Shown here piece after piece: positions 1-64,000 of a stretch of 64,000 bases of DNA. This DNA is from Prauserella isguenensis (GTDB lineage Bacteria > Actinomycetota > Actinomycetes > Mycobacteriales > Pseudonocardiaceae). The DNA lies in NCBI RefSeq assembly GCF_014191605.1, contig NZ_JACHWU010000001.1, positions 1,550,001-1,614,000 of the forward strand, in the 5' to 3' direction. Both the position numbers and the translations under genes were made by a program. How positions within the stretch are numbered: the first letter of the stretch is position 1; every line of letters begins with the position of its first letter. Under the pieces are notes generated by a model. It made no database searches, was not told where the DNA came from, and saw nothing but the letters and a program-made list of their open reading frames with translations.

Positions 1-1310
1 GCCAACTGGGTGTACGGAACCCAGCCGAGGTTGCGCCGGACCACCTGGTCGACGATCCCCGTGCGGCGCAGCACGCCGAAGCTCCTCGTGCGCATCATCG
101 CCTCGGCCAGCCACTGCATGGGTGCGGGCATGGCCAGCGAGCCGGTGCGGATGGGCGGTTCGCCCAGTGTCGGCGTGAGCAGCAGGTCGTGGCCGGTGTG
201 GAAGCGGGCGAGCGCGGCGACGTGGTCGCGGCGGCGTTCCTGCGCGGCCTGCAGTTCGACGGCGGAGAACCCGCGGCCCAGTTCGGCCATCATGCGGGTG
301 TCCGGTTCGAAGTCGTCGTCGCCCGCTCCGGTCTCCCGTTTGATGCGTGCGAGCTCGTCGGCCTGGTGGACGAACCAGACGGTGAGAAAGTCCTCCCCGA
401 GCTGCCGGTCGTCGTAAGGCGGCTCGACCTCTTCGACGTGGTGGCCGAGCTCGGTCAGCAGTTGTGCGGCGTGTTCGACGGCTCGCACGGCCTCGGGGTG
501 GACGTCGTCGCGCAGCGAGGAGGCTGCCGTGTAGCCGATCCGCAGCGGCCCGGTCGGTTCGTCCAGCTGCGACAGCAGCGGCCGGTCGGGGACGGCCGGG
601 GTGTACGGGCTCATGTCATCGGGACCCGCCAGCAGGTCGAGCATCGCGGCGCTGTCGCGCACGGTGCGCGAGATGACGCCCTGGGTGGCGAGTCCGCCCA
701 GCGGTTCGCTGTCGTCGGGACCCGAGGGGACCAGACCGCGTCCGGGCTTCAACCCGACCAGACCGGTGCACGCCGCGGGGATGCGGATCGAACCGCCGCC
801 GTCGCTGGCCCCGGCCACGGGCACGATCCCGGCCGCGACGGCGGCCGCCGAACCGCCCGACGAACCACCGGGTGTCCGGTCGAGCGCCCACGGGTTCCGG
901 GTGGGCCCGAACAGTGCGGGTTCGGTGACGCCCTTGGACCCGAACTCCGGGGTGTTGGTCTTGCCGAACACGACGAGGCCCCCGTCGAGCCACCGCTGCA
1001 CCACTGTGCCGGTCCGCTGCGCCCTCGTGCCCGCGAGCGCGCGGCAGCCGTCCGACGTCGGTTCGCCTGCAAGCTGCTGGTGCAGGTCCTTGAGCAGGAA
1101 CGGCACCCCGGCGAACGGCCCGTCGAGCCGTTCGGTGACGCGGGCGTCGGCATGCTCGTCGAGGCGGGTGCAGATCGCGTTGATGCGGGGGTTCACCGCG
1201 TCGGCACGGCTCCGCGCCGCGGCCAGCAGGTCGCCGGGTTTCGTCTCACCCGAGGCGACCAGTTCCGCGAGCCCCAGCCCGTCGCGCGCGAGGTAGTCCT
1301 GCTCGTCCAC
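1..1310 (-). CDS. Amidase signature family protein (3' end cut by window edge)
   Basis: Predicted amidase that hydrolyses a carboxamide to acid and ammonia, cytoplasmic; the substrate cannot be told. The minus-strand frame is open from a GTG at 1310 to the window edge, giving about 436 residues without the stop. Seen in order: LLKDL, carrying the catalytic lysine (residues about 80-84), GGSSGGSAAAVAAG (about 155-168) and DGGGSIRIPA (about 178-187), which together supply the Ser-Ser-Lys triad of the family. Family members usually run 450-500 residues, so only a short C-terminal piece is missing. The GTG start is chosen because a GGAGGAGGAG ribosome site lies about 7 bases upstream. No operon partner is visible; the next gene upstream is a hemerythrin on the same strand, 141 bases away. 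Confidence 0.85.
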   Translation of the reverse strand, partial: MDEQDYLARDGLGLAELVASGETKPGDLLAAARSRADAVNPRINAICTRLDEHADARVTERLDGPFAGVPFLLKDLHQQLAGEPTSDGCRALAGTRAQRTGTVVQRWLDGGLVVFGKTNTPEFGSKGVTEPALFGPTRNPWALDRTPGGSSGGSAAAVAAGIVPVAGASDGGGSIRIPAACTGLVGLKPGRGLVPSGPDDSEPLGGLATQGVISRTVRDSAAMLDLLAGPDDMSPYTPAVPDRPLLSQLDEPTGPLRIGYTAASSLRDDVHPEAVRAVEHAAQLLTELGHHVEEVEPPYDDRQLGEDFLTVWFVHQADELARIKRETGAGDDDFEPDTRMMAELGRGFSAVELQAAQERRRDHVAALARFHTGHDLLLTPTLGEPPIRTGSLAMPAPMQWLAEAMMRTRSFGVLRRTGIVDQVVRRNLGWVPYTQL

Positions 1311-1451
1311 GGCTTGCTCCTCCTCCGTCGTACCGGTCGAGACGATCATGCACCGGCCCGCGGAACACGCGACGCGGGACTCGTGGTGGCCCTACCGTAC
1401 GGCCGGAGCCGGGTGGTGCGGTTCCCCGCCGTCGAGAGGGGCAGGCGGAAC

Positions 1452-1988
1452 TCAGTCGTCCAGGTGGCCCTCGCGGCGGGCTTGCTCCACGATGCGGCGG
1501 ACGTACTCGACGTCCCCGCAGTCCTGGTCCAGGAGTTCGGTACGGCGCGCCGCCCACTTCTCACCGAGGTCGTGACGGGTGCGCTCGGCGACCTCGGTGC
1601 GGGCGGCCGCCAGGATGCTGAGCTCCTCCTCCGCGAGGTGGTGCGCGACCAGGTTGCTCAGCTTCTCGACGGCTTCGACGAACGTGGGCGTGTCGGTGCC
1701 CTTGAGGTCCAGCACCCGGAGCAGTGCCTCGTTGCCCTCGGCGTGTTCCTCCTCGCCGTGCTCGACCTCGTGTTGCCCGATGTCGTCGGCCTTGCGCCGC
1801 AGCACCGGGTAGACGATCTCCTCCTCGGCGATGCTGTGGGCCACGTGCACCGCGGCGAACGCGCGCCGCAACTCGTCCCGGTTCCCGTCGCCCATGCGCA
1901 GCTGCCGGAGGAGCTGCTCGAACCGCCGATGGTCGTCGATGATGAGGTCCACGACGTCGCCGTGGCTCGGCCTGCCCAGATCGATCAT
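1452..1988 (-). CDS. Hemerythrin HHE cation-binding domain protein
   Basis: Small cytoplasmic four-helix-bundle protein of 178 residues expected to bind a di-iron centre for O2, NO or redox sensing; the precise role is unknown. Iron-ligand candidates are spaced as in HHE domains: DDHRRF near residue 20, HVAHSIAEEEIVYPVL near 50, HEVEHGEEEH near 80 and AHHLAEEEL near 115, followed by a charged C-terminal helix. The ATG at 1988 gives MIDLGRPSHGD; an AAGGA site lies 10 bases upstream. A GTG at 1994 in the same frame sits only 4 bases from that site and is less likely. The gene is monocistronic and diverges from the SDR gene at 2368. Confidence 0.82.
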   Translation of the reverse strand: MIDLGRPSHGDVVDLIIDDHRRFEQLLRQLRMGDGNRDELRRAFAAVHVAHSIAEEEIVYPVLRRKADDIGQHEVEHGEEEHAEGNEALLRVLDLKGTDTPTFVEAVEKLSNLVAHHLAEEELSILAAARTEVAERTRHDLGEKWAARRTELLDQDCGDVEYVRRIVEQARREGHLDD

Positions 1989-2367
1989 GCTCACGGCGTC
2001 CTTCCTACCGTGTGTGCAGCCGTGGTGCACGTGGTGACCGCGAATGTTCGCGACGGGCACGCCGCCGGCCCACACCGAGATCGCCTCACTCGGTCGCGAT
2101 GAAACGTCCCGGTTCACGTTGAGGGTGCCTTCGCCACGGATGTCGCTTCGGCGGCCGCTGGTGGCGCACGGCCGCAGGCCCCGACCGCCGGCCGAGGTCG
2201 TTCGTACGGTGCGTTTCGCGTCTCGGTAGTACGGGCAGTCCGCGACCCCCACGTGATGAGGGAGTTCGTGGGAAGTGGTCGAGCCAGTCGGTTGGGAGAG
2301 CGACCAGCCGGTTCATGGCAACCGACCCCCGACGTCATGCACCACTTTGTGAAGGGAAGGTCTTCCT
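1989..2367. other. Divergent intergenic region, no gene seen
   Basis: This 379-base spacer separates the divergent hemerythrin and SDR genes and must carry both promoters. I found no convincing open frame with a ribosome site, no RNA gene and no clear long palindrome. GAAGGGAAGG just before 2368 is the ribosome site of the SDR gene. Confidence 0.5.
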
Positions 2368-3156
2368 GTGACCGCACCGAGGCAACGCACCGCTGTCATA
2401 ACCGGCGCGGCGCGAGGTATCGGACAAGGAATCGCCGAACGTCTCGCGCAGGACGGGTTCGCCGTGGCCCTCGCCGATCTGGAGTCCATGGTCGAGAACC
2501 TCGAGGAGGTACGTGGCCGCATCGAGCAAGCGGGCGGACGCGCTGTGGTTGTTCCGACAGATGTCACGGATTCGCAGCAGGTCGATGCGTTGGTCGGGCG
2601 AACGGTCGAGGAATTCGGTCAGCTTGACGTATTCGTCGCGAACGCGGGCATCGCACGAGTCGCCCCGCTGCTCGAGATGTCGGTGGACGATCTCGATGCG
2701 CTCGTGCGGGTCAACCTGTACGGGGTGTTCAACTCGTACCGTTCTGCGGCGAGGCAGATGATCGACCAGGGCACCGGGGGAAAGATCATAGGCGCCGCCT
2801 CGATCGCCGCGCACAAGGGATTCGAGATGCTCGGCGGCTACTCGGTGACCAAGTGGGGTGTACGCGGCCTCACGCAGGTTGCTGCGCAGGAGTGGGCAAA
2901 ACACGGGATCACGGTGAACGCCTACTGCCCCGGCATCGTGGGGACCGCGATGTGGGACCTGATCGACGAGAAGATGACCGAGCAGTCTGGTGAGGAGCGC
3001 GGTGCCGCATTGGAGCGCTTCTCCAACTCGATCTCACTCGGGCGGGTGGAGGAGCCGCGCGATGTCGCCTCCTTTGTTTCGTACCTGGCTTCGCCCGATG
3101 CCGACTACATGACCGGCCAGTCGGTGATGATCGACGGTGGGATCGTTTTCAACTGA
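2368..3156 (+). CDS. Short-chain dehydrogenase, acetoin/diacetyl reductase type
   Basis: NAD(P)-dependent oxidoreductase of 262 residues, cytoplasmic, probably interconverting diacetyl, acetoin and 2,3-butanediol. The classical SDR layout is visible: TGAARGIGQGIA nucleotide-binding loop near residue 12, NAG motif (VFVANAGIA) near 90, catalytic Ser in GAASIAAHKG near 144 and YSVTK Tyr-Lys pair near 157-161, then the PG motif (YCPGIVGTAMW) and a C-terminal DGG. The long GTAMWDLIDEKM segment resembles the acetoin reductase (BudC) branch; that assignment is inference, as other 2,3-diol dehydrogenases look similar. The start is GTG with GAAGGGAAGG about 7 bases upstream. It stands alone between a divergent hemerythrin gene and a tRNA. 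Confidence 0.85.
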   Translation: MTAPRQRTAVITGAARGIGQGIAERLAQDGFAVALADLESMVENLEEVRGRIEQAGGRAVVVPTDVTDSQQVDALVGRTVEEFGQLDVFVANAGIARVAPLLEMSVDDLDALVRVNLYGVFNSYRSAARQMIDQGTGGKIIGAASIAAHKGFEMLGGYSVTKWGVRGLTQVAAQEWAKHGITVNAYCPGIVGTAMWDLIDEKMTEQSGEERGAALERFSNSISLGRVEEPRDVASFVSYLASPDADYMTGQSVMIDGGIVFN

Positions 3157-3494
3157 GGTGCCGCCTCCATCGGCGACAGGCCGCACCGGCTGCGACGGTG
3201 TGGCCTGGACAACCTGTTCGGTTCCGAGCGTGATGCTGACGGCAGCGGGGACGGTGTCCTGTTCGGACTAGTTCGAGGTGGTGCCCGACGGTAGAGCGCG
3301 GCGCCGTGGTCGTGGGAGTGCTCGACGTACTCGAGATCATGCTCGCCGGCTCGACCGGGTTTGACACGCGGTGCCGTCGAGGAGACTGCCGGCCCGGCGC
3401 TGGGGGAGCCGTCCACCATCCGGAAGCCACAAACAAGGGTTGAACGTGGCAGGTCGGGCGTCGTGAGTCGATCACGGCGTCCGACCTGCATGTT
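3157..3494. other. Intergenic region with no recognisable gene
   Basis: The 338 bases between the SDR stop and tRNA-Arg hold short overlapping open frames on both strands, none with a ribosome site or a protein I recognise. The composition is slightly lower in GC than the neighbours, and the stretch may be decayed coding DNA. I see no hairpin with a T-tract. Confidence 0.4.
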
Positions 3495-3570
3495 TGGCGC
3501 CCCCGGCAGGATTCGAACCTGCGACACCCGCTTTAGGAGAGCGGTGCTCTATCCCCTGAGCTACGAGGGC
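3495..3570 (-). tRNA. tRNA-Arg (anticodon CCT)
   Basis: On the minus strand the sequence folds as a cloverleaf. The acceptor stem is GCCCTCG paired with CGGGGGC; the anticodon stem CCGCT/AGCGG encloses the loop CTCCTAA, giving anticodon CCT (Arg, AGG codon). The T arm contains GGTTCGAATCC. The 3' CCA is encoded. Total length is 76 bases with no intron. Confidence 0.95.
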
Positions 3571-3739
3571 ATGGCCGTGCGGCCCGGACACAGCCTAACC
3601 GTACCCGGGTGAATGTTGGTAAGTGGACCATACGGAAGCAAACGATCACTTACTCTGGGCCCACTACCGGCAGGTAGCTACCCCTGTCTCCGACGGCGAA
3701 GACCTTGTCCATCCCGTTCCCCCCTCCGGGAGGCAACCG

Positions 3740-4390
3740 TTGATCACAGTCATGTTGGCCGACGACGAGGAGCTCGTGCGCCAGGGCCTGCGCGCGATGT
3801 TGTCCGCTGCACCCGACATCGAGGTCGTCGGCGAAGCGGCCGACGGCAGATCGGCCGTCGAAACGGCCCGGCGGCTGCGCCCTCAGGTCGCTCTGCTGGA
3901 CATCAAGATGCGCCAGCCCGACGACGGCATCCGCGCACTGCGCGCGATGCAGGGCCTGCCCGAAGCTCCCCGGATGGCGATGCTGACGACGTTCGACGTC
4001 GACGAGTACGTGAGCCTCGCGCTGCGGTTCGGCGCCAACGGCTTCCTGCTCAAAGACATCGAGCCCGGCGTGCTCGTGCGTGCGGTGCGGGACCTCGCCC
4101 GCGGCGGCGCGGTACTGGACCCCAGCGTGGCGGCGCGGATGGTCGACGCCCAACGGGACGAGGCCCGCGCGGCGGCACCGGCTCGGCGGCTGCTGGCGTC
4201 GCTGTCGGAACGCGAACGCGAGGTCGTGTGCCTCATCGGGCAGGGCATGTCCAACGCCGAGATCGGCGGCAAACTGCACCTGTCCGAAGCGACCGTCAAG
4301 GGGTACGTCTCCGCGGTGCTGTCGAAGATCGGCGCGGCCAACCGGGTGCAGGCGGCCCTGCTCGCCTACCGCGGCGGACTCGTGGACTAG
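3740..4390 (+). CDS. NarL/LuxR-type response regulator, orphan
   Basis: Two-domain DNA-binding response regulator of 216 residues, cytoplasmic. The N-terminal receiver has the acidic pair in ADDEE, phospho-acceptor Asp in ALLDIKM (about residue 54), Thr in LTTFD and Lys in LLKD. The C-terminal LuxR helix-turn-helix runs from [20 protein letters not shown] to [14 protein letters not shown] (about 155-205). An in-frame ATG exists at 3623, but a TTG at 3740 is preferred: GGGAGG sits 6 bases before it and the protein then has normal family length without a 39-residue non-homologous leader. No histidine kinase gene adjoins it; the next gene is an OmpR-type regulator with its own kinase, so this one is probably an orphan or has a distant partner. 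Confidence 0.85.
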
Positions 4391-4484
4391 CTCTGCCGAC
4401 GTCGGCCCGTACGTGACCGGGCCGACACCCGGGCCGGCGCGGCCTTTCAGCCGCGTCTCAGACACGCGCGACACACTGGACCCC

Positions 4485-5174
4485 ATGCGCATACTCGTTG
4501 TCGACGACGACCGGGCCGTGCGGGAGTCGCTCCGGCGTTCCCTGGAGTTCAACGGCTACCAGGTCGACGTGGCGAGCGACGGCGCCCAGGCATTGGAGAA
4601 GGTGGACAGCGACCGGCCGGACGCGATGGTGCTCGACGTCATGATGCCCCGGTTGGACGGCCTCGAGGTCGCCCGCCGGCTGCGCGGCACCGGCGACGAT
4701 CTGCCCATCCTCGTGCTCACCGCACGGGACGCCGTGTCCGACCGCGTGTCCGGCCTCGACGCGGGTGCCGACGACTATCTGCCGAAGCCGTTCGCCCTCG
4801 AGGAACTGCTCGCCCGGTTGCGGGCCCTGCTGCGGCGCGCGGCGGCCGAGGCCGACCCGCAGGGCGCCGGTGCACTGGTGTTCGGGGACCTGACCCTCGA
4901 CCCGGACACCCGCGAGGTGCGCCGCGGCGACCGGGAGATCAGCCTCACCCGCACCGAGTTCACGCTGCTCGAGCTGTTCATGACGTACCCGAAGCACGTA
5001 CTGACCCGTACGCGCATTCTCGAGGAGGTCTGGGGCTTCGACTTCCCCACGTCGGGCAACGCGCTCGAGGTGTACGTGGGATACCTGCGCCGCAAGACCG
5101 AGGCCGACGGCGAACCCCGGCTGATCCACACCGTCCGTGGCGTCGGCTACGTGCTGCGGGAGACACCGCCGTGA
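4485..5174 (+). CDS. mprA: OmpR-family response regulator MprA
   Basis: Transcription factor of the envelope-stress two-component system MprAB; 229 residues. The receiver domain starts at [10 protein letters not shown], with phospho-acceptor Asp in [11 protein letters not shown] (about residue 47), LTARD and KPF with the conserved Lys (about 97). The winged-helix output domain runs from about 130 to the end, with [12 protein letters not shown] and the recognition region [14 protein letters not shown]. The mprB kinase overlaps its stop by 4 bases, so the pair is translationally coupled. The name rests on similarity and on M. tuberculosis gene order (mprA-mprB-pepD-moaB2-mscL), which this window preserves apart from one insertion. 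In mycobacteria MprA acts on mprA and pepD; a candidate box is noted before htrA at 8738. Confidence 0.88.
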
Positions 5175-6613
5175 CCGAGCCCCACCGCTCCGGCGTCGCG
5201 ACGGCCGGTGCCGAACCGGGGCACGATCCGGCACCGCATCGGACGCCGAAACGCATCTCGCTGCGCACCCGCGTCATGCTGCTGGCCACGCTGTGCGTCG
5301 GCGGAACCGTCGCCCTGGTGTCACTGGTGACGTACCTGACGGTGCGCGACAACGTCTACGAACAGTTCGACACCTCGTTGAGCCAGCGAGCGCAGGCCGC
5401 GGCCCAGAGCGTGCCCGTGGCCTCGCAGTTCCAGAACCTGCCCGCGGCACTGTTCGCCAGCGGCGACATCCAGATCGGTCTGCTCGAGGCCGACGACACG
5501 CTCGTCGTACCGCGCGGCGCGGCCGAACCGCCGACCGGCGGGCCGGAACTGGCCGTCGCCCGTGGGGACGCGGAATGGTCGCTGCGCACCGACAAGGCCA
5601 GCGGGATCCGGGTCGTCGCGGTCCCCTCGGGCCACGGCCAGGCGCTCGTGCTCGGACAGTCGCTGGCCCAGACCGAACGCACCCTCGGCGACCTCGCCCT
5701 CGTACTGATGCTGTTCGGTGGGATCGGCGTCGTCGTCGCGGCCGGGGCGGCAACGGGCGTCGCGCGGACGGCGCTGCGGCCCGTCGAACGGCTGACGTCG
5801 GCGACCGAGCGGGTCGCCGACACGATGGACCTGCGTCCGATCCCGGTGACCGGCGACGACGAGCTCTCGCGCATGACCCAGAGCTTCAACACGATGCTGG
5901 GCGCGGTCGCCGAGTCGCAGGCACAGCAGAGCAGGCTCGTGGCCGACGCGGGTCACGAGCTGCGCACACCCCTGACGTCGCTGCGTACGAACCTCGAACT
6001 GCTGCTGTCGGCGGGCCGCAGCGGTGCGCCACCCCTCGACGAGACGATGCGCAGCGAGATCGAAACCGACATCCGCGGCCAGCTCGACGAATTGACGCAG
6101 CTCATCGGCGACCTCGTGGAACTGGCGCGCGACAGCGGGCCGCAGGAGATGGTCGAGCGGGTCGACCTGGTGGAGGTCGTCGAACGGTCTCTCGACCGGG
6201 CTCGCAGGCGGGCGGGCGAGACGGAGTTCGACGTCCGCCTGCAGCCGTGGGAGCTCACCGGTGACCCCGGCGTGCTCGAACGTGCCGTGCTGAACCTGCT
6301 GGACAACGCCGTGAAGTTCTCGCCCGCGGGCGGGACCGTGTACGTGGGACTGCGGTCGCTCGGCGACGGCACCGCCGTGGTGGAGGTCGCCGACCGCGGC
6401 CCCGGGATCTCGCCCGACGACCTGCCTCGCGTGTTCGACCGTTTCTACCGATCGGCCGAGGCCCGGACGCTGCCCGGTTCCGGTTTGGGGCTTGCGATCG
6501 TCCGCCAGGCCGCGCAGCGTCACGGTGGTGGCGCGTTCGCCTCCGCGCGGGACGGCGGCGGCACGGTCATGACGATCCGGCTGCCGGGCGTCACCGCCGA
6601 CCGGTCGGAGTAG
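5171..6613 (+). CDS. mprB: Sensor histidine kinase MprB
   Basis: Membrane sensor kinase of 480 residues that phosphorylates MprA. Visible order: short basic cytoplasmic leader, transmembrane helix about 36-58 ([20 protein letters not shown]), extracytoplasmic sensor domain, second helix about 178-200 ([18 protein letters not shown]), HAMP linker, HisKA with phospho-His in [13 protein letters not shown] (about 260), and a HATPase domain with N box [12 protein letters not shown]1 box DRGPGIS and G2 box GSGLGLAIV. The GTG start overlaps the mprA stop. In mycobacteria the sensor domain binds DnaK and envelope ligands; whether that holds here is inference. Confidence 0.9.
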
Positions 6614-6767
6614 CCGCGCGAGCTCCACCGACGCCGCCTCGCGCGCCGGACGCCGTCGGCTCTGACCGATCCCGAACCACCCGGCTGTTGAATGCTGTAG
6701 GATTTTGTTCAGTTGGGTTCGGTTTGTGGGCGTCGGCGGTGGCCGGCGCCGGACAGTGGGAGACGGT

Positions 6768-7565
6768 GTGCTGGCGCGGCAGCGACAAGCGATCATCCTC
6801 GAGGAGGCGCGGCGAACCGGTGCGGTCCGCGTGAGCGACCTGGTCGAGCGGCTCGGCGTGTCCGACATGACCGTGCGCCGTGACCTCGACGTGCTCGCGG
6901 GTCGCGGCCTCGTGGAGAAGGTGTACGGCGGAGCCACCACCATCGGCGACCGCAGCACCGACGAGCCCGGCTTCGAAGCCAAGTCCGTGCAGCAGCAGGA
7001 CCACAAGGAGGCCATCGCCGCCCGCGCGGCCGAACTCGTCCAGCCCGGCAGCGCCATCGGCCTGTCCGCGGGCACGACCACGTGGACGTTCGCCCGCGCG
7101 CTCGCCGGCATCGCCGACCTGACCGTCGTCACCAACTCGGTACGGATCGCCGACGTGCTGCACGAATCCTCGCAGCCGGGCCGCACGGTCATCCTCACCG
7201 GAGGTGTGCGGACACCGTCCGACGCGCTCGTCGGGCCGGTCGCGGTGCAGAGCATCCGCAACCTCCACCTCGACATGGTGTTCCTCGGCGTGCACGGCAT
7301 GGCCGACGGGCCCGGATTCACCACGCCGAACCTCACCGAAGGAGAGACCGACCGCGCGCTGATGGAATCCGCGCGCAAGCTCGTCGTGCTGGCCGACCAC
7401 ACGAAGTGGGGCACGGTCGGCATCTCCACGATCGCCGACCTGGCCGATGCGAGCGTCGTCGTCAGCGACGGCGACCTGCCAGACGACGCGCGGGCGACCC
7501 TGTCCGAACACGTCGGCGAACTCGTCATCGCCGACGTCCCGACGAACCCGGAGGCAGGCGAATGA
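6768..7565 (+). CDS. DeoR-family transcriptional repressor of galT
   Basis: Sugar-phosphate-responsive regulator of 265 residues. The N-terminal helix-turn-helix (residues about 5-57) shows RQRQAIILEEARRTG and VSDLVERLGVSDMTVRRDLD; the C-terminal DeoR sensor domain has GLSAGTTTWTFARAL, VVTNSVRIAD, TGGVRTPSDALVG and LADHTKWGTVG. The start is taken at GTG 6768 (GGGAG 5 bases upstream), dropping an unrelated 21-residue leader from an upstream ATG. It overlaps galT by 4 bases, so it most likely represses its own operon. An AT-rich stretch around 6687-6725 with repeated TTTTGTTC/TTGGGTTC elements is the likely promoter and operator. The pair interrupts the mprB-pepD order known from mycobacteria. 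Confidence 0.85.
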   Translation: MLARQRQAIILEEARRTGAVRVSDLVERLGVSDMTVRRDLDVLAGRGLVEKVYGGATTIGDRSTDEPGFEAKSVQQQDHKEAIAARAAELVQPGSAIGLSAGTTTWTFARALAGIADLTVVTNSVRIADVLHESSQPGRTVILTGGVRTPSDALVGPVAVQSIRNLHLDMVFLGVHGMADGPGFTTPNLTEGETDRALMESARKLVVLADHTKWGTVGISTIADLADASVVVSDGDLPDDARATLSEHVGELVIADVPTNPEAGE

Positions 7566-8698
7566 GCGTGCTGCGGAAGACGTCGCGCCGGCTCGCCGAC
7601 GGCCGGGAGATCGTCTACTTCGACGACACCCCGGACGCTCCGGAGCGCACCGCGGACGACACGCGGGACCTCCCGGAGGTGACGGCGGCGTCCGAGATCC
7701 GCCGCGACCCGTTGACGGACGAGTGGGTGGCGATGGCCGCGCACCGGCAGACCCGCACCTACAAACCGCCGGCCGACCTGTGCCCGCTGTGCCCCAGCTC
7801 GCCCGGGACACCGAGCGAAGTTCCGGAGGGTGACTACGACGTGGTCGTGTTCGAGAACCGCTTCCCGTCGTTCGCCGAGCGGGTCGACGGCATGGGTGAG
7901 ACGACCGTCGACGGGGCAGGGCTCGTCCCCTCCGCTCCGGGCATGGGCCGGTGTGAGGTCGTGTGTTTCACCAGCGATCACGCCGGGTCGTTCGGCGAGC
8001 TGAGTCGCGAGCGCGTGCGGACGGTCGTGGACGTCTGGGCCGACCGCACCGCGGAATTGTCCCGGCTCGACGGCGTCCGTCAGGTCTTCCCGTTCGAGAA
8101 CCGCGGCGAGGAGATCGGGGTGACGCTGTCGCACCCGCACGGCCAGATCTACGGCTACCCGTTCGTCACGCCCCGCACCGAGCGCATGCTGGCGACGGCG
8201 GAGGAGTACCGCGAGCGCCACGGCCGCCACGTGCTCGGTGACGTCCTCGCGGCCGAACGCGCCTCGGGTGAACGGATCGTGGCCGAAGGCGAGTACTGGA
8301 CCGCCTTCGTGCCGCCCGCGGCCCGGTGGCCCGTGCAGGTGCAGGTCGTGCCGCACCGCCAGGTGGCCGACCTGACCGAGTTGACCGATGCGGAGCGGGA
8401 CGACTTCGCCAGCGTCTACCTGCAGGTCCTCGGCCGGTGCGACGGGCTGTACGGCAAACCGCTGCCGTACGTCGCGGGTTGGTACCAGGCCCCGCGAGGC
8501 ACCGACCCGGGGCTGTCGTGGCTGCACCTGGAGCTGCTGTCGGTGTTGCGTTCCGCCGACAAGCTCAAGTACCTCGCCGGGTCGGAGTCCGGCATGGCCG
8601 TGTGGATCAACGACGCGACCCCGGAGCAGATCGCCCGGCGCCTCCGCGAGGCCGGTGAGGTCGGCGGTGCCGCAGGTGCCGGTGCGGCGACGGGCTGA
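7562..8698 (+). CDS. galT: Galactose-1-phosphate uridylyltransferase
   Basis: Leloir-pathway enzyme exchanging UMP between UDP-glucose and galactose-1-phosphate, cytoplasmic, 378 residues. The first HIT-fold domain has the zinc-site Cys pair CPLCP (about residue 76) and the substrate-binding FENRFPSF; the active site HPHGQIYGYPF (about 198) carries the uridylylated His. The second domain has the Gln/His-rich QVQVVPHRQVADL and GWYQAPRG motifs. ATG overlaps the deoR stop by 4 bases (coupled translation). In most actinomycetes deoR-galT is followed by galK; here the next gene is an HtrA protease, so galactokinase must be elsewhere or absent. galU, which makes UDP-glucose, is 5 kb downstream. Confidence 0.93.
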   Translation: MSVLRKTSRRLADGREIVYFDDTPDAPERTADDTRDLPEVTAASEIRRDPLTDEWVAMAAHRQTRTYKPPADLCPLCPSSPGTPSEVPEGDYDVVVFENRFPSFAERVDGMGETTVDGAGLVPSAPGMGRCEVVCFTSDHAGSFGELSRERVRTVVDVWADRTAELSRLDGVRQVFPFENRGEEIGVTLSHPHGQIYGYPFVTPRTERMLATAEEYRERHGRHVLGDVLAAERASGERIVAEGEYWTAFVPPAARWPVQVQVVPHRQVADLTELTDAERDDFASVYLQVLGRCDGLYGKPLPYVAGWYQAPRGTDPGLSWLHLELLSVLRSADKLKYLAGSESGMAVWINDATPEQIARRLREAGEVGGAAGAGAATG

Positions 8699-8737
8699 GC
8701 CGGAGCTCCACGAAGCCACGGCGGGTCCACAGCCGGA

Positions 8738-8754
8738 TTTCAGCGAGCTCTCAG
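8738..8754 (+). promoter_or_regulatory. Candidate MprA box upstream of htrA (tandem TTTCAG/TCTCAG)
   Basis: Two direct repeats, TTTCAGCGAGC and TCTCAGGAGC, lie head to tail 11 bases apart (one helical turn) just before the htrA start. MprA of M. tuberculosis is known to bind two loosely conserved 8-bp direct repeats ahead of its targets, including pepD. The match in arrangement and location is suggestive; the base-level consensus here is inferred by eye. Confidence 0.4.
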
Positions 8755-8776
8755 GAGCATGACCCATGATGGGGGC

Positions 8777-10348
8777 ATGAGCGAGAACGACCCCACCTTC
8801 TCGGAAGACAGCGACTCGGACGACACCGTCACTCCGTCGTCGGGCTTCCCGGCGCAGGGCGGTCCCGCACAGGCCCCGGGGCCACAGTCCCAGGGCGCGG
8901 CCGGCGCGACCCCCAGTCCGTGGTCGGCGGAGGGGGCCGGGCACGCCGACGCCGCTTCGCAGGACCGGCAGGCCTCGCAGCAGCAGTCCGGGCAGGCGGG
9001 ACAGTCGGGGCAGACGGGGCAGTCCTACGGGCAGGACGTTCGGCATCCGCAGGGCGAGCACGCATCGCCTGCCGGGTACGCCGGTGGCTCGCAGTACGCG
9101 CAGGCCCCTCCCGAGCAGCAGCCCGGGCAGGCCGGCGGGTACGGCAACCCGTACGCGCCGCCCGGTGCGCAGCCGTATCCCGGCGGTCCGGACACGGCTG
9201 ACGCAGGGGGTATGCAGGGCTCAGGTGTGCCGGGCATGGCGCCGGTGCAGGCCGGCGGGGGCAAGCCCCGCACACGCGGCGGCAGGACGAAGCTCGTCGT
9301 GGGGGTGGCCGTGCTGGCGCTCCTGGTCGGTGGCGGTGCCGGCACGCTCGGCGGCTATCTCGCGGCTGACGGCGCCTCGGGCTCGTCGGTCAGCTCGCTC
9401 GACCAGACGAGGCCCGCGAAGCAGACCGGAAACGCTCCGAACGGGTCGGCCTCCGCGGTGGCGCAGAAGGTCAGCCCCAGCGTCGTGCAGCTCAAAACGG
9501 TGAGCTCCCAGGGCGCGGGCGAGGGCTCCGGCTTCATCATCAGCGACGACGGCTACGTGCTGACCAACAACCACGTGATCGCGGGTGCCGCCGAGGGCGG
9601 TCAGATCCAGGTGGTCTTCAACGACGGGCAGACCACGTCGGCGAAGGTCGTCGGCCGCGACCCGACGACGGACATCGCGGTCGTCAAGGCCGAGGACGTG
9701 AGCAACCTGCCGGCCGTCGAACTGGGCCGTTCGGACGACCTGCGGGTGGGACAGCAGGTGGTCGCCATCGGCTCGCCGTACGAGCTCGCGGGCACGGTCA
9801 CGTCGGGCATCGTCAGTTCGCTGCACCGGCCGGTGTCGGCGGGTAGTCAGGGCGATCAGACGACGGTCATGGACGCGATCCAGACCGACGCCGCGATCAA
9901 CCCCGGCAACTCGGGCGGCCCGCTGGTGGACATGAACGGCCGCATCATCGGGATCAACTCGGCGATCTACAGCCCGTCCTCGGGTGCGTCGCAGGAGAGC
10001 GGCAACGTCGGCATCGGCTTCGCCATCCCGATCGACCAGGCACGGCGTACCGCGGACGACATCATGCAGGACGGCCACGCCACGCAGACGTTCATCGGTG
10101 CGATGGTGCGGGACGCCAGGCAGGGCGGCGCCCAGATCGCCGAGGTGCAACCCGACAGCCCCGCGGAGAAGGCGGGCCTGAAGGGTGGCGACGTCGTCGT
10201 GAAGATCGGCGAGCGGCGCGTCGACGACTCCGACACGCTCGTGGCCGCGATCCGCACCCGCGCACCCGGCCAGAAGGTCACGCTCACGCTCCAAGGCGGG
10301 CGGACGGTCGACGTGACTCTGGGCGGACAACCGGTCGGTACGAACTGA
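8777..10348 (+). CDS. pepD: HtrA-type trypsin-like serine protease with PDZ domain (PepD homologue)
   Basis: Membrane-anchored envelope protease/chaperone of 523 residues. N-terminal about 160 residues are Gly/Gln/Pro-rich and disordered; one transmembrane helix follows (LVVGVAVLALLVGGGAG). The extracytoplasmic trypsin fold has all three catalytic residues: His in NNHVIAG, Asp in TTDIAVVK and Ser in GNSGGPLV. A PDZ domain (IAEVQPDSPAEKAGLKGGD onward) closes the protein. The start is uncertain: ATG 8777 gives MSENDPTF, while ATG 8759 in frame lies only 1 base after AGGAG. By synteny with Rv0983 it should be in the MprAB regulon, and a direct-repeat box precedes it. It is longer than the mycobacterial protein because of the cytoplasmic leader. 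Confidence 0.9.
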   Translation: MSENDPTFSEDSDSDDTVTPSSGFPAQGGPAQAPGPQSQGAAGATPSPWSAEGAGHADAASQDRQASQQQSGQAGQSGQTGQSYGQDVRHPQGEHASPAGYAGGSQYAQAPPEQQPGQAGGYGNPYAPPGAQPYPGGPDTADAGGMQGSGVPGMAPVQAGGGKPRTRGGRTKLVVGVAVLALLVGGGAGTLGGYLAADGASGSSVSSLDQTRPAKQTGNAPNGSASAVAQKVSPSVVQLKTVSSQGAGEGSGFIISDDGYVLTNNHVIAGAAEGGQIQVVFNDGQTTSAKVVGRDPTTDIAVVKAEDVSNLPAVELGRSDDLRVGQQVVAIGSPYELAGTVTSGIVSSLHRPVSAGSQGDQTTVMDAIQTDAAINPGNSGGPLVDMNGRIIGINSAIYSPSSGASQESGNVGIGFAIPIDQARRTADDIMQDGHATQTFIGAMVRDARQGGAQIAEVQPDSPAEKAGLKGGDVVVKIGERRVDDSDTLVAAIRTRAPGQKVTLTLQGGRTVDVTLGGQPVGTN

Positions 10349-10359
10349 CCTCTCGATCG

Positions 10360-10424
10360 CTCGGCCGCGGCGCGCGGCCGAGACCAACAACCGCAGGCCG
10401 CGGCGCACTGCGTCGCGGCCTGCG
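10360..10424 (+). terminator. Two consecutive GC hairpins after htrA
   Basis: First hairpin: CTCGGCCGC (10360-10368) pairs with GCGGCCGAG (10374-10382), 5-base loop. Second: CGCAGGCCGCG (10392-10402) pairs with CGCGGCCTGCG (10414-10424), 11-base loop. Neither has a T-tract, as is common for terminators in these GC-rich genomes. They separate htrA from moaB. Confidence 0.5.
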
Positions 10425-10481
10425 ACCGTCGCACGCGCGGCACACGCGCAGGCCGGCGGACGGACCACTACGGTAGGGATC

Positions 10482-10982
10482 ATGGAACGGAGTGCACAGC
10501 GGCTCGGCCGCGCGCTGGTGGTCGTGGTCGACGACCGCACCGCCCAAGGGGAGACCGACGACTCGATCGGCCCGCTCGTCACGGAACTGCTCGAGGAGGC
10601 GGGCTTCATCGTCGACGGCTCGGTGGTCGTCCGCGCCGACATCGTCGAGATCCGCAACGCGCTCAACACCGCCGTGATCGGTGGTGTGGACCTGGTGCTC
10701 ACCGTCGGCGGCACCGGTGTGGCACCCCGCGACGTGACGCCCGACGCGACGTCGGGTGTCCTCGACCGCCCGGTGCCGGGTATCGCCGAGGCGTTGCGTT
10801 CCTCCGGGCTTGCGGCGGGTGCGGTCGACGCGGGCGTCTCGCGCGGCCTCGTCGGGCTGTCCGGCAGCACGCTGGTGGTCAACCTCGCCGGTTCGCGCCC
10901 CGCGGTGCGCGACGGCATGGCGACGTTGTCGACGCTGCTGCCGTACGTCATCGGCGAACTGTCCGGCCTCAGCGGCGACTGA
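10482..10982 (+). CDS. moaB: MogA/MoaB family molybdenum cofactor protein
   Basis: Cytoplasmic protein of 166 residues related to MoaB/MogA, which adenylate molybdopterin before molybdate insertion. The fold signature LTVGGTGVAPRDVTPDAT (about residues 70-87) holds the conserved GGTG and Arg-Asp, and the C-terminal part has the GLSGSTLVVNLAGSR phosphate-binding loop. The gene sits at the position of moaB2 (Rv0984) in M. tuberculosis, between pepD and mscL. A second cofactor-type gene, glp (14903), lies 4 kb on; moaA and moaC are not in the window, so a full cofactor pathway cannot be claimed from here. Confidence 0.88.
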   Translation: MERSAQRLGRALVVVVDDRTAQGETDDSIGPLVTELLEEAGFIVDGSVVVRADIVEIRNALNTAVIGGVDLVLTVGGTGVAPRDVTPDATSGVLDRPVPGIAEALRSSGLAAGAVDAGVSRGLVGLSGSTLVVNLAGSRPAVRDGMATLSTLLPYVIGELSGLSGD

Positions 10983-11001
10983 ACGGGGAGAATCCGGCCC
11001 C

Positions 11002-11268
11002 ATGACAGATCCGTCCTCGCCGGACCCAGCCGACTCGGCGGAAGCCACCCGGGCCACCCCGGAACAATCCGAGACACCGGAGGCGCCGCAGCGTTCGGAG
11101 GCGCCGCAGCGTTCGGAGGCATCGCGACGGTCGGCGCGCAGGCGGATCGCAGAGGTGTTCGGCGAGGTGCTGCCGGAGACGACCTCGGACGAGCGGGACC
11201 CGCAGCGGGGTCCCGCCATGTCCGAGGACTGGTACCGGGAGAACCGGCCGCCGCATCACGACCGGTGA
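11002..11268 (+). CDS. Small charged protein of unknown function
   Basis: An 88-residue hydrophilic protein I do not recognise as a named family. It starts at ATG 11002 with GGGGAG about 11 bases upstream and follows moaB by 19 bases, so it is probably co-transcribed. The N-terminal half is acidic and Pro/Ser-rich and contains an exact tandem DNA duplication of 18 bases (11079-11114) that repeats EAPQRS. The C-terminal half, from RRSARRRIAEVFGEVLPETT to a Trp-Tyr-Arg-Glu-Asn tail, looks more conserved-like and ends with a His/Pro-rich PPHHDR. No membrane segment or signal peptide. It could be a small adaptor, but there is no evidence of function. Confidence 0.6.
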   Translation: MTDPSSPDPADSAEATRATPEQSETPEAPQRSEAPQRSEASRRSARRRIAEVFGEVLPETTSDERDPQRGPAMSEDWYRENRPPHHDR

Positions 11269-11277
11269 CTCCGCGGC

Positions 11278-11688
11278 TCAGCTGCGCGGGTCTCCCTGCC
11301 GGTCCCGGAGCAGGTCGCGGATCTCGGTGAGCAGCTCCGTGTCGGTCGGCGGCACGTCCTCGGCCTCCTGACCGCGCTTGCGGCGTTCCTGCAGCTTCTG
11401 GAACGGCACGACGACCAGGAAGTAGACGACGGCGGCCACGATGACGAAGTTGATCGCCGCGTTGATCACGGTGCCGAAGTCGAGAAACGTGCTGGGGTTC
11501 TCCTCCAGGATCCGCACGCCCAGCCCTTGGGCCCCTTCGCTGCCGCCCATCGCGTTGATCAGCGGTTGGATCAGACTCTCCGTGAACGCCGTGACGATCG
11601 CGGTGAACGCCGTACCGATCACGACTGCGACCGCGAGTTCGACGATGTTGCCGCGCATCAGGAATTCCTTGAAGCCCTTCAGCACCAC
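11278..11688 (-). CDS. mscL: Large-conductance mechanosensitive channel
   Basis: Pentameric inner-membrane channel that opens under osmotic downshock; 136 residues. The N-terminal amphipathic GFKEFLMRGNIVELAVAVVI, the pore-lining first helix (LAVAVVIGTAFTAIV) and second helix (FVIVAAVVYFLVVVP) are typical, followed by a charged cytoplasmic helix EIRDLLRDR. GTG start preceded by GGGAG. It is convergent with the small gene ending at 11268, only 9 bases apart, and is downstream of the SAF-domain gene on the same strand. Its position next to moaB matches Rv0985c. Confidence 0.93.
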   Translation of the reverse strand: MVLKGFKEFLMRGNIVELAVAVVIGTAFTAIVTAFTESLIQPLINAMGGSEGAQGLGVRILEENPSTFLDFGTVINAAINFVIVAAVVYFLVVVPFQKLQERRKRGQEAEDVPPTDTELLTEIRDLLRDRQGDPRS

Positions 11689-11718
11689 ACGCTCCCTTCC
11701 ACATTGGACATCCTTTGG

Positions 11719-12375
11719 CTAGCGGAGCGTAACCGTGACGGGTCGATCAGCGGCGGCAGCGGCCAGCCGGGCCGCGGGCTCCGGCCTGGCGGCCACGAGC
11801 AGGAGCGGTCCTTCCTCGGACGAGCTCGGTACGGCACCGCCGGCCGTGTCCGGCGCGAGGACCGACAACACCGGGACCTCGCTGGCCAGGACACGTTTCG
11901 CGGGCTTGCCGGCGGTGTCCGGGCCCGCGGCGACGATGTCCACACGGGACCCGGAACGCAGCAGCGGAGCGACGTCCGGATCGTCCAGTCTGACCGGAAC
12001 GGTCACGGTGCCCGCGGGTGTGGGAGCGCGATCCAGCAGGCGCGCATCCGTGACAGGTTCACCCTCACGAGCGACGCCCACCAGGTGCTGTCCGGCGATT
12101 TCGTCCGGTTTTCGCAGCGCACCGGACGGCAGGAGCCGTGCCGGGACGTCGGCCACCCGGACATCGCCCGGTCGAAGCGTGCTGCCGAGGGCGAGATCGC
12201 GGGCGAACACGAGGGTCGGCCGAGTGTCGTCGTCGCCCGCCGTGGCGGGACGGGCGGCGATCAGTGCCGCGAGCAGAAGGAGCGCAACGGCCAGAACCCG
12301 CCGCAGTACCGGCACGGGCCGCGCGCGCACCGCGGTCGTCAGCTGCGCGACCTGGCGCGTGAAGGGAATGGCCAC
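11719..12375 (-). CDS. SAF-domain protein, Flp-pilus CpaB/RcpC-like
   Basis: Protein of 218 residues with one N-terminal membrane anchor (VLRRVLAVALLLLAALIAA, about 23-42) and an extracytoplasmic SAF domain (LVFARDLALGSTLRPGDVRV, about 55-75, through GQHLVGVAREGEPVTDARLL), then a RcpC/CpaB-like C-terminal part. Such proteins in Flp/Tad pilus systems are secretin-associated periplasmic factors, but actinomycetes have stand-alone copies of unknown job, and no tad gene is in the window. It ends 30 bases before mscL on the same strand and may be co-transcribed with it. Confidence 0.7.
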   Translation of the reverse strand: MAIPFTRQVAQLTTAVRARPVPVLRRVLAVALLLLAALIAARPATAGDDDTRPTLVFARDLALGSTLRPGDVRVADVPARLLPSGALRKPDEIAGQHLVGVAREGEPVTDARLLDRAPTPAGTVTVPVRLDDPDVAPLLRSGSRVDIVAAGPDTAGKPAKRVLASEVPVLSVLAPDTAGGAVPSSSEEGPLLLVAARPEPAARLAAAAADRPVTVTLR

Positions 12376-12579
12376 GGATGCCTCCTCGTCGGATCGGTCC
12401 GGACGACGCCGGTCTCGGTTCGATCGACGTTAGGAAGGCACGGAGGCGGTGCGGAAGGCCTCGGTCGCCGGCCTGTGGACAACCGGGTCGTTGTGGACAA
12501 CTTCGCCTGAGCGCCTGCGGAGACGTCCGCAGGCTCCGGAGGCGCCTGCGACTGTGGGGCACTCCTCCGGGCATGAACA

Positions 12580-12614
12580 AGCCCCCGGGTGCGGCGGACG
12601 CATGCCCGGGGGCT
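12580..12614 (-). terminator. Hairpin terminator downstream of ruc
   Basis: AGCCCCCGGG (12580-12589) pairs perfectly with CCCGGGGGCT (12605-12614); the 15-base loop can itself form a short GCG/CGC stem. It lies 70 bases past the stop of the FmdB-type gene on the minus strand and upstream of the SAF gene. Confidence 0.6.
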
Positions 12615-12684
12615 CGGAGGTGCCACGGCCTGTCAGGAGCAGGCCCTGCGGCGGAGCCGGTGCGCGGGGCGGGCCCGCGCGTGC

Positions 12685-13071
12685 TCAGGACGCGGCGGAC
12701 GCCGACGTGGAGGTCGTCGACGAGCTCGTCGACGAGCCGTTCGACGATGTCGACGAGGAGGAGTCACTGGACGAGGTGGACGAGGACGACGAGCTCGAGT
12801 CGGCGCCGGTGCCGGAGCTCGAGTCCGAGCTCGTCGACCCGGAGTCGCTCGACGCGTTCGCGGGCGCCTGCGAGCCGCCCGAGCTGCCGTTGCCGGAGCG
12901 CGAATCGTTCCGGTAGAAGCCGCTGCCCTTGAAGATCACGCCGACGGCCCCGTACAGCTTGCGCAGCACGCCCTCGCACTGGGGGCATTCGGTGAGGCTG
13001 TCCTCGGAGAACGACTGGACCACCTCGAACTGGTGGTCACACTGCTTGCAGGCGTATTGATAGGTCGGCAC
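12685..13071 (-). CDS. ruc: FmdB-type zinc-ribbon protein with Ser-rich tail (Ruc homologue)
   Basis: Protein of 128 residues. The N-terminal zinc ribbon has two Cys pairs, YACKQC (about residues 7-12) and TECPQC (about 29-34), then VIFKGSGFYRND. The last 65 residues are almost wholly Ser, Thr, Asp and Gly with a Ser-run, i.e. disordered. The M. tuberculosis homologue Rv0991c (Ruc) is a redox-switched chaperone-like protein with the same ribbon plus disordered tail, and belongs to the HrcA heat-shock regulon. The gene order ruc-FCL-galU matches Rv0991c-Rv0993, and a CIRCE element lies 17 bases upstream. The GTG start at 13071 has AAGGAG 6 bases before it; upstream in-frame codons are rejected because they would run through the CIRCE element. 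Confidence 0.83.
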   Translation of the reverse strand: MPTYQYACKQCDHQFEVVQSFSEDSLTECPQCEGVLRKLYGAVGVIFKGSGFYRNDSRSGNGSSGGSQAPANASSDSGSTSSDSSSGTGADSSSSSSSTSSSDSSSSTSSNGSSTSSSTTSTSASAAS

Positions 13072-13088
13072 AGGTGCTCCTTCAGGCG

Positions 13089-13115
13089 TTGGCACTCGAC
13101 TCCTAAGAGTGCTAA
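13089..13115 (-). promoter_or_regulatory. CIRCE element (HrcA operator) ahead of ruc
   Basis: TTGGCACTC (13089-13097), a 9-base spacer, then GAGTGCTAA (13107-13115). The canonical CIRCE is TTAGCACTC-N9-GAGTGCTAA, so 17 of 18 arm positions match with the exact spacer. The element is 17 bases upstream of the ruc start codon and predicts HrcA repression and heat induction. Confidence 0.85.
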
Positions 13116-13210
13116 CGAGATTGTGCTCTACCGCATTCCGGCATGGCAATCAGGCCCAGGTCACACCGCGATCACCGGGTGCCGTGGCTCGCGCGGGCAG
13201 CGAGCCGTCC

Positions 13211-13831
13211 TCACTGCTCTGCAGGCAGGGTGACCAGGCCGTTTCCGGGTGTGAGCACTTCGTTCATGCGCACGTCGTGGGGCTCGGCCGGCAGCCGGTC
13301 GACCAGCTCGTCGTCGCGCACCACGGCCACCAGCCGGGCCTCGGTCTCCGCGAACACCAACGACCGGTCGTAGAACCCCGCGCCCTTGCCGAGTCGCGCG
13401 CCCTGCCGGTCGACGGCCAGCGCGGGAACGAGCACCACCGCCGCGTCGCCGATCGCCGCCGGGCCGAGCCGAGGCCCGCCCGGTTCGAGGATGCCGCGGT
13501 ACTGCCCCGGCACCAGACTCGCCGTGCCCGTGTACTCGGCCCACTCCAGCGGGCCGCGCTCGTCGGGCACGATCGGCAACAGCACCCGCGCGCCGGTGTT
13601 GCGGACCACATCGAGCACGCCGATCGATCCCGGTTCGGACCCGAACGGCACGTAGCCGCAGACGGTCGGCGACCGCAGTCCGTCGAGTAGCCCGGGGATC
13701 GCCGCCGCGAGTGCGTTGGCCTCGGCGACCTGCTGTTGGGCCGACACGGCGGAACGGGCACTGCTGATCGCGCGGCGCCACTCCCGCTTGCCTGCGTGTC
13801 CGGTCACGTGTTCCGGCTGGGGCGTGTTCAC
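13211..13831 (-). CDS. 5-formyltetrahydrofolate cyclo-ligase
   Basis: ATP-dependent enzyme converting 5-formyl-THF to 5,10-methenyl-THF, cytoplasmic, 206 residues. Recognisable parts are the basic KREWRRAI start with a helical region, GYVPFGSEPGSIGVLD, the folate-pocket segment LVPGQYRGILEP, VLVPALAVDRQGARLGKGAGFYDR with the nucleotide-binding Lys-Gly motif (about 145-170), and DVRMNEVLTP at the C-terminus. GTG 13831 is chosen with AAAGGA upstream; an in-frame ATG farther out would add an Arg/Pro-rich leader absent from the family. It lies between ruc and the divergent galU as Rv0992c does in M. tuberculosis. Confidence 0.87.
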   Translation of the reverse strand: MNTPQPEHVTGHAGKREWRRAISSARSAVSAQQQVAEANALAAAIPGLLDGLRSPTVCGYVPFGSEPGSIGVLDVVRNTGARVLLPIVPDERGPLEWAEYTGTASLVPGQYRGILEPGGPRLGPAAIGDAAVVLVPALAVDRQGARLGKGAGFYDRSLVFAETEARLVAVVRDDELVDRLPAEPHDVRMNEVLTPGNGLVTLPAEQ

Positions 13832-14000
13832 GGCTTTCCTTTCCGGTGCTGACCCGGGGTCGGTGGGAACGTCGGGCCGGCGAGGTGTGGGCGAAATGCG
13901 ACGCGTACGGGGTCTTGCGCACATTTCGCCGGTCGCCGACTGTCGCTGTCAGCCTGTCATTGTCGGCTTGAATCGCACGTTCAGGCTAGGCTTCACGCCC

Positions 14001-14903
14001 ATGACCGGTCCCATTACTACGAACACCTTCCGTACGGCCATCGTCCCGGCTGCGGGCCTCGGGACCAGATTCCTGCCGGCCACCAAGGCGGTGCCGAAGG
14101 AACTGCTGCCCGTGGTGGACACGCCGGGCATCGAGCTGGTCGCGGGAGAGGCGGCCGAAGCCGGGGCGCGGCGCATGGTCGTGGTGACGTCTCCGGACAA
14201 GCAGGCCGTCGTCGACTACTTCGACTCCCGGCCCGACCTCGAGGAAGCTCTCGAGAAGAAGGGCAAGGACGCGCTGCTCGAGAAGGTGCGCAGGGCACCA
14301 GGGCTCATCGACGTCGACGTGGCGATCCAGGAGGAGGCACTCGGCCTCGGGCACGCGGTGGCGCAGGCGGGGCCGGTGTTGACCGACGAGGACGACGCGG
14401 TGGCCGTACTCCTGCCCGACGACCTGGTGCTGCCGACGGGGGTGCTGTCGAAGATGGCCGAGGCGCGCGCCCGGTACGGCGGCAGCGTGCTGTGCGCGTT
14501 CGACATCCCGAAGGAACGGATCTCCCCCTACGGCGTGTTCGATGTCAGCGACACCGATGACGGCGACGTCAAGCAGGTGCACGGCATGGTCGAGAAGCCT
14601 GCTCCGGAGGACGCGCCGTCGACGTACGCCGCGGCGGGCCGGTACCTGCTCGACCGTGCGATCTTCGACGCCCTCGACCGGATCGGCCCCGGCAGCGGCG
14701 GCGAGCTGCAGCTCACCGACGCCGTGGCGCTGCTGATCGAAGAGGGACACCCGGTGCACGTCGTCGTGCACCGCGGCGGCAGGCACGACCTCGGAAACCC
14801 GGGCGGGTTCCTGCGTGCGGCCGTCGACTTCGCACTGGCCGACGACGAGTACGGCCCCGCCCTTCGTGACTGGCTGAAGCAGCGAATCGAGAACGTCGAC
14901 TGA
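14001..14903 (+). CDS. galU: UTP-glucose-1-phosphate uridylyltransferase
   Basis: Makes UDP-glucose from UTP and glucose-1-phosphate for cell-wall glycans, trehalose and the galT reaction; 300 residues, cytoplasmic. N-terminal nucleotide loop GLGTRFLPATKAVPKE (about 19-34), then TSPDKQAVVDYF, EEALGLGHAV and LLPDDLVL with the metal-binding Asp pair, and the C-terminal HDLGNPGGFLRA. Normal family length. ATG at 14001; the stop overlaps the glp start by one base (TGATG arrangement), which begins the conserved galU-glp-rimJ-sepX series. Confidence 0.95.
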   Translation: MTGPITTNTFRTAIVPAAGLGTRFLPATKAVPKELLPVVDTPGIELVAGEAAEAGARRMVVVTSPDKQAVVDYFDSRPDLEEALEKKGKDALLEKVRRAPGLIDVDVAIQEEALGLGHAVAQAGPVLTDEDDAVAVLLPDDLVLPTGVLSKMAEARARYGGSVLCAFDIPKERISPYGVFDVSDTDDGDVKQVHGMVEKPAPEDAPSTYAAAGRYLLDRAIFDALDRIGPGSGGELQLTDAVALLIEEGHPVHVVVHRGGRHDLGNPGGFLRAAVDFALADDEYGPALRDWLKQRIENVD

Positions 14904-16186
14904 TGAGCGAACCCGAGCCGACCACCACGGTGACCGCCGTTCCGGATCTGCCCGCCGAGGACTTCCGGCCGGTCGCCGAGCAGCTGAACCGTGCCCTCTC
15001 GGCGGCGGTGCGCCCGAACCCGGTGCGGGTGGCGATCTCCGAATCGCAGGGGCTGCCGTGTGCCGAGGAGGTCGTCGCCGAGCAGGCGCTGCCCGGGTTC
15101 GACCAGGCGGCCGTGGACGGCTACGCGGTGCGCAGTGTCGACGTGCGCACCGCGGGCGAGGAGCCGGTGCAGTTGCCGGTGGTCGGCGAGATCCAGGCCG
15201 GGTCGCGGCAGCCGCGGCGGCTGCAGCCCGGCCAGGCGGTGCGGGTGGCCACGGGTGCGCCGTTGCCGACGCTGGCTGACGCGGTCGTGCCCACGGCGTT
15301 CACCGACGGCCACCAGGCGAACGTCACCGTGCAGCGGGCCGTGCCGTCGGCGGGCTACGTGCGCAGGACGGGCGAGGACGTGCAGATCGGTGACGTCGCG
15401 GTGCGCGCGGGCGACACCATCGGCTCGGCGCAGGTGGGCCTGCTCGCGGCCGTCGGCCGGTCGAAGGTGCTGGTCTACCCGCGGCCCAGGGTGTCGATCA
15501 TCTCGGTGGGTGACGAGCTCGTCGACGTCGACCGCACGCCGTCGGTGGGGCAGGTCTACGACGTCAACTCCTACGCGCTGGCCGCCGCCGCACGCGATGC
15601 GGGCGCCGAGGTCAGCCGCGTCGGGATCGTCCCGCTCGACCCGAAGCGGCTGCGGGAGACGGTCGAGGGCAGGCTGCTCATGTCCGAGGTGGTCGTCGTC
15701 GCGGGTGGCGCGGGCGGAACGACGGGCGGCGAGGTGTACGCGGCTCTGTCGGACCTCGGTGACCTGGATGTGCGGCGCATCGCCATGCACCCCGGCTCGG
15801 TGCAGGGTTTCGGCAGGCTCGGCCCCGACTCGGTGCCGACGTTCCTGCTGCCCGCGAATCCGATGAGCGCTCTCGTGGTCTTCGAGGTCATGATCCGTCC
15901 GCTGATCCGCGCGGCCCGCGGCACCAAGAACCCGCATCGCCGCGCCGTCGACGCGCGGTTGCTGTCGCCGGTGGCCTCGACGGCGGGCCGGAAGGGGTTC
16001 CTGCGCGGGCAGCTGCTGCGCGACGAGACCAACGGCGAGTACCTGGTGCAGCCGCTGGGCACCTCCGGGGCGCATCTGCTCGCCTCGCTCGCCGAGGCGA
16101 ACTGCCTGATCAACGTCGACGAGGAGCTCACCGAACTGCCTGCGGGCGAGCAGGTCAAGGTGACCTTCCTGGCCCAACGGGCCTGA
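14903..16186 (+). CDS. glp: Gephyrin-like molybdotransferase Glp (MoeA family)
   Basis: MoeA/gephyrin-fold protein of 427 residues, cytoplasmic. Domain I-II: ALPGFDQAAVDGYAVRS (about 54-70) and VATGAPLPTLADAVVPT; domain III (MPT-binding fold): RVSIISVGDELVDVD (about 196-210) and VVVAGGAGGTTGGEVYAAL; domain IV closes with GFLRGQLLRDE. The segment where catalytic MoeA normally has SGG-S-G-D reads AGGAGGTTGGE, so enzymatic activity is doubtful. In corynebacteria Glp has a division role, binding FtsZ and the membrane receptor GlpR (SepX in Streptomyces). The sepX gene two places downstream supports that role here. Confidence 0.85.
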   Translation: MSEPEPTTTVTAVPDLPAEDFRPVAEQLNRALSAAVRPNPVRVAISESQGLPCAEEVVAEQALPGFDQAAVDGYAVRSVDVRTAGEEPVQLPVVGEIQAGSRQPRRLQPGQAVRVATGAPLPTLADAVVPTAFTDGHQANVTVQRAVPSAGYVRRTGEDVQIGDVAVRAGDTIGSAQVGLLAAVGRSKVLVYPRPRVSIISVGDELVDVDRTPSVGQVYDVNSYALAAAARDAGAEVSRVGIVPLDPKRLRETVEGRLLMSEVVVVAGGAGGTTGGEVYAALSDLGDLDVRRIAMHPGSVQGFGRLGPDSVPTFLLPANPMSALVVFEVMIRPLIRAARGTKNPHRRAVDARLLSPVASTAGRKGFLRGQLLRDETNGEYLVQPLGTSGAHLLASLAEANCLINVDEELTELPAGEQVKVTFLAQRA

Positions 16187-16205
16187 ACGGGGAGCGGAAC
16201 GGGCG

Positions 16206-16874
16206 ATGTCGGAGCGCGAGCCGCTCGGCGAATCGCAGCATCCCGGCTGGCCGGCCCGCCCGCTGCCGCTGATCGTCGACGGCGCCGAGGTGCGGTTGCG
16301 GCCCGTGCGCTGGCGCGACGCGAGCGCGTGGAGCAGACTGCGGCTGCGCGACCGCGACTACCTGGAACGCTGGGAGCCCACGGGAACCGGCGCGTGGGAG
16401 GAACGCAACTCCGGCTGGGCGTGGCCGCCGCAGTGCACGCAGCTGCGCGCGCTGGCCCGTCGCGGGCAGTGCCTGCCGCTGGCGATCGAGGTCGACGGCG
16501 GCTTCGCGGGCCAGATCACCGTGGGCAACATCGTCCGTGCCGCGCTGCGATCGGCCTGGATCGGCTACTGGGTCACGTCGGACCTCGCCGGCAGGGGCAT
16601 CGCCACGGCGGCGGTGGCGATGATGACGGACCACGCGTTCGGGCCCGGACGCCTGCACCGGCTGGAGGCCACCGTGCGCCCGGAGAATGCGGCGAGCGTT
16701 CGGGTCCTCACGAAGGTGGGGTTCCGGAAAGAGGGCCTGTTCGAACGCTATCTCAACGTGACGGGTGAATGGCGCGACCACATCGTCTACGCCATCACGG
16801 CGGAGGAAACCGGCCACGGCCTGGTGGAACGCCTCGTAGCCGCTGGCCGCGCGGCACACGTCCATTCGAGTTAA
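16206..16874 (+). CDS. rimJ: GNAT acetyltransferase of RimJ type
   Basis: N-acetyltransferase of 222 residues, cytoplasmic, probably acting on protein N-termini. After a hydrophilic leader the GNAT fold begins at VRLRPVRWRDASAWSRLR; YLERWEPTGTGAWEER is typical of RimJ relatives. The acetyl-CoA loop is GYWVTSDLAGRGIATAAVAM (about 119-138), and RLEATVRPENAASVRVLTKV is the classical C-terminal signature. It starts 19 bases after glp and is third in the galU-glp-rimJ-sepX series, as Rv0995 is. Whether it modifies ribosomal protein S5 or a divisome partner cannot be told. Confidence 0.85.
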   Translation: MSEREPLGESQHPGWPARPLPLIVDGAEVRLRPVRWRDASAWSRLRLRDRDYLERWEPTGTGAWEERNSGWAWPPQCTQLRALARRGQCLPLAIEVDGGFAGQITVGNIVRAALRSAWIGYWVTSDLAGRGIATAAVAMMTDHAFGPGRLHRLEATVRPENAASVRVLTKVGFRKEGLFERYLNVTGEWRDHIVYAITAEETGHGLVERLVAAGRAAHVHSS

Positions 16875-17072
16875 TTCCTCGTGGGTCCGCTATCTGATCC
16901 GGTGACAGGAATCAAAGATCGCCCCGGCGCGTCTCCGGGTCATCTGTTACTCGTGTGACTAACGTGGTGATTTGTCAGCGTGGAGACAAAGCGCTCTGCG
17001 GACAGGGGAGTGGGGCGGCCCGAGGGCTGCGCGGCAACGCGGACGACCGACAGGTCGGGGAGGTGACGGGAG

Positions 17073-18074
17073 ATGCCAAGCTCGTTGATCATTATCGGGC
17101 TCGCCGCTGCGTGGCTTGTCGTTCTCGTTCCCATGGTGGCGCGGAAGCGCCAGGAGGTCACACAGACCAGCGATGCGGCGCTGGCCGGCCGGATCGTGCG
17201 GAGCGGTACGCGCAACAACGGGCGAAGGGAGTTCGCCATGACCCGGAACGCCGGCGGTCGTGACGACCGTGGCGACGAGTTCGACGACGCCGTCGACTAC
17301 GACATGGACCACGACACCGAGGACGACGCTGTAGACGACTACGACGTCGACTACGACGACCCCGACGACGAACCCGCCGAGCCGCGCAGGCGCTGGTTCG
17401 GACGCCGAGCCGTCGCCGACTCCGGGGACTCCGACGTCGACGTCGACGAAGCCGACCCCGGCGATCTTGCCGCCGAGGAACCCGCCTCGAGGCGTTACCG
17501 CCCCGGCCGCGGCGGATTCGACCCCGAGGCCGCCGAGATGAACGCGCGAGCCAAGTACGCGTACCGCCAGCGGGTCGTTCTGTTCCTGCTCATCGCGGCC
17601 GTCGCCAGCGCGGTCGTCGCCGCTGCCGTGCTGCCGATGTTGTGGTGGCTGCACGGCGCCGTCGATGTCGCCCTCGTCGGATACCTCGCCTACCTGCGGC
17701 GCCAGGTGCGCATCGAGGAGGAGATCCGCGAACGTCGCATGGCCCGTCACGCCGGCGCCTCCCGGCGGCGTGTCCCCGAACCCGAATGGGACGCCGAGGA
17801 CGACAGGGACCCTCGTGACGCCCGCGGCGCCCGTGACGTGCGCGACGCCCACGCCGTGCGCGACACCGCCGAACTGCGCCGCGGGCGCCCCGACGACCGC
17901 CCCGAAGAACCCCGCCGCGACCGGCGCGGCCCCGAACTCGTCGACGTCGAACGCCGCCGCGCCCCGCGCCCTCCGCGGAACGCCGTCGTGGTCGACCTCG
18001 ACGACGAGGACCCCGCCTTCCACGAACTCGGCGACCCCGGCGAACTGCCCTACCGGCGGGCCGCAGGCGAATAG
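17073..18074 (+). CDS. sepX: Divisome membrane protein SepX/GlpR
   Basis: Membrane protein of 333 residues. One N-terminal helix (PSSLIIIGLAAAWLVVLVPM, residues 2-21) ends in the VARKRQEV motif typical of SepX/GlpR. A long acidic Asp/Tyr-rich region with tandem DYDVDYDDPDDE-type repeats and an Arg-rich RRRWFGRRAV patch follow. Two further helices come near residues 168-187 and 190-208, then a second charged disordered tail. In Streptomyces SepX stabilises Z-rings; in corynebacteria GlpR is the receptor of Glp. ATG 17073 has GGAGG-type sites just upstream. It is last in the series and is followed by a strong hairpin. Confidence 0.85.
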   Translation: MPSSLIIIGLAAAWLVVLVPMVARKRQEVTQTSDAALAGRIVRSGTRNNGRREFAMTRNAGGRDDRGDEFDDAVDYDMDHDTEDDAVDDYDVDYDDPDDEPAEPRRRWFGRRAVADSGDSDVDVDEADPGDLAAEEPASRRYRPGRGGFDPEAAEMNARAKYAYRQRVVLFLLIAAVASAVVAAAVLPMLWWLHGAVDVALVGYLAYLRRQVRIEEEIRERRMARHAGASRRRVPEPEWDAEDDRDPRDARGARDVRDAHAVRDTAELRRGRPDDRPEEPRRDRRGPELVDVERRRAPRPPRNAVVVDLDDEDPAFHELGDPGELPYRRAAGE

Positions 18075-18097
18075 GGGCCGAGCGGACGGACAACCTC

Positions 18098-18136
18098 GGT
18101 TCGAGGGGTGGCGGTCGTGCCGTCACCCCTCGAACC
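18098..18136. terminator. Bidirectional terminator between sepX and the MFS gene
   Basis: GGTTCGAGGGGTG (18098-18110) pairs perfectly with CACCCCTCGAACC (18124-18136) around a 13-base loop. It lies between two convergent genes and can serve both strands. Confidence 0.75.
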
Positions 18137-18151
18137 GTGTCGGTAGGTGTC

Positions 18152-19399
18152 TCAGTCGCCGCTCGCGTCGTCCCTGCGGGAGAACCCGCGGGCGCCGGCC
18201 GCCAGGGCTGCGCAGGCCGGGGCTGCGAAGCAGATGACGGCGGTGGTGGTGAGGACAGCGCCGGTGCCGAACGCGCTCATGGCAGGGGCGATGAGCGCCA
18301 GCCCGACAGGGGCCAGGCCGTAGGAGAGCAGGAAGTCCAGTGACGACACTCGGGCGAGCTTGTCGGGTGCGACCTCGCGCTGCGTCGCGGTGAACCACGG
18401 GACGTTGAACAGTTCGATCCCGATACCCGCGACCACGTACGCACCGATCACCACCGCTGGGTGCAACGGCATGAGCAGGCTGAGGGGTGCGAAGCCGTAG
18501 CAGGCCAGGCCGCCCAGTGCCGCCCAGCCCTGCGCCCTCGGCCGCCACCGCGAGACGATCACGGCACCGACGAGTGCGCCCGCGGTGTAGGCCGTCAACG
18601 CTCCTGCCAGCACCGCTTCGGTTCCGTACGTATCCCTGCTGACCAGGGGCAACGCCACGTTCGTCGCAGAGTAGCCCGTGGCGATCACAGCTGTGAGCGC
18701 GCCGAGCCCGGCGAGGAACCACGGGTGGCGCCGCGCCTCACGCACACCGTCGGCGAACTCGACGTGCAGAGGTGCGCGGGTGCGCGATGGCTGTGGCTCG
18801 GAGGATCCTCGTGGCGGTGCGAGGGCTGCGGCGAGCCACAGTGCCGAGGTGCCGATCAGTAGGGCCGGTGTGCTGACGACGGTGGCCAGCAAGGCTGTCA
18901 GGCCCGGCGCGACGAGCGTGGTCACGCGGACCGAGAACGTCGTCGCGGCGTTGGCCTGTTGACGTCGTGGCTCGTCGACGACCTCTGCTGTCAACGCCTG
19001 GAAGGCGGGCCGGCACGAGCCCTGTCCTGCGCCGACGATCGCCGCCGCAGTGGCCATGAGCGTGACCGAGCTGCCGAGGCCGGCGGCGATGAGGGGTGTG
19101 GCGACGGCGGCGGCCATCGCGGCCCACAGCACGACGGCGCGACGGGAGTAGCGGTCCGCGAGCAGTCCTCCGACGGGTACCGCCACCACGAAGCCGATGG
19201 TGCGTGCGGCCAACACGATGCCGAGCCCCGCCGCGCTCAGACCGCGGTCGAGCACGGCGAGGCCGAGGATGAACGGCAGCGCCCACGTGGCGATGCCGGA
19301 GGCGGTCGTCCCGCACCACAGTCGGAGGAACCCCGGGTCGAGGAGGACGGAACGCCGGCGCGCGGCGGCGCCGGATGTACTGGGCGATGGAGTGGACAC
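18152..19399 (-). CDS. MFS transporter, putative metallophore exporter
   Basis: Major-facilitator permease of 415 residues with about 12 hydrophobic helices. The 2-3 loop motif GGLLADRYSRRAVV (about 77-90) is present, and the sequence is of the enterobactin-exporter (EntS)/MFS_3 type; WFTATQREVAPDKLARVSSLDF is typical of that group. It is the last gene of the minus-strand operon, 36 bases after the PLP synthase, so the expected role is export of the compound made by the preceding enzymes. That role is inferred from position. The substrate is unknown. Confidence 0.75.
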   Translation of the reverse strand: MSTPSPSTSGAAARRRSVLLDPGFLRLWCGTTASGIATWALPFILGLAVLDRGLSAAGLGIVLAARTIGFVVAVPVGGLLADRYSRRAVVLWAAMAAAVATPLIAAGLGSSVTLMATAAAIVGAGQGSCRPAFQALTAEVVDEPRRQQANAATTFSVRVTTLVAPGLTALLATVVSTPALLIGTSALWLAAALAPPRGSSEPQPSRTRAPLHVEFADGVREARRHPWFLAGLGALTAVIATGYSATNVALPLVSRDTYGTEAVLAGALTAYTAGALVGAVIVSRWRPRAQGWAALGGLACYGFAPLSLLMPLHPAVVIGAYVVAGIGIELFNVPWFTATQREVAPDKLARVSSLDFLLSYGLAPVGLALIAPAMSAFGTGAVLTTTAVICFAAPACAALAAGARGFSRRDDASGD

Positions 19400-19435
19400 G
19401 AGGTGGTGAACTCCCGGGGTCGGCGGGTGCGGCGC

Positions 19436-20452
19436 TCACGCCGCGGCGGACTGTGGTGCGTGCATGCGATTCCATGCCATGCGGCACCACGGCAGGTCGA
19501 GCTCGTCCGTACCGGACACGTCGGTGGGAGCCAACTCGGCCACGTCGACGGCCTCGGCATGGCGCGTGAAGACCGAGTCGACATAGCGGTGTCCGGTATC
19601 GGGCGCGACGAACAGCACCGTGCGCCGGGTGTCGCGGAGGCGTTCCCACCGGGCCGCGAGGTACGCGGCGCCACTCGAGAGGCCGGCGAACGTGGCGTGC
19701 CGCCGCAGCAGGTCCACCGAGCCCGCCAGCGCGGCGGTGAACCCGACCCAGTGGACGACGTCGTAGAGCTCGTGGTCGACGTTGTCGAACGGGATCGAAC
19801 TGCCGATTCCGGCGATGATGATGTCCGGATCGGTGACGTGCTCGCTGCCGAACGTGACGCTGCCGAACGGCTGCACGCCGACGAGTGCCGCGCCGTCGTC
19901 GCCGCGGCGCAGATAGCGCGCGAGCGCACCGGTCGAAGCCCCGGAGCCGACCCCGCCGACGATCGTCAGCGCCGCGGGATCGAACTCGCGGGCGATCCGC
20001 TCGGCGACGGCTCGATAGCCCAGGTAGTGGATGTCGTCGTGGTACTGCCGCATCCAGTGGTAGCGCGGATTCTCCCCGAGGATGCGGTGGATACGTCGCA
20101 CACGCCGATCCTGGTCGAGCTTCAGGTCCGTGGACGGCTCCATCTGTTCCAGTCGTGCTCCGAGTACGGCCAGCTGTGTGCGCACACTTTCGTCGACAGT
20201 GGTGGAGCCGACGATGTGGCATCGCATTCCGTGCCGGTGACACGCCAGCGCGAGGGCGTAGGCGTAGATGCCGCTCGAACTGTCGACGAGGGTGTCGCCG
20301 GGTCGTACCGCTCCGGTGTCGAGCAGATGGCGGACGGCGGCGTCGGCCGAGACCACCTTCATACTCTCAAAGCGCAGGCAGACGAGGTTCTCGTGCAGGC
20401 GGATGAGGTCCGGGCGTCCAATGGCGTCGGCGACGTGGTCGTCCATGGTCAC
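19436..20452 (-). CDS. PLP-dependent cysteine-synthase-family enzyme (SbnA-like)
   Basis: Fold-type II PLP enzyme of 338 residues, cytoplasmic. Features: the putative PLP lysine in FESMKVVSADAAV (about residue 32), the substrate loop VDSSSGIYAYALALA (about 56-70) replacing the SSGNTG of cysteine synthase, and the phosphate cradle VGGVGSGASTGALA (about 166-179). It lacks the PGGS-K-R context of true cysteine synthase, so beta-replacement on a different amino acid (for example an O-phospho amino acid with an amine nucleophile) is more likely. Its start lies inside the 3' end of the preceding kinase gene (86-base overlap). The neighbours suggest a step in small-metallophore synthesis. The product is unknown. 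Confidence 0.72.
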   Translation of the reverse strand: MTMDDHVADAIGRPDLIRLHENLVCLRFESMKVVSADAAVRHLLDTGAVRPGDTLVDSSSGIYAYALALACHRHGMRCHIVGSTTVDESVRTQLAVLGARLEQMEPSTDLKLDQDRRVRRIHRILGENPRYHWMRQYHDDIHYLGYRAVAERIAREFDPAALTIVGGVGSGASTGALARYLRRGDDGAALVGVQPFGSVTFGSEHVTDPDIIIAGIGSSIPFDNVDHELYDVVHWVGFTAALAGSVDLLRRHATFAGLSSGAAYLAARWERLRDTRRTVLFVAPDTGHRYVDSVFTRHAEAVDVAELAPTDVSGTDELDLPWCRMAWNRMHAPQSAAA

Positions 20453-21359
20453 GCTCCCAACTGGTCGTACCGATGCGGAAGGGACTGGTCACGGGGATAC
20501 CGCTGCGTTCGAGGCGCCGGGCGGCGCGGTCGAGCCGGTCGTGGACCTCGGGTGCTGCGGCGTCGAAGACGAGGCCGGCGACGTTGCCGCTGTGGGCGAC
20601 CTGCACCCCGACGGCGCCCTCGCGTTCGGCGACACGCTCGAGTTCGGGGAGCTCCTCCTTCGGCAAGATGCGCTGGTTGTAGCGGGCACTGATCGTGCAG
20701 ACACGCCCGAGCTGTGTGGCATCGGACTCGGCAACGGCGTTCCGCAGCAGGCGGCGCAGGTGTTCGAATGCGTGGATCTCGTCCTCGGGTTGTGCTGCCT
20801 CGTCGAAGGACAGCGTGTCGACGGGTTCGCCGCCGCCGGTGATGCACCCGAGGATGATCACGGCAGGTAGTGCGGCTCCGAGTTCTTCGAGTACCTGGCC
20901 CTCGCGTTGGGCGAAGAGTCGCGGACGTTCGTCCAGCATGACCGGATCACACGCACGTTCGGCCTGCACCGCGAGCGCGGCGATCCGCTCCGGGGGAAGT
21001 GTGACGTCGAAACTCGTCGCCACTGCATGGATGGTGGCGATGGTGTCGCTTGTGGACGATCCCATGCCGATACCCACCGGAATGTCGCCGTGCAGCCGAA
21101 GGTGGCCGCCCGGCGTGGTCCGCGCGTCACCGGAGGTGCAGAACGCGGCGGTCAGCCGCGCGGCGTCGAGTGCTTTCGCACGGTCGCCGGGGGTGACGGT
21201 GAACAAGCCGCGTGGGTCGGGCCGGAACTCCGCATGCGTTCGCCGGTGCGTCACGGGCACCGTCACGAGTGCCCGGCGCCTGCGTCCGTGGGTGTCGAGG
21301 AAGATCCCCTGGACGAGCTCGCCGTGGTGGCTGCATGCCTGTCCGTGACCGACTTTCAT
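20367..21359 (-). CDS. GHMP-family kinase, PduX-like (amino-acid kinase)
   Basis: Small-molecule kinase of 330 residues. It opens with CSHHGELVQGIFLD, resembling the PduX start, and carries the GHMP glycine-rich ATP loop DIPVGIGMGSSTSDTIA (about 93-109); GVQVAHSGNVAGLVFD near residue 260 is the C-terminal GHMP motif. PduX phosphorylates L-threonine for cobamide synthesis; no cobamide genes are here, so another amino acid such as serine is a reasonable guess. ATG overlaps the DUF364 stop by 4 bases. The last about 28 residues are Arg/Pro-rich and are read through the start of the PLP gene in another frame; the true C-terminus may be shorter if a frameshift is present. Confidence 0.7.
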   Translation of the reverse strand: MKVGHGQACSHHGELVQGIFLDTHGRRRRALVTVPVTHRRTHAEFRPDPRGLFTVTPGDRAKALDAARLTAAFCTSGDARTTPGGHLRLHGDIPVGIGMGSSTSDTIATIHAVATSFDVTLPPERIAALAVQAERACDPVMLDERPRLFAQREGQVLEELGAALPAVIILGCITGGGEPVDTLSFDEAAQPEDEIHAFEHLRRLLRNAVAESDATQLGRVCTISARYNQRILPKEELPELERVAEREGAVGVQVAHSGNVAGLVFDAAAPEVHDRLDRAARRLERSGIPVTSPFRIGTTSWERDHGRPRRRRHWTPGPHPPAREPRLPAL

Positions 21360-22153
21360 GCGTACGCCCCCGTGCGGTAGCGGTGCAGGACGGTCGGATC
21401 GGCGCTGAACTGGGAGAAGGGGAACGGCTCGGCCGACAGGGCGGTGACGCCGCGGCCCAGGAACGCCCTGGCCACCGCCGACCCACTCTGCGCGTACACG
21501 GTCAGCGGGATCTCGCGATCGCGACACCGGGCCAGGATCGTGTCGAAACTCCCGTTGCCGAGGGTCATGCCCGTGGCGACCACGGTGTCCGCGACGTCGA
21601 GGACATCGGACACCGAGTCGGTGACGGGGTGTCCCCATTGCGTTTCGCGCAGGTTCAGATCGCACGGCAGGCACGTGCCGCCACGGTCCTCGATCGCGGC
21701 CACGAGCGGGTTCACGACGCCGATCAGTGCGACCTTCGTACCGCGTTCGACGTCGAGAAGTCCGGCGATGGCCGTGTCGCGCGCCTGTGCACGGACCTCC
21801 GGGGTGCCGGACGGCAACGTGACGGTGTCGTCGGCGGCATGGGGCTGTTGGTGACCGAGGTAGGCGTCGAGTGCCGCGATGCGCACAGGGAGCCGCGGGT
21901 CGGTCAACAGCTCGCTGAGCGGCCGGCCCGACATCTCGCCTGCGACGTCCGGGTCGAGTTCACCGCTTTCGAACGCGCACGCACCGAAGGCGCCGCCGAC
22001 CCGCACGAGGACGTACTGGTTGCGGTAGGTGACGCCGCCGCCGGCGAGTCGCGTTCCGTGGTGCAGCCAGAACACGCTGGTGGCCGTGAGCAAAGCCGGG
22101 TCGAGACCGTGACGACCGGCTGCGACGTCGGTGAACAGGTCGTCGACGGTCAT
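21356..22153 (-). CDS. DUF364 protein (putative heavy-metal chelation domain)
   Basis: Protein of 265 residues, cytoplasmic. The N-terminal part (VFWLHHGTRLAGGGVTYRNQ) has an enolase-N-like DUF4213 character; the C-terminal Rossmann-like DUF364 domain has KVALIGVVNPLVAAIEDRG (about 141-159), ADTVVATGMTLGNGSFDTIL (about 188-207) and a final FPFSQFSADPTVLHRY. DUF364 proteins recur beside metal ABC transporters, and the family has been labelled as possibly heavy-metal chelating, with no proven biochemistry. Stop and start overlap both neighbours by 4 bases, so it is tightly coupled to the methyltransferase and kinase genes. Confidence 0.7.
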   Translation of the reverse strand: MTVDDLFTDVAAGRHGLDPALLTATSVFWLHHGTRLAGGGVTYRNQYVLVRVGGAFGACAFESGELDPDVAGEMSGRPLSELLTDPRLPVRIAALDAYLGHQQPHAADDTVTLPSGTPEVRAQARDTAIAGLLDVERGTKVALIGVVNPLVAAIEDRGGTCLPCDLNLRETQWGHPVTDSVSDVLDVADTVVATGMTLGNGSFDTILARCRDREIPLTVYAQSGSAVARAFLGRGVTALSAEPFPFSQFSADPTVLHRYRTGAYA

Positions 22154-22872
22154 GCCACTTCACCTCGCGTCAGCCGGAACACGTAGGTCAGCACGCCGTC
22201 GTTCCAGTCGTGCCGGTGAAACACCTCCGCCTTGAAACCGGTCGTCACGGCATGGCGGATGATGGCGGGCATGTCGGCCGTGTTCGACACGACGACGAAC
22301 ACCTCACCGCCGGGCGCCAGCAGGTCGCGCTGCGCGAGCTGTTCGAAGAACGTGGCCAGCAGCGGCGCGCCGACACAGACGTTGCGGACGACATCGGGGT
22401 CGGTGCTGACGGTCCGACTGACTGCCGGCGGGTTGAACGTCACGACGTCGAGGCGGGTCTCCGACGGCACGCCGTCGAAGACGTTCCCGGCGGCCGCGAC
22501 GAACCGTGTGCCCTCACGCTCACCGACGAGGCGTTCGTAGTTTCGACGGGCCGTGTCGACACTGCTCGCGTGCACGTCGAGGGCGTAGACCTCGCGTGCG
22601 CCGCGCAAGCCGGCGACCGCGGTTTCCACGCCGAGCCCCACGCCCATCGCGGCGTAGGACCGGCCGCGGACGTCGATGATGTCGTCGAGCAGGCGTTCGT
22701 GAATCATGCGGCTGGTCGCGCCGGGCATGAACACTCCGGGCGGCACGTCGAACTCCCATCCGTTCCACGCGTAGGTGCGATGGGTGTGCAGGTCGGCCTT
22801 CGGCTGGTTGAGGGCGATGATCCGCTCAGCAGGGAGCGGAGGGGGAAGCTGTTCGATCAAGGTCGAGGTCAC
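22150..22872 (-). CDS. Class I SAM-dependent methyltransferase
   Basis: Cytoplasmic methyltransferase of 240 residues. Motif I reads YAAMGVGLGVETAVAGLRGA (about 91-110), followed by the acidic ribose-binding ALDVH. The catalytic-type motif FNPPAVS (about 167) resembles the NPPY/DPPY loop of N-methyltransferases, so an amino or imidazole nitrogen acceptor is plausible. GTG start with GGAGGAG about 7 bases upstream. It begins 55 bases after the binding-protein gene; a strong ribosome site here suggests that synthesis of the enzyme block is set independently within one transcript. The acceptor is unknown. Confidence 0.72.
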   Translation of the reverse strand: MTSTLIEQLPPPLPAERIIALNQPKADLHTHRTYAWNGWEFDVPPGVFMPGATSRMIHERLLDDIIDVRGRSYAAMGVGLGVETAVAGLRGAREVYALDVHASSVDTARRNYERLVGEREGTRFVAAAGNVFDGVPSETRLDVVTFNPPAVSRTVSTDPDVVRNVCVGAPLLATFFEQLAQRDLLAPGGEVFVVVSNTADMPAIIRHAVTTGFKAEVFHRHDWNDGVLTYVFRLTRGEVA

Positions 22873-22927
22873 GGGCGGGCTCCTCCGTATGGACGATCAT
22901 CGATGTGCGGACGGTGTTGCGGGTGGC

Positions 22928-23916
22928 TCAGCGTCCGATCCCGCGGAGGTACTCGGCGAGCTTCTCGGCGGCGTCGATGTTTCTCGGCCCGCTGACGGCT
23001 TCGCCGTAGTCGAGGACGTGGAAGCGGTTGTTGCGCACCGCGGGTGTGGAGGCGAGTGGCGGATGCGACTTGAGGAACGCGATCTTCTCCTCGACAGGCT
23101 GGTCGCCGTAGTCGACGACGGTGATGACCTCCGGGTTGGCCTTGACCACCGGTTCCCAGCCGACCGTCGTCCACCGCTGTTTCAGGTCGTTGAAGATGTT
23201 GCTGCCGCCGGCGAGGGAGACGATCGCGTTCGGCGAGGCCTGATTCCCCGAGGTGAACGGTTGGTCGGTCCCCGAGTCGTAGACGAACACCCGGGCCGGG
23301 TCGCCCTCCGGCTGGTTGCTGCGCAGCTGCTCCGCGCGTCGCTGGATGTCGGACACGAGCTGCTGTGCGCGGTCCTCGACGTGGAAGATCCGCCCGATCT
23401 GACGCAGATCCGTGTAGAGCGCCTCCATCGGCGGCACGGTGACAGGATTCTCGCCGTAGTTGAAGCAGCTCTCGGTGAACTGGTACGAGCGGATGCCGAC
23501 CTCGTCGAGCCGTTGCGGGGTGATGCCGCGCTCCTCGCTGAACCCGGATCCCCACCCGGCGAGCACCCAGTCGGCCTCGGCGTCGACGACCGTCTCGAAG
23601 CCCAGCACGTCGGTCGAGAGCGTCTCCACCGAACGGTAGTCCTCGCGGTACGGCGAGCGTTCCACGGCAGGGTTCGCGGTGCTGGGCATGACGATTCCGC
23701 GCATACGGTCGGCGAGGCCGAGGGCGAACATCTTCTCCGTGGCGCTCATGTCGTAGGCGACGGCGTTTTGTGGCGGCGGGTAGGTGATCCGTTTGCCGCA
23801 GTTCTCGACCGTCACGGGCCGGGGGCCGTCCTGGGCGTTCCGTTGGACGTCGGCTCCGCAGGCTGTGGCGAGCAGACAGGCGGCCAGCAGGACAGGAACG
23901 GACTTGGTCGTCGCTG

Positions 23917-23920
<4 letters not shown>
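22928..23920 (-). CDS. ABC transporter substrate-binding lipoprotein (FepB/BtuF type)
   Basis: Lipid-anchored extracytoplasmic binding protein of 330 residues. The signal peptide ends in a lipobox (LLATAC, Cys about 21). The mature part is the long-helix class III fold of metal-chelate binders: VTVENCGKRITYPPPQNAVAYD, an N lobe with SATEKMFALGLADRM, then VDAEADWVLAGWGSGF and a C lobe with WEPVVKANPEVITVVDYGD. It should bind a metal-metallophore complex or cobalamin-like ligand. Overlaps the ATPase gene by 4 bases. Unlike zinc-specific ZnuA, no His-rich loop is seen, so free zinc is not the likely ligand. Confidence 0.82.
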
Positions 23921-24714
<794 letters not shown>

Positions 24715-24715
24715 G

Positions 24716-25822
24716 TCAGCGTCCCCCGAACAGGTAGCTGCGGCGGCGGAGCAGGACGACGAAGACCGGAACGCCGATCAACGCGGTGATGACCCCGAGC
24801 GGCAGCTCCCGAGGGGCGAACATCGTCCGAGACGCGAGGTCGACCCATACCAGGAAGACAGCGCCTGCGAGCGGTGCGATCGTCAGCACACGCCGATGAC
24901 TCGCACCGGTGACGATGCGGACGAGGTGCGGCATGACGAGGCCGACGAAGCCCACCGCGCCGCTCACCGCGACGAGCGCTCCGGTGACGACGGCCGTGAG
25001 CAGGAAGAGCATGCGGCGCAGCCGCGTGGTGTCCAGGCCGAGGCCTGCGGCGGACTCGTCACCCATGGCGAGGACGTCGAGCGAGGGCCCGCTCCTGAGC
25101 AGCGTCACGACGGCGACCACGACGGCTGCCGCGGCGACGGGCAACGATTGCCATGTCGCGCTGCCGAGACTGCCCAGCATCCAGAACATCACCGACCGGG
25201 CCGTTTCCCCGAAGGGGGCGAAGAACACGATGACGCTCATCAGCGCCTGGAAGCCGTAGGCGAGGGCCACGCCGGTGAGCACGAGGCGCAGCGGGGTCAG
25301 GCCGGCCCTGGTGTGCGCGGCTGCGTAGACCAGGGCCGAGGCGAGCAGTGCACCGAGGAACGCCGCGGTCGAGAGTGCGTAGACACCCAGGCCGGCGAAC
25401 AGGCCGAACGACACCACGGCGCTCGCGCCCACGGACGCGCCCGAGGACACGCCGAGGATGAACGGGTCGGCGAGCGGGTTGCGCACCATCGCCTGTACCG
25501 CGACGCCGATGACGCTGAGGCCTGCCCCGACGACCGCGGCCAGCACCACCCGGGGAGCGCGGACCTCCCAGACGATCGAGTACTGGGTGACGTCTTCGGC
25601 GCCGATCGTGCCTCCGGTCAGTGCTGCACCGAGATAGCGCAGCGTGTCCGAAAGCGGTATGACCGCGGAGCCCAGTGAGATGCCGGCGATCACCGAGCCG
25701 AGCAGGGCCACCGTGAGGACCGCCACGGCGGTGGCCGTACCCGACCGGGGTGTGCCCGGTCGGGACGCGGGCGGACGTGTCGTTGCGGCAGGCCCGGTCG
25801 GCGTTCTCGTCGTGGTCGTCAC
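24716..25822 (-). CDS. FecCD-family ABC permease for metal-chelate uptake
   Basis: Inner-membrane permease of 368 residues with about ten helices. After a 30-residue Thr/Pro-rich cytoplasmic leader come family motifs: RAPRVVLAAVVGAGLSVIGV (about 95-114), RNPLADPFILGVSSGASVGA (about 119-138) and GFVGLVMPHLVRIVTGASHR (about 290-309) with the ATPase-coupling Gly. It is the first gene of the operon (GTG start, GGAAGGA upstream), about 110 bases below a Zur-type palindrome. A single permease gene implies a homodimer. Confidence 0.87.
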   Translation of the reverse strand: MTTTTRTPTGPAATTRPPASRPGTPRSGTATAVAVLTVALLGSVIAGISLGSAVIPLSDTLRYLGAALTGGTIGAEDVTQYSIVWEVRAPRVVLAAVVGAGLSVIGVAVQAMVRNPLADPFILGVSSGASVGASAVVSFGLFAGLGVYALSTAAFLGALLASALVYAAAHTRAGLTPLRLVLTGVALAYGFQALMSVIVFFAPFGETARSVMFWMLGSLGSATWQSLPVAAAAVVVAVVTLLRSGPSLDVLAMGDESAAGLGLDTTRLRRMLFLLTAVVTGALVAVSGAVGFVGLVMPHLVRIVTGASHRRVLTIAPLAGAVFLVWVDLASRTMFAPRELPLGVITALIGVPVFVVLLRRRSYLFGGR

Positions 25823-25930
25823 GTCCGATCCTTCCGGGTCACGGTCGTTGGCCTCCCGTCGCCGACTGAACGTCCGACGCCGACAGCCGCTGAGGACTCT
25901 GGGGCGTCGATGGGCCGCCGACAGTACAAA

Positions 25931-25945
25931 TGAAAATCATTTTCG
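25931..25945 (-). promoter_or_regulatory. Zur-type operator ahead of the metallophore operon
   Basis: TGAAAATCATTTTCG, a 7-1-7 palindrome with only the last base off symmetry. Read on the minus strand it is CGAAAATGATTTTCA, 14 of 15 to the TGAAAATGATTTTCA box known for Zur in Streptomyces. It lies in an AT-rich island inside GC-rich DNA, 109 bases upstream of the permease start codon. Proteobacterial Fur sites look alike, but actinomycete iron control uses the different TTAGGTTAG-type box (found here at 34693), which favours Zur. Confidence 0.72.
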
Positions 25946-26174
25946 TCTAGACGTCGGGGGTGGTCGCGGGTGTGATCGCCGTCGGCTTCGGCGGTGCGAG
26001 CCCATGGATGGCCCACCGTGGCCTGGGACGACGTTCCGGAAGATGTGTCGCGGTGACCCGGGTCTCACGCGTTCGGCCGCCGACACGTCGCAGGTCGCGC
26101 GCGACGGGCGTCGGGGTGCCCCCCCCGGCGTCGAGGGTCGCGCCGGCCTTGCTATGCTGGTCTCGCTTCACCAA

Positions 26175-26247
26175 GGGGCTGTAGCGCAGTTGGTAGCGCG
26201 TCTCGTTCGCATCGAGAAGGTCAGGGGTTCGATTCCCCTCAGCTCCA
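26175..26247 (+). tRNA. tRNA-Ala (anticodon CGC)
   Basis: Acceptor GGGGCTG pairs with CAGCTCC; the D arm GCGC/GCGC, the anticodon stem TCTCG/CGAGA with loop TTCGCAT (anticodon CGC, codon GCG), and the T arm AGGGG-TTCGATT-CCCCT are all present. 73 bases; no CCA is encoded. A decayed region follows directly, as is common beside tRNA integration sites. Confidence 0.93.
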
Positions 26248-26254
26248 CATCAGA

Positions 26255-26296
26255 GGTACTACTAGAGCACGTGCCTGAAGGCCCTGGAGTAGTACC
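26255..26296 (+). repeat. Inverted repeat just downstream of tRNA-Ala
   Basis: GGTACTACT (26255-26263) and AGTAGTACC (26288-26296) form perfect 9-base arms around 24 bases. It begins 8 bases after the tRNA. It may act as the tRNA terminator or be a remnant of an integrated element; no T-tract follows. Confidence 0.45.
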
Positions 26297-26449
26297 GCGA
26301 CGCCGGAAGGCCAGGACGAGCCACCCGCTTGGCCGCTACCGCAACTGGCTGACCAACAGGACCTCGGGATCGTCGGGCGATTCGGCGCCGACTCCGAACG
26401 CGGACGCGCTGCACAAGTGAGGGCCGGATTCGGCATCTCGTCGACCGGA

Positions 26450-26722
26450 TCAGAGATCCCGGTTCGGCCGGTGCACCTGCTGGTGGGATAAGGCGGCATC
26501 ATCCAGCTCACCCACCACCGCGTGCCGGTGTTTGCCGACGCCACTGAGGTGGTCGAGGAATGTTGTCGGTTTGCCGGAGACGTTGGAGCCGCGGTACCAC
26601 GGGTCGGTGGTGGCGTAGAAGTTTTGGTTGACGGTCTCCTCGGCGATGGCCACCCAATCGTCCTGGGTCTCGGTGGCGGGTTCGACGACATCGCCGCCTT
26701 CGGTCTTGGCGTGGGAGGTCAA
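26450..26722 (-). pseudogene. C-terminal fragment of a flavin-containing (Baeyer-Villiger type) monooxygenase
   Basis: A 90-codon minus-strand frame whose middle resembles the conserved C-terminal part of cyclohexanone-monooxygenase-type enzymes: DDWVAIAEETVNQNF, then DPWYRGSNVSGKPTTFLDHL and GVGKHRHAVVGELDD. The FAD and NADPH domains expected upstream (about 400 residues) are absent, and the coding signal shifts frame near 26740. The tail after GELDDAALS is out of family. I read it as the remnant of a broken gene, not an active protein. Confidence 0.55.
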
Positions 26723-27241
26723 CCCGGTGATCCGGCGAAGAGTCGGGAGTTACCCGGCTGCAACGGAGGTTCTGCGCCGTAGTCGCCATCACGTTCGGGA
26801 ACGGCCCGCTCACCGCCGACCGGCGAGTACCGCGTGCCAGCGACCTGCCGGATTCGGCCGTGACCTTTGTCGCAGTAACGTGCTCGGGGCCAGTATGTCC
26901 AATGAGGACTCCCATCCGTCCGCGGGCCCGTGTTCGAACCTGGTCTCACGCGGGCGACAGGTCCTGATCGGACTCGGCCTCATCGGCGGCCGTCCAGCCT
27001 GTATTGACTGCGAGAGCCTCCGTCGTGCCAACGAAGACTAGGTTCTGCAGCCGAGGCCGAGTCGTACGGGCAGCTGTCCGGCCGCCACTCCTCCATGCGC
27101 CGCAAGCGTGCTGCGCCAACCGGTCGACATCCGTCAGCAGGATCAACGGACACGAACCTCGCCTCGCGGCCACACCGGGCCCGAGGCGGGCCGCCGGACC
27201 GGCCCGGCTGTGACGGCGGGCCATTGACGCCACCTGGATCC
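26723..27241. other. Decayed or non-coding DNA, no gene supported
   Basis: 519 bases with only short overlapping frames lacking ribosome sites. A minus-strand reading gives a few protein-like stretches in changing frames, which fits degraded coding DNA continuous with the monooxygenase remnant. No RNA gene or clear repeat seen. Confidence 0.4.
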
Positions 27242-27272
27242 GATCATACAGTTTCAGAAAATCTGTATGATC
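27242..27272 (+). promoter_or_regulatory. TetR-type operator: GATCATACAG-N11-CTGTATGATC
   Basis: Perfect 10-base inverted arms at 27242-27251 and 27263-27272 with an AT-rich 11-base centre, ending 17 bases before the flavoenzyme start codon. The size suits a TetR dimer, and a tetR gene is third in the same direction, so autoregulation of the module is expected. The arms occur nowhere else that I noticed. Confidence 0.65.
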
Positions 27273-27289
27273 AACGCGGAGGTCGGTCG

Positions 27290-28777
27290 ATGGTGCTCGG
27301 CAATGTGGCGGTGGTCCTCGGAGGCAGTGTCGGCGGCCTGTGCAGCGCGGGGGCGCTCGCGCCGCACTTCGATCACGTGGTGGTGCTGGAACGCGACGAA
27401 CTGCCCGCAGAGGCCGAGCACCGGCGTGGGGTGCCGCAGAGCAAACATCCGCACTTCCTGCTGAACTCGGGCAGACGGGCGATCGGAGAACTGTTCCCCG
27501 GCTTCGAGGAAGAACTCATCGCAGCGGGCGGGCTTCACCTGATGCCCTCGATGGACGCGGCCTACCTCGACGGCGAGGGCTGGTCGGCGCGTAAGCGCAG
27601 CGCGATGACGATGATCTACAGCTCGCGCATCCTCATCGAACGCGTGCTGCGCGAAAAGATTCGTGGTTTGTCCAATGTGGAACTGCGCGAGGGCGTCGGC
27701 GTCAGTGGTCTCACGGTCCACGACGGAGCGATCACCGGGGTGCAGCTCTCCGCTCCCGACGGTGACGAGCACATCGACGCGGACCTCGTCGTGGACGCGA
27801 TGGGGCGTGGTTCCTCGGTCGGTGACTGGCTGGTGGCCGCCGGCTGGCCGGAGCCGCCGGTGCAGACGCTCGACGCCAAGGTCACCTACACCTCACGCTG
27901 GTACGACCTGCCCCCGGCCGAGCAGCGGCCCTCCTCCTGGTGGTGGCAACACCTCGTGATCATGCCGACCCCCGACAAGGGTCGGCACCCCGCTGAACAC
28001 GACTTCCTGGTGAACTTCTTCCCGGTCGAGGGCGATCGTGTCATCGCCTGCATGGGTTCATGGGGTCACAAGATGCCCCGCACCACCGAGCAGTTCGTCG
28101 AATCGGCCGGGCGGGTGCGGACGCCGTTGTTCGCCTCGGCCATGGAGCGCTCCACCCCTACCTCGCCGGTGCATCTGACCCGCTCGACCGGTAACAAGTG
28201 GCGCCGGTTCGACCGCCTGTCGACGCCTCCGAAGGGGCTCGTGTTCGTCGGTGATTCGATCTGCGCGTTCAATCCGTTCTACGCACAGGGCATCAGCTCC
28301 GCGGCGAGTTCGGCGCTCCTGCTGCGAGAAGCCCTCTCCCGCGCGGGGAATCTCGACCGGAGCTTCTGTGCGGGATTCCTCGCCGAACAGCGCAAACTGC
28401 TCGGTGTGCCGTGGCGTCTCGCGATGGCGCGGGACCAGGGCTACGAATGCGCTGTGGGCACCGAGCGGCTTCCCGAGTGGAAACGTCGGATTCTCGCGGC
28501 CGCCTCCGGTCCCGCGTTCAGCCTCATCGTCGGCGCAGCCCGCGAAGACGCCGTCGTCGACGAGCACTTCTCCAAAGTGTTCAACATGGACGAGTCGCTG
28601 GGCCGGATGATGACGAACCCGCGGGTGCTCGCCGGTCTCGTGCGTTATCGCATCCGTGCGGCGTTGGGCCGCGAGCGGGTTCCCTACGGATTCGATCCCC
28701 AGGCCGAACCACCCGCCACCGACTACTCACCGGCTGCCACCACGAGTACCGCGGAGAGAGCCGGGGCGCACCCATGA
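27290..28777 (+). CDS. FAD-dependent oxidoreductase (geranylgeranyl-reductase/monooxygenase-like)
   Basis: Flavoprotein of 495 residues. The N-terminal Rossmann motif is VVLGGSVGGLCSAGALA (about 8-24) followed by VVVLERD; RGVPQSKHPHFLLNSGR is a conserved substrate/flavin segment; ADLVVDAMGRGS (about 163-174) and GLVFVGDSICAFNPFYAQGI (about 310-329) are the second and third FAD motifs of the PHBH-like group. No signal peptide. ATG with CGGAGG 7 bases upstream. It overlaps the membrane-protein gene by 4 bases. The substrate is unknown; the membrane partner suggests a lipophilic compound. Confidence 0.75.
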   Translation: MVLGNVAVVLGGSVGGLCSAGALAPHFDHVVVLERDELPAEAEHRRGVPQSKHPHFLLNSGRRAIGELFPGFEEELIAAGGLHLMPSMDAAYLDGEGWSARKRSAMTMIYSSRILIERVLREKIRGLSNVELREGVGVSGLTVHDGAITGVQLSAPDGDEHIDADLVVDAMGRGSSVGDWLVAAGWPEPPVQTLDAKVTYTSRWYDLPPAEQRPSSWWWQHLVIMPTPDKGRHPAEHDFLVNFFPVEGDRVIACMGSWGHKMPRTTEQFVESAGRVRTPLFASAMERSTPTSPVHLTRSTGNKWRRFDRLSTPPKGLVFVGDSICAFNPFYAQGISSAASSALLLREALSRAGNLDRSFCAGFLAEQRKLLGVPWRLAMARDQGYECAVGTERLPEWKRRILAAASGPAFSLIVGAAREDAVVDEHFSKVFNMDESLGRMMTNPRVLAGLVRYRIRAALGRERVPYGFDPQAEPPATDYSPAATTSTAERAGAHP

Positions 28778-29904
28778 CCGACGCCGTGTGCGGAGCGCAT
28801 GCCGAGGAGTCCACACGCGTCCTCGGCTTCGACTGTGCCGACGTGTCCGCGGTGGCCTCGCTGCGGTTTCCCTGGGATCTCACGAACTGGACGATGCCGC
28901 TGCTCGAAGTGCTCGTCATCGGTGGTGCCGTGTTCGCGCTGGTGCACGCCGTTCGCCGCTACCGCAACGGCGATCCGGTCAATCTCGCGTTGTGGTGCGC
29001 TTCGCTGGTCTATCTGTTCGTGATCGAACCACCGCTGTATTTCCCGGAATGGTTCGGTCTCGACGAGGTGTACGGGTTCATCTTCGCTCACAACCGGTTC
29101 ACCGTGCAGTTCATGGCGGATCGATTGCCGCTCTACATCGTGGCGTTCTATCCGATGATCAGCCAACTGGCCTACGAGCTCGTGCGGTCACTCGGGATTT
29201 TCCGGCGGCGCGGTGCGTTGGCAGGATCGGTGGCCGTGGCCCTGGCCTGTCAGGTCTTCTACGAGATCTTCGACCACGTCGGCCCGCAGCTGAAATGGTG
29301 GACGTGGAACGACGACAACCACATCGTCAACCATCCGGCGATGGCGTCGGTGCCGTTGACCAGCATGCTGTTGTTCGCCTCGGTATCGATGGGGGCCATG
29401 ACCTACCTGGTCGTGCGCTTGACGGGCCGGGCTGCCGCGGACGGCGGGCCGCGGCACGGATGGAGCCTCGTGCGGCGCGTCCTGCTGGCCGGAGTCCTGA
29501 CCCCGGTGGCGATGGTGATCGCCAACATCCCGTCGAGCCTGTTCGGCGGCGAGACACCCGATGTCACCGCCCAGGCTTGGATCCTCGGTATCGAGCTCGC
29601 CCTCATCTGGCTCGCCGGTGGCTGGATCGTCGTCTCGCATGTGAGAGCGCCCGACTGCGGGCCCGGCGAACCACCGTCGGCCTTCGCCCGCTACTACCCG
29701 GTGATCTACGTCGGGGCGATGGCGGTGTTCTGGGCCGCGGCCCTGCCGCAGTATCTCGGCGCGCAGGACGGCATCACTCGCGACGGCACCCCGACGGGCA
29801 GCGGCCTCTACACGCTTGTCTGCTTCCTCGGCGCCGGCCTGTTCCTCGCCGCCCTCCATCGCACCACGCAGCGAACCCGCCGGACGGATCCTGCCGGTGT
29901 CTGA
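28774..29904 (+). CDS. Polytopic membrane protein of unknown function
   Basis: 376 residues with about eight hydrophobic helices, not a transporter family I can name. Conserved-looking polar positions inside the membrane region (YLFVIEPPLYFPEWFG, FAHNRFTVQFMADRLPLY, FYEIFDHVGPQLKWWTWNDD, HPAMASVPLTSML) recall integral-membrane enzymes, with His, Asp and Trp grouped near the lipid face. It is translationally coupled to the FAD oxidoreductase (ATGA overlap), so the two probably act in one reaction or complex. Function not assigned. Confidence 0.6.
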   Translation: MTDAVCGAHAEESTRVLGFDCADVSAVASLRFPWDLTNWTMPLLEVLVIGGAVFALVHAVRRYRNGDPVNLALWCASLVYLFVIEPPLYFPEWFGLDEVYGFIFAHNRFTVQFMADRLPLYIVAFYPMISQLAYELVRSLGIFRRRGALAGSVAVALACQVFYEIFDHVGPQLKWWTWNDDNHIVNHPAMASVPLTSMLLFASVSMGAMTYLVVRLTGRAAADGGPRHGWSLVRRVLLAGVLTPVAMVIANIPSSLFGGETPDVTAQAWILGIELALIWLAGGWIVVSHVRAPDCGPGEPPSAFARYYPVIYVGAMAVFWAAALPQYLGAQDGITRDGTPTGSGLYTLVCFLGAGLFLAALHRTTQRTRRTDPAGV

Positions 29905-29931
29905 CCTTCCCCTTCGGGGAGGATGACACCC

Positions 29932-30540
29932 ATGGGACACCACGGATGGCAGGGAAACCCGCCTGGCGCCGAGGATCAGGCACGCCGCCGCCTCGTCGAG
30001 GCGGCCATCGCGTGCATCGGCCGCAGCGACGTTTCCAAGATCAGCTTGTCCGATGTCGCTACCGAGGCCGGCGTGACACGCCAGACCGTCTACCGCTACT
30101 TTCCGAGCCTCTCGGAGATACTCAGGGCCGTCGGACAGGCAGGAGCCGACGAGTTCGCCGAGCGGATGCAGCGGCACCTGGCCACCTGCGACAGCCCTGC
30201 CGAGGCGGCGGTGGAATCCGTGGTGTTCGCCGTCCGAACCGTGCCCGACGAACCCTATATGGGCCTGCTGCTGCAAGCGGGCGAACCCGACTACTTCACC
30301 GCCGGGTCGACCTCTCCTGCGGCCTTCGCCCTCGGCGCCCGCATCCTGCGGAACGTGCCGGTGGACTGGCGCGGCGCCGGAGTCACCACCGACGAGGACC
30401 TCGAGGGACTCGCCGAGGTTCTGATGCGGCTGTTCATCTCGTTTCTCCAGTACCCGTCGACCCCGCCGCTCACCGACGATCGCATCCGGTCCCTCGTCCG
30501 CCGCTGGATCGGACCGGCCCTCGGCGGACCCGCTTCCTGA
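29932..30540 (+). CDS. TetR-family transcriptional regulator
   Basis: Regulator of 202 residues. The N-terminal helix-turn-helix is clear: RRRLVEAAIACIGRSDVSKI, SLSDVATEAGVTRQTVYRYF (about 35-54). The C-terminal ligand domain has no recognisable subfamily. ATG 29932 is preferred to ATG 29923 because GGGGAGG ends 9 bases before it. It follows the membrane-protein gene by 27 bases in the same direction; the palindrome at 27242 is its likely operator. Convergent with the DUF222-HNH gene. Confidence 0.85.
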   Translation: MGHHGWQGNPPGAEDQARRRLVEAAIACIGRSDVSKISLSDVATEAGVTRQTVYRYFPSLSEILRAVGQAGADEFAERMQRHLATCDSPAEAAVESVVFAVRTVPDEPYMGLLLQAGEPDYFTAGSTSPAAFALGARILRNVPVDWRGAGVTTDEDLEGLAEVLMRLFISFLQYPSTPPLTDDRIRSLVRRWIGPALGGPAS

Positions 30541-30557
30541 AGGATGTGGTGGGCGAA

Positions 30558-31904
30558 CTAGAACGGTGGGTTGTCCTCGTTCCGATGTTTCGGGTCGTCA
30601 CGTGTCGGGGCTGTGCGGCTCTGGGCCTGACGTGTCGGGCTGTCGCATCGCCGGACGCGGCGTGCCTGGGCATCGCGTGCCTGGGCATCGCGTGTCGGGG
30701 CAGTGCGTGTCGGGGTGAGGACGGGTTCGCGGCGTGCGGTGTAAGTGGCCCCGTGTGGCGTCGTCACTTGGGTGATGCCGTGGACCGGGTCGTAGCGGGC
30801 GCTCCAGCCGGGCTGGTCTTTCAACCGGTGATGTCGTCGACAGCGCGGCCCACCGTTGGCCACCGACGTCGACCCGCCACCGCCAGGTGCGGCCCACGCA
30901 TGTTCGTGGTCGTGGTCGCAGTGCCGAGCGGGCCTGTGGCACCAGGGCATGACGCATTCCCGGTCGCGTATCCGCACCAGGTCGCGGATCGTCGCACTCG
31001 GTCGTCGTCGGGTGCGTCCCAGGTCGACGGGTTCGCCCGTGCCCGGATCACACAACACCGCCCGCCAAATGCTGCGGCTGTTGGTCATGATCTCCCGCGC
31101 AATCGGGGCGGGGATCGGTCCGTAGCCGTCTAGTTCGCACCCGTCGTCGGAGATTCCCAGGGCCGCGTCGGCGGGAACGTGCACCGACACCGTGGCCGCG
31201 GCCTCGGGCAGCGCGACCCCCGGGTCGCGGCCCAACAGCAGATCCGCGGTCACGTCCGCCCGCAACTGATCCAGCGTGCGCCGGTCACCACCGCGGCGCA
31301 GCGACCGTGCCATCCCATCGACCCGCGTGTAGCAGGCCGCCGCGACTTCCGCGGGCAGCTGCGCCTCGAACGAGGACATCGCGTGCTCGCCCGGGGTGAG
31401 TTCGACCCGGCGTTCCGCTCGCGCTCGCCGCGCGCGTGCGGTCTGCCCGTCGGGGTCGATCTTCTCCACGAGCCGACGCGCCCGCTGGGCCAGATTCCCC
31501 GGCTGCCACGCCGTCTCCGACGCCTCCACCAACCGTTCCGCCAGCAGCTCGTCGACCTGCTGGGCAGCCCAGTCGTCGAGCGGATCGACCACTGCCAACA
31601 CCCGCCGCGCGCCGTACGTCTCAACGTCGCCGGCGCGCATCGCCGCGAGTAACTGCGGCATCCGCCCCGTCAATGACTTCGCGTCGTCGATGCGTCGTTC
31701 CACCTCACGGGTCGAGACCCGCAGCACCGGCGTCAACTCCTCCGCCAGCCCGCGATCATCACCCACGACAGCAGAGATGCGGGCCAGCAGCGCCACTTCC
31801 TGAGCATCGATCTGCGCCCGCCGAACCCGCAGGTCCCGCAGCGACTCGAGCATGTCCCCCATGTCATCCACAACGGCCACACTATCGAACCTATGGTCGA
31901 ACAT
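30558..31904 (-). CDS. DUF222/HNH endonuclease-like protein (13E12 family)
   Basis: Protein of about 448 residues of the family common in actinobacteria in multiple copies. The N-terminal DUF222 helical region spans about residues 15-250 (VERRIDDAKSLTGRMPQLLA, DLLLGRDPGVALPEA). The HNH nuclease part is RDRECVMPWCHRPARHCDHDHEHAW near 345-370, then GGPRCRRHHRLKDQPGW, with the Cys and His metal ligands and catalytic His. The C-terminal 70 residues are Arg/Thr/Gln-rich tandem repeats (DAQAR, TAPTRD) encoded by repeated DNA around 30650-30720. Start uncertain: ATG 31904 lacks a good ribosome site and internal ATGs exist at about 31864 and 31855. Role unknown. Confidence 0.7.
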   Translation of the reverse strand: MFDHRFDSVAVVDDMGDMLESLRDLRVRRAQIDAQEVALLARISAVVGDDRGLAEELTPVLRVSTREVERRIDDAKSLTGRMPQLLAAMRAGDVETYGARRVLAVVDPLDDWAAQQVDELLAERLVEASETAWQPGNLAQRARRLVEKIDPDGQTARARRARAERRVELTPGEHAMSSFEAQLPAEVAAACYTRVDGMARSLRRGGDRRTLDQLRADVTADLLLGRDPGVALPEAAATVSVHVPADAALGISDDGCELDGYGPIPAPIAREIMTNSRSIWRAVLCDPGTGEPVDLGRTRRRPSATIRDLVRIRDRECVMPWCHRPARHCDHDHEHAWAAPGGGGSTSVANGGPRCRRHHRLKDQPGWSARYDPVHGITQVTTPHGATYTARREPVLTPTRTAPTRDAQARDAQARRVRRCDSPTRQAQSRTAPTRDDPKHRNEDNPPF

Positions 31905-32043
31905 GCCATTGCACAATAGAGTGATCGACTTCGGTGGCACGTATGTCGCGAAAGCCGCGGCACGGAAACAACGTGCGACCGGCCTGGCGCGCGGCAACCG
32001 CCGGAGAGTTTCCGGTCCTGTCGGCGCCCGGGAGCCGGTCGCC

Positions 32044-32532
32044 TCATGGCATGACCGACTCCCACACCGACCGACTGCCGGAATGGCCGGTGACGATCAG
32101 CACGGTCATGGTCCCGACGGCCACGACGATCACCGCGATGCCGAGGAGCACCGATCCGGCCGTGGCGGCGCGCTCCCGCTGCGCCCGCCGAAGGGCTGTC
32201 GCCGCCCACCGGAACCAAGCCCACTGTGCCGTCGCGACCAGGAAGAGGCCGATCGACCAGGGGAGCAGCATTCGCCCGTAGCGTTCGTGCTCCAGCACCG
32301 AGGGCACCGGGCCGACGACGCTCGCGAGTGACTGCCCGGCGGCGGTCGTGAAAGGCACGAGGGAGGCGACGATCAACGCTGCAAACGGGGTCGTCAGGCC
32401 GAGTCGACCGCGAGCTGCCGGCCAGAACTGCGCGAGCAACAGCGCGAACACGGCCAGCGGAACCAGCACGACCACAGCGTGGACGAGCAACGGATGCAGC
32501 GGAAGGCCGAGGAATGTCCCGGTATCGTCCAT
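32044..32532 (-). CDS. DUF2231 membrane protein
   Basis: 162 residues, four predicted helices (LLVHAVVVLVPLAVFALLLA, FAALIVASLVPFTTAAG, LPWSIGLFLVATAQWAWF, VLLGIAVIVVAVGTMTVLIV), and the FLGLPLHPLLVHAVV opening characteristic of DUF2231, where the HPLLVH histidines are conserved. Function unknown; relatives occur near heme and redox proteins. ATG 32532 lies only 6 bases beyond the -10 of a sigma-L-type promoter on the same strand, so the transcript is probably leaderless. Divergent from sigL and apparently under the same sigma factor. Confidence 0.75.
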   Translation of the reverse strand: MDDTGTFLGLPLHPLLVHAVVVLVPLAVFALLLAQFWPAARGRLGLTTPFAALIVASLVPFTTAAGQSLASVVGPVPSVLEHERYGRMLLPWSIGLFLVATAQWAWFRWAATALRRAQRERAATAGSVLLGIAVIVVAVGTMTVLIVTGHSGSRSVWESVMP

Positions 32533-32538
32533 AGTGGG

Positions 32539-32567
32539 AGACACGAGGCGCGCAACCGCAACGTTCA
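32539..32567 (-). promoter_or_regulatory. Sigma-L-type promoter for the DUF2231 gene
   Basis: On the minus strand: TGAACG (32567-32562), 16-base spacer, CGTGTCT (32545-32539). M. tuberculosis SigL promoters follow TGAACC-N16-18-CGT. The expected start of transcription falls at or next to the ATG at 32532. Confidence 0.6.
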
Positions 32568-32576
32568 CTCCGGCGG

Positions 32577-32605
32577 TGAACCATCGGGTGCTCCGCACCG
32601 TGTAG
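32577..32605 (+). promoter_or_regulatory. Sigma-L-type promoter for sigL-rslA (autoregulation)
   Basis: TGAACC (32577-32582), 16-base spacer, CGTGTAG (32599-32605). It matches the SigL consensus exactly at the -35 and at CGTGT. The ATG at 32611 lies 5 bases after it, pointing to a leaderless message. Confidence 0.7.
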
Positions 32606-32610
32606 TGGAC

Positions 32611-33165
32611 ATGGGCGAGGGCAGCACCGGCGAGGAACAACGGCCGGGTCGGTCGAGAACCGATGCGAGCCGCGTCGAGGTGCTGCGCGACCTGCACGAC
32701 CGCTACGCGACCGCGCTGTGGCGGTACGTGGTTTCGCTGACGAAAAGACCCGCCGATGCCGACGACGTCGTGCAGGAGACGCTGCTGCGAGCCTGGCGAA
32801 CGCCGAGAGTGATCCGGGACGACCCGGTTCGGGTCCGTGGGTGGCTGTTCACCGTGGCCCGCAACCTGGTCATCGACCAAGCGCGCAGTGCGAGCCGGCG
32901 CCACGAGCACACGACTCCGGAGGCGGCGGAGGAAATCGCCGAGGACCGCGTGGATCGGCTGTTCGACGCGATGCTGGTCACCGATGCTCTCGCTTCCTTG
33001 GGCCCGCACCACCGAGAGGTGATCGTGCGGGCGTATTACGGGGGACTGAGCACGGCCGAGCTGGCCGAGGAGCTCGGTATCCCCGAGGGGACGGTGAAGT
33101 CGCGGCTGCACTACGGGCTGTGCGCCTTGCGCCTGGCGTTCCAGGAGAGAGGGGTGACCCGATGA
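32611..33165 (+). CDS. sigL: ECF RNA polymerase sigma factor, SigL-like
   Basis: Group IV sigma factor of 184 residues. Region 2: LRDLHDRYATALWRYVVSLT, then RPADADDVVQETLLRAWRTP (about 46-65) and RGWLFTVARNLVIDQARSAS. Region 4: LASLGPHHREVIVRAYYGGL, STAELAEELGIPEGTVKSRL (about 148-167) and HYGLCALRLAFQ. Its own promoter has the SigL-type TGAACC-N16-CGTG form, so autoregulation is expected. Start: ATG 32611 sits at the predicted transcription start; GTG 32605 is an alternative inside the promoter. Overlaps the anti-sigma gene by 4 bases. The name follows promoter type and the partner; orthology to Rv0735 needs a tree. Confidence 0.8.
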   Translation: MGEGSTGEEQRPGRSRTDASRVEVLRDLHDRYATALWRYVVSLTKRPADADDVVQETLLRAWRTPRVIRDDPVRVRGWLFTVARNLVIDQARSASRRHEHTTPEAAEEIAEDRVDRLFDAMLVTDALASLGPHHREVIVRAYYGGLSTAELAEELGIPEGTVKSRLHYGLCALRLAFQERGVTR

Positions 33166-33854
33166 ATCGGCTGGACCACGAAGGCTTCGCCGAATGGGAT
33201 GCCGCCTATGTACTCGGCGCACTCACCCCGACGGATCGGCGGGCCTACGAGGAGCACATGGAACAGTGCCCGCTGTGCCGCGATGCGGTGAACGATCTCG
33301 CTTCGATGGCCGGCCTGCTCGCGCAGATCCGGCCCGGACCCGACACCGACCTGCCGGATCAGCACCGGGAACCGGTCGATCTGATGGACGCCATGCTGCG
33401 CAGGGAGCACCGGCGCGGTGTCCGGCGCCGGCGGCGACTACTCGTATGGGCGACCGCCGCAGCCGCAGTCCTCGTGCTCGTGCTCGCGATACCCGCCGCC
33501 CTGGTGCATCGGCCCGCTGCCGATGCCGTGTCGGTGGCCCTGGAGCCGGTCGATTCGGTCTCGTCGTCGATGGACGTCGACGTCACGCTCGCCCCCGAGG
33601 CCTGGGGAACCCGGCTGTCCATCGAATGCGAGTACGCCGCGCGGTTGGACTACCAACGGCAGCAGCCGTGGTACGCGCTCGTCGTGACCGACGCCGACGG
33701 CACCAGCACCCGAGCGTCGACCTGGCAGGCCGTTCCCGGTGAAACCGTCGTTCTCGGCGGCGCCACGGCCGTGAGTCTCGACGACGTCGCCTCCCTCACC
33801 GTGGTCACCGCCGGCGGCGAGGAAGTGCTCACCGCGTCGGTTCCCGCGCAATAG
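33162..33854 (+). CDS. rslA: Zinc-binding anti-sigma factor, RslA-like
   Basis: Membrane anti-sigma factor of 230 residues. The cytoplasmic N-terminus has the ZAS motif HMEQCPLC (His-x3-Cys-x2-Cys, about 38-45) that holds zinc and releases the sigma factor on oxidation. One transmembrane helix follows an Arg-rich stretch (LLVWATAAAAVLVLVLAIPA, about 89-108). The extracytoplasmic C-terminal domain (DVDVTLAPEAWGTRLSIECE to the end) resembles the RskA/RslA anti-sigma-K type. ATG overlaps the sigL stop (coupled). Binding to the adjacent sigma factor is inferred from family and operon. Confidence 0.82.
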   Translation: MNRLDHEGFAEWDAAYVLGALTPTDRRAYEEHMEQCPLCRDAVNDLASMAGLLAQIRPGPDTDLPDQHREPVDLMDAMLRREHRRGVRRRRRLLVWATAAAAVLVLVLAIPAALVHRPAADAVSVALEPVDSVSSSMDVDVTLAPEAWGTRLSIECEYAARLDYQRQQPWYALVVTDADGTSTRASTWQAVPGETVVLGGATAVSLDDVASLTVVTAGGEEVLTASVPAQ

Positions 33855-33877
33855 CGACCGAATCCGCATCCGGTGGA

Positions 33878-33906
33878 TGAACCGCACCGGCTCGCGCTTC
33901 GTGTTT
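33878..33906 (+). promoter_or_regulatory. Sigma-L-type promoter for the downstream lipoprotein gene
   Basis: TGAACC (33878-33883), 16-base spacer, CGTGTTT (33900-33906). Same spacing as the other two sites in the locus. The predicted start near 33912 leaves a leader of about 50 bases containing AGGAAGG before the ATG at 33961. Confidence 0.65.
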
Positions 33907-33960
33907 CACGAGTGCCCCGAACAGTGGGCCCGCACCCGCGAGGACAGGAAGGCGCGAACA

Positions 33961-34488
33961 ATGAAGACCAGAAGCACCCTCAAGGCCGTGGCGGTGCCAC
34001 TCCTCCTGCTCACGCTGACCGCATGCGGTGCAGGCGACGGCGGATCCTCACGGGACGGCGGCGACAGTGGCAACGGCGGCTACGGAGCACCCCCGGCCAC
34101 CGGCGAAAATGACTCGGGCGACGGAGACTCGGGCGACGCCCCGGGACTGCGAACCGCCGATACTCGATTCGGCACGATCGTGGTCGACGACGACGGGATG
34201 GTTCTCTATCAGTTCGACAGCGACGACCGCGGTTCCGGAACCTCGACGTGCGAGGGGCAGTGCGCGCAGAACTGGCCCGCGGTCCCGGGCGATGAAACGC
34301 CCGACGTCAACGGCATCAGCGGCGAGGTCGGCACCATCACCGGCGTCGACGGCCGGTCCCAGCTCACTCTCAACGGATGGCCCCTTTACTACTACGCCGG
34401 CGACCAGGCGCCCGGCGACCTGAGCGGCCAAGGCGTCGGAGACGTCTGGTGGGTCCTCACACCGGAGGGTGAACCGGTCCGGAAGTGA
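33961..34488 (+). CDS. Lipoprotein with repeated Y-x-[FWY]-x-x-D motif (COG4315 type)
   Basis: Secreted, lipid-anchored protein of 175 residues. Signal peptide MKTRSTLKAVAVPLLLLTL followed by lipobox TAC (Cys about 22); then a Gly/Asp-rich linker to about residue 60. The folded part has two copies of the family motif: VLYQFDSDD (about 82-90) and LYYYAGDQAPGD, with CEGQCAQNWPAV between them. Relatives are small envelope lipoproteins of unknown, possibly redox or heme-linked, function. It has its own sigma-L-type promoter, which makes it a likely output gene of the neighbouring sigma factor. Confidence 0.8.
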   Translation: MKTRSTLKAVAVPLLLLTLTACGAGDGGSSRDGGDSGNGGYGAPPATGENDSGDGDSGDAPGLRTADTRFGTIVVDDDGMVLYQFDSDDRGSGTSTCEGQCAQNWPAVPGDETPDVNGISGEVGTITGVDGRSQLTLNGWPLYYYAGDQAPGDLSGQGVGDVWWVLTPEGEPVRK

Positions 34489-34692
34489 CCCCGTCGCCAA
34501 GTTCCTGATCTCGGTTGACGAGTGGTACCTCGAAGCGGGCCGTTCGCCGTGCACTCCGATCGAGCACGACTGGTCATCGCCGGCACCGGCGGCAGAATCA
34601 GGACATTCCGCCTGCCGAGGGGAAGTCCTGCTCTCCCGCTCCGTGACGTCAAGACCACTCGCCCGGTGAGGCTACTCATCCCGTTTGGCTAT

Positions 34693-34711
34693 TTAAGTAA
34701 GGCTAGCCTTT
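34693..34711 (+). promoter_or_regulatory. DmdR/IdeR-type iron box ahead of sbnA
   Basis: TTAAGTAAGGCTAGCCTTT matches 14 of 19 bases of the actinobacterial iron box TTAGGTTAGGCTAACCTAA and centres on the perfect 12-base palindrome AAGGCTAGCCTT (34699-34710). It lies in an AT-rich pocket 58 bases upstream of the sbnA start codon. It predicts iron-dependent repression of the whole siderophore operon. Confidence 0.75.
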
Positions 34712-34768
34712 GCTAACGTGCCAGGGCATCGACACCGCCCGTTCCGGCCGCTCTAGCAAGGGAGAAAC

Positions 34769-35776
34769 GTGGCTACTGCCGCCGACACTGTTGCCGAGCC
34801 CGACGAGTCGATTGCCGAGTCCGTCTTCGACTGCGTCGGCAACACCCCGGTCGTCGCTCTGAACCGGCTGTTCTCGCAGCCGGACGTCGACGTCCTCGCG
34901 AAGCTGGAGTTGATGAATCCGGGTGGGAGCATGAAGGACCGCTCGGCGCGCTACATCGTCGACTCCGGTCTGCACGACGGATCGATCACCCCGGGCTGCC
35001 GACTGGTCGAGAGCAGTTCCGGCAACTTCGGCATCGCGCTCGCCATGGCCGCCCGGGTACGGGGCCTGCGGTTCACGTGCGTACTCGATCCCAAGACGAC
35101 AACCGCCAACCTCGCGTTGCTACGCCGGCTCGGCACCGATGTGGAGATGGTCGACGACGTCGACGAAGCGGGAGGCTACCTGCACTCGCGCATCCGGAGG
35201 GTGAACGAACTGCTCGCCGCGGACCCCGACGCCGTGTGGATCAACCAGTACGCCAACGACCGGAACTGGCAGGCGCACTATCACGGCACGGGCGCGGAAC
35301 TGGCCGAGCAGCTCGTCCGTCCGCCGGACTACCTTTTCGCCGCGGTCAGCACGACCGGCAGCATCCTCGGGTGCTCGCGCAGGCTCCGCGAGGATTTCCC
35401 TGACATGCGGGTGATCGCGGTCGACTCGGTCGGCTCCGTGATCTTCGGGGGTGCTCCCGGCCCACGGGACATCCCGGGGATCGGGTCCAGCCGTGTGCCC
35501 GAGCTGTGCAGGCCGGACGAGATCGACGAGGTGGTCTACGTCGACGACGTCACCGCGGCGACCGGATGCAGGCAACTCCTTGCCACGGAAGGGGTTTTCG
35601 CGGGCGGATCCACGGGCGCGGTGGTCGCCGCGATCCAGCGGATGCTGCCACGGCTCGACCATCCCAGCCGGATCGTCGCGGTGTTCCCCGACCGCGGTGA
35701 CCGGTACCTCGACCTCGTCTACGACGACAACTGGCTCACCGGCGCCCGCCGGCGCAGTACGGAGCCCCCAGCGTGA
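34769..35776 (+). CDS. sbnA: N-(2-amino-2-carboxyethyl)-L-glutamate synthase
   Basis: First enzyme of L-2,3-diaminopropionate (Dap) formation: in S. aureus it joins O-phospho-L-serine and L-glutamate by PLP-dependent beta-replacement. 335 residues, cytoplasmic. PLP lysine in MNPGGSMKDRSARYIV (about 54), substrate loop ESSSGNFGIALAMA (about 80-93), VSTTGSILGCSRRL phosphate cradle (about 196-209). GTG start with GGGAG 5 bases upstream. First gene of an eight-gene operon behind an iron box; sbnB follows after 11 bases. Clearly distinct from the second PLP enzyme at 19436. Confidence 0.9.
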   Translation: MATAADTVAEPDESIAESVFDCVGNTPVVALNRLFSQPDVDVLAKLELMNPGGSMKDRSARYIVDSGLHDGSITPGCRLVESSSGNFGIALAMAARVRGLRFTCVLDPKTTTANLALLRRLGTDVEMVDDVDEAGGYLHSRIRRVNELLAADPDAVWINQYANDRNWQAHYHGTGAELAEQLVRPPDYLFAAVSTTGSILGCSRRLREDFPDMRVIAVDSVGSVIFGGAPGPRDIPGIGSSRVPELCRPDEIDEVVYVDDVTAATGCRQLLATEGVFAGGSTGAVVAAIQRMLPRLDHPSRIVAVFPDRGDRYLDLVYDDNWLTGARRRSTEPPA

Positions 35777-35787
35777 AGGAGGAACCG

Positions 35788-36804
35788 GTGGCAGACGACG
35801 CCGTCCGGATGCTGTACCTGTCCCGATCCGATGTCGCCGCCGTCGGCGGCGACCACTCCGACCTGTACGTCGACGCCCTGCACGAAGGGCTCGTCGCCCA
35901 TGCGAAGGGCGACACCGTGCAGCCGCTCAAGCCGTACCTGCGCACCGACGGCCCCGACGGGCACATCGCCGATCGCATCATCGCGATGCCCGCACACGTC
36001 GGCGATCCCGGCCTCTCCGGGATCAAGTGGATCGGCAGCAAGCACGACAACCCCACCCGCGCCGGGCGAGAGCGTGCCAGCGCACTGATCGTGCTCAACG
36101 ACCCGGCGACGAAGTACCCGGTCGCCGTCATGGAGGGCAGCCTCATCAGTGCCTGGCGGACCGCGGGCGTCACCTGCCTGGCCGCACGGCATCTCGCGGT
36201 GAGCGGGTTCACCGACGTCGCACTGGTCGGCTGCGGGCTCATCGGCAGCACGCAGGTCACGGCACTACTGCAGCAGTTCGACCACATCTCGACCGTGCAC
36301 CTCTACGACGTCGACGCGGAGGCGGCCAGCGGGCTGGCCGACCGGATCACACGGGAGAACCCGAGCGTCAAGGCGGTCGTGGCCGACACCGCCGAGGACG
36401 CGGTCGGCCAGGGCGATCTCGTGGTGCCGTGCACGGTCACCGACCAGCCCTACATCACGTTCTCCTGGCTCAAACGGGGAGCACTGCTGTGCAATGTGTC
36501 CATCATGGACGTCCACAAGGACGTGTTCCTGGGAGCGGACAAGGTTGTCGTGGACGACTGGGAGCAGAGCAACCGCGAGAAGAAGATCATCAACCGGCTG
36601 GTGCTCGAGGGCTCGTTCTCGCGCGAGCAGTTGCACGCGGAACTCGGCGAGATACTCGCGGGCGACCGCCAGGGCAGGGACAACGACGACGAGATCATCG
36701 TGCTGAACCCGATGGGCATGGCCGTCGAGGACATCGCTTGTGCCGGCGAGGTCTACCGGAGAGCCACCGAGTCGGGCACCGGCACGTGGCTCGACCTGCA
36801 CTGA
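35788..36804 (+). CDS. sbnB: N-(1-amino-1-carboxy-2-ethyl)-glutamate dehydrogenase
   Basis: Ornithine-cyclodeaminase-fold enzyme of 338 residues. In S. aureus SbnB oxidatively splits the SbnA product with NAD to L-Dap and 2-oxoglutarate, both of which are later built into staphyloferrin B. The NAD-binding motif is VALVGCGLIGSTQVTALL (about 147-164); the N-terminal half has the family HEGLVAHAKGDTVQPLKPYL and KWIGSKHDNP segments. GTG 35788 is preferred over GTG 35773 because AAGGAGG lies 5 bases before it. Confidence 0.9.
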   Translation: MADDAVRMLYLSRSDVAAVGGDHSDLYVDALHEGLVAHAKGDTVQPLKPYLRTDGPDGHIADRIIAMPAHVGDPGLSGIKWIGSKHDNPTRAGRERASALIVLNDPATKYPVAVMEGSLISAWRTAGVTCLAARHLAVSGFTDVALVGCGLIGSTQVTALLQQFDHISTVHLYDVDAEAASGLADRITRENPSVKAVVADTAEDAVGQGDLVVPCTVTDQPYITFSWLKRGALLCNVSIMDVHKDVFLGADKVVVDDWEQSNREKKIINRLVLEGSFSREQLHAELGEILAGDRQGRDNDDEIIVLNPMGMAVEDIACAGEVYRRATESGTGTWLDLH

Positions 36805-36807
36805 TCG

Positions 36808-38508
36808 GTGATGCCGGTGATCTCGGAGGTCGACGGCGGGGCGGCCGAGCTGGTGTTGCGTGATCTCGTGGACGCTCTCATCCAGGAGAACGTGGCGGGT
36901 TTCGGCGAGGCCGATGCGCGTGCCGACGGAACCCTGGCCGTCCCGGTCGCGGACGGCGAGGTGACCGTCGCCGTCCGCGACGGCGGCGGTCTGCAGCGGT
37001 ATCGCCTCGACCGGGGGCCCGCCCGCCTCAACGGCACGCCCGTGAGCCCGCACGAGCTGGTGCGGCTGGTCGCCCCGGACGCGGCCCAGGTCGGCGGCGT
37101 GTCCGGGGACGTCGCGACCGCGGTCGAGCACGCGGCGACGGTACTCGCGGCGCGGCGTGACGGTGCGAACGTCGATCTGCTGGCGGGTGAACGCATGGCC
37201 GCGACGCGGAACCGCCCGTTCCATCCCACGGCGCGCGCCGCGGCGGGGTGGACGGCTGCCGAGCTCGCGCAGTACGGCACTGTGCGGGAGGCCGCGCTCG
37301 GCCTCGACTGGGTCGCGGTGAGCACCCGGTTCGTCCGCGCGGGCGATGACCCACGCTCGGCGGACCTCGCTGCGCTGGTTCTGCAGGGCGACGAGTTGAC
37401 CCGCCTGCAGGAGACGGTCGCGCTCGCCGGGGTCGACACCGCGCAGTACGCGATCCTGCCGGTGCACCCCTGGCAGTACGAGAACGTGCTCGGCCGCGAG
37501 TTCGCCGGCGAACTCGCGGCCGGTGCGATCGTGCCCGTGGCGCGCGACCTGGGGCGCTTCCACCCGACGGCCTCCCTGCGCACCTTGACGACGTCGCCCC
37601 CGGGTCTTCGTCACCTCAAGCTCCCGCTGGGTGTGGCCACCCTGGGCGCAGCACGGCTGCTTCCGCCCCGGTATCTCGCCAACGGCGACGCGGCCCAGCG
37701 CACCATGCGCGCCGCCGTCGACAGGGACCCGGTACTCACGGCCCGCGTACGGTTGTGCGACGAGGGCGCCTGGTGCGGCTGGTCCGATGGCGACGAGTTC
37801 GCCGACCGGCCGGGGCAGCTCGCCGCGCAGGTACGCACGTACCCGGAGCTGGACGGCTCCCTCGCCGTGCCGATGGCGGCACTCGCCGCGCACGAGTGGC
37901 TCACGCTGGCACCGGTCCTCGTGCCGGACGGCGACCCGGTGCGGTTCTTCGCTCGGCTCGCGCGCGGGTTCTGCGAGCTCGGAGTGGGTTTCCTGCGCCA
38001 CGGCGTGCTTCCCGAGCTGCACGGGCAGAACGTGGTGGTCGCCTTCGACGGCGCGGAGGTGCCCGGGTTCGTCCTGCGGGACCACGACACGCTGAGGTAC
38101 GTGCCGGAACGGATGGCCGCGGCGGGGCTGGCCGAACCGGCCTACGCCATCAAACCCGGTGCGCGGCAGTCGCTGCGGCTCGACACCGCGGAGCAGCTGA
38201 TCGGCTACTTCCAGACGCTCGGACTCCAGGTGAACCTCTACGGCATCGTCGACGCATTGTGCCGCCACTTCTCGCTCGACGAGCGTGCACTGTGGACACA
38301 GCTGCGGGAGGAGATCGTCGCGTGCCTCGACCGGATGGACTTGCCGGACCGGTTCGGTGACACGCTCGCCCACTGCCTGCTCCGTGCCCCCACATGGCCG
38401 AGCCGCACGGTACTCGGCCCACTGCTGGAGCGAGGGTCGTCGAGCGGGGTGTCCATGCCGGCCGGCACCGGCGCGGTGCCGAACCCGCTGGCCGGGGTGC
38501 GGGAATGA
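36808..38508 (+). CDS. sbnC: IucA/IucC NIS synthetase, SbnC position
   Basis: ATP-dependent NRPS-independent siderophore synthetase of about 566 residues. Family motifs: FHPTARAAAGW (about 139-149), LPVHPWQYENV (about 217-227), PTASLRTLTT (about 253-262), ELHGQNVVVAF (about 403-413) and LRDHDTLRYV. The HPxxKS lysine seen in the other two synthetases is replaced by Ala-Arg here. In S. aureus SbnC performs the last condensation, adding 2-oxoglutarate; assigning that step rests on collinearity with sbnABCDEFGH. Start GTG 36808 or ATG 36811; no strong ribosome site, so translation probably couples to sbnB 3 bases upstream. Confidence 0.85.
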   Translation: MMPVISEVDGGAAELVLRDLVDALIQENVAGFGEADARADGTLAVPVADGEVTVAVRDGGGLQRYRLDRGPARLNGTPVSPHELVRLVAPDAAQVGGVSGDVATAVEHAATVLAARRDGANVDLLAGERMAATRNRPFHPTARAAAGWTAAELAQYGTVREAALGLDWVAVSTRFVRAGDDPRSADLAALVLQGDELTRLQETVALAGVDTAQYAILPVHPWQYENVLGREFAGELAAGAIVPVARDLGRFHPTASLRTLTTSPPGLRHLKLPLGVATLGAARLLPPRYLANGDAAQRTMRAAVDRDPVLTARVRLCDEGAWCGWSDGDEFADRPGQLAAQVRTYPELDGSLAVPMAALAAHEWLTLAPVLVPDGDPVRFFARLARGFCELGVGFLRHGVLPELHGQNVVVAFDGAEVPGFVLRDHDTLRYVPERMAAAGLAEPAYAIKPGARQSLRLDTAEQLIGYFQTLGLQVNLYGIVDALCRHFSLDERALWTQLREEIVACLDRMDLPDRFGDTLAHCLLRAPTWPSRTVLGPLLERGSSSGVSMPAGTGAVPNPLAGVRE

Positions 38509-38518
38509 CGGTGCAGTG

Positions 38519-39835
38519 ATGACGCAGGCGAAACGAATGTTCGCGGTGCTCTGGCTCGGGCAGTTCGCGGCGACGGCAGGACTGACCGTCGTCGTTCCGC
38601 TGTTGCCGTTCTACCTGGCCGACCTCGGTACGCCATCCGGGGACATCGCACTGTGGACCGGGATCTCGCTGGCTGCCCCCGCGGTGACGCAGATGCTCAC
38701 CGGTCCGCTGTGGGGAGCGGTGGGCGATCGCTACGGGCGCAAGGCCATGGTGGTGCGGGCGCACGCGGGCCTCGCGATCTCACTGGTGCTGATGGCCATG
38801 GCCACCACGCCCGCTGCCTTCGTCGCGTTCCGCCTGTTGCAGGGCGCGTGCGGCGGCGTGGTGAGCGCGACCGCCGCCTTCGCCGGAACGCTGGCCACCG
38901 GGCACCGGCGGGGCCGCGCTCTCGGCGGCCTGTTCGGCGCGACCGCGGCGGGTGCTCTACTGGGCCCGTTGGCGGGCGGCGTGCTGGCCGGTACGTGGGG
39001 ATTCGGGCCGATCTTCGTGACCGTCGCGGCGCTACTCGTGTGCTCGAGTGTGGCCGCCGCGTGGCTGCTCATCGAACCCGAGCCGACACCCGAGCCGACA
39101 CCCGAGAGCGACCCCGAGCGGGAGTCCGGCGCCGGATACACGGCCACGGGCTCGCAGGGCGGCGCCTCGTTGCGCCCGGCCCCGTTGCGCGCGGCCCCGT
39201 TGCGCGAGGCCGCCGGGATCCTCGTTGGCCGCGCCGACACGCGCAACGTGCTGCTGGCGGGGCTGGCAGGGCAGGCCGCGATCTATGCCCTCGTGGTCGT
39301 GTTCGCCCCGCAGGTGCAGCGCATCACCGGCTCCATGGCCGACGCCGCGGTGTGGGTCGGCATGCTGCAAGCGACGACCTGGGCGGCCTCCTGGGCGGGA
39401 GGTCCGTGGTGGGGCCGCTACAACGACCGCGCCTCCGCCCAGCGGGGGTTCGCGATCGCCGCCGCGTGCTGTGCGATCGCGACCGCCCTCCAGGTCGTGG
39501 TGACCTCGGTGGAGCTGTTGATCCCATTGCGTTTGGTGCAGGGGTTCTGCTTCGCCGCCTTCCTGCAGTCGGTGCTGCACGTGGCGAGTGGGCGAGTGCG
39601 GCAGCGGCTTTCCGGCACGGCGTTCGGCTTCTCCACCGGCGTACTCGATCTCGGTCAGGTCGTCGGACCGCTGTTCGGGGCGGCCATCGCGGTCACGCTC
39701 CCGCCGGTGGGCGCGTTCGGCGTCATCGGTGTCGTACTGGGCATCGCCGCCCTGCTGGCGGTGCGCAGTGCCGTGCAGCAGGGCGGCCACGATCCGACCC
39801 CCGTCGCCCCCGAACCGAGGAGTGCACATGTCTGA
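38519..39835 (+). CDS. sbnD: MFS exporter, SbnD position
   Basis: Twelve-helix major-facilitator transporter of 438 residues, predicted to export the siderophore. N-terminal half: LTVVVPLLPFYLADLG, GPLWGAVGDRYGRKAMVV (motif A, about 63-80), RLLQGACGG. The central cytoplasmic loop is unusually long and repetitive (EPTPEPTPES, then PLRAAPLREA). C-terminal half: AASWAGGPWWGRYNDRASAQ, RLVQGFCFAAFLQSV. It starts 10 bases after sbnC and overlaps sbnE by 8 bases. Confidence 0.83.
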   Translation: MTQAKRMFAVLWLGQFAATAGLTVVVPLLPFYLADLGTPSGDIALWTGISLAAPAVTQMLTGPLWGAVGDRYGRKAMVVRAHAGLAISLVLMAMATTPAAFVAFRLLQGACGGVVSATAAFAGTLATGHRRGRALGGLFGATAAGALLGPLAGGVLAGTWGFGPIFVTVAALLVCSSVAAAWLLIEPEPTPEPTPESDPERESGAGYTATGSQGGASLRPAPLRAAPLREAAGILVGRADTRNVLLAGLAGQAAIYALVVVFAPQVQRITGSMADAAVWVGMLQATTWAASWAGGPWWGRYNDRASAQRGFAIAAACCAIATALQVVVTSVELLIPLRLVQGFCFAAFLQSVLHVASGRVRQRLSGTAFGFSTGVLDLGQVVGPLFGAAIAVTLPPVGAFGVIGVVLGIAALLAVRSAVQQGGHDPTPVAPEPRSAHV

Positions 39836-41513
39836 TGCCTGCGCGCAGGCGGCGACCCGGCAGCGACTGGTCAACGCCTTCCTCCGTGAGCTCGGCCACG
39901 AGGTGGACGGGCCGGTGGTGCGCGTACCACTGCGGTCGATCGACGACACGCTCACGATCGAGCTCGCGCACGTCTCGCCGTTCGGCCACCACGTGCCCAC
40001 CCCGGCGATAGGCCTCGACGGTCATCCCGGCGTGCTCGGCCACGATCAGCTCGTCGACATCCTGCTCGACGAGCTGGTGGCCCGGTACGGTGGCGCGGAG
40101 AACCGGGACGAGCTGGCACGGCAGATCGCCAACAGCACCGGGCACATCGCACGGTTCCTCGCCCGCGAGGAACCGGCCGGTGCGCGCGACGCGCGAGAAC
40201 GCACGGCCGGGGACGGCCACGCCGAAGATCCCGGCGCGGGAGATCCAGGCGCCGGACGCGCCGGTTCCGGAGACTCCCGCTCACCAGGACTCCGCGCCCG
40301 GGAATTCACTCGGCGCGCGGAGCAGGCGCTGCTACGCGGGCATCCGTTCCATCCGACCCCGAAAAGCACGGAAGGCTTCGACGACCAGGACCTGCTCCGC
40401 TACGCGCCCGAGCTGGGCGGCGAGTTCCGGCTGCACTACTTCGCGGTCGATCCCGCGGTCGCGTGCTCGGACCACGTCGTCCCGGCCCGGGTGTTGCCGT
40501 CCGGAGTGGACGGACCTGACGGCCGACTGCTACTGCCGGCCCACCCGTGGCAGGCCGACTACCTCGTCAAACAGGCCGGTATGCAACGCCTGCTCGACCG
40601 CGGTGCCGTAGCGGCGTTGGGACCGCTCGGGCCGACGGTGTATCCGACGTCGTCGGTGCGGACGGTGTGCGATCCCGACTCGACCGTCGTGTGGAAACTG
40701 CCGCTGCACGTGCGGATCACGAACTTCGTGCGGAACAACCCTGCCGAGCACGTTCGCAGGGCGGCCGACGCCGGACGGCTGATCGCCGGACTGCGACACC
40801 GGTGGCCGGCGGAACTCGGCGTGCTCATCGAGACCGGGTATCGCATGTTGGAACCGGACGTCGCGGGTGAACTCGCGGCCGAGACCGCTGTGCTGTTCAG
40901 GGAGAATCCGTTCCCCGGAACGGAGTGGGCACCCAGGGTGGTTGCCGGGCTGCTGGAGCCGGGACGCGACGGGCAGGAGCCTGTGTTGCCGGCCCTGGTG
41001 CGGGAGTCGGGAGGCGACCCCGCCGCGTGGCTCCGCCAGTACGCGTCGATCTCGTTGCGACCGCTGCTGCACGCGTTCACCGTCGACGGGGTGAGCTTCG
41101 AGGCGCACGTCCAGAACTCGCTGGTGCACACCGACCACGGCTGGCCGACTCGCTTCTGGGTGCGAGACATGGAAGGCACCAGCGCGAGCGCGGACCGGGC
41201 CGACGTGGCGCCCGGCTCGCCGCTGCGCTACAGCGACGACGAAGCATGGCTCCGGCTGCGCTACCACCTTGTGACCAACCACTTCGGACATCTCGTCCAC
41301 GTGCTGGGCATGCACACGGGTGTGGGGGAGGAGGAGCTCTGGGCGCAGCTGGCCGACTTCCTGCGCGATGACTGTCCCGGCCGTTACGCGGCCGATCTGC
41401 TGACCTCGCCGACTTTGCCGGCGAAGGCGAATCTGGTGAGTCGATTCCTCGAACGTGGGGAACGGCCGCTCTACGTCGAGGTGGGAAACCCGTTGCACGA
41501 GGTGAGGACGTGA
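39828..41513 (+). CDS. sbnE: IucA/IucC NIS synthetase, SbnE position
   Basis: NIS synthetase of 561 residues, predicted to couple citrate with Dap. Motifs: HPFHPTPKSTEGF (about 176-188, with the conserved Lys-Ser), LPAHPWQADYLVK (about 237-249), YPTSSVRTVCD (about 275-285), KLPLHVRITNFVR, HVQNSLVHTDHGWPTRF (about 428-444) and VRDMEGTS. A Gly/Ala/Asp-rich, probably disordered insert of about 35 residues precedes the first motif. ATG 39828 has GAGGAG 5 bases upstream and lies inside the sbnD 3' end. The stop overlaps the sbnF start by 4 bases. Confidence 0.86.
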   Translation: MSDACAQAATRQRLVNAFLRELGHEVDGPVVRVPLRSIDDTLTIELAHVSPFGHHVPTPAIGLDGHPGVLGHDQLVDILLDELVARYGGAENRDELARQIANSTGHIARFLAREEPAGARDARERTAGDGHAEDPGAGDPGAGRAGSGDSRSPGLRAREFTRRAEQALLRGHPFHPTPKSTEGFDDQDLLRYAPELGGEFRLHYFAVDPAVACSDHVVPARVLPSGVDGPDGRLLLPAHPWQADYLVKQAGMQRLLDRGAVAALGPLGPTVYPTSSVRTVCDPDSTVVWKLPLHVRITNFVRNNPAEHVRRAADAGRLIAGLRHRWPAELGVLIETGYRMLEPDVAGELAAETAVLFRENPFPGTEWAPRVVAGLLEPGRDGQEPVLPALVRESGGDPAAWLRQYASISLRPLLHAFTVDGVSFEAHVQNSLVHTDHGWPTRFWVRDMEGTSASADRADVAPGSPLRYSDDEAWLRLRYHLVTNHFGHLVHVLGMHTGVGEEELWAQLADFLRDDCPGRYAADLLTSPTLPAKANLVSRFLERGERPLYVEVGNPLHEVRT

Positions 41514-43240
41514 CCGTGGAGTTCGTCGAGCGCGCATTGACGGGGCCGGGCTTCGGCACCGTCCGGCGCAGGGTGCTGCGCCAGCTGCTGGAATCACTGA
41601 TCTACGAGCAGGCGATCGAGGTCGAGGAGATCGGGCCCCGCCGCTACCGGGTGGCCGGCGATGAGGTGGCGTACGAGTTCACCGCGTTCCGCAGACACGG
41701 CTTCGCCAGGGTGGGCCTGGGGCGCGAGCCCGTGCTGCGCATCGCCGCTGCCACCGAGGAGGCCGAGTCGGCACTGCGATTCCTGCACGAGACACGTGAC
41801 GCCGTCAAGGCGGATCCCGATTGCCTGGAGCGGTTCGCCCGCGAGCTGGCGCGCACCGAGTTCAACGACGCGCTGGCGCAGTTGGCCCGTGTCGAGCGTG
41901 GTGACGTGCTCGCCGAGTCCGGTTACGACCGGCTCGAGTGCGCCGTCACCGACGGCCACCGGTATCACCCGACCTACAAGTCCCGCATGGGTTTCGACAG
42001 CGAGGACAACCTGGCGTTCGGGCCGGAGTTCGCGCCTGGGGTGCGCCCGCTGTGGCTGGCGGCCCGACGGGGAATCGCCGAGGTGTCGAGCGTGGCCGAC
42101 GTGGCCGAGTCGGCGTACCTGCGGGCTCAGCTCGGCGAGACCTACGACGAGTTCGTGCGGCGCGCCGACCCGGCGGAGTACACCTACCTTCCGGTGCACC
42201 CGTGGCAGTGGCGCGAAGTGGTCTCGGGTGCTTTCGCCGAGCAGCTCGCGTGCGGCGACATCGTGGTGCTCGGCGACGATCCCGACGAGTTCCTGCCGCA
42301 GCAGTCGATCCGCACGCTGTCGTGCGACGGCCGCCCTTACCTCAAGCTGGCACTGTCCATCGTCAACACCTCGACGCGCCGGGAACTCGCGCCGCACACC
42401 GTGGCCAACGCACCGCGGATCTCCGGGTGGCTGCGCGAGGTGGTCGACGGCGACCCGTTCCTGCGTGAGGAGTGCCGGCTCATCCTGCTCGGCGAGGTGA
42501 TGGGGACGGCCGTCAGCACCGAGACCGCATCCGGCGACACCGAGGGCACGCTGTCGTGCATCTGGCGGGAGAACCTGCACGATCAGCTCGAGGCGGGCGA
42601 GCAGGCCGTGCCGTTCAACGGGCTGACCGCCTGCGAATCGGACGGCACTCCGTTGATCGATCGGTGGGTCCGGCGGCTCGGCGTGGCCGAGTGGCTCCGG
42701 CAGGTCGTGGACGTCAGCGTCCTGCCGGTGATCCATCTGCTGTGCAGGCACGGGATCGCGGTGGAATCACATGCGCAGAACATGGTGCTGGTGCATGCCG
42801 GCGGGGTGCCCACTCGGGTGGCACTCAAGGACTTCCACGACGGCGTGCGGTTCTCCCGCGCAGAACTGGCCGACCCGCGGCGGTGCCCGGAGCTGCGCGC
42901 GACCCCCGAGCACCACGGCAATCGCAACTCGTTCGTCGAGACCGACGACCTAGGCCTGGTCGCCGACTTCGTGCTCGACGCGTTCTTCTTCATCAACATC
43001 GGCGAGCTCGGTATCTTCCTCGCCGACGCCTACGCGTTCGACGAGCGGGAGTTCTGGGCGATCGTGCGCGAGCGTATCGGCGCCTACCGGCGACGTTTCC
43101 CCGAACTGGCGGAGCGCTTCGCGACCTTCGACGTGACCAAACCCCGCATCGACGTCGAGAAACTGACGAGCCGCAGGCTGCTTCCCGACACCGAGTTGCG
43201 GTTGCAGACCGTGCCGAACCCCCTGGCCGAGGAAGGCTGA
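41510..43240 (+). CDS. sbnF: IucA/IucC NIS synthetase, SbnF position
   Basis: NIS synthetase of 576 residues and the most canonical of the three. Motifs: HRYHPTYKSRMGFDS (about 151-165), LPVHPWQWREVV (about 227-238), PQQSIRTLSCDGRPYLKLA (about 263-281), HAQNMVLVHAGGVPTRVALK (about 422-441) and DFHDGVRF. In S. aureus SbnF condenses a second Dap with the decarboxylated citryl intermediate. GTG start inside the end of sbnE; the TGATG junction with sbnG indicates coupled translation. Confidence 0.87.
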   Translation: MTVEFVERALTGPGFGTVRRRVLRQLLESLIYEQAIEVEEIGPRRYRVAGDEVAYEFTAFRRHGFARVGLGREPVLRIAAATEEAESALRFLHETRDAVKADPDCLERFARELARTEFNDALAQLARVERGDVLAESGYDRLECAVTDGHRYHPTYKSRMGFDSEDNLAFGPEFAPGVRPLWLAARRGIAEVSSVADVAESAYLRAQLGETYDEFVRRADPAEYTYLPVHPWQWREVVSGAFAEQLACGDIVVLGDDPDEFLPQQSIRTLSCDGRPYLKLALSIVNTSTRRELAPHTVANAPRISGWLREVVDGDPFLREECRLILLGEVMGTAVSTETASGDTEGTLSCIWRENLHDQLEAGEQAVPFNGLTACESDGTPLIDRWVRRLGVAEWLRQVVDVSVLPVIHLLCRHGIAVESHAQNMVLVHAGGVPTRVALKDFHDGVRFSRAELADPRRCPELRATPEHHGNRNSFVETDDLGLVADFVLDAFFFINIGELGIFLADAYAFDEREFWAIVRERIGAYRRRFPELAERFATFDVTKPRIDVEKLTSRRLLPDTELRLQTVPNPLAEEG

Positions 43241-44010
43241 TGCTGACGACGAACACGCTCAAACGGAAGATCCGCGCCGGCGACGAGGTCTACGGGCTGT
43301 TCTGCGCCACACCGGAACCCGCCATGGTGGAGATGATCGGCTGCGCCGGCTACGACTTCGTCATCATCGACACCGAGCACACGCTGGTGGGTCCGCAGCA
43401 GGTCGAGAACATGATCCGGGCCGCCGAAGCGGTGGGTCTCACGCCGCTCGTGCGGGTCGCCGAGGGAGACACGGCGGGCATCCTCCGCGTGCTCGACGGC
43501 GGTGCGATGGGCGTCGTGGTGGCCCACGTCCGGAGCAGGTCCGATGTGGACGCCGCTGTCCGGGCCGCCAAGTACGCACCCGAGGGAATGCGCAGCCTGA
43601 ACGGTGGCCGCGTGCCCGGATTCGGCAGCCTGGACCTCGCCGACTACGTCCGCAGGGCCAACGACGAGATCATGGTCGTCGCGATGATCGAGGACGCCGA
43701 AGGTGTCGACGACATAGCGCCGGTTCTCGACGGCGGTGGCATCGATCTCGTACTGGAGGGTGCCGCCGATCTGTCCCAGTCGTACGGTGTGCCGTGGCAG
43801 ACCCGGCACGAGCGGGTGCGCGACGCGGTCCGCGAGGTCCACGGGGCGTGCGCCGAGCGCGGGGTGCCGTTCTGTGCCATTCCGCGCGAGCGCGATGATC
43901 ACGAGGAGTGGTTGACCGCGGGTGTGCGCACGTTCGTGCTCGGCGAGGAACGCGGCATCGCGGCGCGGGCGCTGCGCGAGCACCTCGACGAGGCCAGGAG
44001 GCGGGGATGA
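43240..44010 (+). CDS. sbnG: HpcH/HpaI-fold citrate synthase, SbnG type
   Basis: Aldolase-fold enzyme of 256 residues. In S. aureus SbnG is a siderophore-dedicated citrate synthase using oxaloacetate and acetyl-CoA, independent of the TCA enzyme. Visible: GLFCATPEPAMVEMIGCAGY (about 18-37), FVIIDTEHT with the catalytic-type Glu-His, VVAHVRSRSDVDAAVRAAKY, MVVAMIEDAEGVDDI with the metal-binding Glu/Asp, and VLEGAADLSQSYGVP. A local citrate supply lets the siderophore be made independently of central metabolism. Confidence 0.87.
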   Translation: MLTTNTLKRKIRAGDEVYGLFCATPEPAMVEMIGCAGYDFVIIDTEHTLVGPQQVENMIRAAEAVGLTPLVRVAEGDTAGILRVLDGGAMGVVVAHVRSRSDVDAAVRAAKYAPEGMRSLNGGRVPGFGSLDLADYVRRANDEIMVVAMIEDAEGVDDIAPVLDGGGIDLVLEGAADLSQSYGVPWQTRHERVRDAVREVHGACAERGVPFCAIPRERDDHEEWLTAGVRTFVLGEERGIAARALREHLDEARRRG

Positions 44011-45278
44011 CCGGCACCGAAAGGAACGGAGCCGGAACGAACGGGGCCGGAATGGGCGAGCCGGGGTTCAGCGAGGCCGGGTTCAGCGAGGTGCTCGCCG
44101 GTCTCCTCACCGACCGGGTCGCCGGCGAGGACCCGGTGTGCCTGTACGGCTACGACCTGGACGTGCTCACTCGGCACGTGCGGGCCACCGTCGACGCGTT
44201 ACCGGAACCGTTCCGCATGTTCTATGCGATGAAGGCCAACAGCGGACCGCAGATCCTGGAGGCGTTGGCACCGCACGTGGCGGGCTTCGAGGTCGCCTCG
44301 GGCGGTGAGGTGGCCAAGGCGCGTGCCGCCGACCCGGGTTCGACCGTGATCTTCGGCGGGCCCGCGAAGACGGAACGGGAGATCGCCGACGCGATCGGAC
44401 ACGGGGTCACGCGGTTGCATGCGGAGAGCGTGCTCGAGCTGTACCGGATATCCGAGGTCGCCACCCGGCTGGCCGCGCGTGTCGACGTGCTGCTGCGGGT
44501 GAACCTCACCGGGCCGTTCCCCTCGGCGACCCTGGCGATGGCGGGGCGCCCGACCCAGTTCGGCATCGACGAATCGGTGCTCGGCGAGGCCGTGGCCGCC
44601 GCGAAGCAGCTCCCGGGAATCCGGCCGGTCGGGTTCCATCTGCACTCGCTGTCGAACAACCTGTCCGCGGCCGCACATCTGGAGATGCTGGAGCTGTATC
44701 GCGGCAAGGTGCTCGAGTGGGAGTCGGAGTTCGGCATGCGGTGCGACGTGCTCAACGTCGGTGGCGGCATCGGCGTCAACTACGCCGATCTCGGGGCACA
44801 GTTCGAATGGGAGGGCTTCACCCGCGAGCTGAAGGGTTTCGCGGAGCGGTTGCCGCGGCATTGGGCCGAGGTCGACTTCGAATGCGGGCGTTACCTGACG
44901 GCGGCGTGCGGCTACTACGCCGTCGAGGTGCTGGACGTGAAGACGAATCACGGCACGCACTACGCGATCGTGCGGGGCGGCACGCACCACTTCCGGCTAC
45001 CCGTGTCGTGGCAGCACGACCACCCGTTCACCGTGTTCGGCGTCGACGAGTGGAGCTCCCGCGCGCCGAGGCCCGAGGTGCGTGACGCTCCGGTCACCGT
45101 CGTCGGTGAACTGTGCACGCCGAAGGACGTCCTCGCACGAGACGTCCGGCTGTCCCGGGTGCGTGCGGGCGACGTGCTGGTGTTCCAGCACGCCGGGGCC
45201 TACGGCTGGGACATCTCCCACCACGACTTCCTGTCGCATCCCCATCCGGAGCACGTCTACTTCCGTGGAAGTCGGTAG
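44007..45278 (+). CDS. sbnH: PLP-dependent citryl-diaminopropionate decarboxylase, SbnH type
   Basis: Fold-type III (alanine-racemase-like barrel) decarboxylase of 423 residues. PLP lysine in FYAMKANSGPQIL (about 72-84), GFHLHSLSNNLSAAAHLE, phosphate-binding GGGIGVNYADLG (about 251-262), and C-terminal VVGELCTPKDVLARDV with the active-site Cys. In S. aureus SbnH decarboxylates citryl-Dap to citryl-diaminoethane. An N-terminal extension of about 28 residues holds imperfect repeats (RNGAGTNGAGM, GFSEAGFSE) not needed for the fold. Last gene of the operon; a hairpin follows at 45377. No sbnI lies downstream. Confidence 0.88.
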   Translation: MTGTERNGAGTNGAGMGEPGFSEAGFSEVLAGLLTDRVAGEDPVCLYGYDLDVLTRHVRATVDALPEPFRMFYAMKANSGPQILEALAPHVAGFEVASGGEVAKARAADPGSTVIFGGPAKTEREIADAIGHGVTRLHAESVLELYRISEVATRLAARVDVLLRVNLTGPFPSATLAMAGRPTQFGIDESVLGEAVAAAKQLPGIRPVGFHLHSLSNNLSAAAHLEMLELYRGKVLEWESEFGMRCDVLNVGGGIGVNYADLGAQFEWEGFTRELKGFAERLPRHWAEVDFECGRYLTAACGYYAVEVLDVKTNHGTHYAIVRGGTHHFRLPVSWQHDHPFTVFGVDEWSSRAPRPEVRDAPVTVVGELCTPKDVLARDVRLSRVRAGDVLVFQHAGAYGWDISHHDFLSHPHPEHVYFRGSR

Positions 45279-45376
45279 CCGCGCCGCGATCAGTGTCCAC
45301 CGCGCCGGGGCAGCGGTCGGCCTCGGCGGCAGCTCGAGGCCGGGCCGCGCCGGACTGTGTCCACACCGGGCCGGGA

Positions 45377-45420
45377 ACACCCGGGGGTCCGCCGCCTGCG
45401 GGTGCGGGCCTCCCGGGTGT
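45377..45420. terminator. Hairpin between sbnH and the SLC13 gene
   Basis: ACACCCGGG (45377-45385) pairs with CCCGGGTGT (45412-45420); the loop can extend the stem with bulges (GG-CCGC/GCGG-CC). It lies between convergent genes and probably ends both transcripts. Confidence 0.6.
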
Positions 45421-45464
45421 GTCACGCGAGCGAGTGCAGGGCCGGTCCTCCGGCCGGCCGCGGG

Positions 45465-46976
45465 CTACAACCCGATGCCCAGGATCCAGCCGCCCAGCGT
45501 GTAGACGGCCAACGTGACGAGTACGACGCCGATCACGTTCAACCAGACGCCGCCCTTGATCATCTGGCCGATGGTGACGTGCCCGGAACCGAACACGATC
45601 GCGTTCGGCGGGGTGGCGACCGGCAGCATGAATGCGCACGACGCGGCCAGAGCCGCAGGCACGACCAGCAGCATGACGTCCATGCCCAGGCCTGCTGCCA
45701 CCGCGCCGAGGATCGGCACGAAGATGCTGGCCATCGCGGTGTTGCTCGTCAGCTCCGTCATGAACAGCACGATCACCACAGCGGCGGCGATGAACAGGAT
45801 CGTCGGCAGCACGTCGAGGTTCGCGACCTGATCACCGAGCCAGCTCGCGAACCCGGTGTCCTCGAACTGTTTCGACAGCGCCAACCCGCCGCCGAACAGC
45901 AGGAGAATGCCCCACGGCAGTTGCTTGGCCGTGTCCCAGTCCATCGTTCGCACACCGCGGCGGACGGGCAGGATGAACAGCAACACCGACGCGATCATCG
46001 CGATCACGCTGTCGTCGGCGTACTCCAGCCAGGTGAGTGCGGCACCGCCCATGATCTCCTCGTCCGCGAGCAGCGGCAGGATGATCCAGGCGGCGGCCGC
46101 GCCGACGAACACGGCGAGGGCGTTCTTCTCGCCGCGCGACATCGGGCCGAGCTCCTCGAGCTGCTCGCGAATCAGGTCCCGGCCACCGGGCAGCTCGCTG
46201 AGCTTCGGCCGGAAGACGACCTTGGCGAGGATCAGCCACGCGAGGAACAGGAACACGACGGCGATCGGCAGGCCGAAGAGCATCCACTGGCCGAACCCGA
46301 TCGAGATGCCCTGCTCGCTGAGATAGCCGACCAGCACGGCGTTCGGCGGTGTGCCGATGATCGTGCTCAGCGAGCCGATCGACGCGGCATAGGCGATGCC
46401 GAGCATCAACGCCGTGGCGAAGTTCGTGTCGCCCTTGCCGTTGCCCAACTGCAGCACCAGACCGAGTACGGACACACCCACAGGCAGCATCATCACGGCG
46501 GTCGCGGTGTTGCTGACCCACATGCTCAGGAACGCGGTCGCGATCATGAAACCCGCGATGAGCCGTACCGGGCTGGTGCCCACCAGCAGAACGGTGCGCA
46601 ACGCGAACCGCTTGTGCAGGTCCCAGCGCTGCATGGCGAGCCCGATGATGAACCCGCCCATGAACAGGAAGATGATGTCGCTCGCGTACGGCGCGGTCAC
46701 GTCGCCGACCTCGGCCACGCCGAACAGCGGGAACAGCACCAGCGGCAACAGGGCCGTCGCCGCGAGTGGGATCGCCTCCGTCACCCACCAGGTGGCCATC
46801 ACGACAGCGATCGCGGCGGCCGCCTTGCCGTCCGCCGACAACGAGTTCGGCAGCAGGACGTACACCAGCGCCGCGAGCACCGGGCCGAGCGCCAACCCGA
46901 TCCACCGTCGCGTGTTGCCGGAGCCGGCGTCCGCTTCGCCGACCGCGGTTCCCGATTCACTACCAGTCTGTGACAT
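45465..46976 (-). CDS. SLC13/DASS family anion transporter
   Basis: Sodium-coupled or proton-coupled transporter of 503 residues for dicarboxylates, citrate or sulfate. About 12 helices; two family substrate loops are seen: SNTATAVMMLPVGVSV (about 155-170) and SNTAMASIFVPILGAV (about 410-425), the paired Ser-Asn-Thr motifs of DASS transporters, plus ASIGSLSTIIGTPPNAVL and ATPPNAIVFGSGHV. Divergent from the cst operon and convergent with sbnH. A dicarboxylate carrier next to a citrate-based siderophore operon could feed it, but sulfate transport next to sulfur genes is as likely; the sequence does not decide. Confidence 0.83.
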   Translation of the reverse strand: MSQTGSESGTAVGEADAGSGNTRRWIGLALGPVLAALVYVLLPNSLSADGKAAAAIAVVMATWWVTEAIPLAATALLPLVLFPLFGVAEVGDVTAPYASDIIFLFMGGFIIGLAMQRWDLHKRFALRTVLLVGTSPVRLIAGFMIATAFLSMWVSNTATAVMMLPVGVSVLGLVLQLGNGKGDTNFATALMLGIAYAASIGSLSTIIGTPPNAVLVGYLSEQGISIGFGQWMLFGLPIAVVFLFLAWLILAKVVFRPKLSELPGGRDLIREQLEELGPMSRGEKNALAVFVGAAAAWIILPLLADEEIMGGAALTWLEYADDSVIAMIASVLLFILPVRRGVRTMDWDTAKQLPWGILLLFGGGLALSKQFEDTGFASWLGDQVANLDVLPTILFIAAAVVIVLFMTELTSNTAMASIFVPILGAVAAGLGMDVMLLVVPAALAASCAFMLPVATPPNAIVFGSGHVTIGQMIKGGVWLNVIGVVLVTLAVYTLGGWILGIGL

Positions 46977-47812
<836 letters not shown>

Positions 47813-47865
47813 GCTGGACATGTCCGGGTGAGCCGGCAGGTCTGCGGCGCTTTGCGCCGGGCGTG

Positions 47866-47883
47866 ATACCCCCCGGGGTTTAT
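47866..47883 (+). promoter_or_regulatory. Second CstR-type operator, ahead of the cstB-like gene
   Basis: ATACCCCCCGGGGTTTAT, an imperfect copy of the operator at 47493, located 147 bases before the dioxygenase start. A small CGGCGC-TTT-GCGCCG hairpin (47845-47859) sits just upstream and may end the cstR transcript, so the second operator probably controls its own promoter. Confidence 0.6.
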
Positions 47884-48030
47884 TGGGCTGGCCGGCGGGA
47901 ACTTGGAGGTTGAAGAAGAGGCCTTCACCGCCGGGTGTCGTGGTATCCGAACGACCGGTGCGCGCTGGCTGTGCCAGCTGAGCGTCGGGGTGGATCGAAG
48001 CAGGACAAGAGATCGAAGGGGAGAGTGACA

Positions 48031-49458
48031 GTGACGACGATGAATACGGCGAAGGAGTACGAACCGCAGGCCGGTGGCTTGGCCGTCGAGGTGATCGAGA
48101 CGTCCTCGCTGGGGGATCGCAGCTACCTCGCCACTGATGGTGAGATAGCCGTGGTCGTCGACCCGCAGCGGGATATCGATCGCGTGATCGCGGTCGCCGG
48201 GCGGCTCGGCGTCCAGATCGTGCTGGTGTTGGAAACGCATGTGCACAACGACTACGTGTCCGGTGGCCTCGAACTGGCCCGGCTGACCGGGGCGGACTAC
48301 GGGCTGGCCGCCGCCGACGAAGTGCCGTTCGACCGGCGACCGCTGTCGGACGGCGAGGTCGTGGAAGTCTCGGCGCGGATGCGGGTGCGGGCGGTCGCTA
48401 CTCCGGGGCACACGTTCCACCACCTCTCCTATGTACTGGAAGGCGAGTACGGGCCGGTGGGCGTGTTCACCGGTGGATCGCTGTTGTTCGGTACGACCGG
48501 GCGCACCGATCTGCTGGGGCAGCAGCACAGTGAGGATCTGGCGCGCCACCAGCACGCTTCGGCGCAGCGGCTTGCGGAGAACCTGCCTGACGGTGCGCAG
48601 ATCTGGCCGACCCACGGATTCGGCAGCTTCTGCTCGGCCACCCAGGCCTCGGGCGACTCGGCAACCCTGGGTGAGCAGAAGCGCATCAACCCGGCGCTGA
48701 CACTGTCGGAGGGCGAATTCGTCGAACAGACTCTCTCCGGGCTGGACGCCTATCCGGCGTACTACGCGCACATGGGTGTGCAGAACACCAGCGGACCGGA
48801 GCCGCTGGATCTGCGCGAGCCGGTCCGTGCCGAACCGGAGGAGCTGCGGCGTCGCCTGGAGCACGGCGAGTGGGTCGTCGATCTGCGGTCTCGCAAGGCC
48901 TACGTCATCTCGCATCTCGCCGGGACCGTCAGTCTCGGACTCGACGGACCGATGGCGACCTGGCTCGGCTGGATGATCGACTGGGGCGCCCCGATCACGC
49001 TGCTGGGCGAGTCACGCGAGCAGGTCGGCCAGGCTCAGCGTGAGCTGGCCCGCATCGGCATCGACAAGTTCGCCGCGGCAGCTGTCGGCACTCCGAAGGA
49101 GTTGGCAGCCGATGCTGGTCAGTTGCGCAGCACTCCGGCCGCGACCTTCGGTGATCTGGCCGCGGCGCTGGGTGGTAATTCCCAGGGACTTCCGGCGCCG
49201 GATGTGGTGTTGGACGTCCGGACCAATAACGAGTTCGGCGCTCGGCACGTCACCGGTGCCGTGCACGTCCCGCTCTACGAGCTCAAGGACCGCCTCGGCG
49301 AGGTTCCCGCCGGTGCGGTCTGGGTGCACTGCGGAAGCGGTTACCGCGCCACCGCCGCGGCGTCGCTGCTCGAAACCGCGGGCCGCACGGTCGTACTCAT
49401 CGACGACATGTTCGACGCCGCCGCCCAGGCCGACGTGCCGTTAACAGACGGAACCTGA
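48031..49458 (+). CDS. Persulfide dioxygenase-rhodanese fusion, CstB-like
   Basis: Cytoplasmic enzyme of 475 residues that should oxidise low-molecular-weight persulfides to thiosulfate or sulfite. Order: metallo-beta-lactamase domain with THVHNDYVSGGLELARLTGA (about 70-89), HTFHHLSYVLEGE and IWPTHGFGSFCSAT; a middle rhodanese-like domain without active Cys (VVDLRSRKAYVISHLAGTV, about 286-304); and a C-terminal rhodanese with catalytic Cys in WVHCGSGYRA (about 430-439). This is the CstB architecture. GTG 48031 is chosen: GAAGGGGAGA lies 6 bases upstream. Confidence 0.87.
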   Translation: MTTMNTAKEYEPQAGGLAVEVIETSSLGDRSYLATDGEIAVVVDPQRDIDRVIAVAGRLGVQIVLVLETHVHNDYVSGGLELARLTGADYGLAAADEVPFDRRPLSDGEVVEVSARMRVRAVATPGHTFHHLSYVLEGEYGPVGVFTGGSLLFGTTGRTDLLGQQHSEDLARHQHASAQRLAENLPDGAQIWPTHGFGSFCSATQASGDSATLGEQKRINPALTLSEGEFVEQTLSGLDAYPAYYAHMGVQNTSGPEPLDLREPVRAEPEELRRRLEHGEWVVDLRSRKAYVISHLAGTVSLGLDGPMATWLGWMIDWGAPITLLGESREQVGQAQRELARIGIDKFAAAAVGTPKELAADAGQLRSTPAATFGDLAAALGGNSQGLPAPDVVLDVRTNNEFGARHVTGAVHVPLYELKDRLGEVPAGAVWVHCGSGYRATAAASLLETAGRTVVLIDDMFDAAAQADVPLTDGT

Positions 49459-49498
49459 CAGCACCCATCACCGAAACGATTGCGAAGGTATCTCACGA

Positions 49499-50095
49499 GT
49501 GTCCCAAGCATTGCCGAAGACCGTGGACACCACGCAGGTCCGCGAGTTGCGGAAGGTCGATCCCCAGGTCCGGCTGATCGACGTGCGCGCGCCCGGGGAG
49601 TTCGCTTCGTCGCACATCCCGGGCTCCTACAACGTCCCCCTCGACCTGTTGCGGGAACACCGCGAGGAACTCACCGCCCGACACGGTGACCCGGTGGTGC
49701 TCGTGTGCGCCTCGGGAGGGCGCGCCGAGCAGGCACGCGGCCTGCTGGAGAACGCCGGGCTGGAGCGGCTCAGCGTACTGCGTGGCGGCATCACCGGCTG
49801 GCAGCAGCAGGGAGGTGAGCTCAACCGGGGACGCGGTACCTGGGCCATGGAGCGACAGGTCCGGCTGGTTGCCGGGTTGCTCGTGCTCACGGGCGTGGTG
49901 GCGAGCATCGCCTACGAACCTCTCAAGTGGATCGCCGGGTTCGTCGGTGCCGGTTTGACGTTCGCGGCGGTGAGCAACACGTGCGCGATGTCCCGCGTGC
50001 TCGGACTGCTGCCGCACAATCGCACGGACCGCACCGAGGACCGGGCGCTGATCGAAGCCCTCACCGGTCGCAACGCCGCTGAAGGTCGAGGCTGA
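49499..50095 (+). CDS. Membrane-anchored rhodanese with DUF2892 tail
   Basis: Sulfurtransferase of 198 residues. The rhodanese domain (PQVRLIDVRAPGEFASSHIP, catalytic Cys in VLVCASGGRAEQ near 63) is followed by a DUF2892 module with two helices (LVAGLLVLTGVVASIAY and WIAGFVGAGLTFAAVS) and a conserved-looking NTCAMSRVLGLLPHNR end. GTG start. It lies 40 bases after the dioxygenase gene, in the same operon, and may hand sulfur to the membrane exporter encoded next. Confidence 0.83.
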   Translation: MSQALPKTVDTTQVRELRKVDPQVRLIDVRAPGEFASSHIPGSYNVPLDLLREHREELTARHGDPVVLVCASGGRAEQARGLLENAGLERLSVLRGGITGWQQQGGELNRGRGTWAMERQVRLVAGLLVLTGVVASIAYEPLKWIAGFVGAGLTFAAVSNTCAMSRVLGLLPHNRTDRTEDRALIEALTGRNAAEGRG

Positions 50096-50161
50096 GTACT
50101 GGTGTGCCCACGACTTCGCACACCGCGCGGGCGGTTGCCGACCGGCTCGGTGGGCGGCTAG

Positions 50162-50953
50162 GTGTTCCCGTTGCTGTTGGCCGCGGTGTTCGGTGCCGGC
50201 ATCGGATTGGCGCTGGGACTGCTCGGTGCCGGTGGTTCGATCCTCGCGGTGCCGGCGTTGGTCTACGGCGTCGGACTGCCCTGGGAGACCGCGGTCCCGA
50301 CGTCGCTGGTGGTGGTCGCACTGTCCTCACTGGGAGCGGTGCTGCCACGCGAGCGTCGGACTGCGGTGCGGTGGCCGGTCGCGTTGGTCTTCGGTGCGGC
50401 CGGTGTCCCAGCCGCGTTCGGGGGCACCGCCCTCGGGAAGCTGCTGCCACAACGCTGGCTGCTGGTGGCCTTCGCCGCGCTCATGATCGTCGTCGCTGTG
50501 CGCATGCTGCGTGGCGGTGAGAGCCAGGGTGGTGCCTGCCGCACGGTGCAGGGCGCGATCAACTGGCGCACCTGCCTTCCCAAATCGGTGTTCACGGGTG
50601 CGTCCGTCGGGGTGTTGACGGGATTGTTCGGTGTCGGCGGAGGCTTCGTCGTCGTACCGGCGCTCACGCTGTTGCTGGGCCTGGGTGCCCAGCAGGCGAT
50701 CGCCACGTCGCTCGTGGTGGTTCTGATCAACTCGGTGGCCGGGTTCACCGCGCACGCGGGTACGGCCGGTGACATCGACTACCGGATTCTGCTGCTGTTC
50801 GCCGGTGCGGCGCTGGTCGTGTCCGTCGTGGCCGCACGGTGGTCGGCGAAGCTGGACGCCTCCACGGTTCGCCGCTGGTTCGCCGTCGTCGTGCTGGCCG
50901 TGGCGGTGTTCGTTGCCACGGCCGCCGTCGTCAACCCGTCGGCCGTGGGATGA
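50162..50953 (+). CDS. TauE/SafE family sulfite/anion exporter
   Basis: Membrane permease of 263 residues with about eight helices. The duplicated family motif is seen as GAGIGLALGLLGAGGSILAV (about 10-29) and SVGVLTGLFGVGGGFVVVPA (about 148-167). In cst-type operons such proteins export sulfite or take up thiosulfate. GTG 50162 is 66 bases after the rhodanese gene; the ribosome site is weak. Likely the last gene of the cst operon. Confidence 0.83.
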   Translation: MFPLLLAAVFGAGIGLALGLLGAGGSILAVPALVYGVGLPWETAVPTSLVVVALSSLGAVLPRERRTAVRWPVALVFGAAGVPAAFGGTALGKLLPQRWLLVAFAALMIVVAVRMLRGGESQGGACRTVQGAINWRTCLPKSVFTGASVGVLTGLFGVGGGFVVVPALTLLLGLGAQQAIATSLVVVLINSVAGFTAHAGTAGDIDYRILLLFAGAALVVSVVAARWSAKLDASTVRRWFAVVVLAVAVFVATAAVVNPSAVG

Positions 50954-51028
50954 CGGCAGGCGGCGCCGATGTCACGAGCCCACCACGCCGCGGATCGCCG
51001 CACGACGGGCTCGTCGATGTGGTCTGTG

Positions 51029-51165
51029 TCAGGTGACGGCGGGCGTGACGTGGAACAGGAGGCCTGCCACGGCTCCGCCGAGCAGCGGTCCGGCGATCGG
51101 GATCCAGCTGTACGACCGGTCGGCTCCCTCGCGACGTCCCATGGGCAACAGCGCGTACACGATGC
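51029..51165 (-). pseudogene. C-terminal remnant of an aquaporin/glycerol facilitator (MIP)
   Basis: The minus-strand frame ending at 51029 reads IVYALLPMGRREGADRSYSW then IPIAGPLLGGAVAGLLFHV, the final loop and helix of GlpF-type channels. Everything upstream (the first five helices and both NPA loops) is gone; the frame runs directly into the dehydrogenase remnant on the other strand. Too short for the ORF length expected of a gene, so a fossil. Confidence 0.6.
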
Positions 51166-51471
51166 GCGATCGGACTCGTCGGACTAGGGCAGATCGGGTT
51201 CGCGGTCGCGAAGCGGCTGGCGCCGTTCGGTTTCACCGTGCTGGCCCACGACCCCTACGCTGACGCCGACACGGCCGACGCACACGGTGTCTGACTGTCC
51301 GAGTTGGACGAACTGCCCGGTGCGGCCGATGCGGTGTCGTTGCATGCGCCGTTGACCGCCGAGACCAGCAAGCTCCTCGGCGCGGCGGCCTTCGAACGGA
51401 TGCGCAGGGGAGCGTTCCTGGTGAACACCTCCCGCGGCGGCCTCGTCGACCAGGACGCACTCGCCGACGCG
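51166..51471 (+). pseudogene. Broken D-isomer-specific 2-hydroxyacid dehydrogenase
   Basis: Begins within the NAD-binding motif (IGLVGLGQIGFAVAKRL) with no start codon or substrate domain, continues as FTVLAHDPYADADTADAHGV, meets an in-frame TGA near 51292, then resumes in the same frame with DAVSLHAPLTAETSKLLGA and FLVNTSRGGLVDQDALADA. The catalytic C-terminal Glu/His part is missing; the frame passes straight into an aldehyde-dehydrogenase fragment. Confidence 0.7.
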
Positions 51472-52067
51472 GTTGGCTTCACCGGGTCGACCGGTGGCGG
51501 TCGGGCGCTGTACGACCTGGCCGTCGGACGGGAGAACCCGATCCCGTTCTACGGGGAGCTCGGCAGCATCAACCCGGTCGTCGTCACCGAGGCCGTGGTC
51601 GCCGCGCGTGGCCGCGAGGTCGCCGAGGGACTGGCCGGTTCGTTCCGGCTCGGCACCGGACAGTTCTGCACGAAGCCCGGCGTGGTTCTCGTGCCCGCCG
51701 ATTCCGGCTTCGACACGCAGGTCGCCGATGCCGTGCGGCCGTCGGAACCCGCGCCGATGCTCACCGCGCGGATGCGGGACGCCTTCCAGGCCGGTATCGC
51801 CGCGCTGTCGGAGGTGCCCGGCGTGCGTGAACTGGTGAAGGCCGAGCCGCGTGGCCGACCGGTGTGGCCGTGACCTGGTCGCAGCATCACGGCGGTCCGT
51901 GGCCGGCGACCACCGACGCGCTCCACACGTCCGTGGGAGCCTCGGCGATCCGGAGGTTCCTGCGCCCGGTGACCTACCAGGACGTTCCGGACGAGCTGCT
52001 TCCCGAGGAGTTGCGGGACGGCAATCCGCTCGGCATTCCCCGGCGCGTCGACGGCGCCGTGACCTGA
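51472..52067 (+). pseudogene. Broken aldehyde dehydrogenase (2,5-dioxovalerate type)
   Basis: Starts abruptly at VGFTGSTGGGRALYDLA, keeps the catalytic Glu in YGELGSINPVVV and Cys in GTGQFCTKPG, runs to a stop at 51873 after [11 protein letters not shown], then a second frame (from about 51864) supplies the family C-terminus: [51 protein letters not shown]. The N-terminal NAD domain and about 100 central residues are deleted and a frameshift separates the two parts. The enzyme family serves sugar-acid catabolism, as does the neighbouring dehydrogenase remnant, suggesting one lost pathway. Confidence 0.75.
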
Positions 52068-52136
52068 GCGTCCTGCCGGGTCCCGCCGCCTCGCGTCGGG
52101 ACCCGGCAGCTCGAGCCGGCGATACGGCGTCGGACG

Positions 52137-53348
52137 TCACGCCGGTGCGCGGTCGATCCAGAGCTGCGTCGGGGCCCGGGTGAACACGCCCGCCTCGGCA
52201 GGCGCACCGTCGGCGAACCGCACCGTGGGCATGGCGTCGAGCAGCATGTCCACGCCGACCTCGATCTCGGTCTTCGCCAGCATGGCCCCGACACAGAAGT
52301 GCCTGCCGAGGCAGAACGCGAGGTGGTCGGCGGCCGCGGAGAAGGCCTTGGTGGTCGACAGGTCGTCGCGGAAGAGGTCGAACGTCTCCGGGTCGGCGTA
52401 GTGCTGCTCGTCCCGGCCCGCCGCACCGATCAGACACGTCACCGTGCTGCCCGCGGGCACGACTCCGCCCGACAGTTCGACGTCCTCGCTGGGCTGGCGC
52501 ATGATCATGTGGACCGGCGGGGAAAACCGCAGCGTCTCCGCGAAGGCGGCGCCGATCAGTGAGCGGTCCGCCCGCACTGCCTCGAGTTGTTCGGGATGCT
52601 CGAGCAGGTTCTTCATCAGGCTGGCGATCGCCTTGTCCGTCGTCTCGCCCCCTGCCGTCAGCAGCAGACTGCAGAACGCCTTGATCTCCTCGTCGGACAT
52701 CCGCTGGCCGTCGATCTCGGCGGCACACAACGTCGACAGCAGGTCGTCGCCCGGATTCTTCCTGCGCTCCCGGATGATCGGGATCATGTACGCGGCGAAT
52801 TCCTCCTTGGTGCGCATTCCCTCGGCCATCACGTCCGGGTCCTGCGTCAAATTGGACAGAAACGCCATGATCGACGTGTACCACCCGTGGAACTTGCCGT
52901 GATCGCTCTTCGGAAGCCCGAGCATGTCGACGATCACGTTGATCGGAAACCGGGTGGCGAACGCCTCGACGAGGTCGACCGGGTTCCTGTCGCGCAGCCC
53001 GTCGATCAGTTCCCGGCTGTTGCGTTCGATGACCGGCAGGAACTTCGTTTCCAGTTCGTTGCCGCGGAACGCCGAGGAAACCAGCGCCCGGTGCGTCGCG
53101 TGCTCGCGGCCGTTCATCTGCAGAATGGTGCGGCCGTGGACCGGTTCGAGCTGCCAATCGTAGTTGTCACTGGTGAAAACCGGGTCCCGGAAGGCCTTCT
53201 CGACGTCGTCGTAGCGCGAGATGATGTAACTCTGCATTCCCTCGTGCCAGATCAGCGGGTGCTCTTTCCGCATGGTTCTGTAGAACGGGTACGGATTCTC
53301 GGCGAACGCCGCCGACAGGATGTCCGGCGCCTCGTGCAGAGCAGTCAT
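52137..53348 (-). CDS. Cytochrome P450 monooxygenase
   Basis: Soluble bacterial P450 of 403 residues. I-helix oxygen-binding AGGETTDKAIASL (about 230-242), K-helix ETLRFSPPVHMIMRQ (ExxR, about 270-284), and heme loop LAFCLGRHFCVGAMLAKTEI with the thiolate Cys (about 345). The start is placed at ATG 53348 (GAAGGAG 10 bases upstream); an in-frame ATG farther upstream at 53606 would add an unrelated 86-residue leader across the promoter. No ferredoxin gene adjoins it. Substrate unknown; the sequence is of the CYP105/107-like soluble type by general look only. Confidence 0.88.
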   Translation of the reverse strand: MTALHEAPDILSAAFAENPYPFYRTMRKEHPLIWHEGMQSYIISRYDDVEKAFRDPVFTSDNYDWQLEPVHGRTILQMNGREHATHRALVSSAFRGNELETKFLPVIERNSRELIDGLRDRNPVDLVEAFATRFPINVIVDMLGLPKSDHGKFHGWYTSIMAFLSNLTQDPDVMAEGMRTKEEFAAYMIPIIRERRKNPGDDLLSTLCAAEIDGQRMSDEEIKAFCSLLLTAGGETTDKAIASLMKNLLEHPEQLEAVRADRSLIGAAFAETLRFSPPVHMIMRQPSEDVELSGGVVPAGSTVTCLIGAAGRDEQHYADPETFDLFRDDLSTTKAFSAAADHLAFCLGRHFCVGAMLAKTEIEVGVDMLLDAMPTVRFADGAPAEAGVFTRAPTQLWIDRAPA

Positions 53349-53525
53349 CGTGAGCGATCTCCTTCGATCCGAACCGGCCGACCAGCAGCGACTGGTCGGA
53401 CAGGCGATGAACGGCTCGCCCCCGGCGCTGCCGGCACCGGTCAGGGCCCCGCCGTTCGCGTCGTCCTCCGTCCGCGACCACGGAAAACCGCGGCCACGTT
53501 GCGTGAACTGCGTCACACGACGAGC

Positions 53526-53554
53526 AGTATTGGTTCCAGTCGAATTCATGTCAA
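53526..53554 (-). promoter_or_regulatory. Sigma-A-like promoter of the P450 gene
   Basis: On the minus strand, TTGACA (53554-53549), a 17-base spacer, AATACT (53531-53526). The -35 is perfect and the -10 is 4 of 6. Transcription would start near 53519, leaving a leader of about 170 bases. The flanking 53349-53666 stretch holds no gene. Confidence 0.5.
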
Positions 53555-53666
53555 GGATTCGCATGGAATGGAACCGGCCATGCACACGAATGCGCTTCGG
53601 GTTCACCGGCTGGGTCGGGACGGACCGCGTCCACGGCCTGCGGTGGTGTCACCGTGTGGCGACCGG

Positions 53667-54032
53667 TCACGCGTCCTCTGTCAGCAGGTCGGCCAGCACC
53701 TGCGCGTGACTGTGGGCGACATCCTTGGTGGCCGTCAGGAGGGTGAGCCGCCCGGCGTCGGCGCGTTCGCGTAGCCGCCGCGCGGCCTCGGCGGCGTCGC
53801 CGGACGTCAGTTCCCGCCGGTAGCGGCGACGGAACTCGGCGAACCTCTCGGGATCGTGCCCGTACCACTTCCTGAGGTCGGTGGACGGCGCGACCGCCTT
53901 GGCCCACTCGTCCAGTCCGGTGGACTCCTTCTTCACTCCGCGTGGCCACACGCGGTCGACCAGCACTCGGTCGCCGTCGTCGTCCCGTGGGTCCTCGTAG
54001 ATCCGTCGTACCTGAACGGCCCTGTCCGCCAT
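53667..54032 (-). CDS. DUF488 family protein (YeaO type)
   Basis: Small cytoplasmic protein of 121 residues. Family signatures: VQVRRIYEDPRDDDGDRVLV, DRVWPRGVKKE (about 25-35), WYGHDPERFAEFRRRYRREL and LTLLTATKDVAHSHAQVL. The function of DUF488 is not established. ATG 54032 follows GAGGAGG by 8 bases; an upstream ATG would add 16 residues with no family support. Confidence 0.8.
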   Translation of the reverse strand: MADRAVQVRRIYEDPRDDDGDRVLVDRVWPRGVKKESTGLDEWAKAVAPSTDLRKWYGHDPERFAEFRRRYRRELTSGDAAEAARRLRERADAGRLTLLTATKDVAHSHAQVLADLLTEDA

Positions 54033-54107
54033 GCCTTCGACCTCCTCGAATCGGGGCTTCCCGCGTTCACGGTGCCGCACCTGCCGACTACCCGGCGCGC
54101 CGTGCGG

Positions 54108-54995
54108 TCATGACGTCGGCAGTGACGACACCACCTGCCGCAGAGCCCCGACCAGCGGCGACGTGTCGGCCATCCGGGTGCACAGCGAGATCGGGCAGGG
54201 CTCGGCGTCGGAGACCGGCACGAAGACGACGTCGGGATGGCCGTGACTCGCGGGTACGAAGCCGCCGGTGATGCAGACGGCCTGCTCCGCGGCGACCGTT
54301 TCGAGCAGCTCGTCCATGGTGCGCACCGACGGGCCGTACCGCACGGGTGCGCCGCTGGGTCGTGGGTCGCAGGCCCACCAGTGCACCCACTCGGGGTCGG
54401 CGTCGTCGGTCACGTGGGTCTCGTCGTCGAGGTCGGCGAGGGTGACGGCGTCGCGCGTGGCCAGCCGGTGCGTGGCGGGAAGCGCCACGACGCGGGGTTC
54501 GCGGTCCACGACGTCGAGGCGCAGGCCCGTGGTGTCCGAGATCGGTGGCCGCACGAGCGAGGCGTCGACGTGGCCGTCGCGCACCGCCGAGGCCTGTCGG
54601 GGCCACGGTAGCTCCACGCGCTCGACCGACATGTCGGGAGCCCGGTGACGCAGCTCCGCGATGATGTCGCGTGCGCGGGGACCCGCCGAGGCGGTCACGA
54701 AGCCGAGGCGGAGCGTGGTGGCGAGTTGTCGCCGGTACGCCTCGACCGCGGCCACGGCGCGATCGGCCGCGTCCAGTGACCGCCGTGCCTCGGGCAGAAA
54801 CCGCTGCCCGGCCGGCGTGGGGCGGATCGGGTGGGCGGTGCGGTCGACGAGCTCGGTTCCGAGGGTGCGTTCGAGCTTGCGTACCTGCTGACTCAACGCC
54901 GGCGTGCTGACGTACAGCTTCTCCGCCGCCCGGCCGAAATGTCCCTCGTCGAGGACGGCGACGAGGTAGCGCACCAGATGCAGGTTGATGTCCAC
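54108..54995 (-). CDS. LysR-family transcriptional regulator
   Basis: Regulator of 295 residues. Winged helix-turn-helix at the N-terminus (LHLVRYLVAVLDEGHFGRAA, VSTPALSQQVRKLERTLG, residues about 5-50) and a periplasmic-binding-like effector domain (LRLGFVTASAGPRARDIIAE onward). It diverges from the SnoaL-like gene across 166 bases that contain an inverted repeat (55038-55059), the usual LysR arrangement for controlling its neighbour. Effector unknown. Confidence 0.87.
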   Translation of the reverse strand: MDINLHLVRYLVAVLDEGHFGRAAEKLYVSTPALSQQVRKLERTLGTELVDRTAHPIRPTPAGQRFLPEARRSLDAADRAVAAVEAYRRQLATTLRLGFVTASAGPRARDIIAELRHRAPDMSVERVELPWPRQASAVRDGHVDASLVRPPISDTTGLRLDVVDREPRVVALPATHRLATRDAVTLADLDDETHVTDDADPEWVHWWACDPRPSGAPVRYGPSVRTMDELLETVAAEQAVCITGGFVPASHGHPDVVFVPVSDAEPCPISLCTRMADTSPLVGALRQVVSSLPTS

Positions 54996-55037
54996 GGCTG
55001 GCCCTTCCGCAACAACCGACCGGCTTTCCCGAATGCC

Positions 55038-55059
55038 GCAGGTCGGTTTTCTGACCTGC
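55038..55059. promoter_or_regulatory. Inverted repeat, candidate LysR operator
   Basis: GCAGGTC (55038-55044) and GACCTGC (55053-55059) around an AT-rich 8-base centre, 43 bases upstream of the lysR start and about 100 upstream of the SnoaL-like gene. Position fits autoregulation plus control of the divergent gene. Confidence 0.45.
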
Positions 55060-55161
55060 TGCGTTAATCGGACAGTTTATACACCGGACGGGATTTGTCA
55101 TGGACGCTCACCGACGGCGATCCAAGGATGGCAACCACCTGGACCGACTCGACGAGGAGTG

Positions 55162-55764
55162 ATGGTGAGCCGCTACGAGCACGATTTCACGCACATGTTC
55201 GCGGGCTTGGAGAAGCAGATCGCCGAGACCGACAACCCCCGCCATCGGGCGATCCTGAAGAACTACCGCCTCCACGGCCTGTTGGAGGTCTCCGGGCGGT
55301 ACGAGGAGTTGCTCTCGCCCACGATGACCGTCGAACACCCGCACTACCGCATTCACGAGGGCGGACAGTCGATCATTCTCGACGGCATGGCCGAGGTCAG
55401 GGCGTTCTACCGATCGCTGGTGGAGGCGAACGCCCTGGTGATGTGGGTGGCCGAACAGGACATCGCCGTCAACGACCACGGGTTCTCCGGGGAGGTCGTG
55501 TTCAACGAGTTCGTACCTGCGCCGATGCTCGAAGGCAGCGCGTTCGGCAACATCCAGGCCGGCGAGGATCCGAGCGAGATCTACCTGCTCAAGCGCACCC
55601 TCGCGTTCGTGTGGCCCTACGACGAACAATGCCGGATGATCGGCGAACACGTCTACGAGGACGCCGCCTCCCGCGAGATCAGCAAGCCGGACCCCGCCGA
55701 CGTCATCACGGCGGAACGCGCCGCGGAACTGCTCGCCCCCGAGATCGACAAGGAACTTCCCTGA
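55162..55764 (+). CDS. SnoaL/NTF2-like fold protein
   Basis: 200-residue cytoplasmic protein with the cone-shaped NTF2 fold, used by steroid isomerase-like and polyketide-cyclase-like enzymes. Seen: YRLHGLLEVSGRYEELLSPT, EHPHYRIHEGG, LDGMAEVRAFYRSLVEANAL and WPYDEQCRMIGEHVYED. No catalytic motif can be named. ATG 55162 is 2 bases after GAGGAG; GTG 55165 is better spaced and may be the true start. Probably the target of the divergent LysR; it could be a dehydratase or cyclase acting on a small metabolite. Confidence 0.7.
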   Translation: MVSRYEHDFTHMFAGLEKQIAETDNPRHRAILKNYRLHGLLEVSGRYEELLSPTMTVEHPHYRIHEGGQSIILDGMAEVRAFYRSLVEANALVMWVAEQDIAVNDHGFSGEVVFNEFVPAPMLEGSAFGNIQAGEDPSEIYLLKRTLAFVWPYDEQCRMIGEHVYEDAASREISKPDPADVITAERAAELLAPEIDKELP

Positions 55765-55934
55765 CAGGACGGTTCCGTACCGCGGACAGGCCCCACGGGT
55801 CGGATCGGTCGCCTTCCACGCGGTGACCACCACGGTGCCACGCGCACCACCGATGCTGCCCGGACCGTCTCCGCATGCGTGTCTTGACGGGTCGGCAAAG
55901 ATGTGTTGACCCCTGGCATGCGGAGGTGGGTGGG

Positions 55935-56930
55935 GTGTGGCGACGACGACGTGCGATCAGGTCCGCCGCCGCGGCCGCAGGCCTGGGCAGGGTCCTGCGG
56001 ATCCACAGGGAGCGTAGGGCGGGCGGCGTCGAGACCGCCCTGTGGACGATCGGCGTCGTGTCCGTCGCTCCCGCGGGAATCGCCGCGACCGTGATGGCCT
56101 CGGAGCAGTCGGCGACGCGGCAGTTTCCGCTGTTCGGGTCGTTCCTCGTGCTGCTCGCGGTGTTCGGGTGGACGCACTTCGGGCCCGTGCACGGCGGTCG
56201 ACATTGGATCGCGGTCGCGGAGCGCGGTCTGGTGGTCTGGTCCGGCTCGGGCGTCGAAACGACCGCCTGGCACGGCGTCGAACCGCGCGATGTGACGGCG
56301 ATGTCCAGCCCGATCGATCTGGCGGCGACCATCGACCTGCGGGCGCCGGTCGCAGTCTGGACACGTGGCCGGTTCGTCGACCTCTGCCTCGCCTGCCTCG
56401 TCGTGTTGGGCGGGATCGGGTTCACGGGTGTGCCGGTACTCCGCTACGCCCTCGGCGCGCAAGTGCCCACCGAGCTGGACCACCTCGCACGGATCTGCGA
56501 CGGCGGCCCGGCCTTCGACGTGCCCGAGTACACCGGACGCGGTCCTCACCCGGTAGCCGTGTTCGAGGGCGAGTCGCGCGAATACGCGCTGAACGATCGG
56601 CGTCCCGAGGCCGTACAGCTCGTCGGGTGTGCGCGCCGCATCGTCGAACCTCGCGTCGACACGGTGCGCAAGTGCGAGTACTCCGGAGGTCACGTCCGGG
56701 AACTGCGCGAGGCGCGGTATCGGGTCGACGTCTACACGGCGAGGGGCGGCGACCGGGTGACGTCCGTGGTGGTTCGCGGTGATTCACCGCGAGACTGCGC
56801 CGAAATGATCTTCCCGGAGTCGGACGACGAGCCCGGCAGTCGGCCCGAGTATCGGACTCCGAGTTCGGAGCGGTATCGCGCCCGTCTGGCGGCGTTGATC
56901 GACAACCCTGCAAGGACGACCATCGGGTGA
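55935..56930 (+). CDS. Membrane protein of unknown function
   Basis: 331 residues from GTG 55935, chosen because GGAGG lies 8 bases upstream; an ATG at 55875 would add 20 residues. Basic N-terminus (RRRRAIRSAAAA), two close helices about 33-55 and 62-80 (WTIGVVSVAPAGIAATVMA, FGSFLVLLAVFGWTHF), a cytoplasmic PH-like stretch (WIAVAERGLVVWSGSGVETT), a third helix about 155-175 (LCLACLVVLGGIGFTGVPV), then a long extracytoplasmic domain with four Cys (ICDGG, VGCARR, RKCEYS, RDCAEM), perhaps two disulfides. I recognise no family. It is alone between the SnoaL-like and phosphoesterase genes. Confidence 0.55.
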   Translation: MWRRRRAIRSAAAAAGLGRVLRIHRERRAGGVETALWTIGVVSVAPAGIAATVMASEQSATRQFPLFGSFLVLLAVFGWTHFGPVHGGRHWIAVAERGLVVWSGSGVETTAWHGVEPRDVTAMSSPIDLAATIDLRAPVAVWTRGRFVDLCLACLVVLGGIGFTGVPVLRYALGAQVPTELDHLARICDGGPAFDVPEYTGRGPHPVAVFEGESREYALNDRRPEAVQLVGCARRIVEPRVDTVRKCEYSGGHVRELREARYRVDVYTARGGDRVTSVVVRGDSPRDCAEMIFPESDDEPGSRPEYRTPSSERYRARLAALIDNPARTTIG

Positions 56931-57104
56931 ATTTCCCGCGCAGCCCGCGACGGTGCCACATGGTGGTTCGAGACCTCTCGGTCGATGGTCGTCCCTTTCA
57001 TTCGTGTTCGCCGGTTGTGCGGAATCCGTTCAGGCTCGTCCGGAATGGTTGCTCTTCGCCGGTCCTCGGGCCGGTCAACGCCCCCGACCATCGGAGTGCA
57101 ACGC

Positions 57105-58979
57105 ATGTTCAGATCCGCTGCAGGAGAACGTAGAAGGGTTCGCGCGCTGGTCGCGACGTGTTCGGCCGTCGCGGTCGCCGCGACGTCGGCCGCCGTCCTC
57201 GCCCCGGCCGCGGGTGCGCAACAGAAGCAGGTCGACGACGGTGTCTATCGCGGCCAGGTCGAGGTGGTGCCCGCGTCGGAAGGATCCGCCGAGCAGCACG
57301 TCCTGACGGGCAGGGTCTTCGTCGACGACAACGAGGACTCGAGCGCCGACGACGGTGAGCGTGGCCTGGCGGGTGTCGCCGTGTCGAACGGACGCGACGT
57401 CGTCACGACCGACGACCAGGGCCGCTACCGGCTGCCCGCGTTCGACAACATGACGGTCTTCATCACCCAGCCGAACGGCTATCAGGTGCCGGTCGACGAG
57501 TACAACGTTCCGCAGTTCCACTACAACCACCTGCCGGAAGGCTCGCCCGACCTGAAGTACGGCGGCATCGAGCCCACCGGCCCGTTGCCGTCGGCGGTCA
57601 ACTTCCCGGTGGCGGAGAATGCCGCCACCGCGGCCGACGAGCAGAGCTGCATCATGGCCGGCGACCTGCAGACCTACAACAGCACCCAAGTCGACTACGC
57701 CCGCAAGGGTGCGATCAACGACATGGCGCAGCGGGACGACTACGCGAGCTGCGGTTCGCTGTTCGTCGGGGACGTCGTCGGTGACGACCTGTCGCTCTAC
57801 CCCGACGTCAAGGAACTCACCAAGCAGACCAACGGCCCGGCGCGGTTCCTGCCCGGCAACCACGACCTCGACTTCGACGCCGCGACGTCTGCGCACTCGT
57901 TCGACACCTTCCGCGCGCAGCTGGCCCCGACCTACTACTCCTACGACGTCGGCAATGTCCATTTCGTCGCGCTCAACACGGTCGAATACCCGTGCAGGCC
58001 GAACGAGGACAACCTCGACGGCATCGGCTCCCAGTGCGACGACCCCGAGGGCGACCCGAGCTACAACGGTTCGATGAGCGACCGGCAGCTCGCATGGCTC
58101 GAACGCGACCTCGAGCGGGTTCCCAAGGACAAGCTCGTCGTCGTCGCCAGTCACATCGGCCTGGTCAACTACAACGACCAGTCCAGCGCGGTGCATCAGA
58201 CCGACCAGGCCGGTGAGGTGTACGAACTGCTGAAGGGCCGCAAGGCCGTCGCCGTGTCCGGCCACAGTCACACGATCGAGAACATGAAGAAGGGCGATTC
58301 GGCCCAGGGGTGGAAGGACACCCTCGGCCTCGACAAGCTGCCGTTCCCGCACATCACGGCGGGCGCCATCTCCGGCGACTGGTACTCCGGCGAGGTCACC
58401 GAGGACGGCTACCCGACGGCGATCGGCAAGGACGGCGGCCGGCCCGGCCTGCTCACACTGGACGTCGACGGCTCGAAGTTCCAGGAGCGCTACACGGTCA
58501 CGGGCGAGGAAGACACGGTGCAGACACAGCTCGGCATCAACAGCCCGACCTACCGCGAATGGTCCGAGGAACGGGCCGAGTGGAACGAGAACCCGCAGGG
58601 CGAGGCGCCGGAGCTCGAGGAGCCGCTCGTCGTCGACTCCGGCGACCTGGCCGGTCGCACCTGGCTGACCACCGATTTCTGGATGGGTGCCAGTGGCTCG
58701 TCGGTGACGGTGGCTCTCGACGGTGGCCCGGCGAAGAAGGCCACGCGGACCCAGGAGATGAAGGGCGAGGCGAAGCGCAACGGCCCCGAGTGGTCCGACC
58801 CCTACGCCGTCTCCCAGCAGCTCGTGCACGGCGGCAGCATCGCCGACTCGTCGATGCACCTGTGGCGTTATGAGCTGCCCACCGGCCTGGAACCCGGTGA
58901 GCACACCGCCGAGGTGACCGCCACCGATTCGTACGGCCGCGAGTTCACCGACTCGCTGACCTTCGAGGTAGCCAAGTAA
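57105..58979 (+). CDS. Secreted calcineurin-like metallophosphoesterase
   Basis: Exported enzyme of 624 residues. Signal peptide with an Arg-rich start and cleavage after LAPAAGA (about residue 34). An N-terminal Ig-like/SdrD-B-like domain (LTGRVFVDDNEDSSADDGER, about 65-84) precedes the catalytic domain with all metal-site blocks: CIMAGDLQ (about 182), FVGDVVGDD (about 222), LPGNHDLDF (about 249), VVASHIGLVNY (about 346) and VSGHSHTIE (about 386). A C-terminal beta-rich domain follows. Substrate is unknown; phosphodiester or nucleotide hydrolysis outside the cell is likely. A strong terminator ends the gene. Confidence 0.85.
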   Translation: MFRSAAGERRRVRALVATCSAVAVAATSAAVLAPAAGAQQKQVDDGVYRGQVEVVPASEGSAEQHVLTGRVFVDDNEDSSADDGERGLAGVAVSNGRDVVTTDDQGRYRLPAFDNMTVFITQPNGYQVPVDEYNVPQFHYNHLPEGSPDLKYGGIEPTGPLPSAVNFPVAENAATAADEQSCIMAGDLQTYNSTQVDYARKGAINDMAQRDDYASCGSLFVGDVVGDDLSLYPDVKELTKQTNGPARFLPGNHDLDFDAATSAHSFDTFRAQLAPTYYSYDVGNVHFVALNTVEYPCRPNEDNLDGIGSQCDDPEGDPSYNGSMSDRQLAWLERDLERVPKDKLVVVASHIGLVNYNDQSSAVHQTDQAGEVYELLKGRKAVAVSGHSHTIENMKKGDSAQGWKDTLGLDKLPFPHITAGAISGDWYSGEVTEDGYPTAIGKDGGRPGLLTLDVDGSKFQERYTVTGEEDTVQTQLGINSPTYREWSEERAEWNENPQGEAPELEEPLVVDSGDLAGRTWLTTDFWMGASGSSVTVALDGGPAKKATRTQEMKGEAKRNGPEWSDPYAVSQQLVHGGSIADSSMHLWRYELPTGLEPGEHTAEVTATDSYGREFTDSLTFEVAK

Positions 58980-58995
58980 CGCGGCGTCGTCACTC

Positions 58996-59034
58996 GAGCC
59001 CCCGGTCGGCGCTGCACGCGCCGACCGGGGGCTC
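58996..59034 (+). terminator. Strong hairpin terminator after the phosphoesterase gene
   Basis: GAGCCCCCGGTCGGCGC (58996-59012) pairs over all 17 bases with 59018-59034; loop TGCAC. The 3' flank TGTCGCTT has no T-run, normal for this genome. Confidence 0.85.
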
Positions 59035-59285
59035 TGTCGCTTACGCACCGTATTACTTCTGGAAGCCTTCGAAGTATGTCCTTCCGTATGCGGTGAGCCT
59101 GCGGTACACCCGCTCGTCGAGCGGGTCAGGTTGTCGTTCGACGGCGTGTGGTGACGCGCGCACATGGGTAGTCGAGAGCCAAGTGGCTGGATTCACGACA
59201 CGAGCTCGGAAGCCTATTAGAAGCTGAGCGTCACATTTGGCCGACGAGCTGGGCAGGCAGAACAGGTTTCGTCGAAAGGTCGATC

Positions 59286-59780
59286 ATGGACAGGACAGGC
59301 GCCCGCTCTGGAATATCAAGCCATCCGGTCCGGCTGGCCGCGACGGCGGTTTCCGGTGTATTCCTACTGGTCGGTATCCTTGGATTCATTCCCGGGGTTA
59401 CCACGGAGTACGACGGGATGACCTTTGCTGGACACGAATCCACGGCGATGCTGTTGGGTGTATTCCACGTCTCGATACTGCACAACATCGTACACTTGCT
59501 CTTCGGGATAGTCGGTTTCGCGCTTGCGCGGTCAGCCGGTGGCGCCAGGGCGTTCCTTGTCGGTGGAGGTGTTATTTATCTGGTCCTGTGGATCTACGGC
59601 CTCGTCATCGACATGGACAGTGTCGCCAACTTTGTTCCCTTGAACACGGCTGACAATTGGCTGCACTTCTTCTTGGGTATTGGAATGATTGCGCTCGGTG
59701 TTCTGTTGTGGCGCTCGGGCTCCTCTGTCCGTGCGGGTTCACGCAGTGGTCGTGCACACGGTGGGCAGCACGGAGCATAG
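59286..59780 (+). CDS. DUF4383 membrane protein
   Basis: 164 residues, four helices (AATAVSGVFLLVGILGFI, VSILHNIVHLLFGIVGFAL, AFLVGGGVIYLVLWIYGLV, HFFLGIGMIALGVLLW). HNIVHLLFGIVGFALAR and NTADNWLHFFLGIGMI are the paired DUF4383 signatures. Function unknown. GAAAGG 6-10 bases before the ATG. Base composition is visibly lower in GC than the surroundings, with more A/T-ending codons, hinting at recent arrival or low expression. Confidence 0.8.
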   Translation: MDRTGARSGISSHPVRLAATAVSGVFLLVGILGFIPGVTTEYDGMTFAGHESTAMLLGVFHVSILHNIVHLLFGIVGFALARSAGGARAFLVGGGVIYLVLWIYGLVIDMDSVANFVPLNTADNWLHFFLGIGMIALGVLLWRSGSSVRAGSRSGRAHGGQHGA

Positions 59781-59876
59781 AGAGCCCGCAGCTCGCCGTG
59801 ATTTCGACCGAGAACGTTCGGAATACCGTCTGTAAGTGTTGGCTTGAACGAATACAACTATATGTAGGAGAATGAA

Positions 59877-60107
59877 ATGCTGACTATGTTGCGCCAGAAG
59901 GGGATCACTTCGGGTCACATGTTCACTGCCGGGATGATCTCAATCGGACTAAGCGTGGCCAGCTGGGCCGCATCTCTGAATGCGGCAGAGTCCACCGCAC
60001 GCGCGGACCGGTGGGGGATATTTGTCGGCGAGTGGGCGCCCAGCTTTTTCGCCCTGGGGGTGGCGCTGCGCATCGAGGAGACCCAAGAGTCGAAAAGGTC
60101 TCGGTAA
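59877..60107 (+). CDS. Small membrane protein of unknown function
   Basis: 76 residues; first segment HMFTAGMISIGLSVASWAAS (about 14-33) and second GIFVGEWAPSFFALGVALRI (about 47-66) are membrane-like, joined by a short polar loop, with a charged C-terminal tail. ATG 59877 with GGAG 6 bases upstream. Follows the DUF4383 gene by 96 bases in the same direction and shares its lower GC content. The sequence resembles small hypothetical proteins found near DUF4383 genes, but I cannot name a family. Confidence 0.6.
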   Translation: MLTMLRQKGITSGHMFTAGMISIGLSVASWAASLNAAESTARADRWGIFVGEWAPSFFALGVALRIEETQESKRSR

Positions 60108-60628
60108 TCCCTCCGTTGGCGCCGTGACTGCTTCTCTCCGGGTGAACGGAGAAGTCGTTCCCGTGGCGGTCGCGTCTTAGTGCAGCTGACTTGAAGGATC
60201 AGATGAATCCGTGCTTCATCTCGCCGGCAGGTCAGCGGTGGCCTGCCGGGCGAACATGGCGGCGACCACGTCGAGCTGCCGACCTGGTCGTCATCGCGAG
60301 ATGTTCGGCAGTCAGCTGCACAGGGACAGCGACATCGCTTGGTCAGCGACCGCGGGGGCGCCGCCTCGTAGCCGGGTCGCCAGGCCGGTCGCTCCTACAG
60401 TAAAGGCAGTGAACCCCCATCCTCGTGCTGCCGGTGGCTCCCGGCTGTCGGGTCATGCCTATTCAGTCGCGACGGCGACGTGTAGCCTGGGGAAGTGGCG
60501 GGCCCTCCGTGCACAGCCGGCGGCTGTGATCAACGTCGACCGTGTGGACGACACCGGTCAACCGACGCTGTTTCGAACAAACGCTGTGATTGACGCAGAG
60601 ATACGCGACCTGCCCTGAACCTACTTAT
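60108..60628. other. Intergenic stretch, no gene supported
   Basis: About 520 bases with several short open frames (for example 60211-60618) that lack ribosome sites and normal codon bias. Two AT-richer pockets only. It may carry regulatory DNA of the desaturase operon. Confidence 0.4.
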
Positions 60629-60679
60629 TCGAACGGACCTCGCTTTCGCACGGATACCGCTTCCGAACGGACACCGCTT
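60629..60679 (+). repeat. Three tandem 17-bp repeats upstream of the desaturase operon
   Basis: Units TCGAACGGACCTCGCTT (60629-60645), TCGCACGGATACCGCTT (60646-60662) and CCGAACGGACACCGCTT (60663-60679) follow without gaps; consensus YCG-M-ACGGAYMYCGCTT. A partial fourth unit trails. They end 93 bases before the small ORF and may bind a regulator cooperatively. Confidence 0.65.
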
Positions 60680-60772
60680 CGAAGCGACGAGTCGAGTTCG
60701 CTCATCGGCGTACGCACTCGCGTACACGCCTCAGAACCGGCGACGCCAGCCCGTCGCCCTCAAGGAGTTCCC

Positions 60773-60952
60773 ATGTCCACCGCTCACGTTCACCCACGTG
60801 TATCCGGTACCGACGTCGCACCCGTGGTGTTCAGCCACGTGCCGACCCAGCCCCCGACGGCCGCGCCGGTCACGCCCGCGGCGGCCGACCGCGCGCGCTG
60901 CATCGCGTTTTCCTCCGCTCCCTCGGCGTTCGGGGGCGAGCTCCTCCGATGA
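60773..60952 (+). CDS. Small ORF translationally coupled to the desaturase
   Basis: 59 codons starting at ATG with AAGGAG 6 bases upstream, a better ribosome site than the desaturase itself has. Its stop overlaps the desaturase ATG (ATGA, 60949-60952). The peptide (MSTAHVHPRVSGTDVAPVVF onward) is Ala/Pro-rich with no membrane segment or recognised domain. It may be a leader cistron that sets desaturase translation, or simply the way the ribosome reaches the main gene. Confidence 0.5.
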   Translation: MSTAHVHPRVSGTDVAPVVFSHVPTQPPTAAPVTPAAADRARCIAFSSAPSAFGGELLR

Positions 60953-61986
60953 CCGATTCCGTCGAAGCTCCCGCGAAGACCGGCGGTGAGTACGCGGCTC
61001 TGCTCCACGAGGTGCGGGAGGCGGGCCTCCTGCGCCGCCGGTATGGCTACTACGCACTTCGAATCTCCGCCAACCTGCTGGTGCTCGCCGGCGCCTGGGT
61101 GGCGTTCGCCTTCCTCGGCGACAGCTGGTGGCAGCTGGGTATCGCCGCCGTGCTGGCCGTCGTGTTCGCCCAGCTGGCCTTCATCGGTCACGATGCCGGG
61201 CACAAACAGATCTTCCGCACCCGCAAGCCGAACGACGTCATCGGCACTGCGCACGGGGGACTCGTCGGGATGAGTTACCGCTGGTGGGTCAGCGGGCACA
61301 ACCGTCACCACGCGAACCCCAACCACGAGGACCACGATCCGGACCTCGACATCTCCGCGCTGGCGTTCACCAGCAAACAGGCCCGGCTCAAACACGGTTT
61401 CCTGCGCTGGATGGCCAAGCACCAGGCATGGCTGTTCTTCCCGCTGCTTTGCCTGGAAGGACTGAACCTGCACTACAACGGGATGAAGGCCGTGTGGCAG
61501 GGCAAGACGAAGGGCCGCAAGGTCGAAGGCGTCCTGCTCACCGCGCACCTGGCGGGCTATCTGACCGCCGTGTTCATCGTGTTGTCGCCGGGAATCGCGG
61601 TGCTGTTCATCGCGGTGCACCAGATGCTGTGGGGCATCTACATGGGATGCTCGTTCGCCCCCAATCACAAGGGAATGCCGACGATGACCGGCCAGTCGGT
61701 CGACTTCCTGCGCAAACAGGTGCTCACGTCCCGGAACGTGCGGGGCGGCTGGTTCACGGACTTCCTGCTCGGCGGGTTGAACTACCAGATCGAGCACCAC
61801 CTGTTCCCGAACATGCCGCGCCCGCACCTGCGGAGGGCGCAGCCCATCGTGCGCCGCTTCTGCGACGACCACGGCATCCCGTACAGCCAGACCGGGTTGA
61901 TCCGGTCGTACCGGCACGTGCTGGAACATCTGCACGAGATGGGTGCCCCGCTGCGCGCGGCCGACCGGGCCCGCGCAGCCGCCTAG
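60949..61986 (+). CDS. Membrane fatty acid desaturase
   Basis: Di-iron acyl desaturase of 345 residues in the cytoplasmic membrane. The three His boxes are intact: HDAGH (about 82), HNRHH (about 117) and QIEHHLF (about 283). Hydrophobic pairs: LLVLAGAWVAFAFLG/LGIAAVLAVVFAQLAF and LTAHLAGYLTAVFIVL/GIAVLFIAVHQMLW. The QIEHH form of the third box is typical of front-end and DesA3-like acyl-CoA desaturases, though no cytochrome b5 domain is attached. Electron donor not encoded nearby. Coupled to the small ORF upstream; a tandem-repeat array lies further up. Confidence 0.9.
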   Translation: MTDSVEAPAKTGGEYAALLHEVREAGLLRRRYGYYALRISANLLVLAGAWVAFAFLGDSWWQLGIAAVLAVVFAQLAFIGHDAGHKQIFRTRKPNDVIGTAHGGLVGMSYRWWVSGHNRHHANPNHEDHDPDLDISALAFTSKQARLKHGFLRWMAKHQAWLFFPLLCLEGLNLHYNGMKAVWQGKTKGRKVEGVLLTAHLAGYLTAVFIVLSPGIAVLFIAVHQMLWGIYMGCSFAPNHKGMPTMTGQSVDFLRKQVLTSRNVRGGWFTDFLLGGLNYQIEHHLFPNMPRPHLRRAQPIVRRFCDDHGIPYSQTGLIRSYRHVLEHLHEMGAPLRAADRARAAA

Positions 61987-61999
61987 CGGCGACGGGTTC

Positions 62000-62425
62000 T
62001 CAGTCCGGCGCGTAGTCGGCGAGACGAAGGGCGAGGGCGTGTCGGTCGACCGCCTTCGCCCCCGTCTGCTGTCGGGGCTCCATGGGCAGCGAAGGTCCGG
62101 CCAGGATTCCCCTGACCCAGCGGGCGACCGTGCGTGGCGATGGAACCGGTTCGTCGCTCAGCCGCGCGATCACGACCGGGCGTTCGGCGGGGTTCGTCTC
62201 GACCGCGACCGACCACCCGGCGCGCTCGTCCCAGATCAGCATCAGATCACGGCCCGGCCACGACGGCCTGCGCGTGGACAAGCCGAGATACGCGGTGGCG
62301 GTGTCGCTGATCTCAAAGCTCATGCCCTCGGCCGGGACATCCAGTTCGTCGGCGACCGCACGGATGTAGCCGTCCAGGGCGCGTCGTAATGCCGGGGTGC
62401 TGTCGACGTCCAGGTCGGTGTCCAT
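62000..62425 (-). CDS. DUF6292 family protein
   Basis: 141-residue cytoplasmic protein. LRRALDGYIRAVADELDVPA, FEISDTATAYLGLSTRRPSW, DLMLIWDERAGWSVAVETNP and VARWVRGILAG match the DUF6292 pattern known mainly from Pseudonocardiaceae; no function is established. ATG 62425 with GGAGG 12 bases upstream. Convergent with the desaturase (13 bases apart). Confidence 0.7.
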   Translation of the reverse strand: MDTDLDVDSTPALRRALDGYIRAVADELDVPAEGMSFEISDTATAYLGLSTRRPSWPGRDLMLIWDERAGWSVAVETNPAERPVVIARLSDEPVPSPRTVARWVRGILAGPSLPMEPRQQTGAKAVDRHALALRLADYAPD

Positions 62426-62787
62426 GTGAGCCTCGATCCTCCGGGGCTTCCACTGCGTATCGCTGCTGCGTATCAGTTCCTGGCCGCCAGGGCGTACATC
62501 CGAGGGACGCCCGCCCCGGCAGAGACGCCGCCCGGCCTCCGCGATCGCACGGCCGGGAGCACGCGGCACAGGCAGAGGGAAGTCAGAGCCGCGCTGCGCA
62601 GTCTCGTGCGGTAACCGTTCTTGACGACATTACGCCATCCGACAAGGAAAAGCAGGCCCACCGTGGAGGCTGCGCGAGCGCGTAAACTGGGAAGTGCCGA
62701 CGGCATTTCGCACGCGAGTAACCAAGCCCGCGTCGCCGAGGGCGAAACATCACGTCGGCCGCATCGCGGCCGGGACGGAGTATCGAC
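62426..62787. other. Divergent intergenic region
   Basis: 362 bases between the divergent DUF6292 and DUF5994 genes. No gene, RNA or long repeat recognised; it should hold both promoters. Confidence 0.45.
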
Positions 62788-63309
62788 ATGACGTCGATCC
62801 CGCGCACACTCACCATCGACACACCAACCTCCGTTGCCCCTTCCGCACCACCCGGGAATGCGCGGCTGCGGGTCAAGTCCGAACAGGGCACCACGGGACA
62901 CGTCGACGGCGCGTGGTGGCCCTGCTCCCGCGACCTCACCGCGGAACTTCCGGAACTGCTCGAGGCGATGGGAACACCGTGGGGCCCGTGGGAGCGGGTG
63001 ACGTACAACCTGACGACGTGGGAACCCGTCGCGCGCAAGCTCGTCGTCGACGGCGAACGGATCCGGGTCGAGGGATTCCACTCCCAGCCGCCGGAGACCG
63101 TGACCGTCATCGGCGGGCAGGGGCGTGGCCGGGTGACGTTGCTCGTGGTGCCGCCCGAGGCCGCTCCCGTATCGGCGCGCGCATCGCTGACCGCGGCGTC
63201 GCAGGCCGGCAACACGGACGGTGTCGACAGGCTGCTCGGGTTCGTCGGCACGGCCGACATGGCGGCATCGACGCAGCGCTGGGAGCTGGACGGCGGGACG
63301 GTCCGATGA
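62788..63309 (+). CDS. DUF5994 family protein
   Basis: 173-residue cytoplasmic protein. RLRVKSEQGTTGHVDGAWWP, SRDLTAELPELLEAM, WGPWERVTYNLTTWEPVARK and VTLLVVPPEA are the DUF5994 pattern seen across actinomycetes; function unknown. ATG 62788. Overlaps an in-frame ATG of the next gene (ATGA at 63306) but the better start of that gene lies 69 bases on. Confidence 0.72.
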   Translation: MTSIPRTLTIDTPTSVAPSAPPGNARLRVKSEQGTTGHVDGAWWPCSRDLTAELPELLEAMGTPWGPWERVTYNLTTWEPVARKLVVDGERIRVEGFHSQPPETVTVIGGQGRGRVTLLVVPPEAAPVSARASLTAASQAGNTDGVDRLLGFVGTADMAASTQRWELDGGTVR

Positions 63310-63374
63310 ACATCACGCGCGCAACCCGGCGGCCGGACACGGGCCCGGCCGCCGTGGTCGACGAGGAGCTCCGT

Positions 63375-63980
63375 ATGACGGCGCGCGATCGGAACACCGG
63401 GCGGCCACGGCCCGTCCTGATCACATCCAGACTGGTGTTGCGCGGCTGGCACGTCGCGGATGCGCCCGACGCGTTGGCGATCTACCAGCACGCGTCGGTC
63501 ACCCGCTGGCTCAGTCCGGCCATGGCGAGAGTGCCGGATCGAGCGGCCATGCGGCGACTGTTGCAGCAGTGGATCGCTGAGACCGCCTGCCTCGACGTGG
63601 CTGCCGGGCACTGGGCCATCGAACGGCGCAGCGACGGCCGCGTCATCGGCGGAGCGTCGATCCTGCCGCTCCCGCCGGGCAACGACGACCTGGAGATCGG
63701 CTGGCAGCTGCATCCCGAAGTCTGGGGCCGCGGTTACGCGGGCGAGGCGGGCTACGCGCTCGCGAGCCGGGCGTTCTCCCACGATGTGGATGAGCTGTAC
63801 GCGGTCGTGCGACCCGACAACACCCGAGCCGCCGCGAGCGTGCGCCGCAACGGCATGCAGTGGGTCGGCGAGACCGACAAGTACTTCGGGATGACCCTGC
63901 AGGTGTTCCGCCTGCGCCCGGCCGACCTGGAGCGTACGGCGCCGCTAGGAGACCTGCCCCCCGCCTATCGGGACGACTGA
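63375..63980 (+). CDS. GNAT family N-acetyltransferase
   Basis: 201-residue acetyltransferase of the RimJ/RimL type (Acetyltransf_3). ITSRLVLRGWHVADAPDALA opens the fold; the CoA loop is WQLHPEVWGRGYAGEAGYAL (about 112-131) and the closing signature is AVVRPDNTRAAASVRRNGMQ (about 149-168). ATG 63375 is preferred because GAGGAG lies 6 bases upstream; ATG 63306 would overlap the DUF5994 stop and add 23 residues. Substrate unknown. Confidence 0.82.
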   Translation: MTARDRNTGRPRPVLITSRLVLRGWHVADAPDALAIYQHASVTRWLSPAMARVPDRAAMRRLLQQWIAETACLDVAAGHWAIERRSDGRVIGGASILPLPPGNDDLEIGWQLHPEVWGRGYAGEAGYALASRAFSHDVDELYAVVRPDNTRAAASVRRNGMQWVGETDKYFGMTLQVFRLRPADLERTAPLGDLPPAYRDD

Positions 63981-64000
63981 CGGCGACACCGCCACCGCGC

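Follow-up and report, generated by a model that had tools for sequence, protein, structure and literature searches.

A predicted Zur-controlled zincophore operon built around a kinase, a PLP enzyme and DUF364 in Prauserella isguenensis

Gene content and predicted control of the operon

Eight minus-strand genes occupy positions 18152-25822 of the window (the whole 64-kb stretch of DNA that was analysed), downstream of a predicted Zur box. The features are listed below, with the family and E-value of the match where applicable.

25931..25945, no strand assigned: predicted Zur box TGAAAATCATTTTCG, 108 bases before the GTG start of FecCD, the first gene
24716..25822, minus strand: FecCD-type importer permease (PF01032, E 6.4e-86)
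23917..24714, minus strand: importer ATPase (PF00005, E 6.2e-33)
22928..23920, minus strand: substrate-binding lipoprotein (PF01497, E 1.3e-25)
22150..22872, minus strand: SAM methyltransferase, MTS/HemK-like with an NPP motif, accessory (PF05175, E 6.6e-8)
21356..22153, minus strand: DUF364 protein, putative enzyme (PF04016)
20367..21359, minus strand: GHMP kinase of the PduX (L-threonine kinase) family (PF00288, E 1.4e-12)
19436..20446, minus strand: PLP enzyme of CysK/SbnA fold with its own signature (Lys30, DSSSGIY) (PF00291, E 1e-31)
18152..19399, minus strand: predicted MFS exporter (PF07690, E 1.9e-34)

Exact 4-base overlaps occur at three junctions (ATPase/lipoprotein, methyltransferase/DUF364 and DUF364/kinase), and gaps of 1, 55 and 36 bases are found at the FecCD/ATPase, lipoprotein/methyltransferase and PLP/MFS junctions, respectively. 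An earlier note, made from the sequence alone, had proposed an eight-gene operon with a Zur box; all of these features lie where it placed them, except that the kinase reading frame had to be extended to 20367. Because of this extension the kinase and PLP genes overlap by 80 bases, an arrangement that is kept in related loci (73 of 76 junctions overlapping, median 80 bases). The same note held that no NRPS or NIS synthetase is involved, and a domain search of the eight genes found neither type. The MFS protein matches the enterobactin exporter EntS weakly (E 1.3e-8), and simple scans of the operon found neither promoter hexamers nor a terminator.

The box matches TGAAAATSATTTTCA except at one terminal base and has one mismatch to the Streptomyces coelicolor Zur ChIP motif, given as tGaNNatSatNNtCa in PMC5472717. 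At up to three mismatches, the only two matches in the window are the site and its own reverse (shuffle mean 0.05), and the whole genome contains 19 sites for the Zur pattern versus 2 for the pattern read backward. At up to two mismatches, five Zur-pattern sites are found in the genome, preceding the studied operon, an L28 ribosomal protein gene, a CobW gene (two boxes) and a divergent ABC-3/ATPase pair. Genes for L28, CobW and ABC-3 transporters are usual Zur targets. The host genome carries three FUR-family genes.

Conservation in related loci

Neighbourhoods were taken from the best 80 of 171 related loci, and 20 extra stretches spanning identity levels were chosen from matches in 390 family genomes. 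Loci carrying DUF364, the PduX-like kinase and the PLP enzyme together were defined as type A, and they make up 77 of the 101 neighbourhoods drawn in this way. The remaining 24 comprise 8 in which DUF364 is present but no kinase was called, 8 others and 8 of type B, in which a close relative of the PLP enzyme occurs without the kinase or DUF364; some of these 24 are type A loci that end at a contig edge or were missed by gene calling, such as L077 and L075, each of which has a box. Among the 76 type A loci besides the window, an MFS gene is present in 70 and an importer binding protein in 69, a pattern that supports, by comparison of related sequences, the predicted make-export-import module. 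Within the genus of the window, a PLP match was found in only 2 of 7 genomes.

Boxes were counted at the 72 type A loci with the promoter in view, the 5 of 77 without a visible operon start being excluded; the loci are not phylogenetically independent, and one identical sequence accounts for 16 of the 57 boxes found. At up to three mismatches, a box is present at 57/72 loci, compared with 8/389 flanking gene starts and 0/72 shuffles, and the mirrored pattern is present at 0/72. The loci lacking a box number 15/72 at this threshold and 5/72 at up to four mismatches. With the published motif, matches at up to one mismatch occur at 27/72 type A loci, 6/389 flanking starts and 1/72 shuffles; at up to two mismatches they occur at 64/72 loci and 46/389 flanking starts, which leaves one weak box with little value as proof. 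When the box was rotated in five ways, the resulting patterns matched 25, 9, 1, 27 and 47 of the 72 loci at up to three mismatches, against 57 for the box itself. These controls were not considered sound, since long parts of the box reappear when a palindrome is rotated, and flanking gene starts and shuffles were used instead. The boxes at relatives' loci and the canonical targets in the host genome together support, at the level of sequence comparison, the Zur control predicted in the earlier note.

Methyltransferase matches were counted by tblastn because some type A loci are cut by contig ends or were missed by gene calling. Among 80 loci where both DUF364 and the kinase were matched, 33 have a methyltransferase match and 47 do not; a few contigs in the latter group end nearby. 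The methyltransferase thus appears to be an optional, accessory component, and N-methylation, which the earlier note had placed in the pathway, is not supported as a required step. Structure comparison found no informative solved relative of this protein.

Enzyme families and the proposed pathway

By homology the kinase belongs to the PduX L-threonine kinase family, with which it shares motifs in alignment; hhalign E-values are 6e-19 against an annotated L-threonine kinase and 5.7e-17 against a homologue from a cobalamin cluster. The earlier pairing of a PduX-like kinase with an SbnA-like PLP enzyme agrees with this assignment, the two genes being adjacent. The best structural matches of an AlphaFold2 model of the kinase (pLDDT 83) are mevalonate kinases and IspE, and homoserine kinase and ForT match alike, so that a substrate could not be derived from structure. 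The substrate specificity of the kinase and of the PLP enzyme does not follow from fold and family.

The PLP enzyme scores 135 bits against the SbnA model TIGR03945, below its cut-off of 350, and is classed from sequence as a relative of SbnA rather than SbnA itself. Its PLP lysine, Lys30, shows no variation across 27 aligned sequences and is conserved to at least 98% in a set of 101. The window also holds a true SbnA/SbnB set at 34769-45278, 9 kb from the operon and with an iron-type box, whose SbnA reaches 428 bits.

The DUF364 protein meets the Pfam cut-off for its family, and its fold is given by a confident structure model together with solved relatives. Its second domain matches fold-type I PLP enzymes, which we read as a common alpha/beta arrangement and nothing further. 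A DUF364 structure appeared in 2010 with no function known for it (PMC2954201), and a search of the open-licence literature found no paper that brings DUF364 and a metallophore together. The protein is likely a biosynthetic enzyme. A second operon type combines DUF364 with a PLP enzyme, an MFS protein and a NikA-type importer, and has a Zur-like box at 7 of 9 loci. DUF364 may be the defining biosynthetic enzyme of a Zur-controlled zincophore class with two PLP clades and two importer types, performing a second coupling or finishing step, a tentative generalisation to which we give somewhat less than an even chance. Within such a class, FecCD importers would pair with the PduX-like kinase and NikA-type importers with an ATP-grasp ligase and an epimerase, and the class would escape cluster finders that rely on NRPS, NIS or opine genes. 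A SAM-derived transfer by DUF364 is possibly involved, since a methyltransferase-like Rossmann domain has been described for the family.

The operon as a whole probably encodes an NRPS- and NIS-independent zincophore system under Zur control, in which a kinase-PLP-DUF364 pathway makes an aminocarboxylate that is exported and re-imported as its zinc complex; the interpretation in the earlier note is partly supported. Sequence establishes the gene content, the Zur box with its conservation, the enzyme families and, as a confident model, the DUF364 fold. For the substrates, the order of steps, the role of DUF364, the product, the metal and the zinc response, we infer the following scheme. Zur would repress the operon when zinc is plentiful and allow expression under zinc starvation, and the enzymes would then make a small aminocarboxylate without an NRPS or NIS synthetase. 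The kinase would phosphorylate a beta-hydroxy amino acid, most likely threonine and otherwise serine, and the PLP enzyme would displace the phosphate with the amino group of another amino acid, for which aspartate is the best guess, yielding an N-linked diamino polycarboxylate. Because the operon lacks an SbnB-like or argininosuccinate-lyase-like cutting enzyme, this adduct would remain whole, and DUF364 would then carry out further coupling or trimming. The methyltransferase, where present, would N-methylate the product, the MFS protein would export it, and the FecCD/ATPase/lipoprotein importer would return the zinc complex.

The enzyme combination was not matched to any known pathway, and no paper on this gene set was found in the open-licence literature. 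If the scheme is correct, a zincophore pathway present in several actinomycete genera has escaped notice for lack of NRPS, NIS or opine genes. DUF364 would gain an assayable biochemical role, threonine-kinase homologues would be newly used outside cobalamin synthesis, and the enzymology of biodegradable EDDS-like chelators would be extended.

Alternative readings and comparison with known systems

The operon could be zinc-regulated while its product is not a zinc carrier (for example a nickel, cobalt or copper chelator, or a bioactive diamino acid produced when zinc is scarce) and its importer takes a different ligand. This is unlikely, though it deserves some weight. The PLP clade is not zinc-specific, because its type B relatives lack the kinase, DUF364 and a Zur-like box (0/7 loci), and it also occurs in loci with three ATP-grasp ligases; furthermore, two different sets of importer genes occur among type A loci, with only about 30% identity between their binding proteins. 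Against this, two differently built operons combine a Zur-like box with a dedicated exporter and an importer of the FecCD or NikA type, and both FecCD and oligopeptide-type importers are reported for actinobacterial opine zincophore clusters (PMC7438024).

Membership of the kinase in the PduX family raises cobalamin salvage, also considered in the earlier note, in which the kinase would supply threonine phosphate for the side arm of the corrinoid. We regard this as scarcely credible, the least probable of the readings weighed here: two cobalamin-linked kinase relatives lie beside or near cobD, one of them with both cbiB and cobD, neither of which is among the eight genes, and the PLP enzyme of the operon has a CysK fold. 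To our knowledge, neither a Zur box nor DUF364 has a place in cobalamin salvage. That the operon instead represents a version of the EDDS (aes) operon, or belongs to the staphyloferrin/diaminopropionate route, is very improbable. In its favour are the Zur control and SbnA-like PLP enzyme held in common and the separation of EDDS synthesis from NRPS and NIS routes reported in PMC4993170; against it stand the SbnA scores given above (135 bits versus 428 for the true SbnA of the window) and the gene content of the presumed aes operon.

The EDDS operon of Amycolatopsis japonica remains the nearest precedent for the proposed zincophore operon, with Zur control, no NRPS or NIS synthetase, an SbnA/CysK-like PLP enzyme and an expected small aminocarboxylate product in common. 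We take one sampled genome (G104) to be A. japonica and its Zur-boxed operon (L183) to be aes; the best Zur-like site of that genome (2 mismatches) heads genes for SbnB-like, LysA-like decarboxylase, SbnA-like and MATE proteins. The PLP enzyme is the sole component shared with the studied operon, at 25-29% identity. An SbnB/OCD-like enzyme, a decarboxylase and a MATE exporter are absent from the eight genes, which instead include the PduX-like kinase, DUF364, an MFS exporter, a FecCD importer and the optional methyltransferase. This comparison of gene content disfavours an EDDS identity.

Staphylopine-type opine zincophores follow a common make-export-import logic with zinc control and FecCD or oligopeptide-type importers (PMC7438024), but their nicotianamine-synthase-like gene (PF03059) has 0 matches in the host genome, with a positive control in Methanosarcina acetivorans. 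Opine dehydrogenase (PF10100) also has 0 matches there, a result to be read with the control genomes, which likewise gave none. The SbnA/SbnB diaminopropionate route to staphyloferrin B has the PLP-enzyme fold in common with the operon, which differs in lacking SbnB and an NIS synthetase and in falling below the SbnA cut-off. The proposed kinase-PLP chemistry is backed, by analogy, by modules in which a kinase, a PLP enzyme and argH are co-located, in Azospirillum, Sulfuriferula and a Streptomyces NRPS cluster (with 35-47% identity to the kinase of the operon and 27-33% to its PLP enzyme). These kinase-PLP-ATP-grasp-argininosuccinate lyase modules are probable diaminobutyrate-type routes and carry the kinase and PLP enzyme in tandem as in the operon, which lacks their argH and ATP-grasp genes and adds DUF364, the importer and the Zur box.

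Operon layout and the predicted Zur box

The eight genes and the upstream box proposed in the earlier note were all confirmed at the positions it gave (window coordinates):

18152-25822 (minus strand): operon encoding FecCD permease, ATPase, lipoprotein, methyltransferase, DUF364 protein, GHMP kinase, PLP enzyme and MFS protein
25931-25945: predicted Zur box, ahead of the first gene (FecCD)
26175-26248 (plus strand): tRNA-Ala (CGC), directly upstream of the operon

Genes overlap by 4 bases at three junctions and are separated by 1 base at a fourth, the other gaps being 55 and 36 bases. The kinase frame extends to 20367, creating an 80-base overlap with the PLP gene; this overlap is conserved (median junction -80; overlapping in 73/76, in a sample that includes the best 80 of 171 PLP relatives). 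The FecCD start at 25822, which is preceded by GGAAGGA, lies 108 bases from the box. Simple scans of the operon detected neither a sigma-70-type promoter nor a terminator.

The box differs at one end base from the Zur ChIP motif given for S. coelicolor, the 7-1-7 palindrome tGaNNatSatNNtCa (PMC5472717). In the whole 4.95-Mb genome, the pattern TGAAAATSATTTTCA occurs at 19 sites with up to three mismatches, against 2 for the backwards pattern. At up to two mismatches, five sites were found:

one ahead of the eight-gene operon
one ahead of an L28-type ribosomal protein gene
two ahead of a CobW-domain gene
one ahead of an ABC-3 permease gene divergent from an ABC ATPase gene

The genome contains three FUR-family genes. 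A review names zinc importers, COG0523 proteins and ribosomal proteins as classes of Zur target in actinobacteria (PMC6103462).

Distribution of the gene set and conservation of the box

A scan of named genomes with the PLP protein identified 171 relatives. The neighbourhood set of 101 comprises the best 80 of these 171, 20 further stretches from family genomes picked to span identity levels, and the window; the locus counts in this and the next paragraph include those best 80 of 171. The best 80 are mostly from Streptomyces, with Nocardiopsis, Actinopolyspora, Amycolatopsis, Saccharomonospora, Prauserella and others also represented. DUF364, the PduX-like kinase and the PLP enzyme occur together (type A loci) in 77 of the 101 neighbourhoods. 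Besides the window, an MFS gene is in view at 70/76 type A loci and an importer binding protein at 69/76. These core genes remain together across loci; order, strand and importer differ, and two importer sets are seen, one near the window's and the other ∼30% identical in its binding protein. Clustering of neighbouring genes revealed no additional widely recurring gene, the next largest clusters covering 11 and 9 loci. The methyltransferase was matched by tblastn at 33 of the 80 loci with DUF364 and kinase matches (no match in 47).

Among the 72 type A loci with the operon start in view, the box is present at 57 with up to three mismatches and at 67 with up to four, against 0 and 1 of the 72 shuffled stretches and 8 and 13 of 389 flanking non-core gene starts. 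The published motif is found at 27/72 loci, 1/72 shuffles and 6/389 flanking starts with up to one mismatch, and at 64/72, 1/72 and 46/389 with up to two. Five rotated versions of the box matched at 25, 9, 1, 27 and 47 of the 72 loci with up to three mismatches; they were judged unsound as controls, since rotating a palindrome leaves much of it intact. The boxes comprise 29 distinct sequences, the commonest shared by 16 loci, which means that the loci do not count as independent. Type B loci, which have a near PLP enzyme and no DUF364 or kinase, carried the box at up to four mismatches in none of the seven examined. These comparisons give good support to Zur control of a metallophore-type module, which we consider likely.

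In a sample of the class, DUF364 matched at E 1e-40 in 29 of 394 genomes, 20 at ≥64% identity (own genome included) and nine at 40-42%. Presence in the window's genus is patchy, since the PLP enzyme matched at E 1e-30 in two of seven genomes searched (own included).

Several related loci differ in composition. A TauD-like dioxygenase gene, possibly a tailoring step, lies beside type A loci L051 (family verified) and L020, L040, L050, L055, L069, L072, L073 and L079 (by clustering). Two type A sets lie on plasmids. In Tsukamurella (L191) the set has no methyltransferase gene, and a Zur-like box with 3 mismatches stands at 4095, ∼100 bases ahead of the importer permease. In Streptomyces (L187) the set is complete, methyltransferase included, and a Zur-like box with 2 mismatches stands at 7299, directly ahead of the methyltransferase gene. 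A second operon type in nine genomes (L199-L207) combines ATP-grasp, DUF364, SbnA-like PLP enzyme, epimerase, MFS, methyltransferase and a NikA-type importer, with a Zur-like box at 7/9 loci. Type B loci L127-L130, L133, L134, L140 and L142 combine a methyltransferase and an ATP-grasp amino-acid ligase with a PLP enzyme of 57-61% identity; all except L134 also encode a FecCD importer, and they have no Zur-like box (seven examined). At L135-L137 (families verified in L136, by clustering in L135 and L137), PLP relatives (48-50%) adjoin three different ATP-grasp ligases and an MFS gene, which suggests a peptide-like product.

Kinase, PLP enzyme and proposed chemistry

Pfam identifies the operon kinase as a GHMP kinase. 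A profile of 30 relatives matched an annotated L-threonine kinase adjoining cobD (hhalign E 6e-19, probability 99) and a homologue adjoining cbiB in a cobalamin cluster (hhalign E 5.7e-17). GELxQG, the SST loop and AHSG are among the motifs shared with the L-threonine kinase, and looser versions occur in the cobalamin-cluster homologue. Because of these profile matches and shared motifs, the operon kinase is assigned as belonging to the PduX family.

With the SbnA model, whose cut-off is 350 bits, the operon PLP enzyme reaches 135 bits; Lys30 aligns as the PLP lysine. Its SSGIY loop, invariant in 27 aligned sequences, corresponds to TSGNT in the presumed enzyme of aes (the EDDS zincophore operon), to SSGNF in the window's true SbnA, and to SSGTF or TSGTF in four proteobacterial enzymes and one from Streptomyces, all of them more distant relatives linked to a kinase. 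The pre-lysine segment is shorter in both operon-type enzymes and these distant relatives.

On three plasmids, the kinase-PLP pair adjoins ATP-grasp and argininosuccinate lyase genes:

Sulfuriferula plasmid (L190)
Azospirillum plasmid (L195)
Streptomyces plasmid (L196), within an NRPS cluster

In these lyase modules, the kinase would act first, aspartate would then replace the phosphate, and fumarate would be removed last to give a 2,3-diamino acid. The window operon has the first two enzymes in common with them but lacks the lyase, so its adduct would remain whole or pass to DUF364. We regard this phosphorylate-and-replace scheme as plausible and lean slightly towards it. The diaminobutyrate of pacidamycin is described as deriving from threonine and ammonia (PMC10714638). 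Kinase-PLP pairs with other neighbours occur on Mesorhizobium (L188) and Agrobacterium (L189) plasmids, a Paraburkholderia plasmid (L192) also carries such a gene pair, and more records exist.

Comparison with known zinc and iron systems

The window also holds a system related to staphyloferrin B, whose diaminopropionate route is SbnA/SbnB:

34769-45278 (plus strand): staphyloferrin-B-like NIS cluster, with SbnA (428 bits) and SbnB (379 bits), both over cut-offs, SbnC- and SbnF-like synthetases that fall short of theirs, an aldolase and a decarboxylase
34693-34716: site ahead of this cluster, resembling the consensus of the iron-regulator (IdeR/DmdR) box

Given this cluster and its iron-regulator-like site, P. 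isguenensis seems to use an iron siderophore alongside a system under zinc control.

An opine zincophore is an unlikely identity for the operon: a search of its own genome for nicotianamine-synthase-like genes (PF03059), which did give a match in the control genome Methanosarcina acetivorans, gave 0 matches. The opine dehydrogenase search (PF10100), which had no working control, also gave 0 matches. In logic, the closest system is the EDDS operon of Amycolatopsis japonica. In the genome we presume to be A. japonica, the best Zur-like site lies ahead of SbnB-like, decarboxylase, SbnA-like and MATE genes, and a separate type B locus combines a FecCD importer and an ATP-grasp ligase with a 61% PLP relative and a different methyltransferase. 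A search of open-licence papers found no report of the window operon's enzyme set. The operon is best filed, as a prediction, under Zur-controlled small-molecule zinc acquisition, a known kind of system, with a different enzyme set: the presumed aes operon lacks the kinase, DUF364 and FecCD, whereas the window operon has all three.
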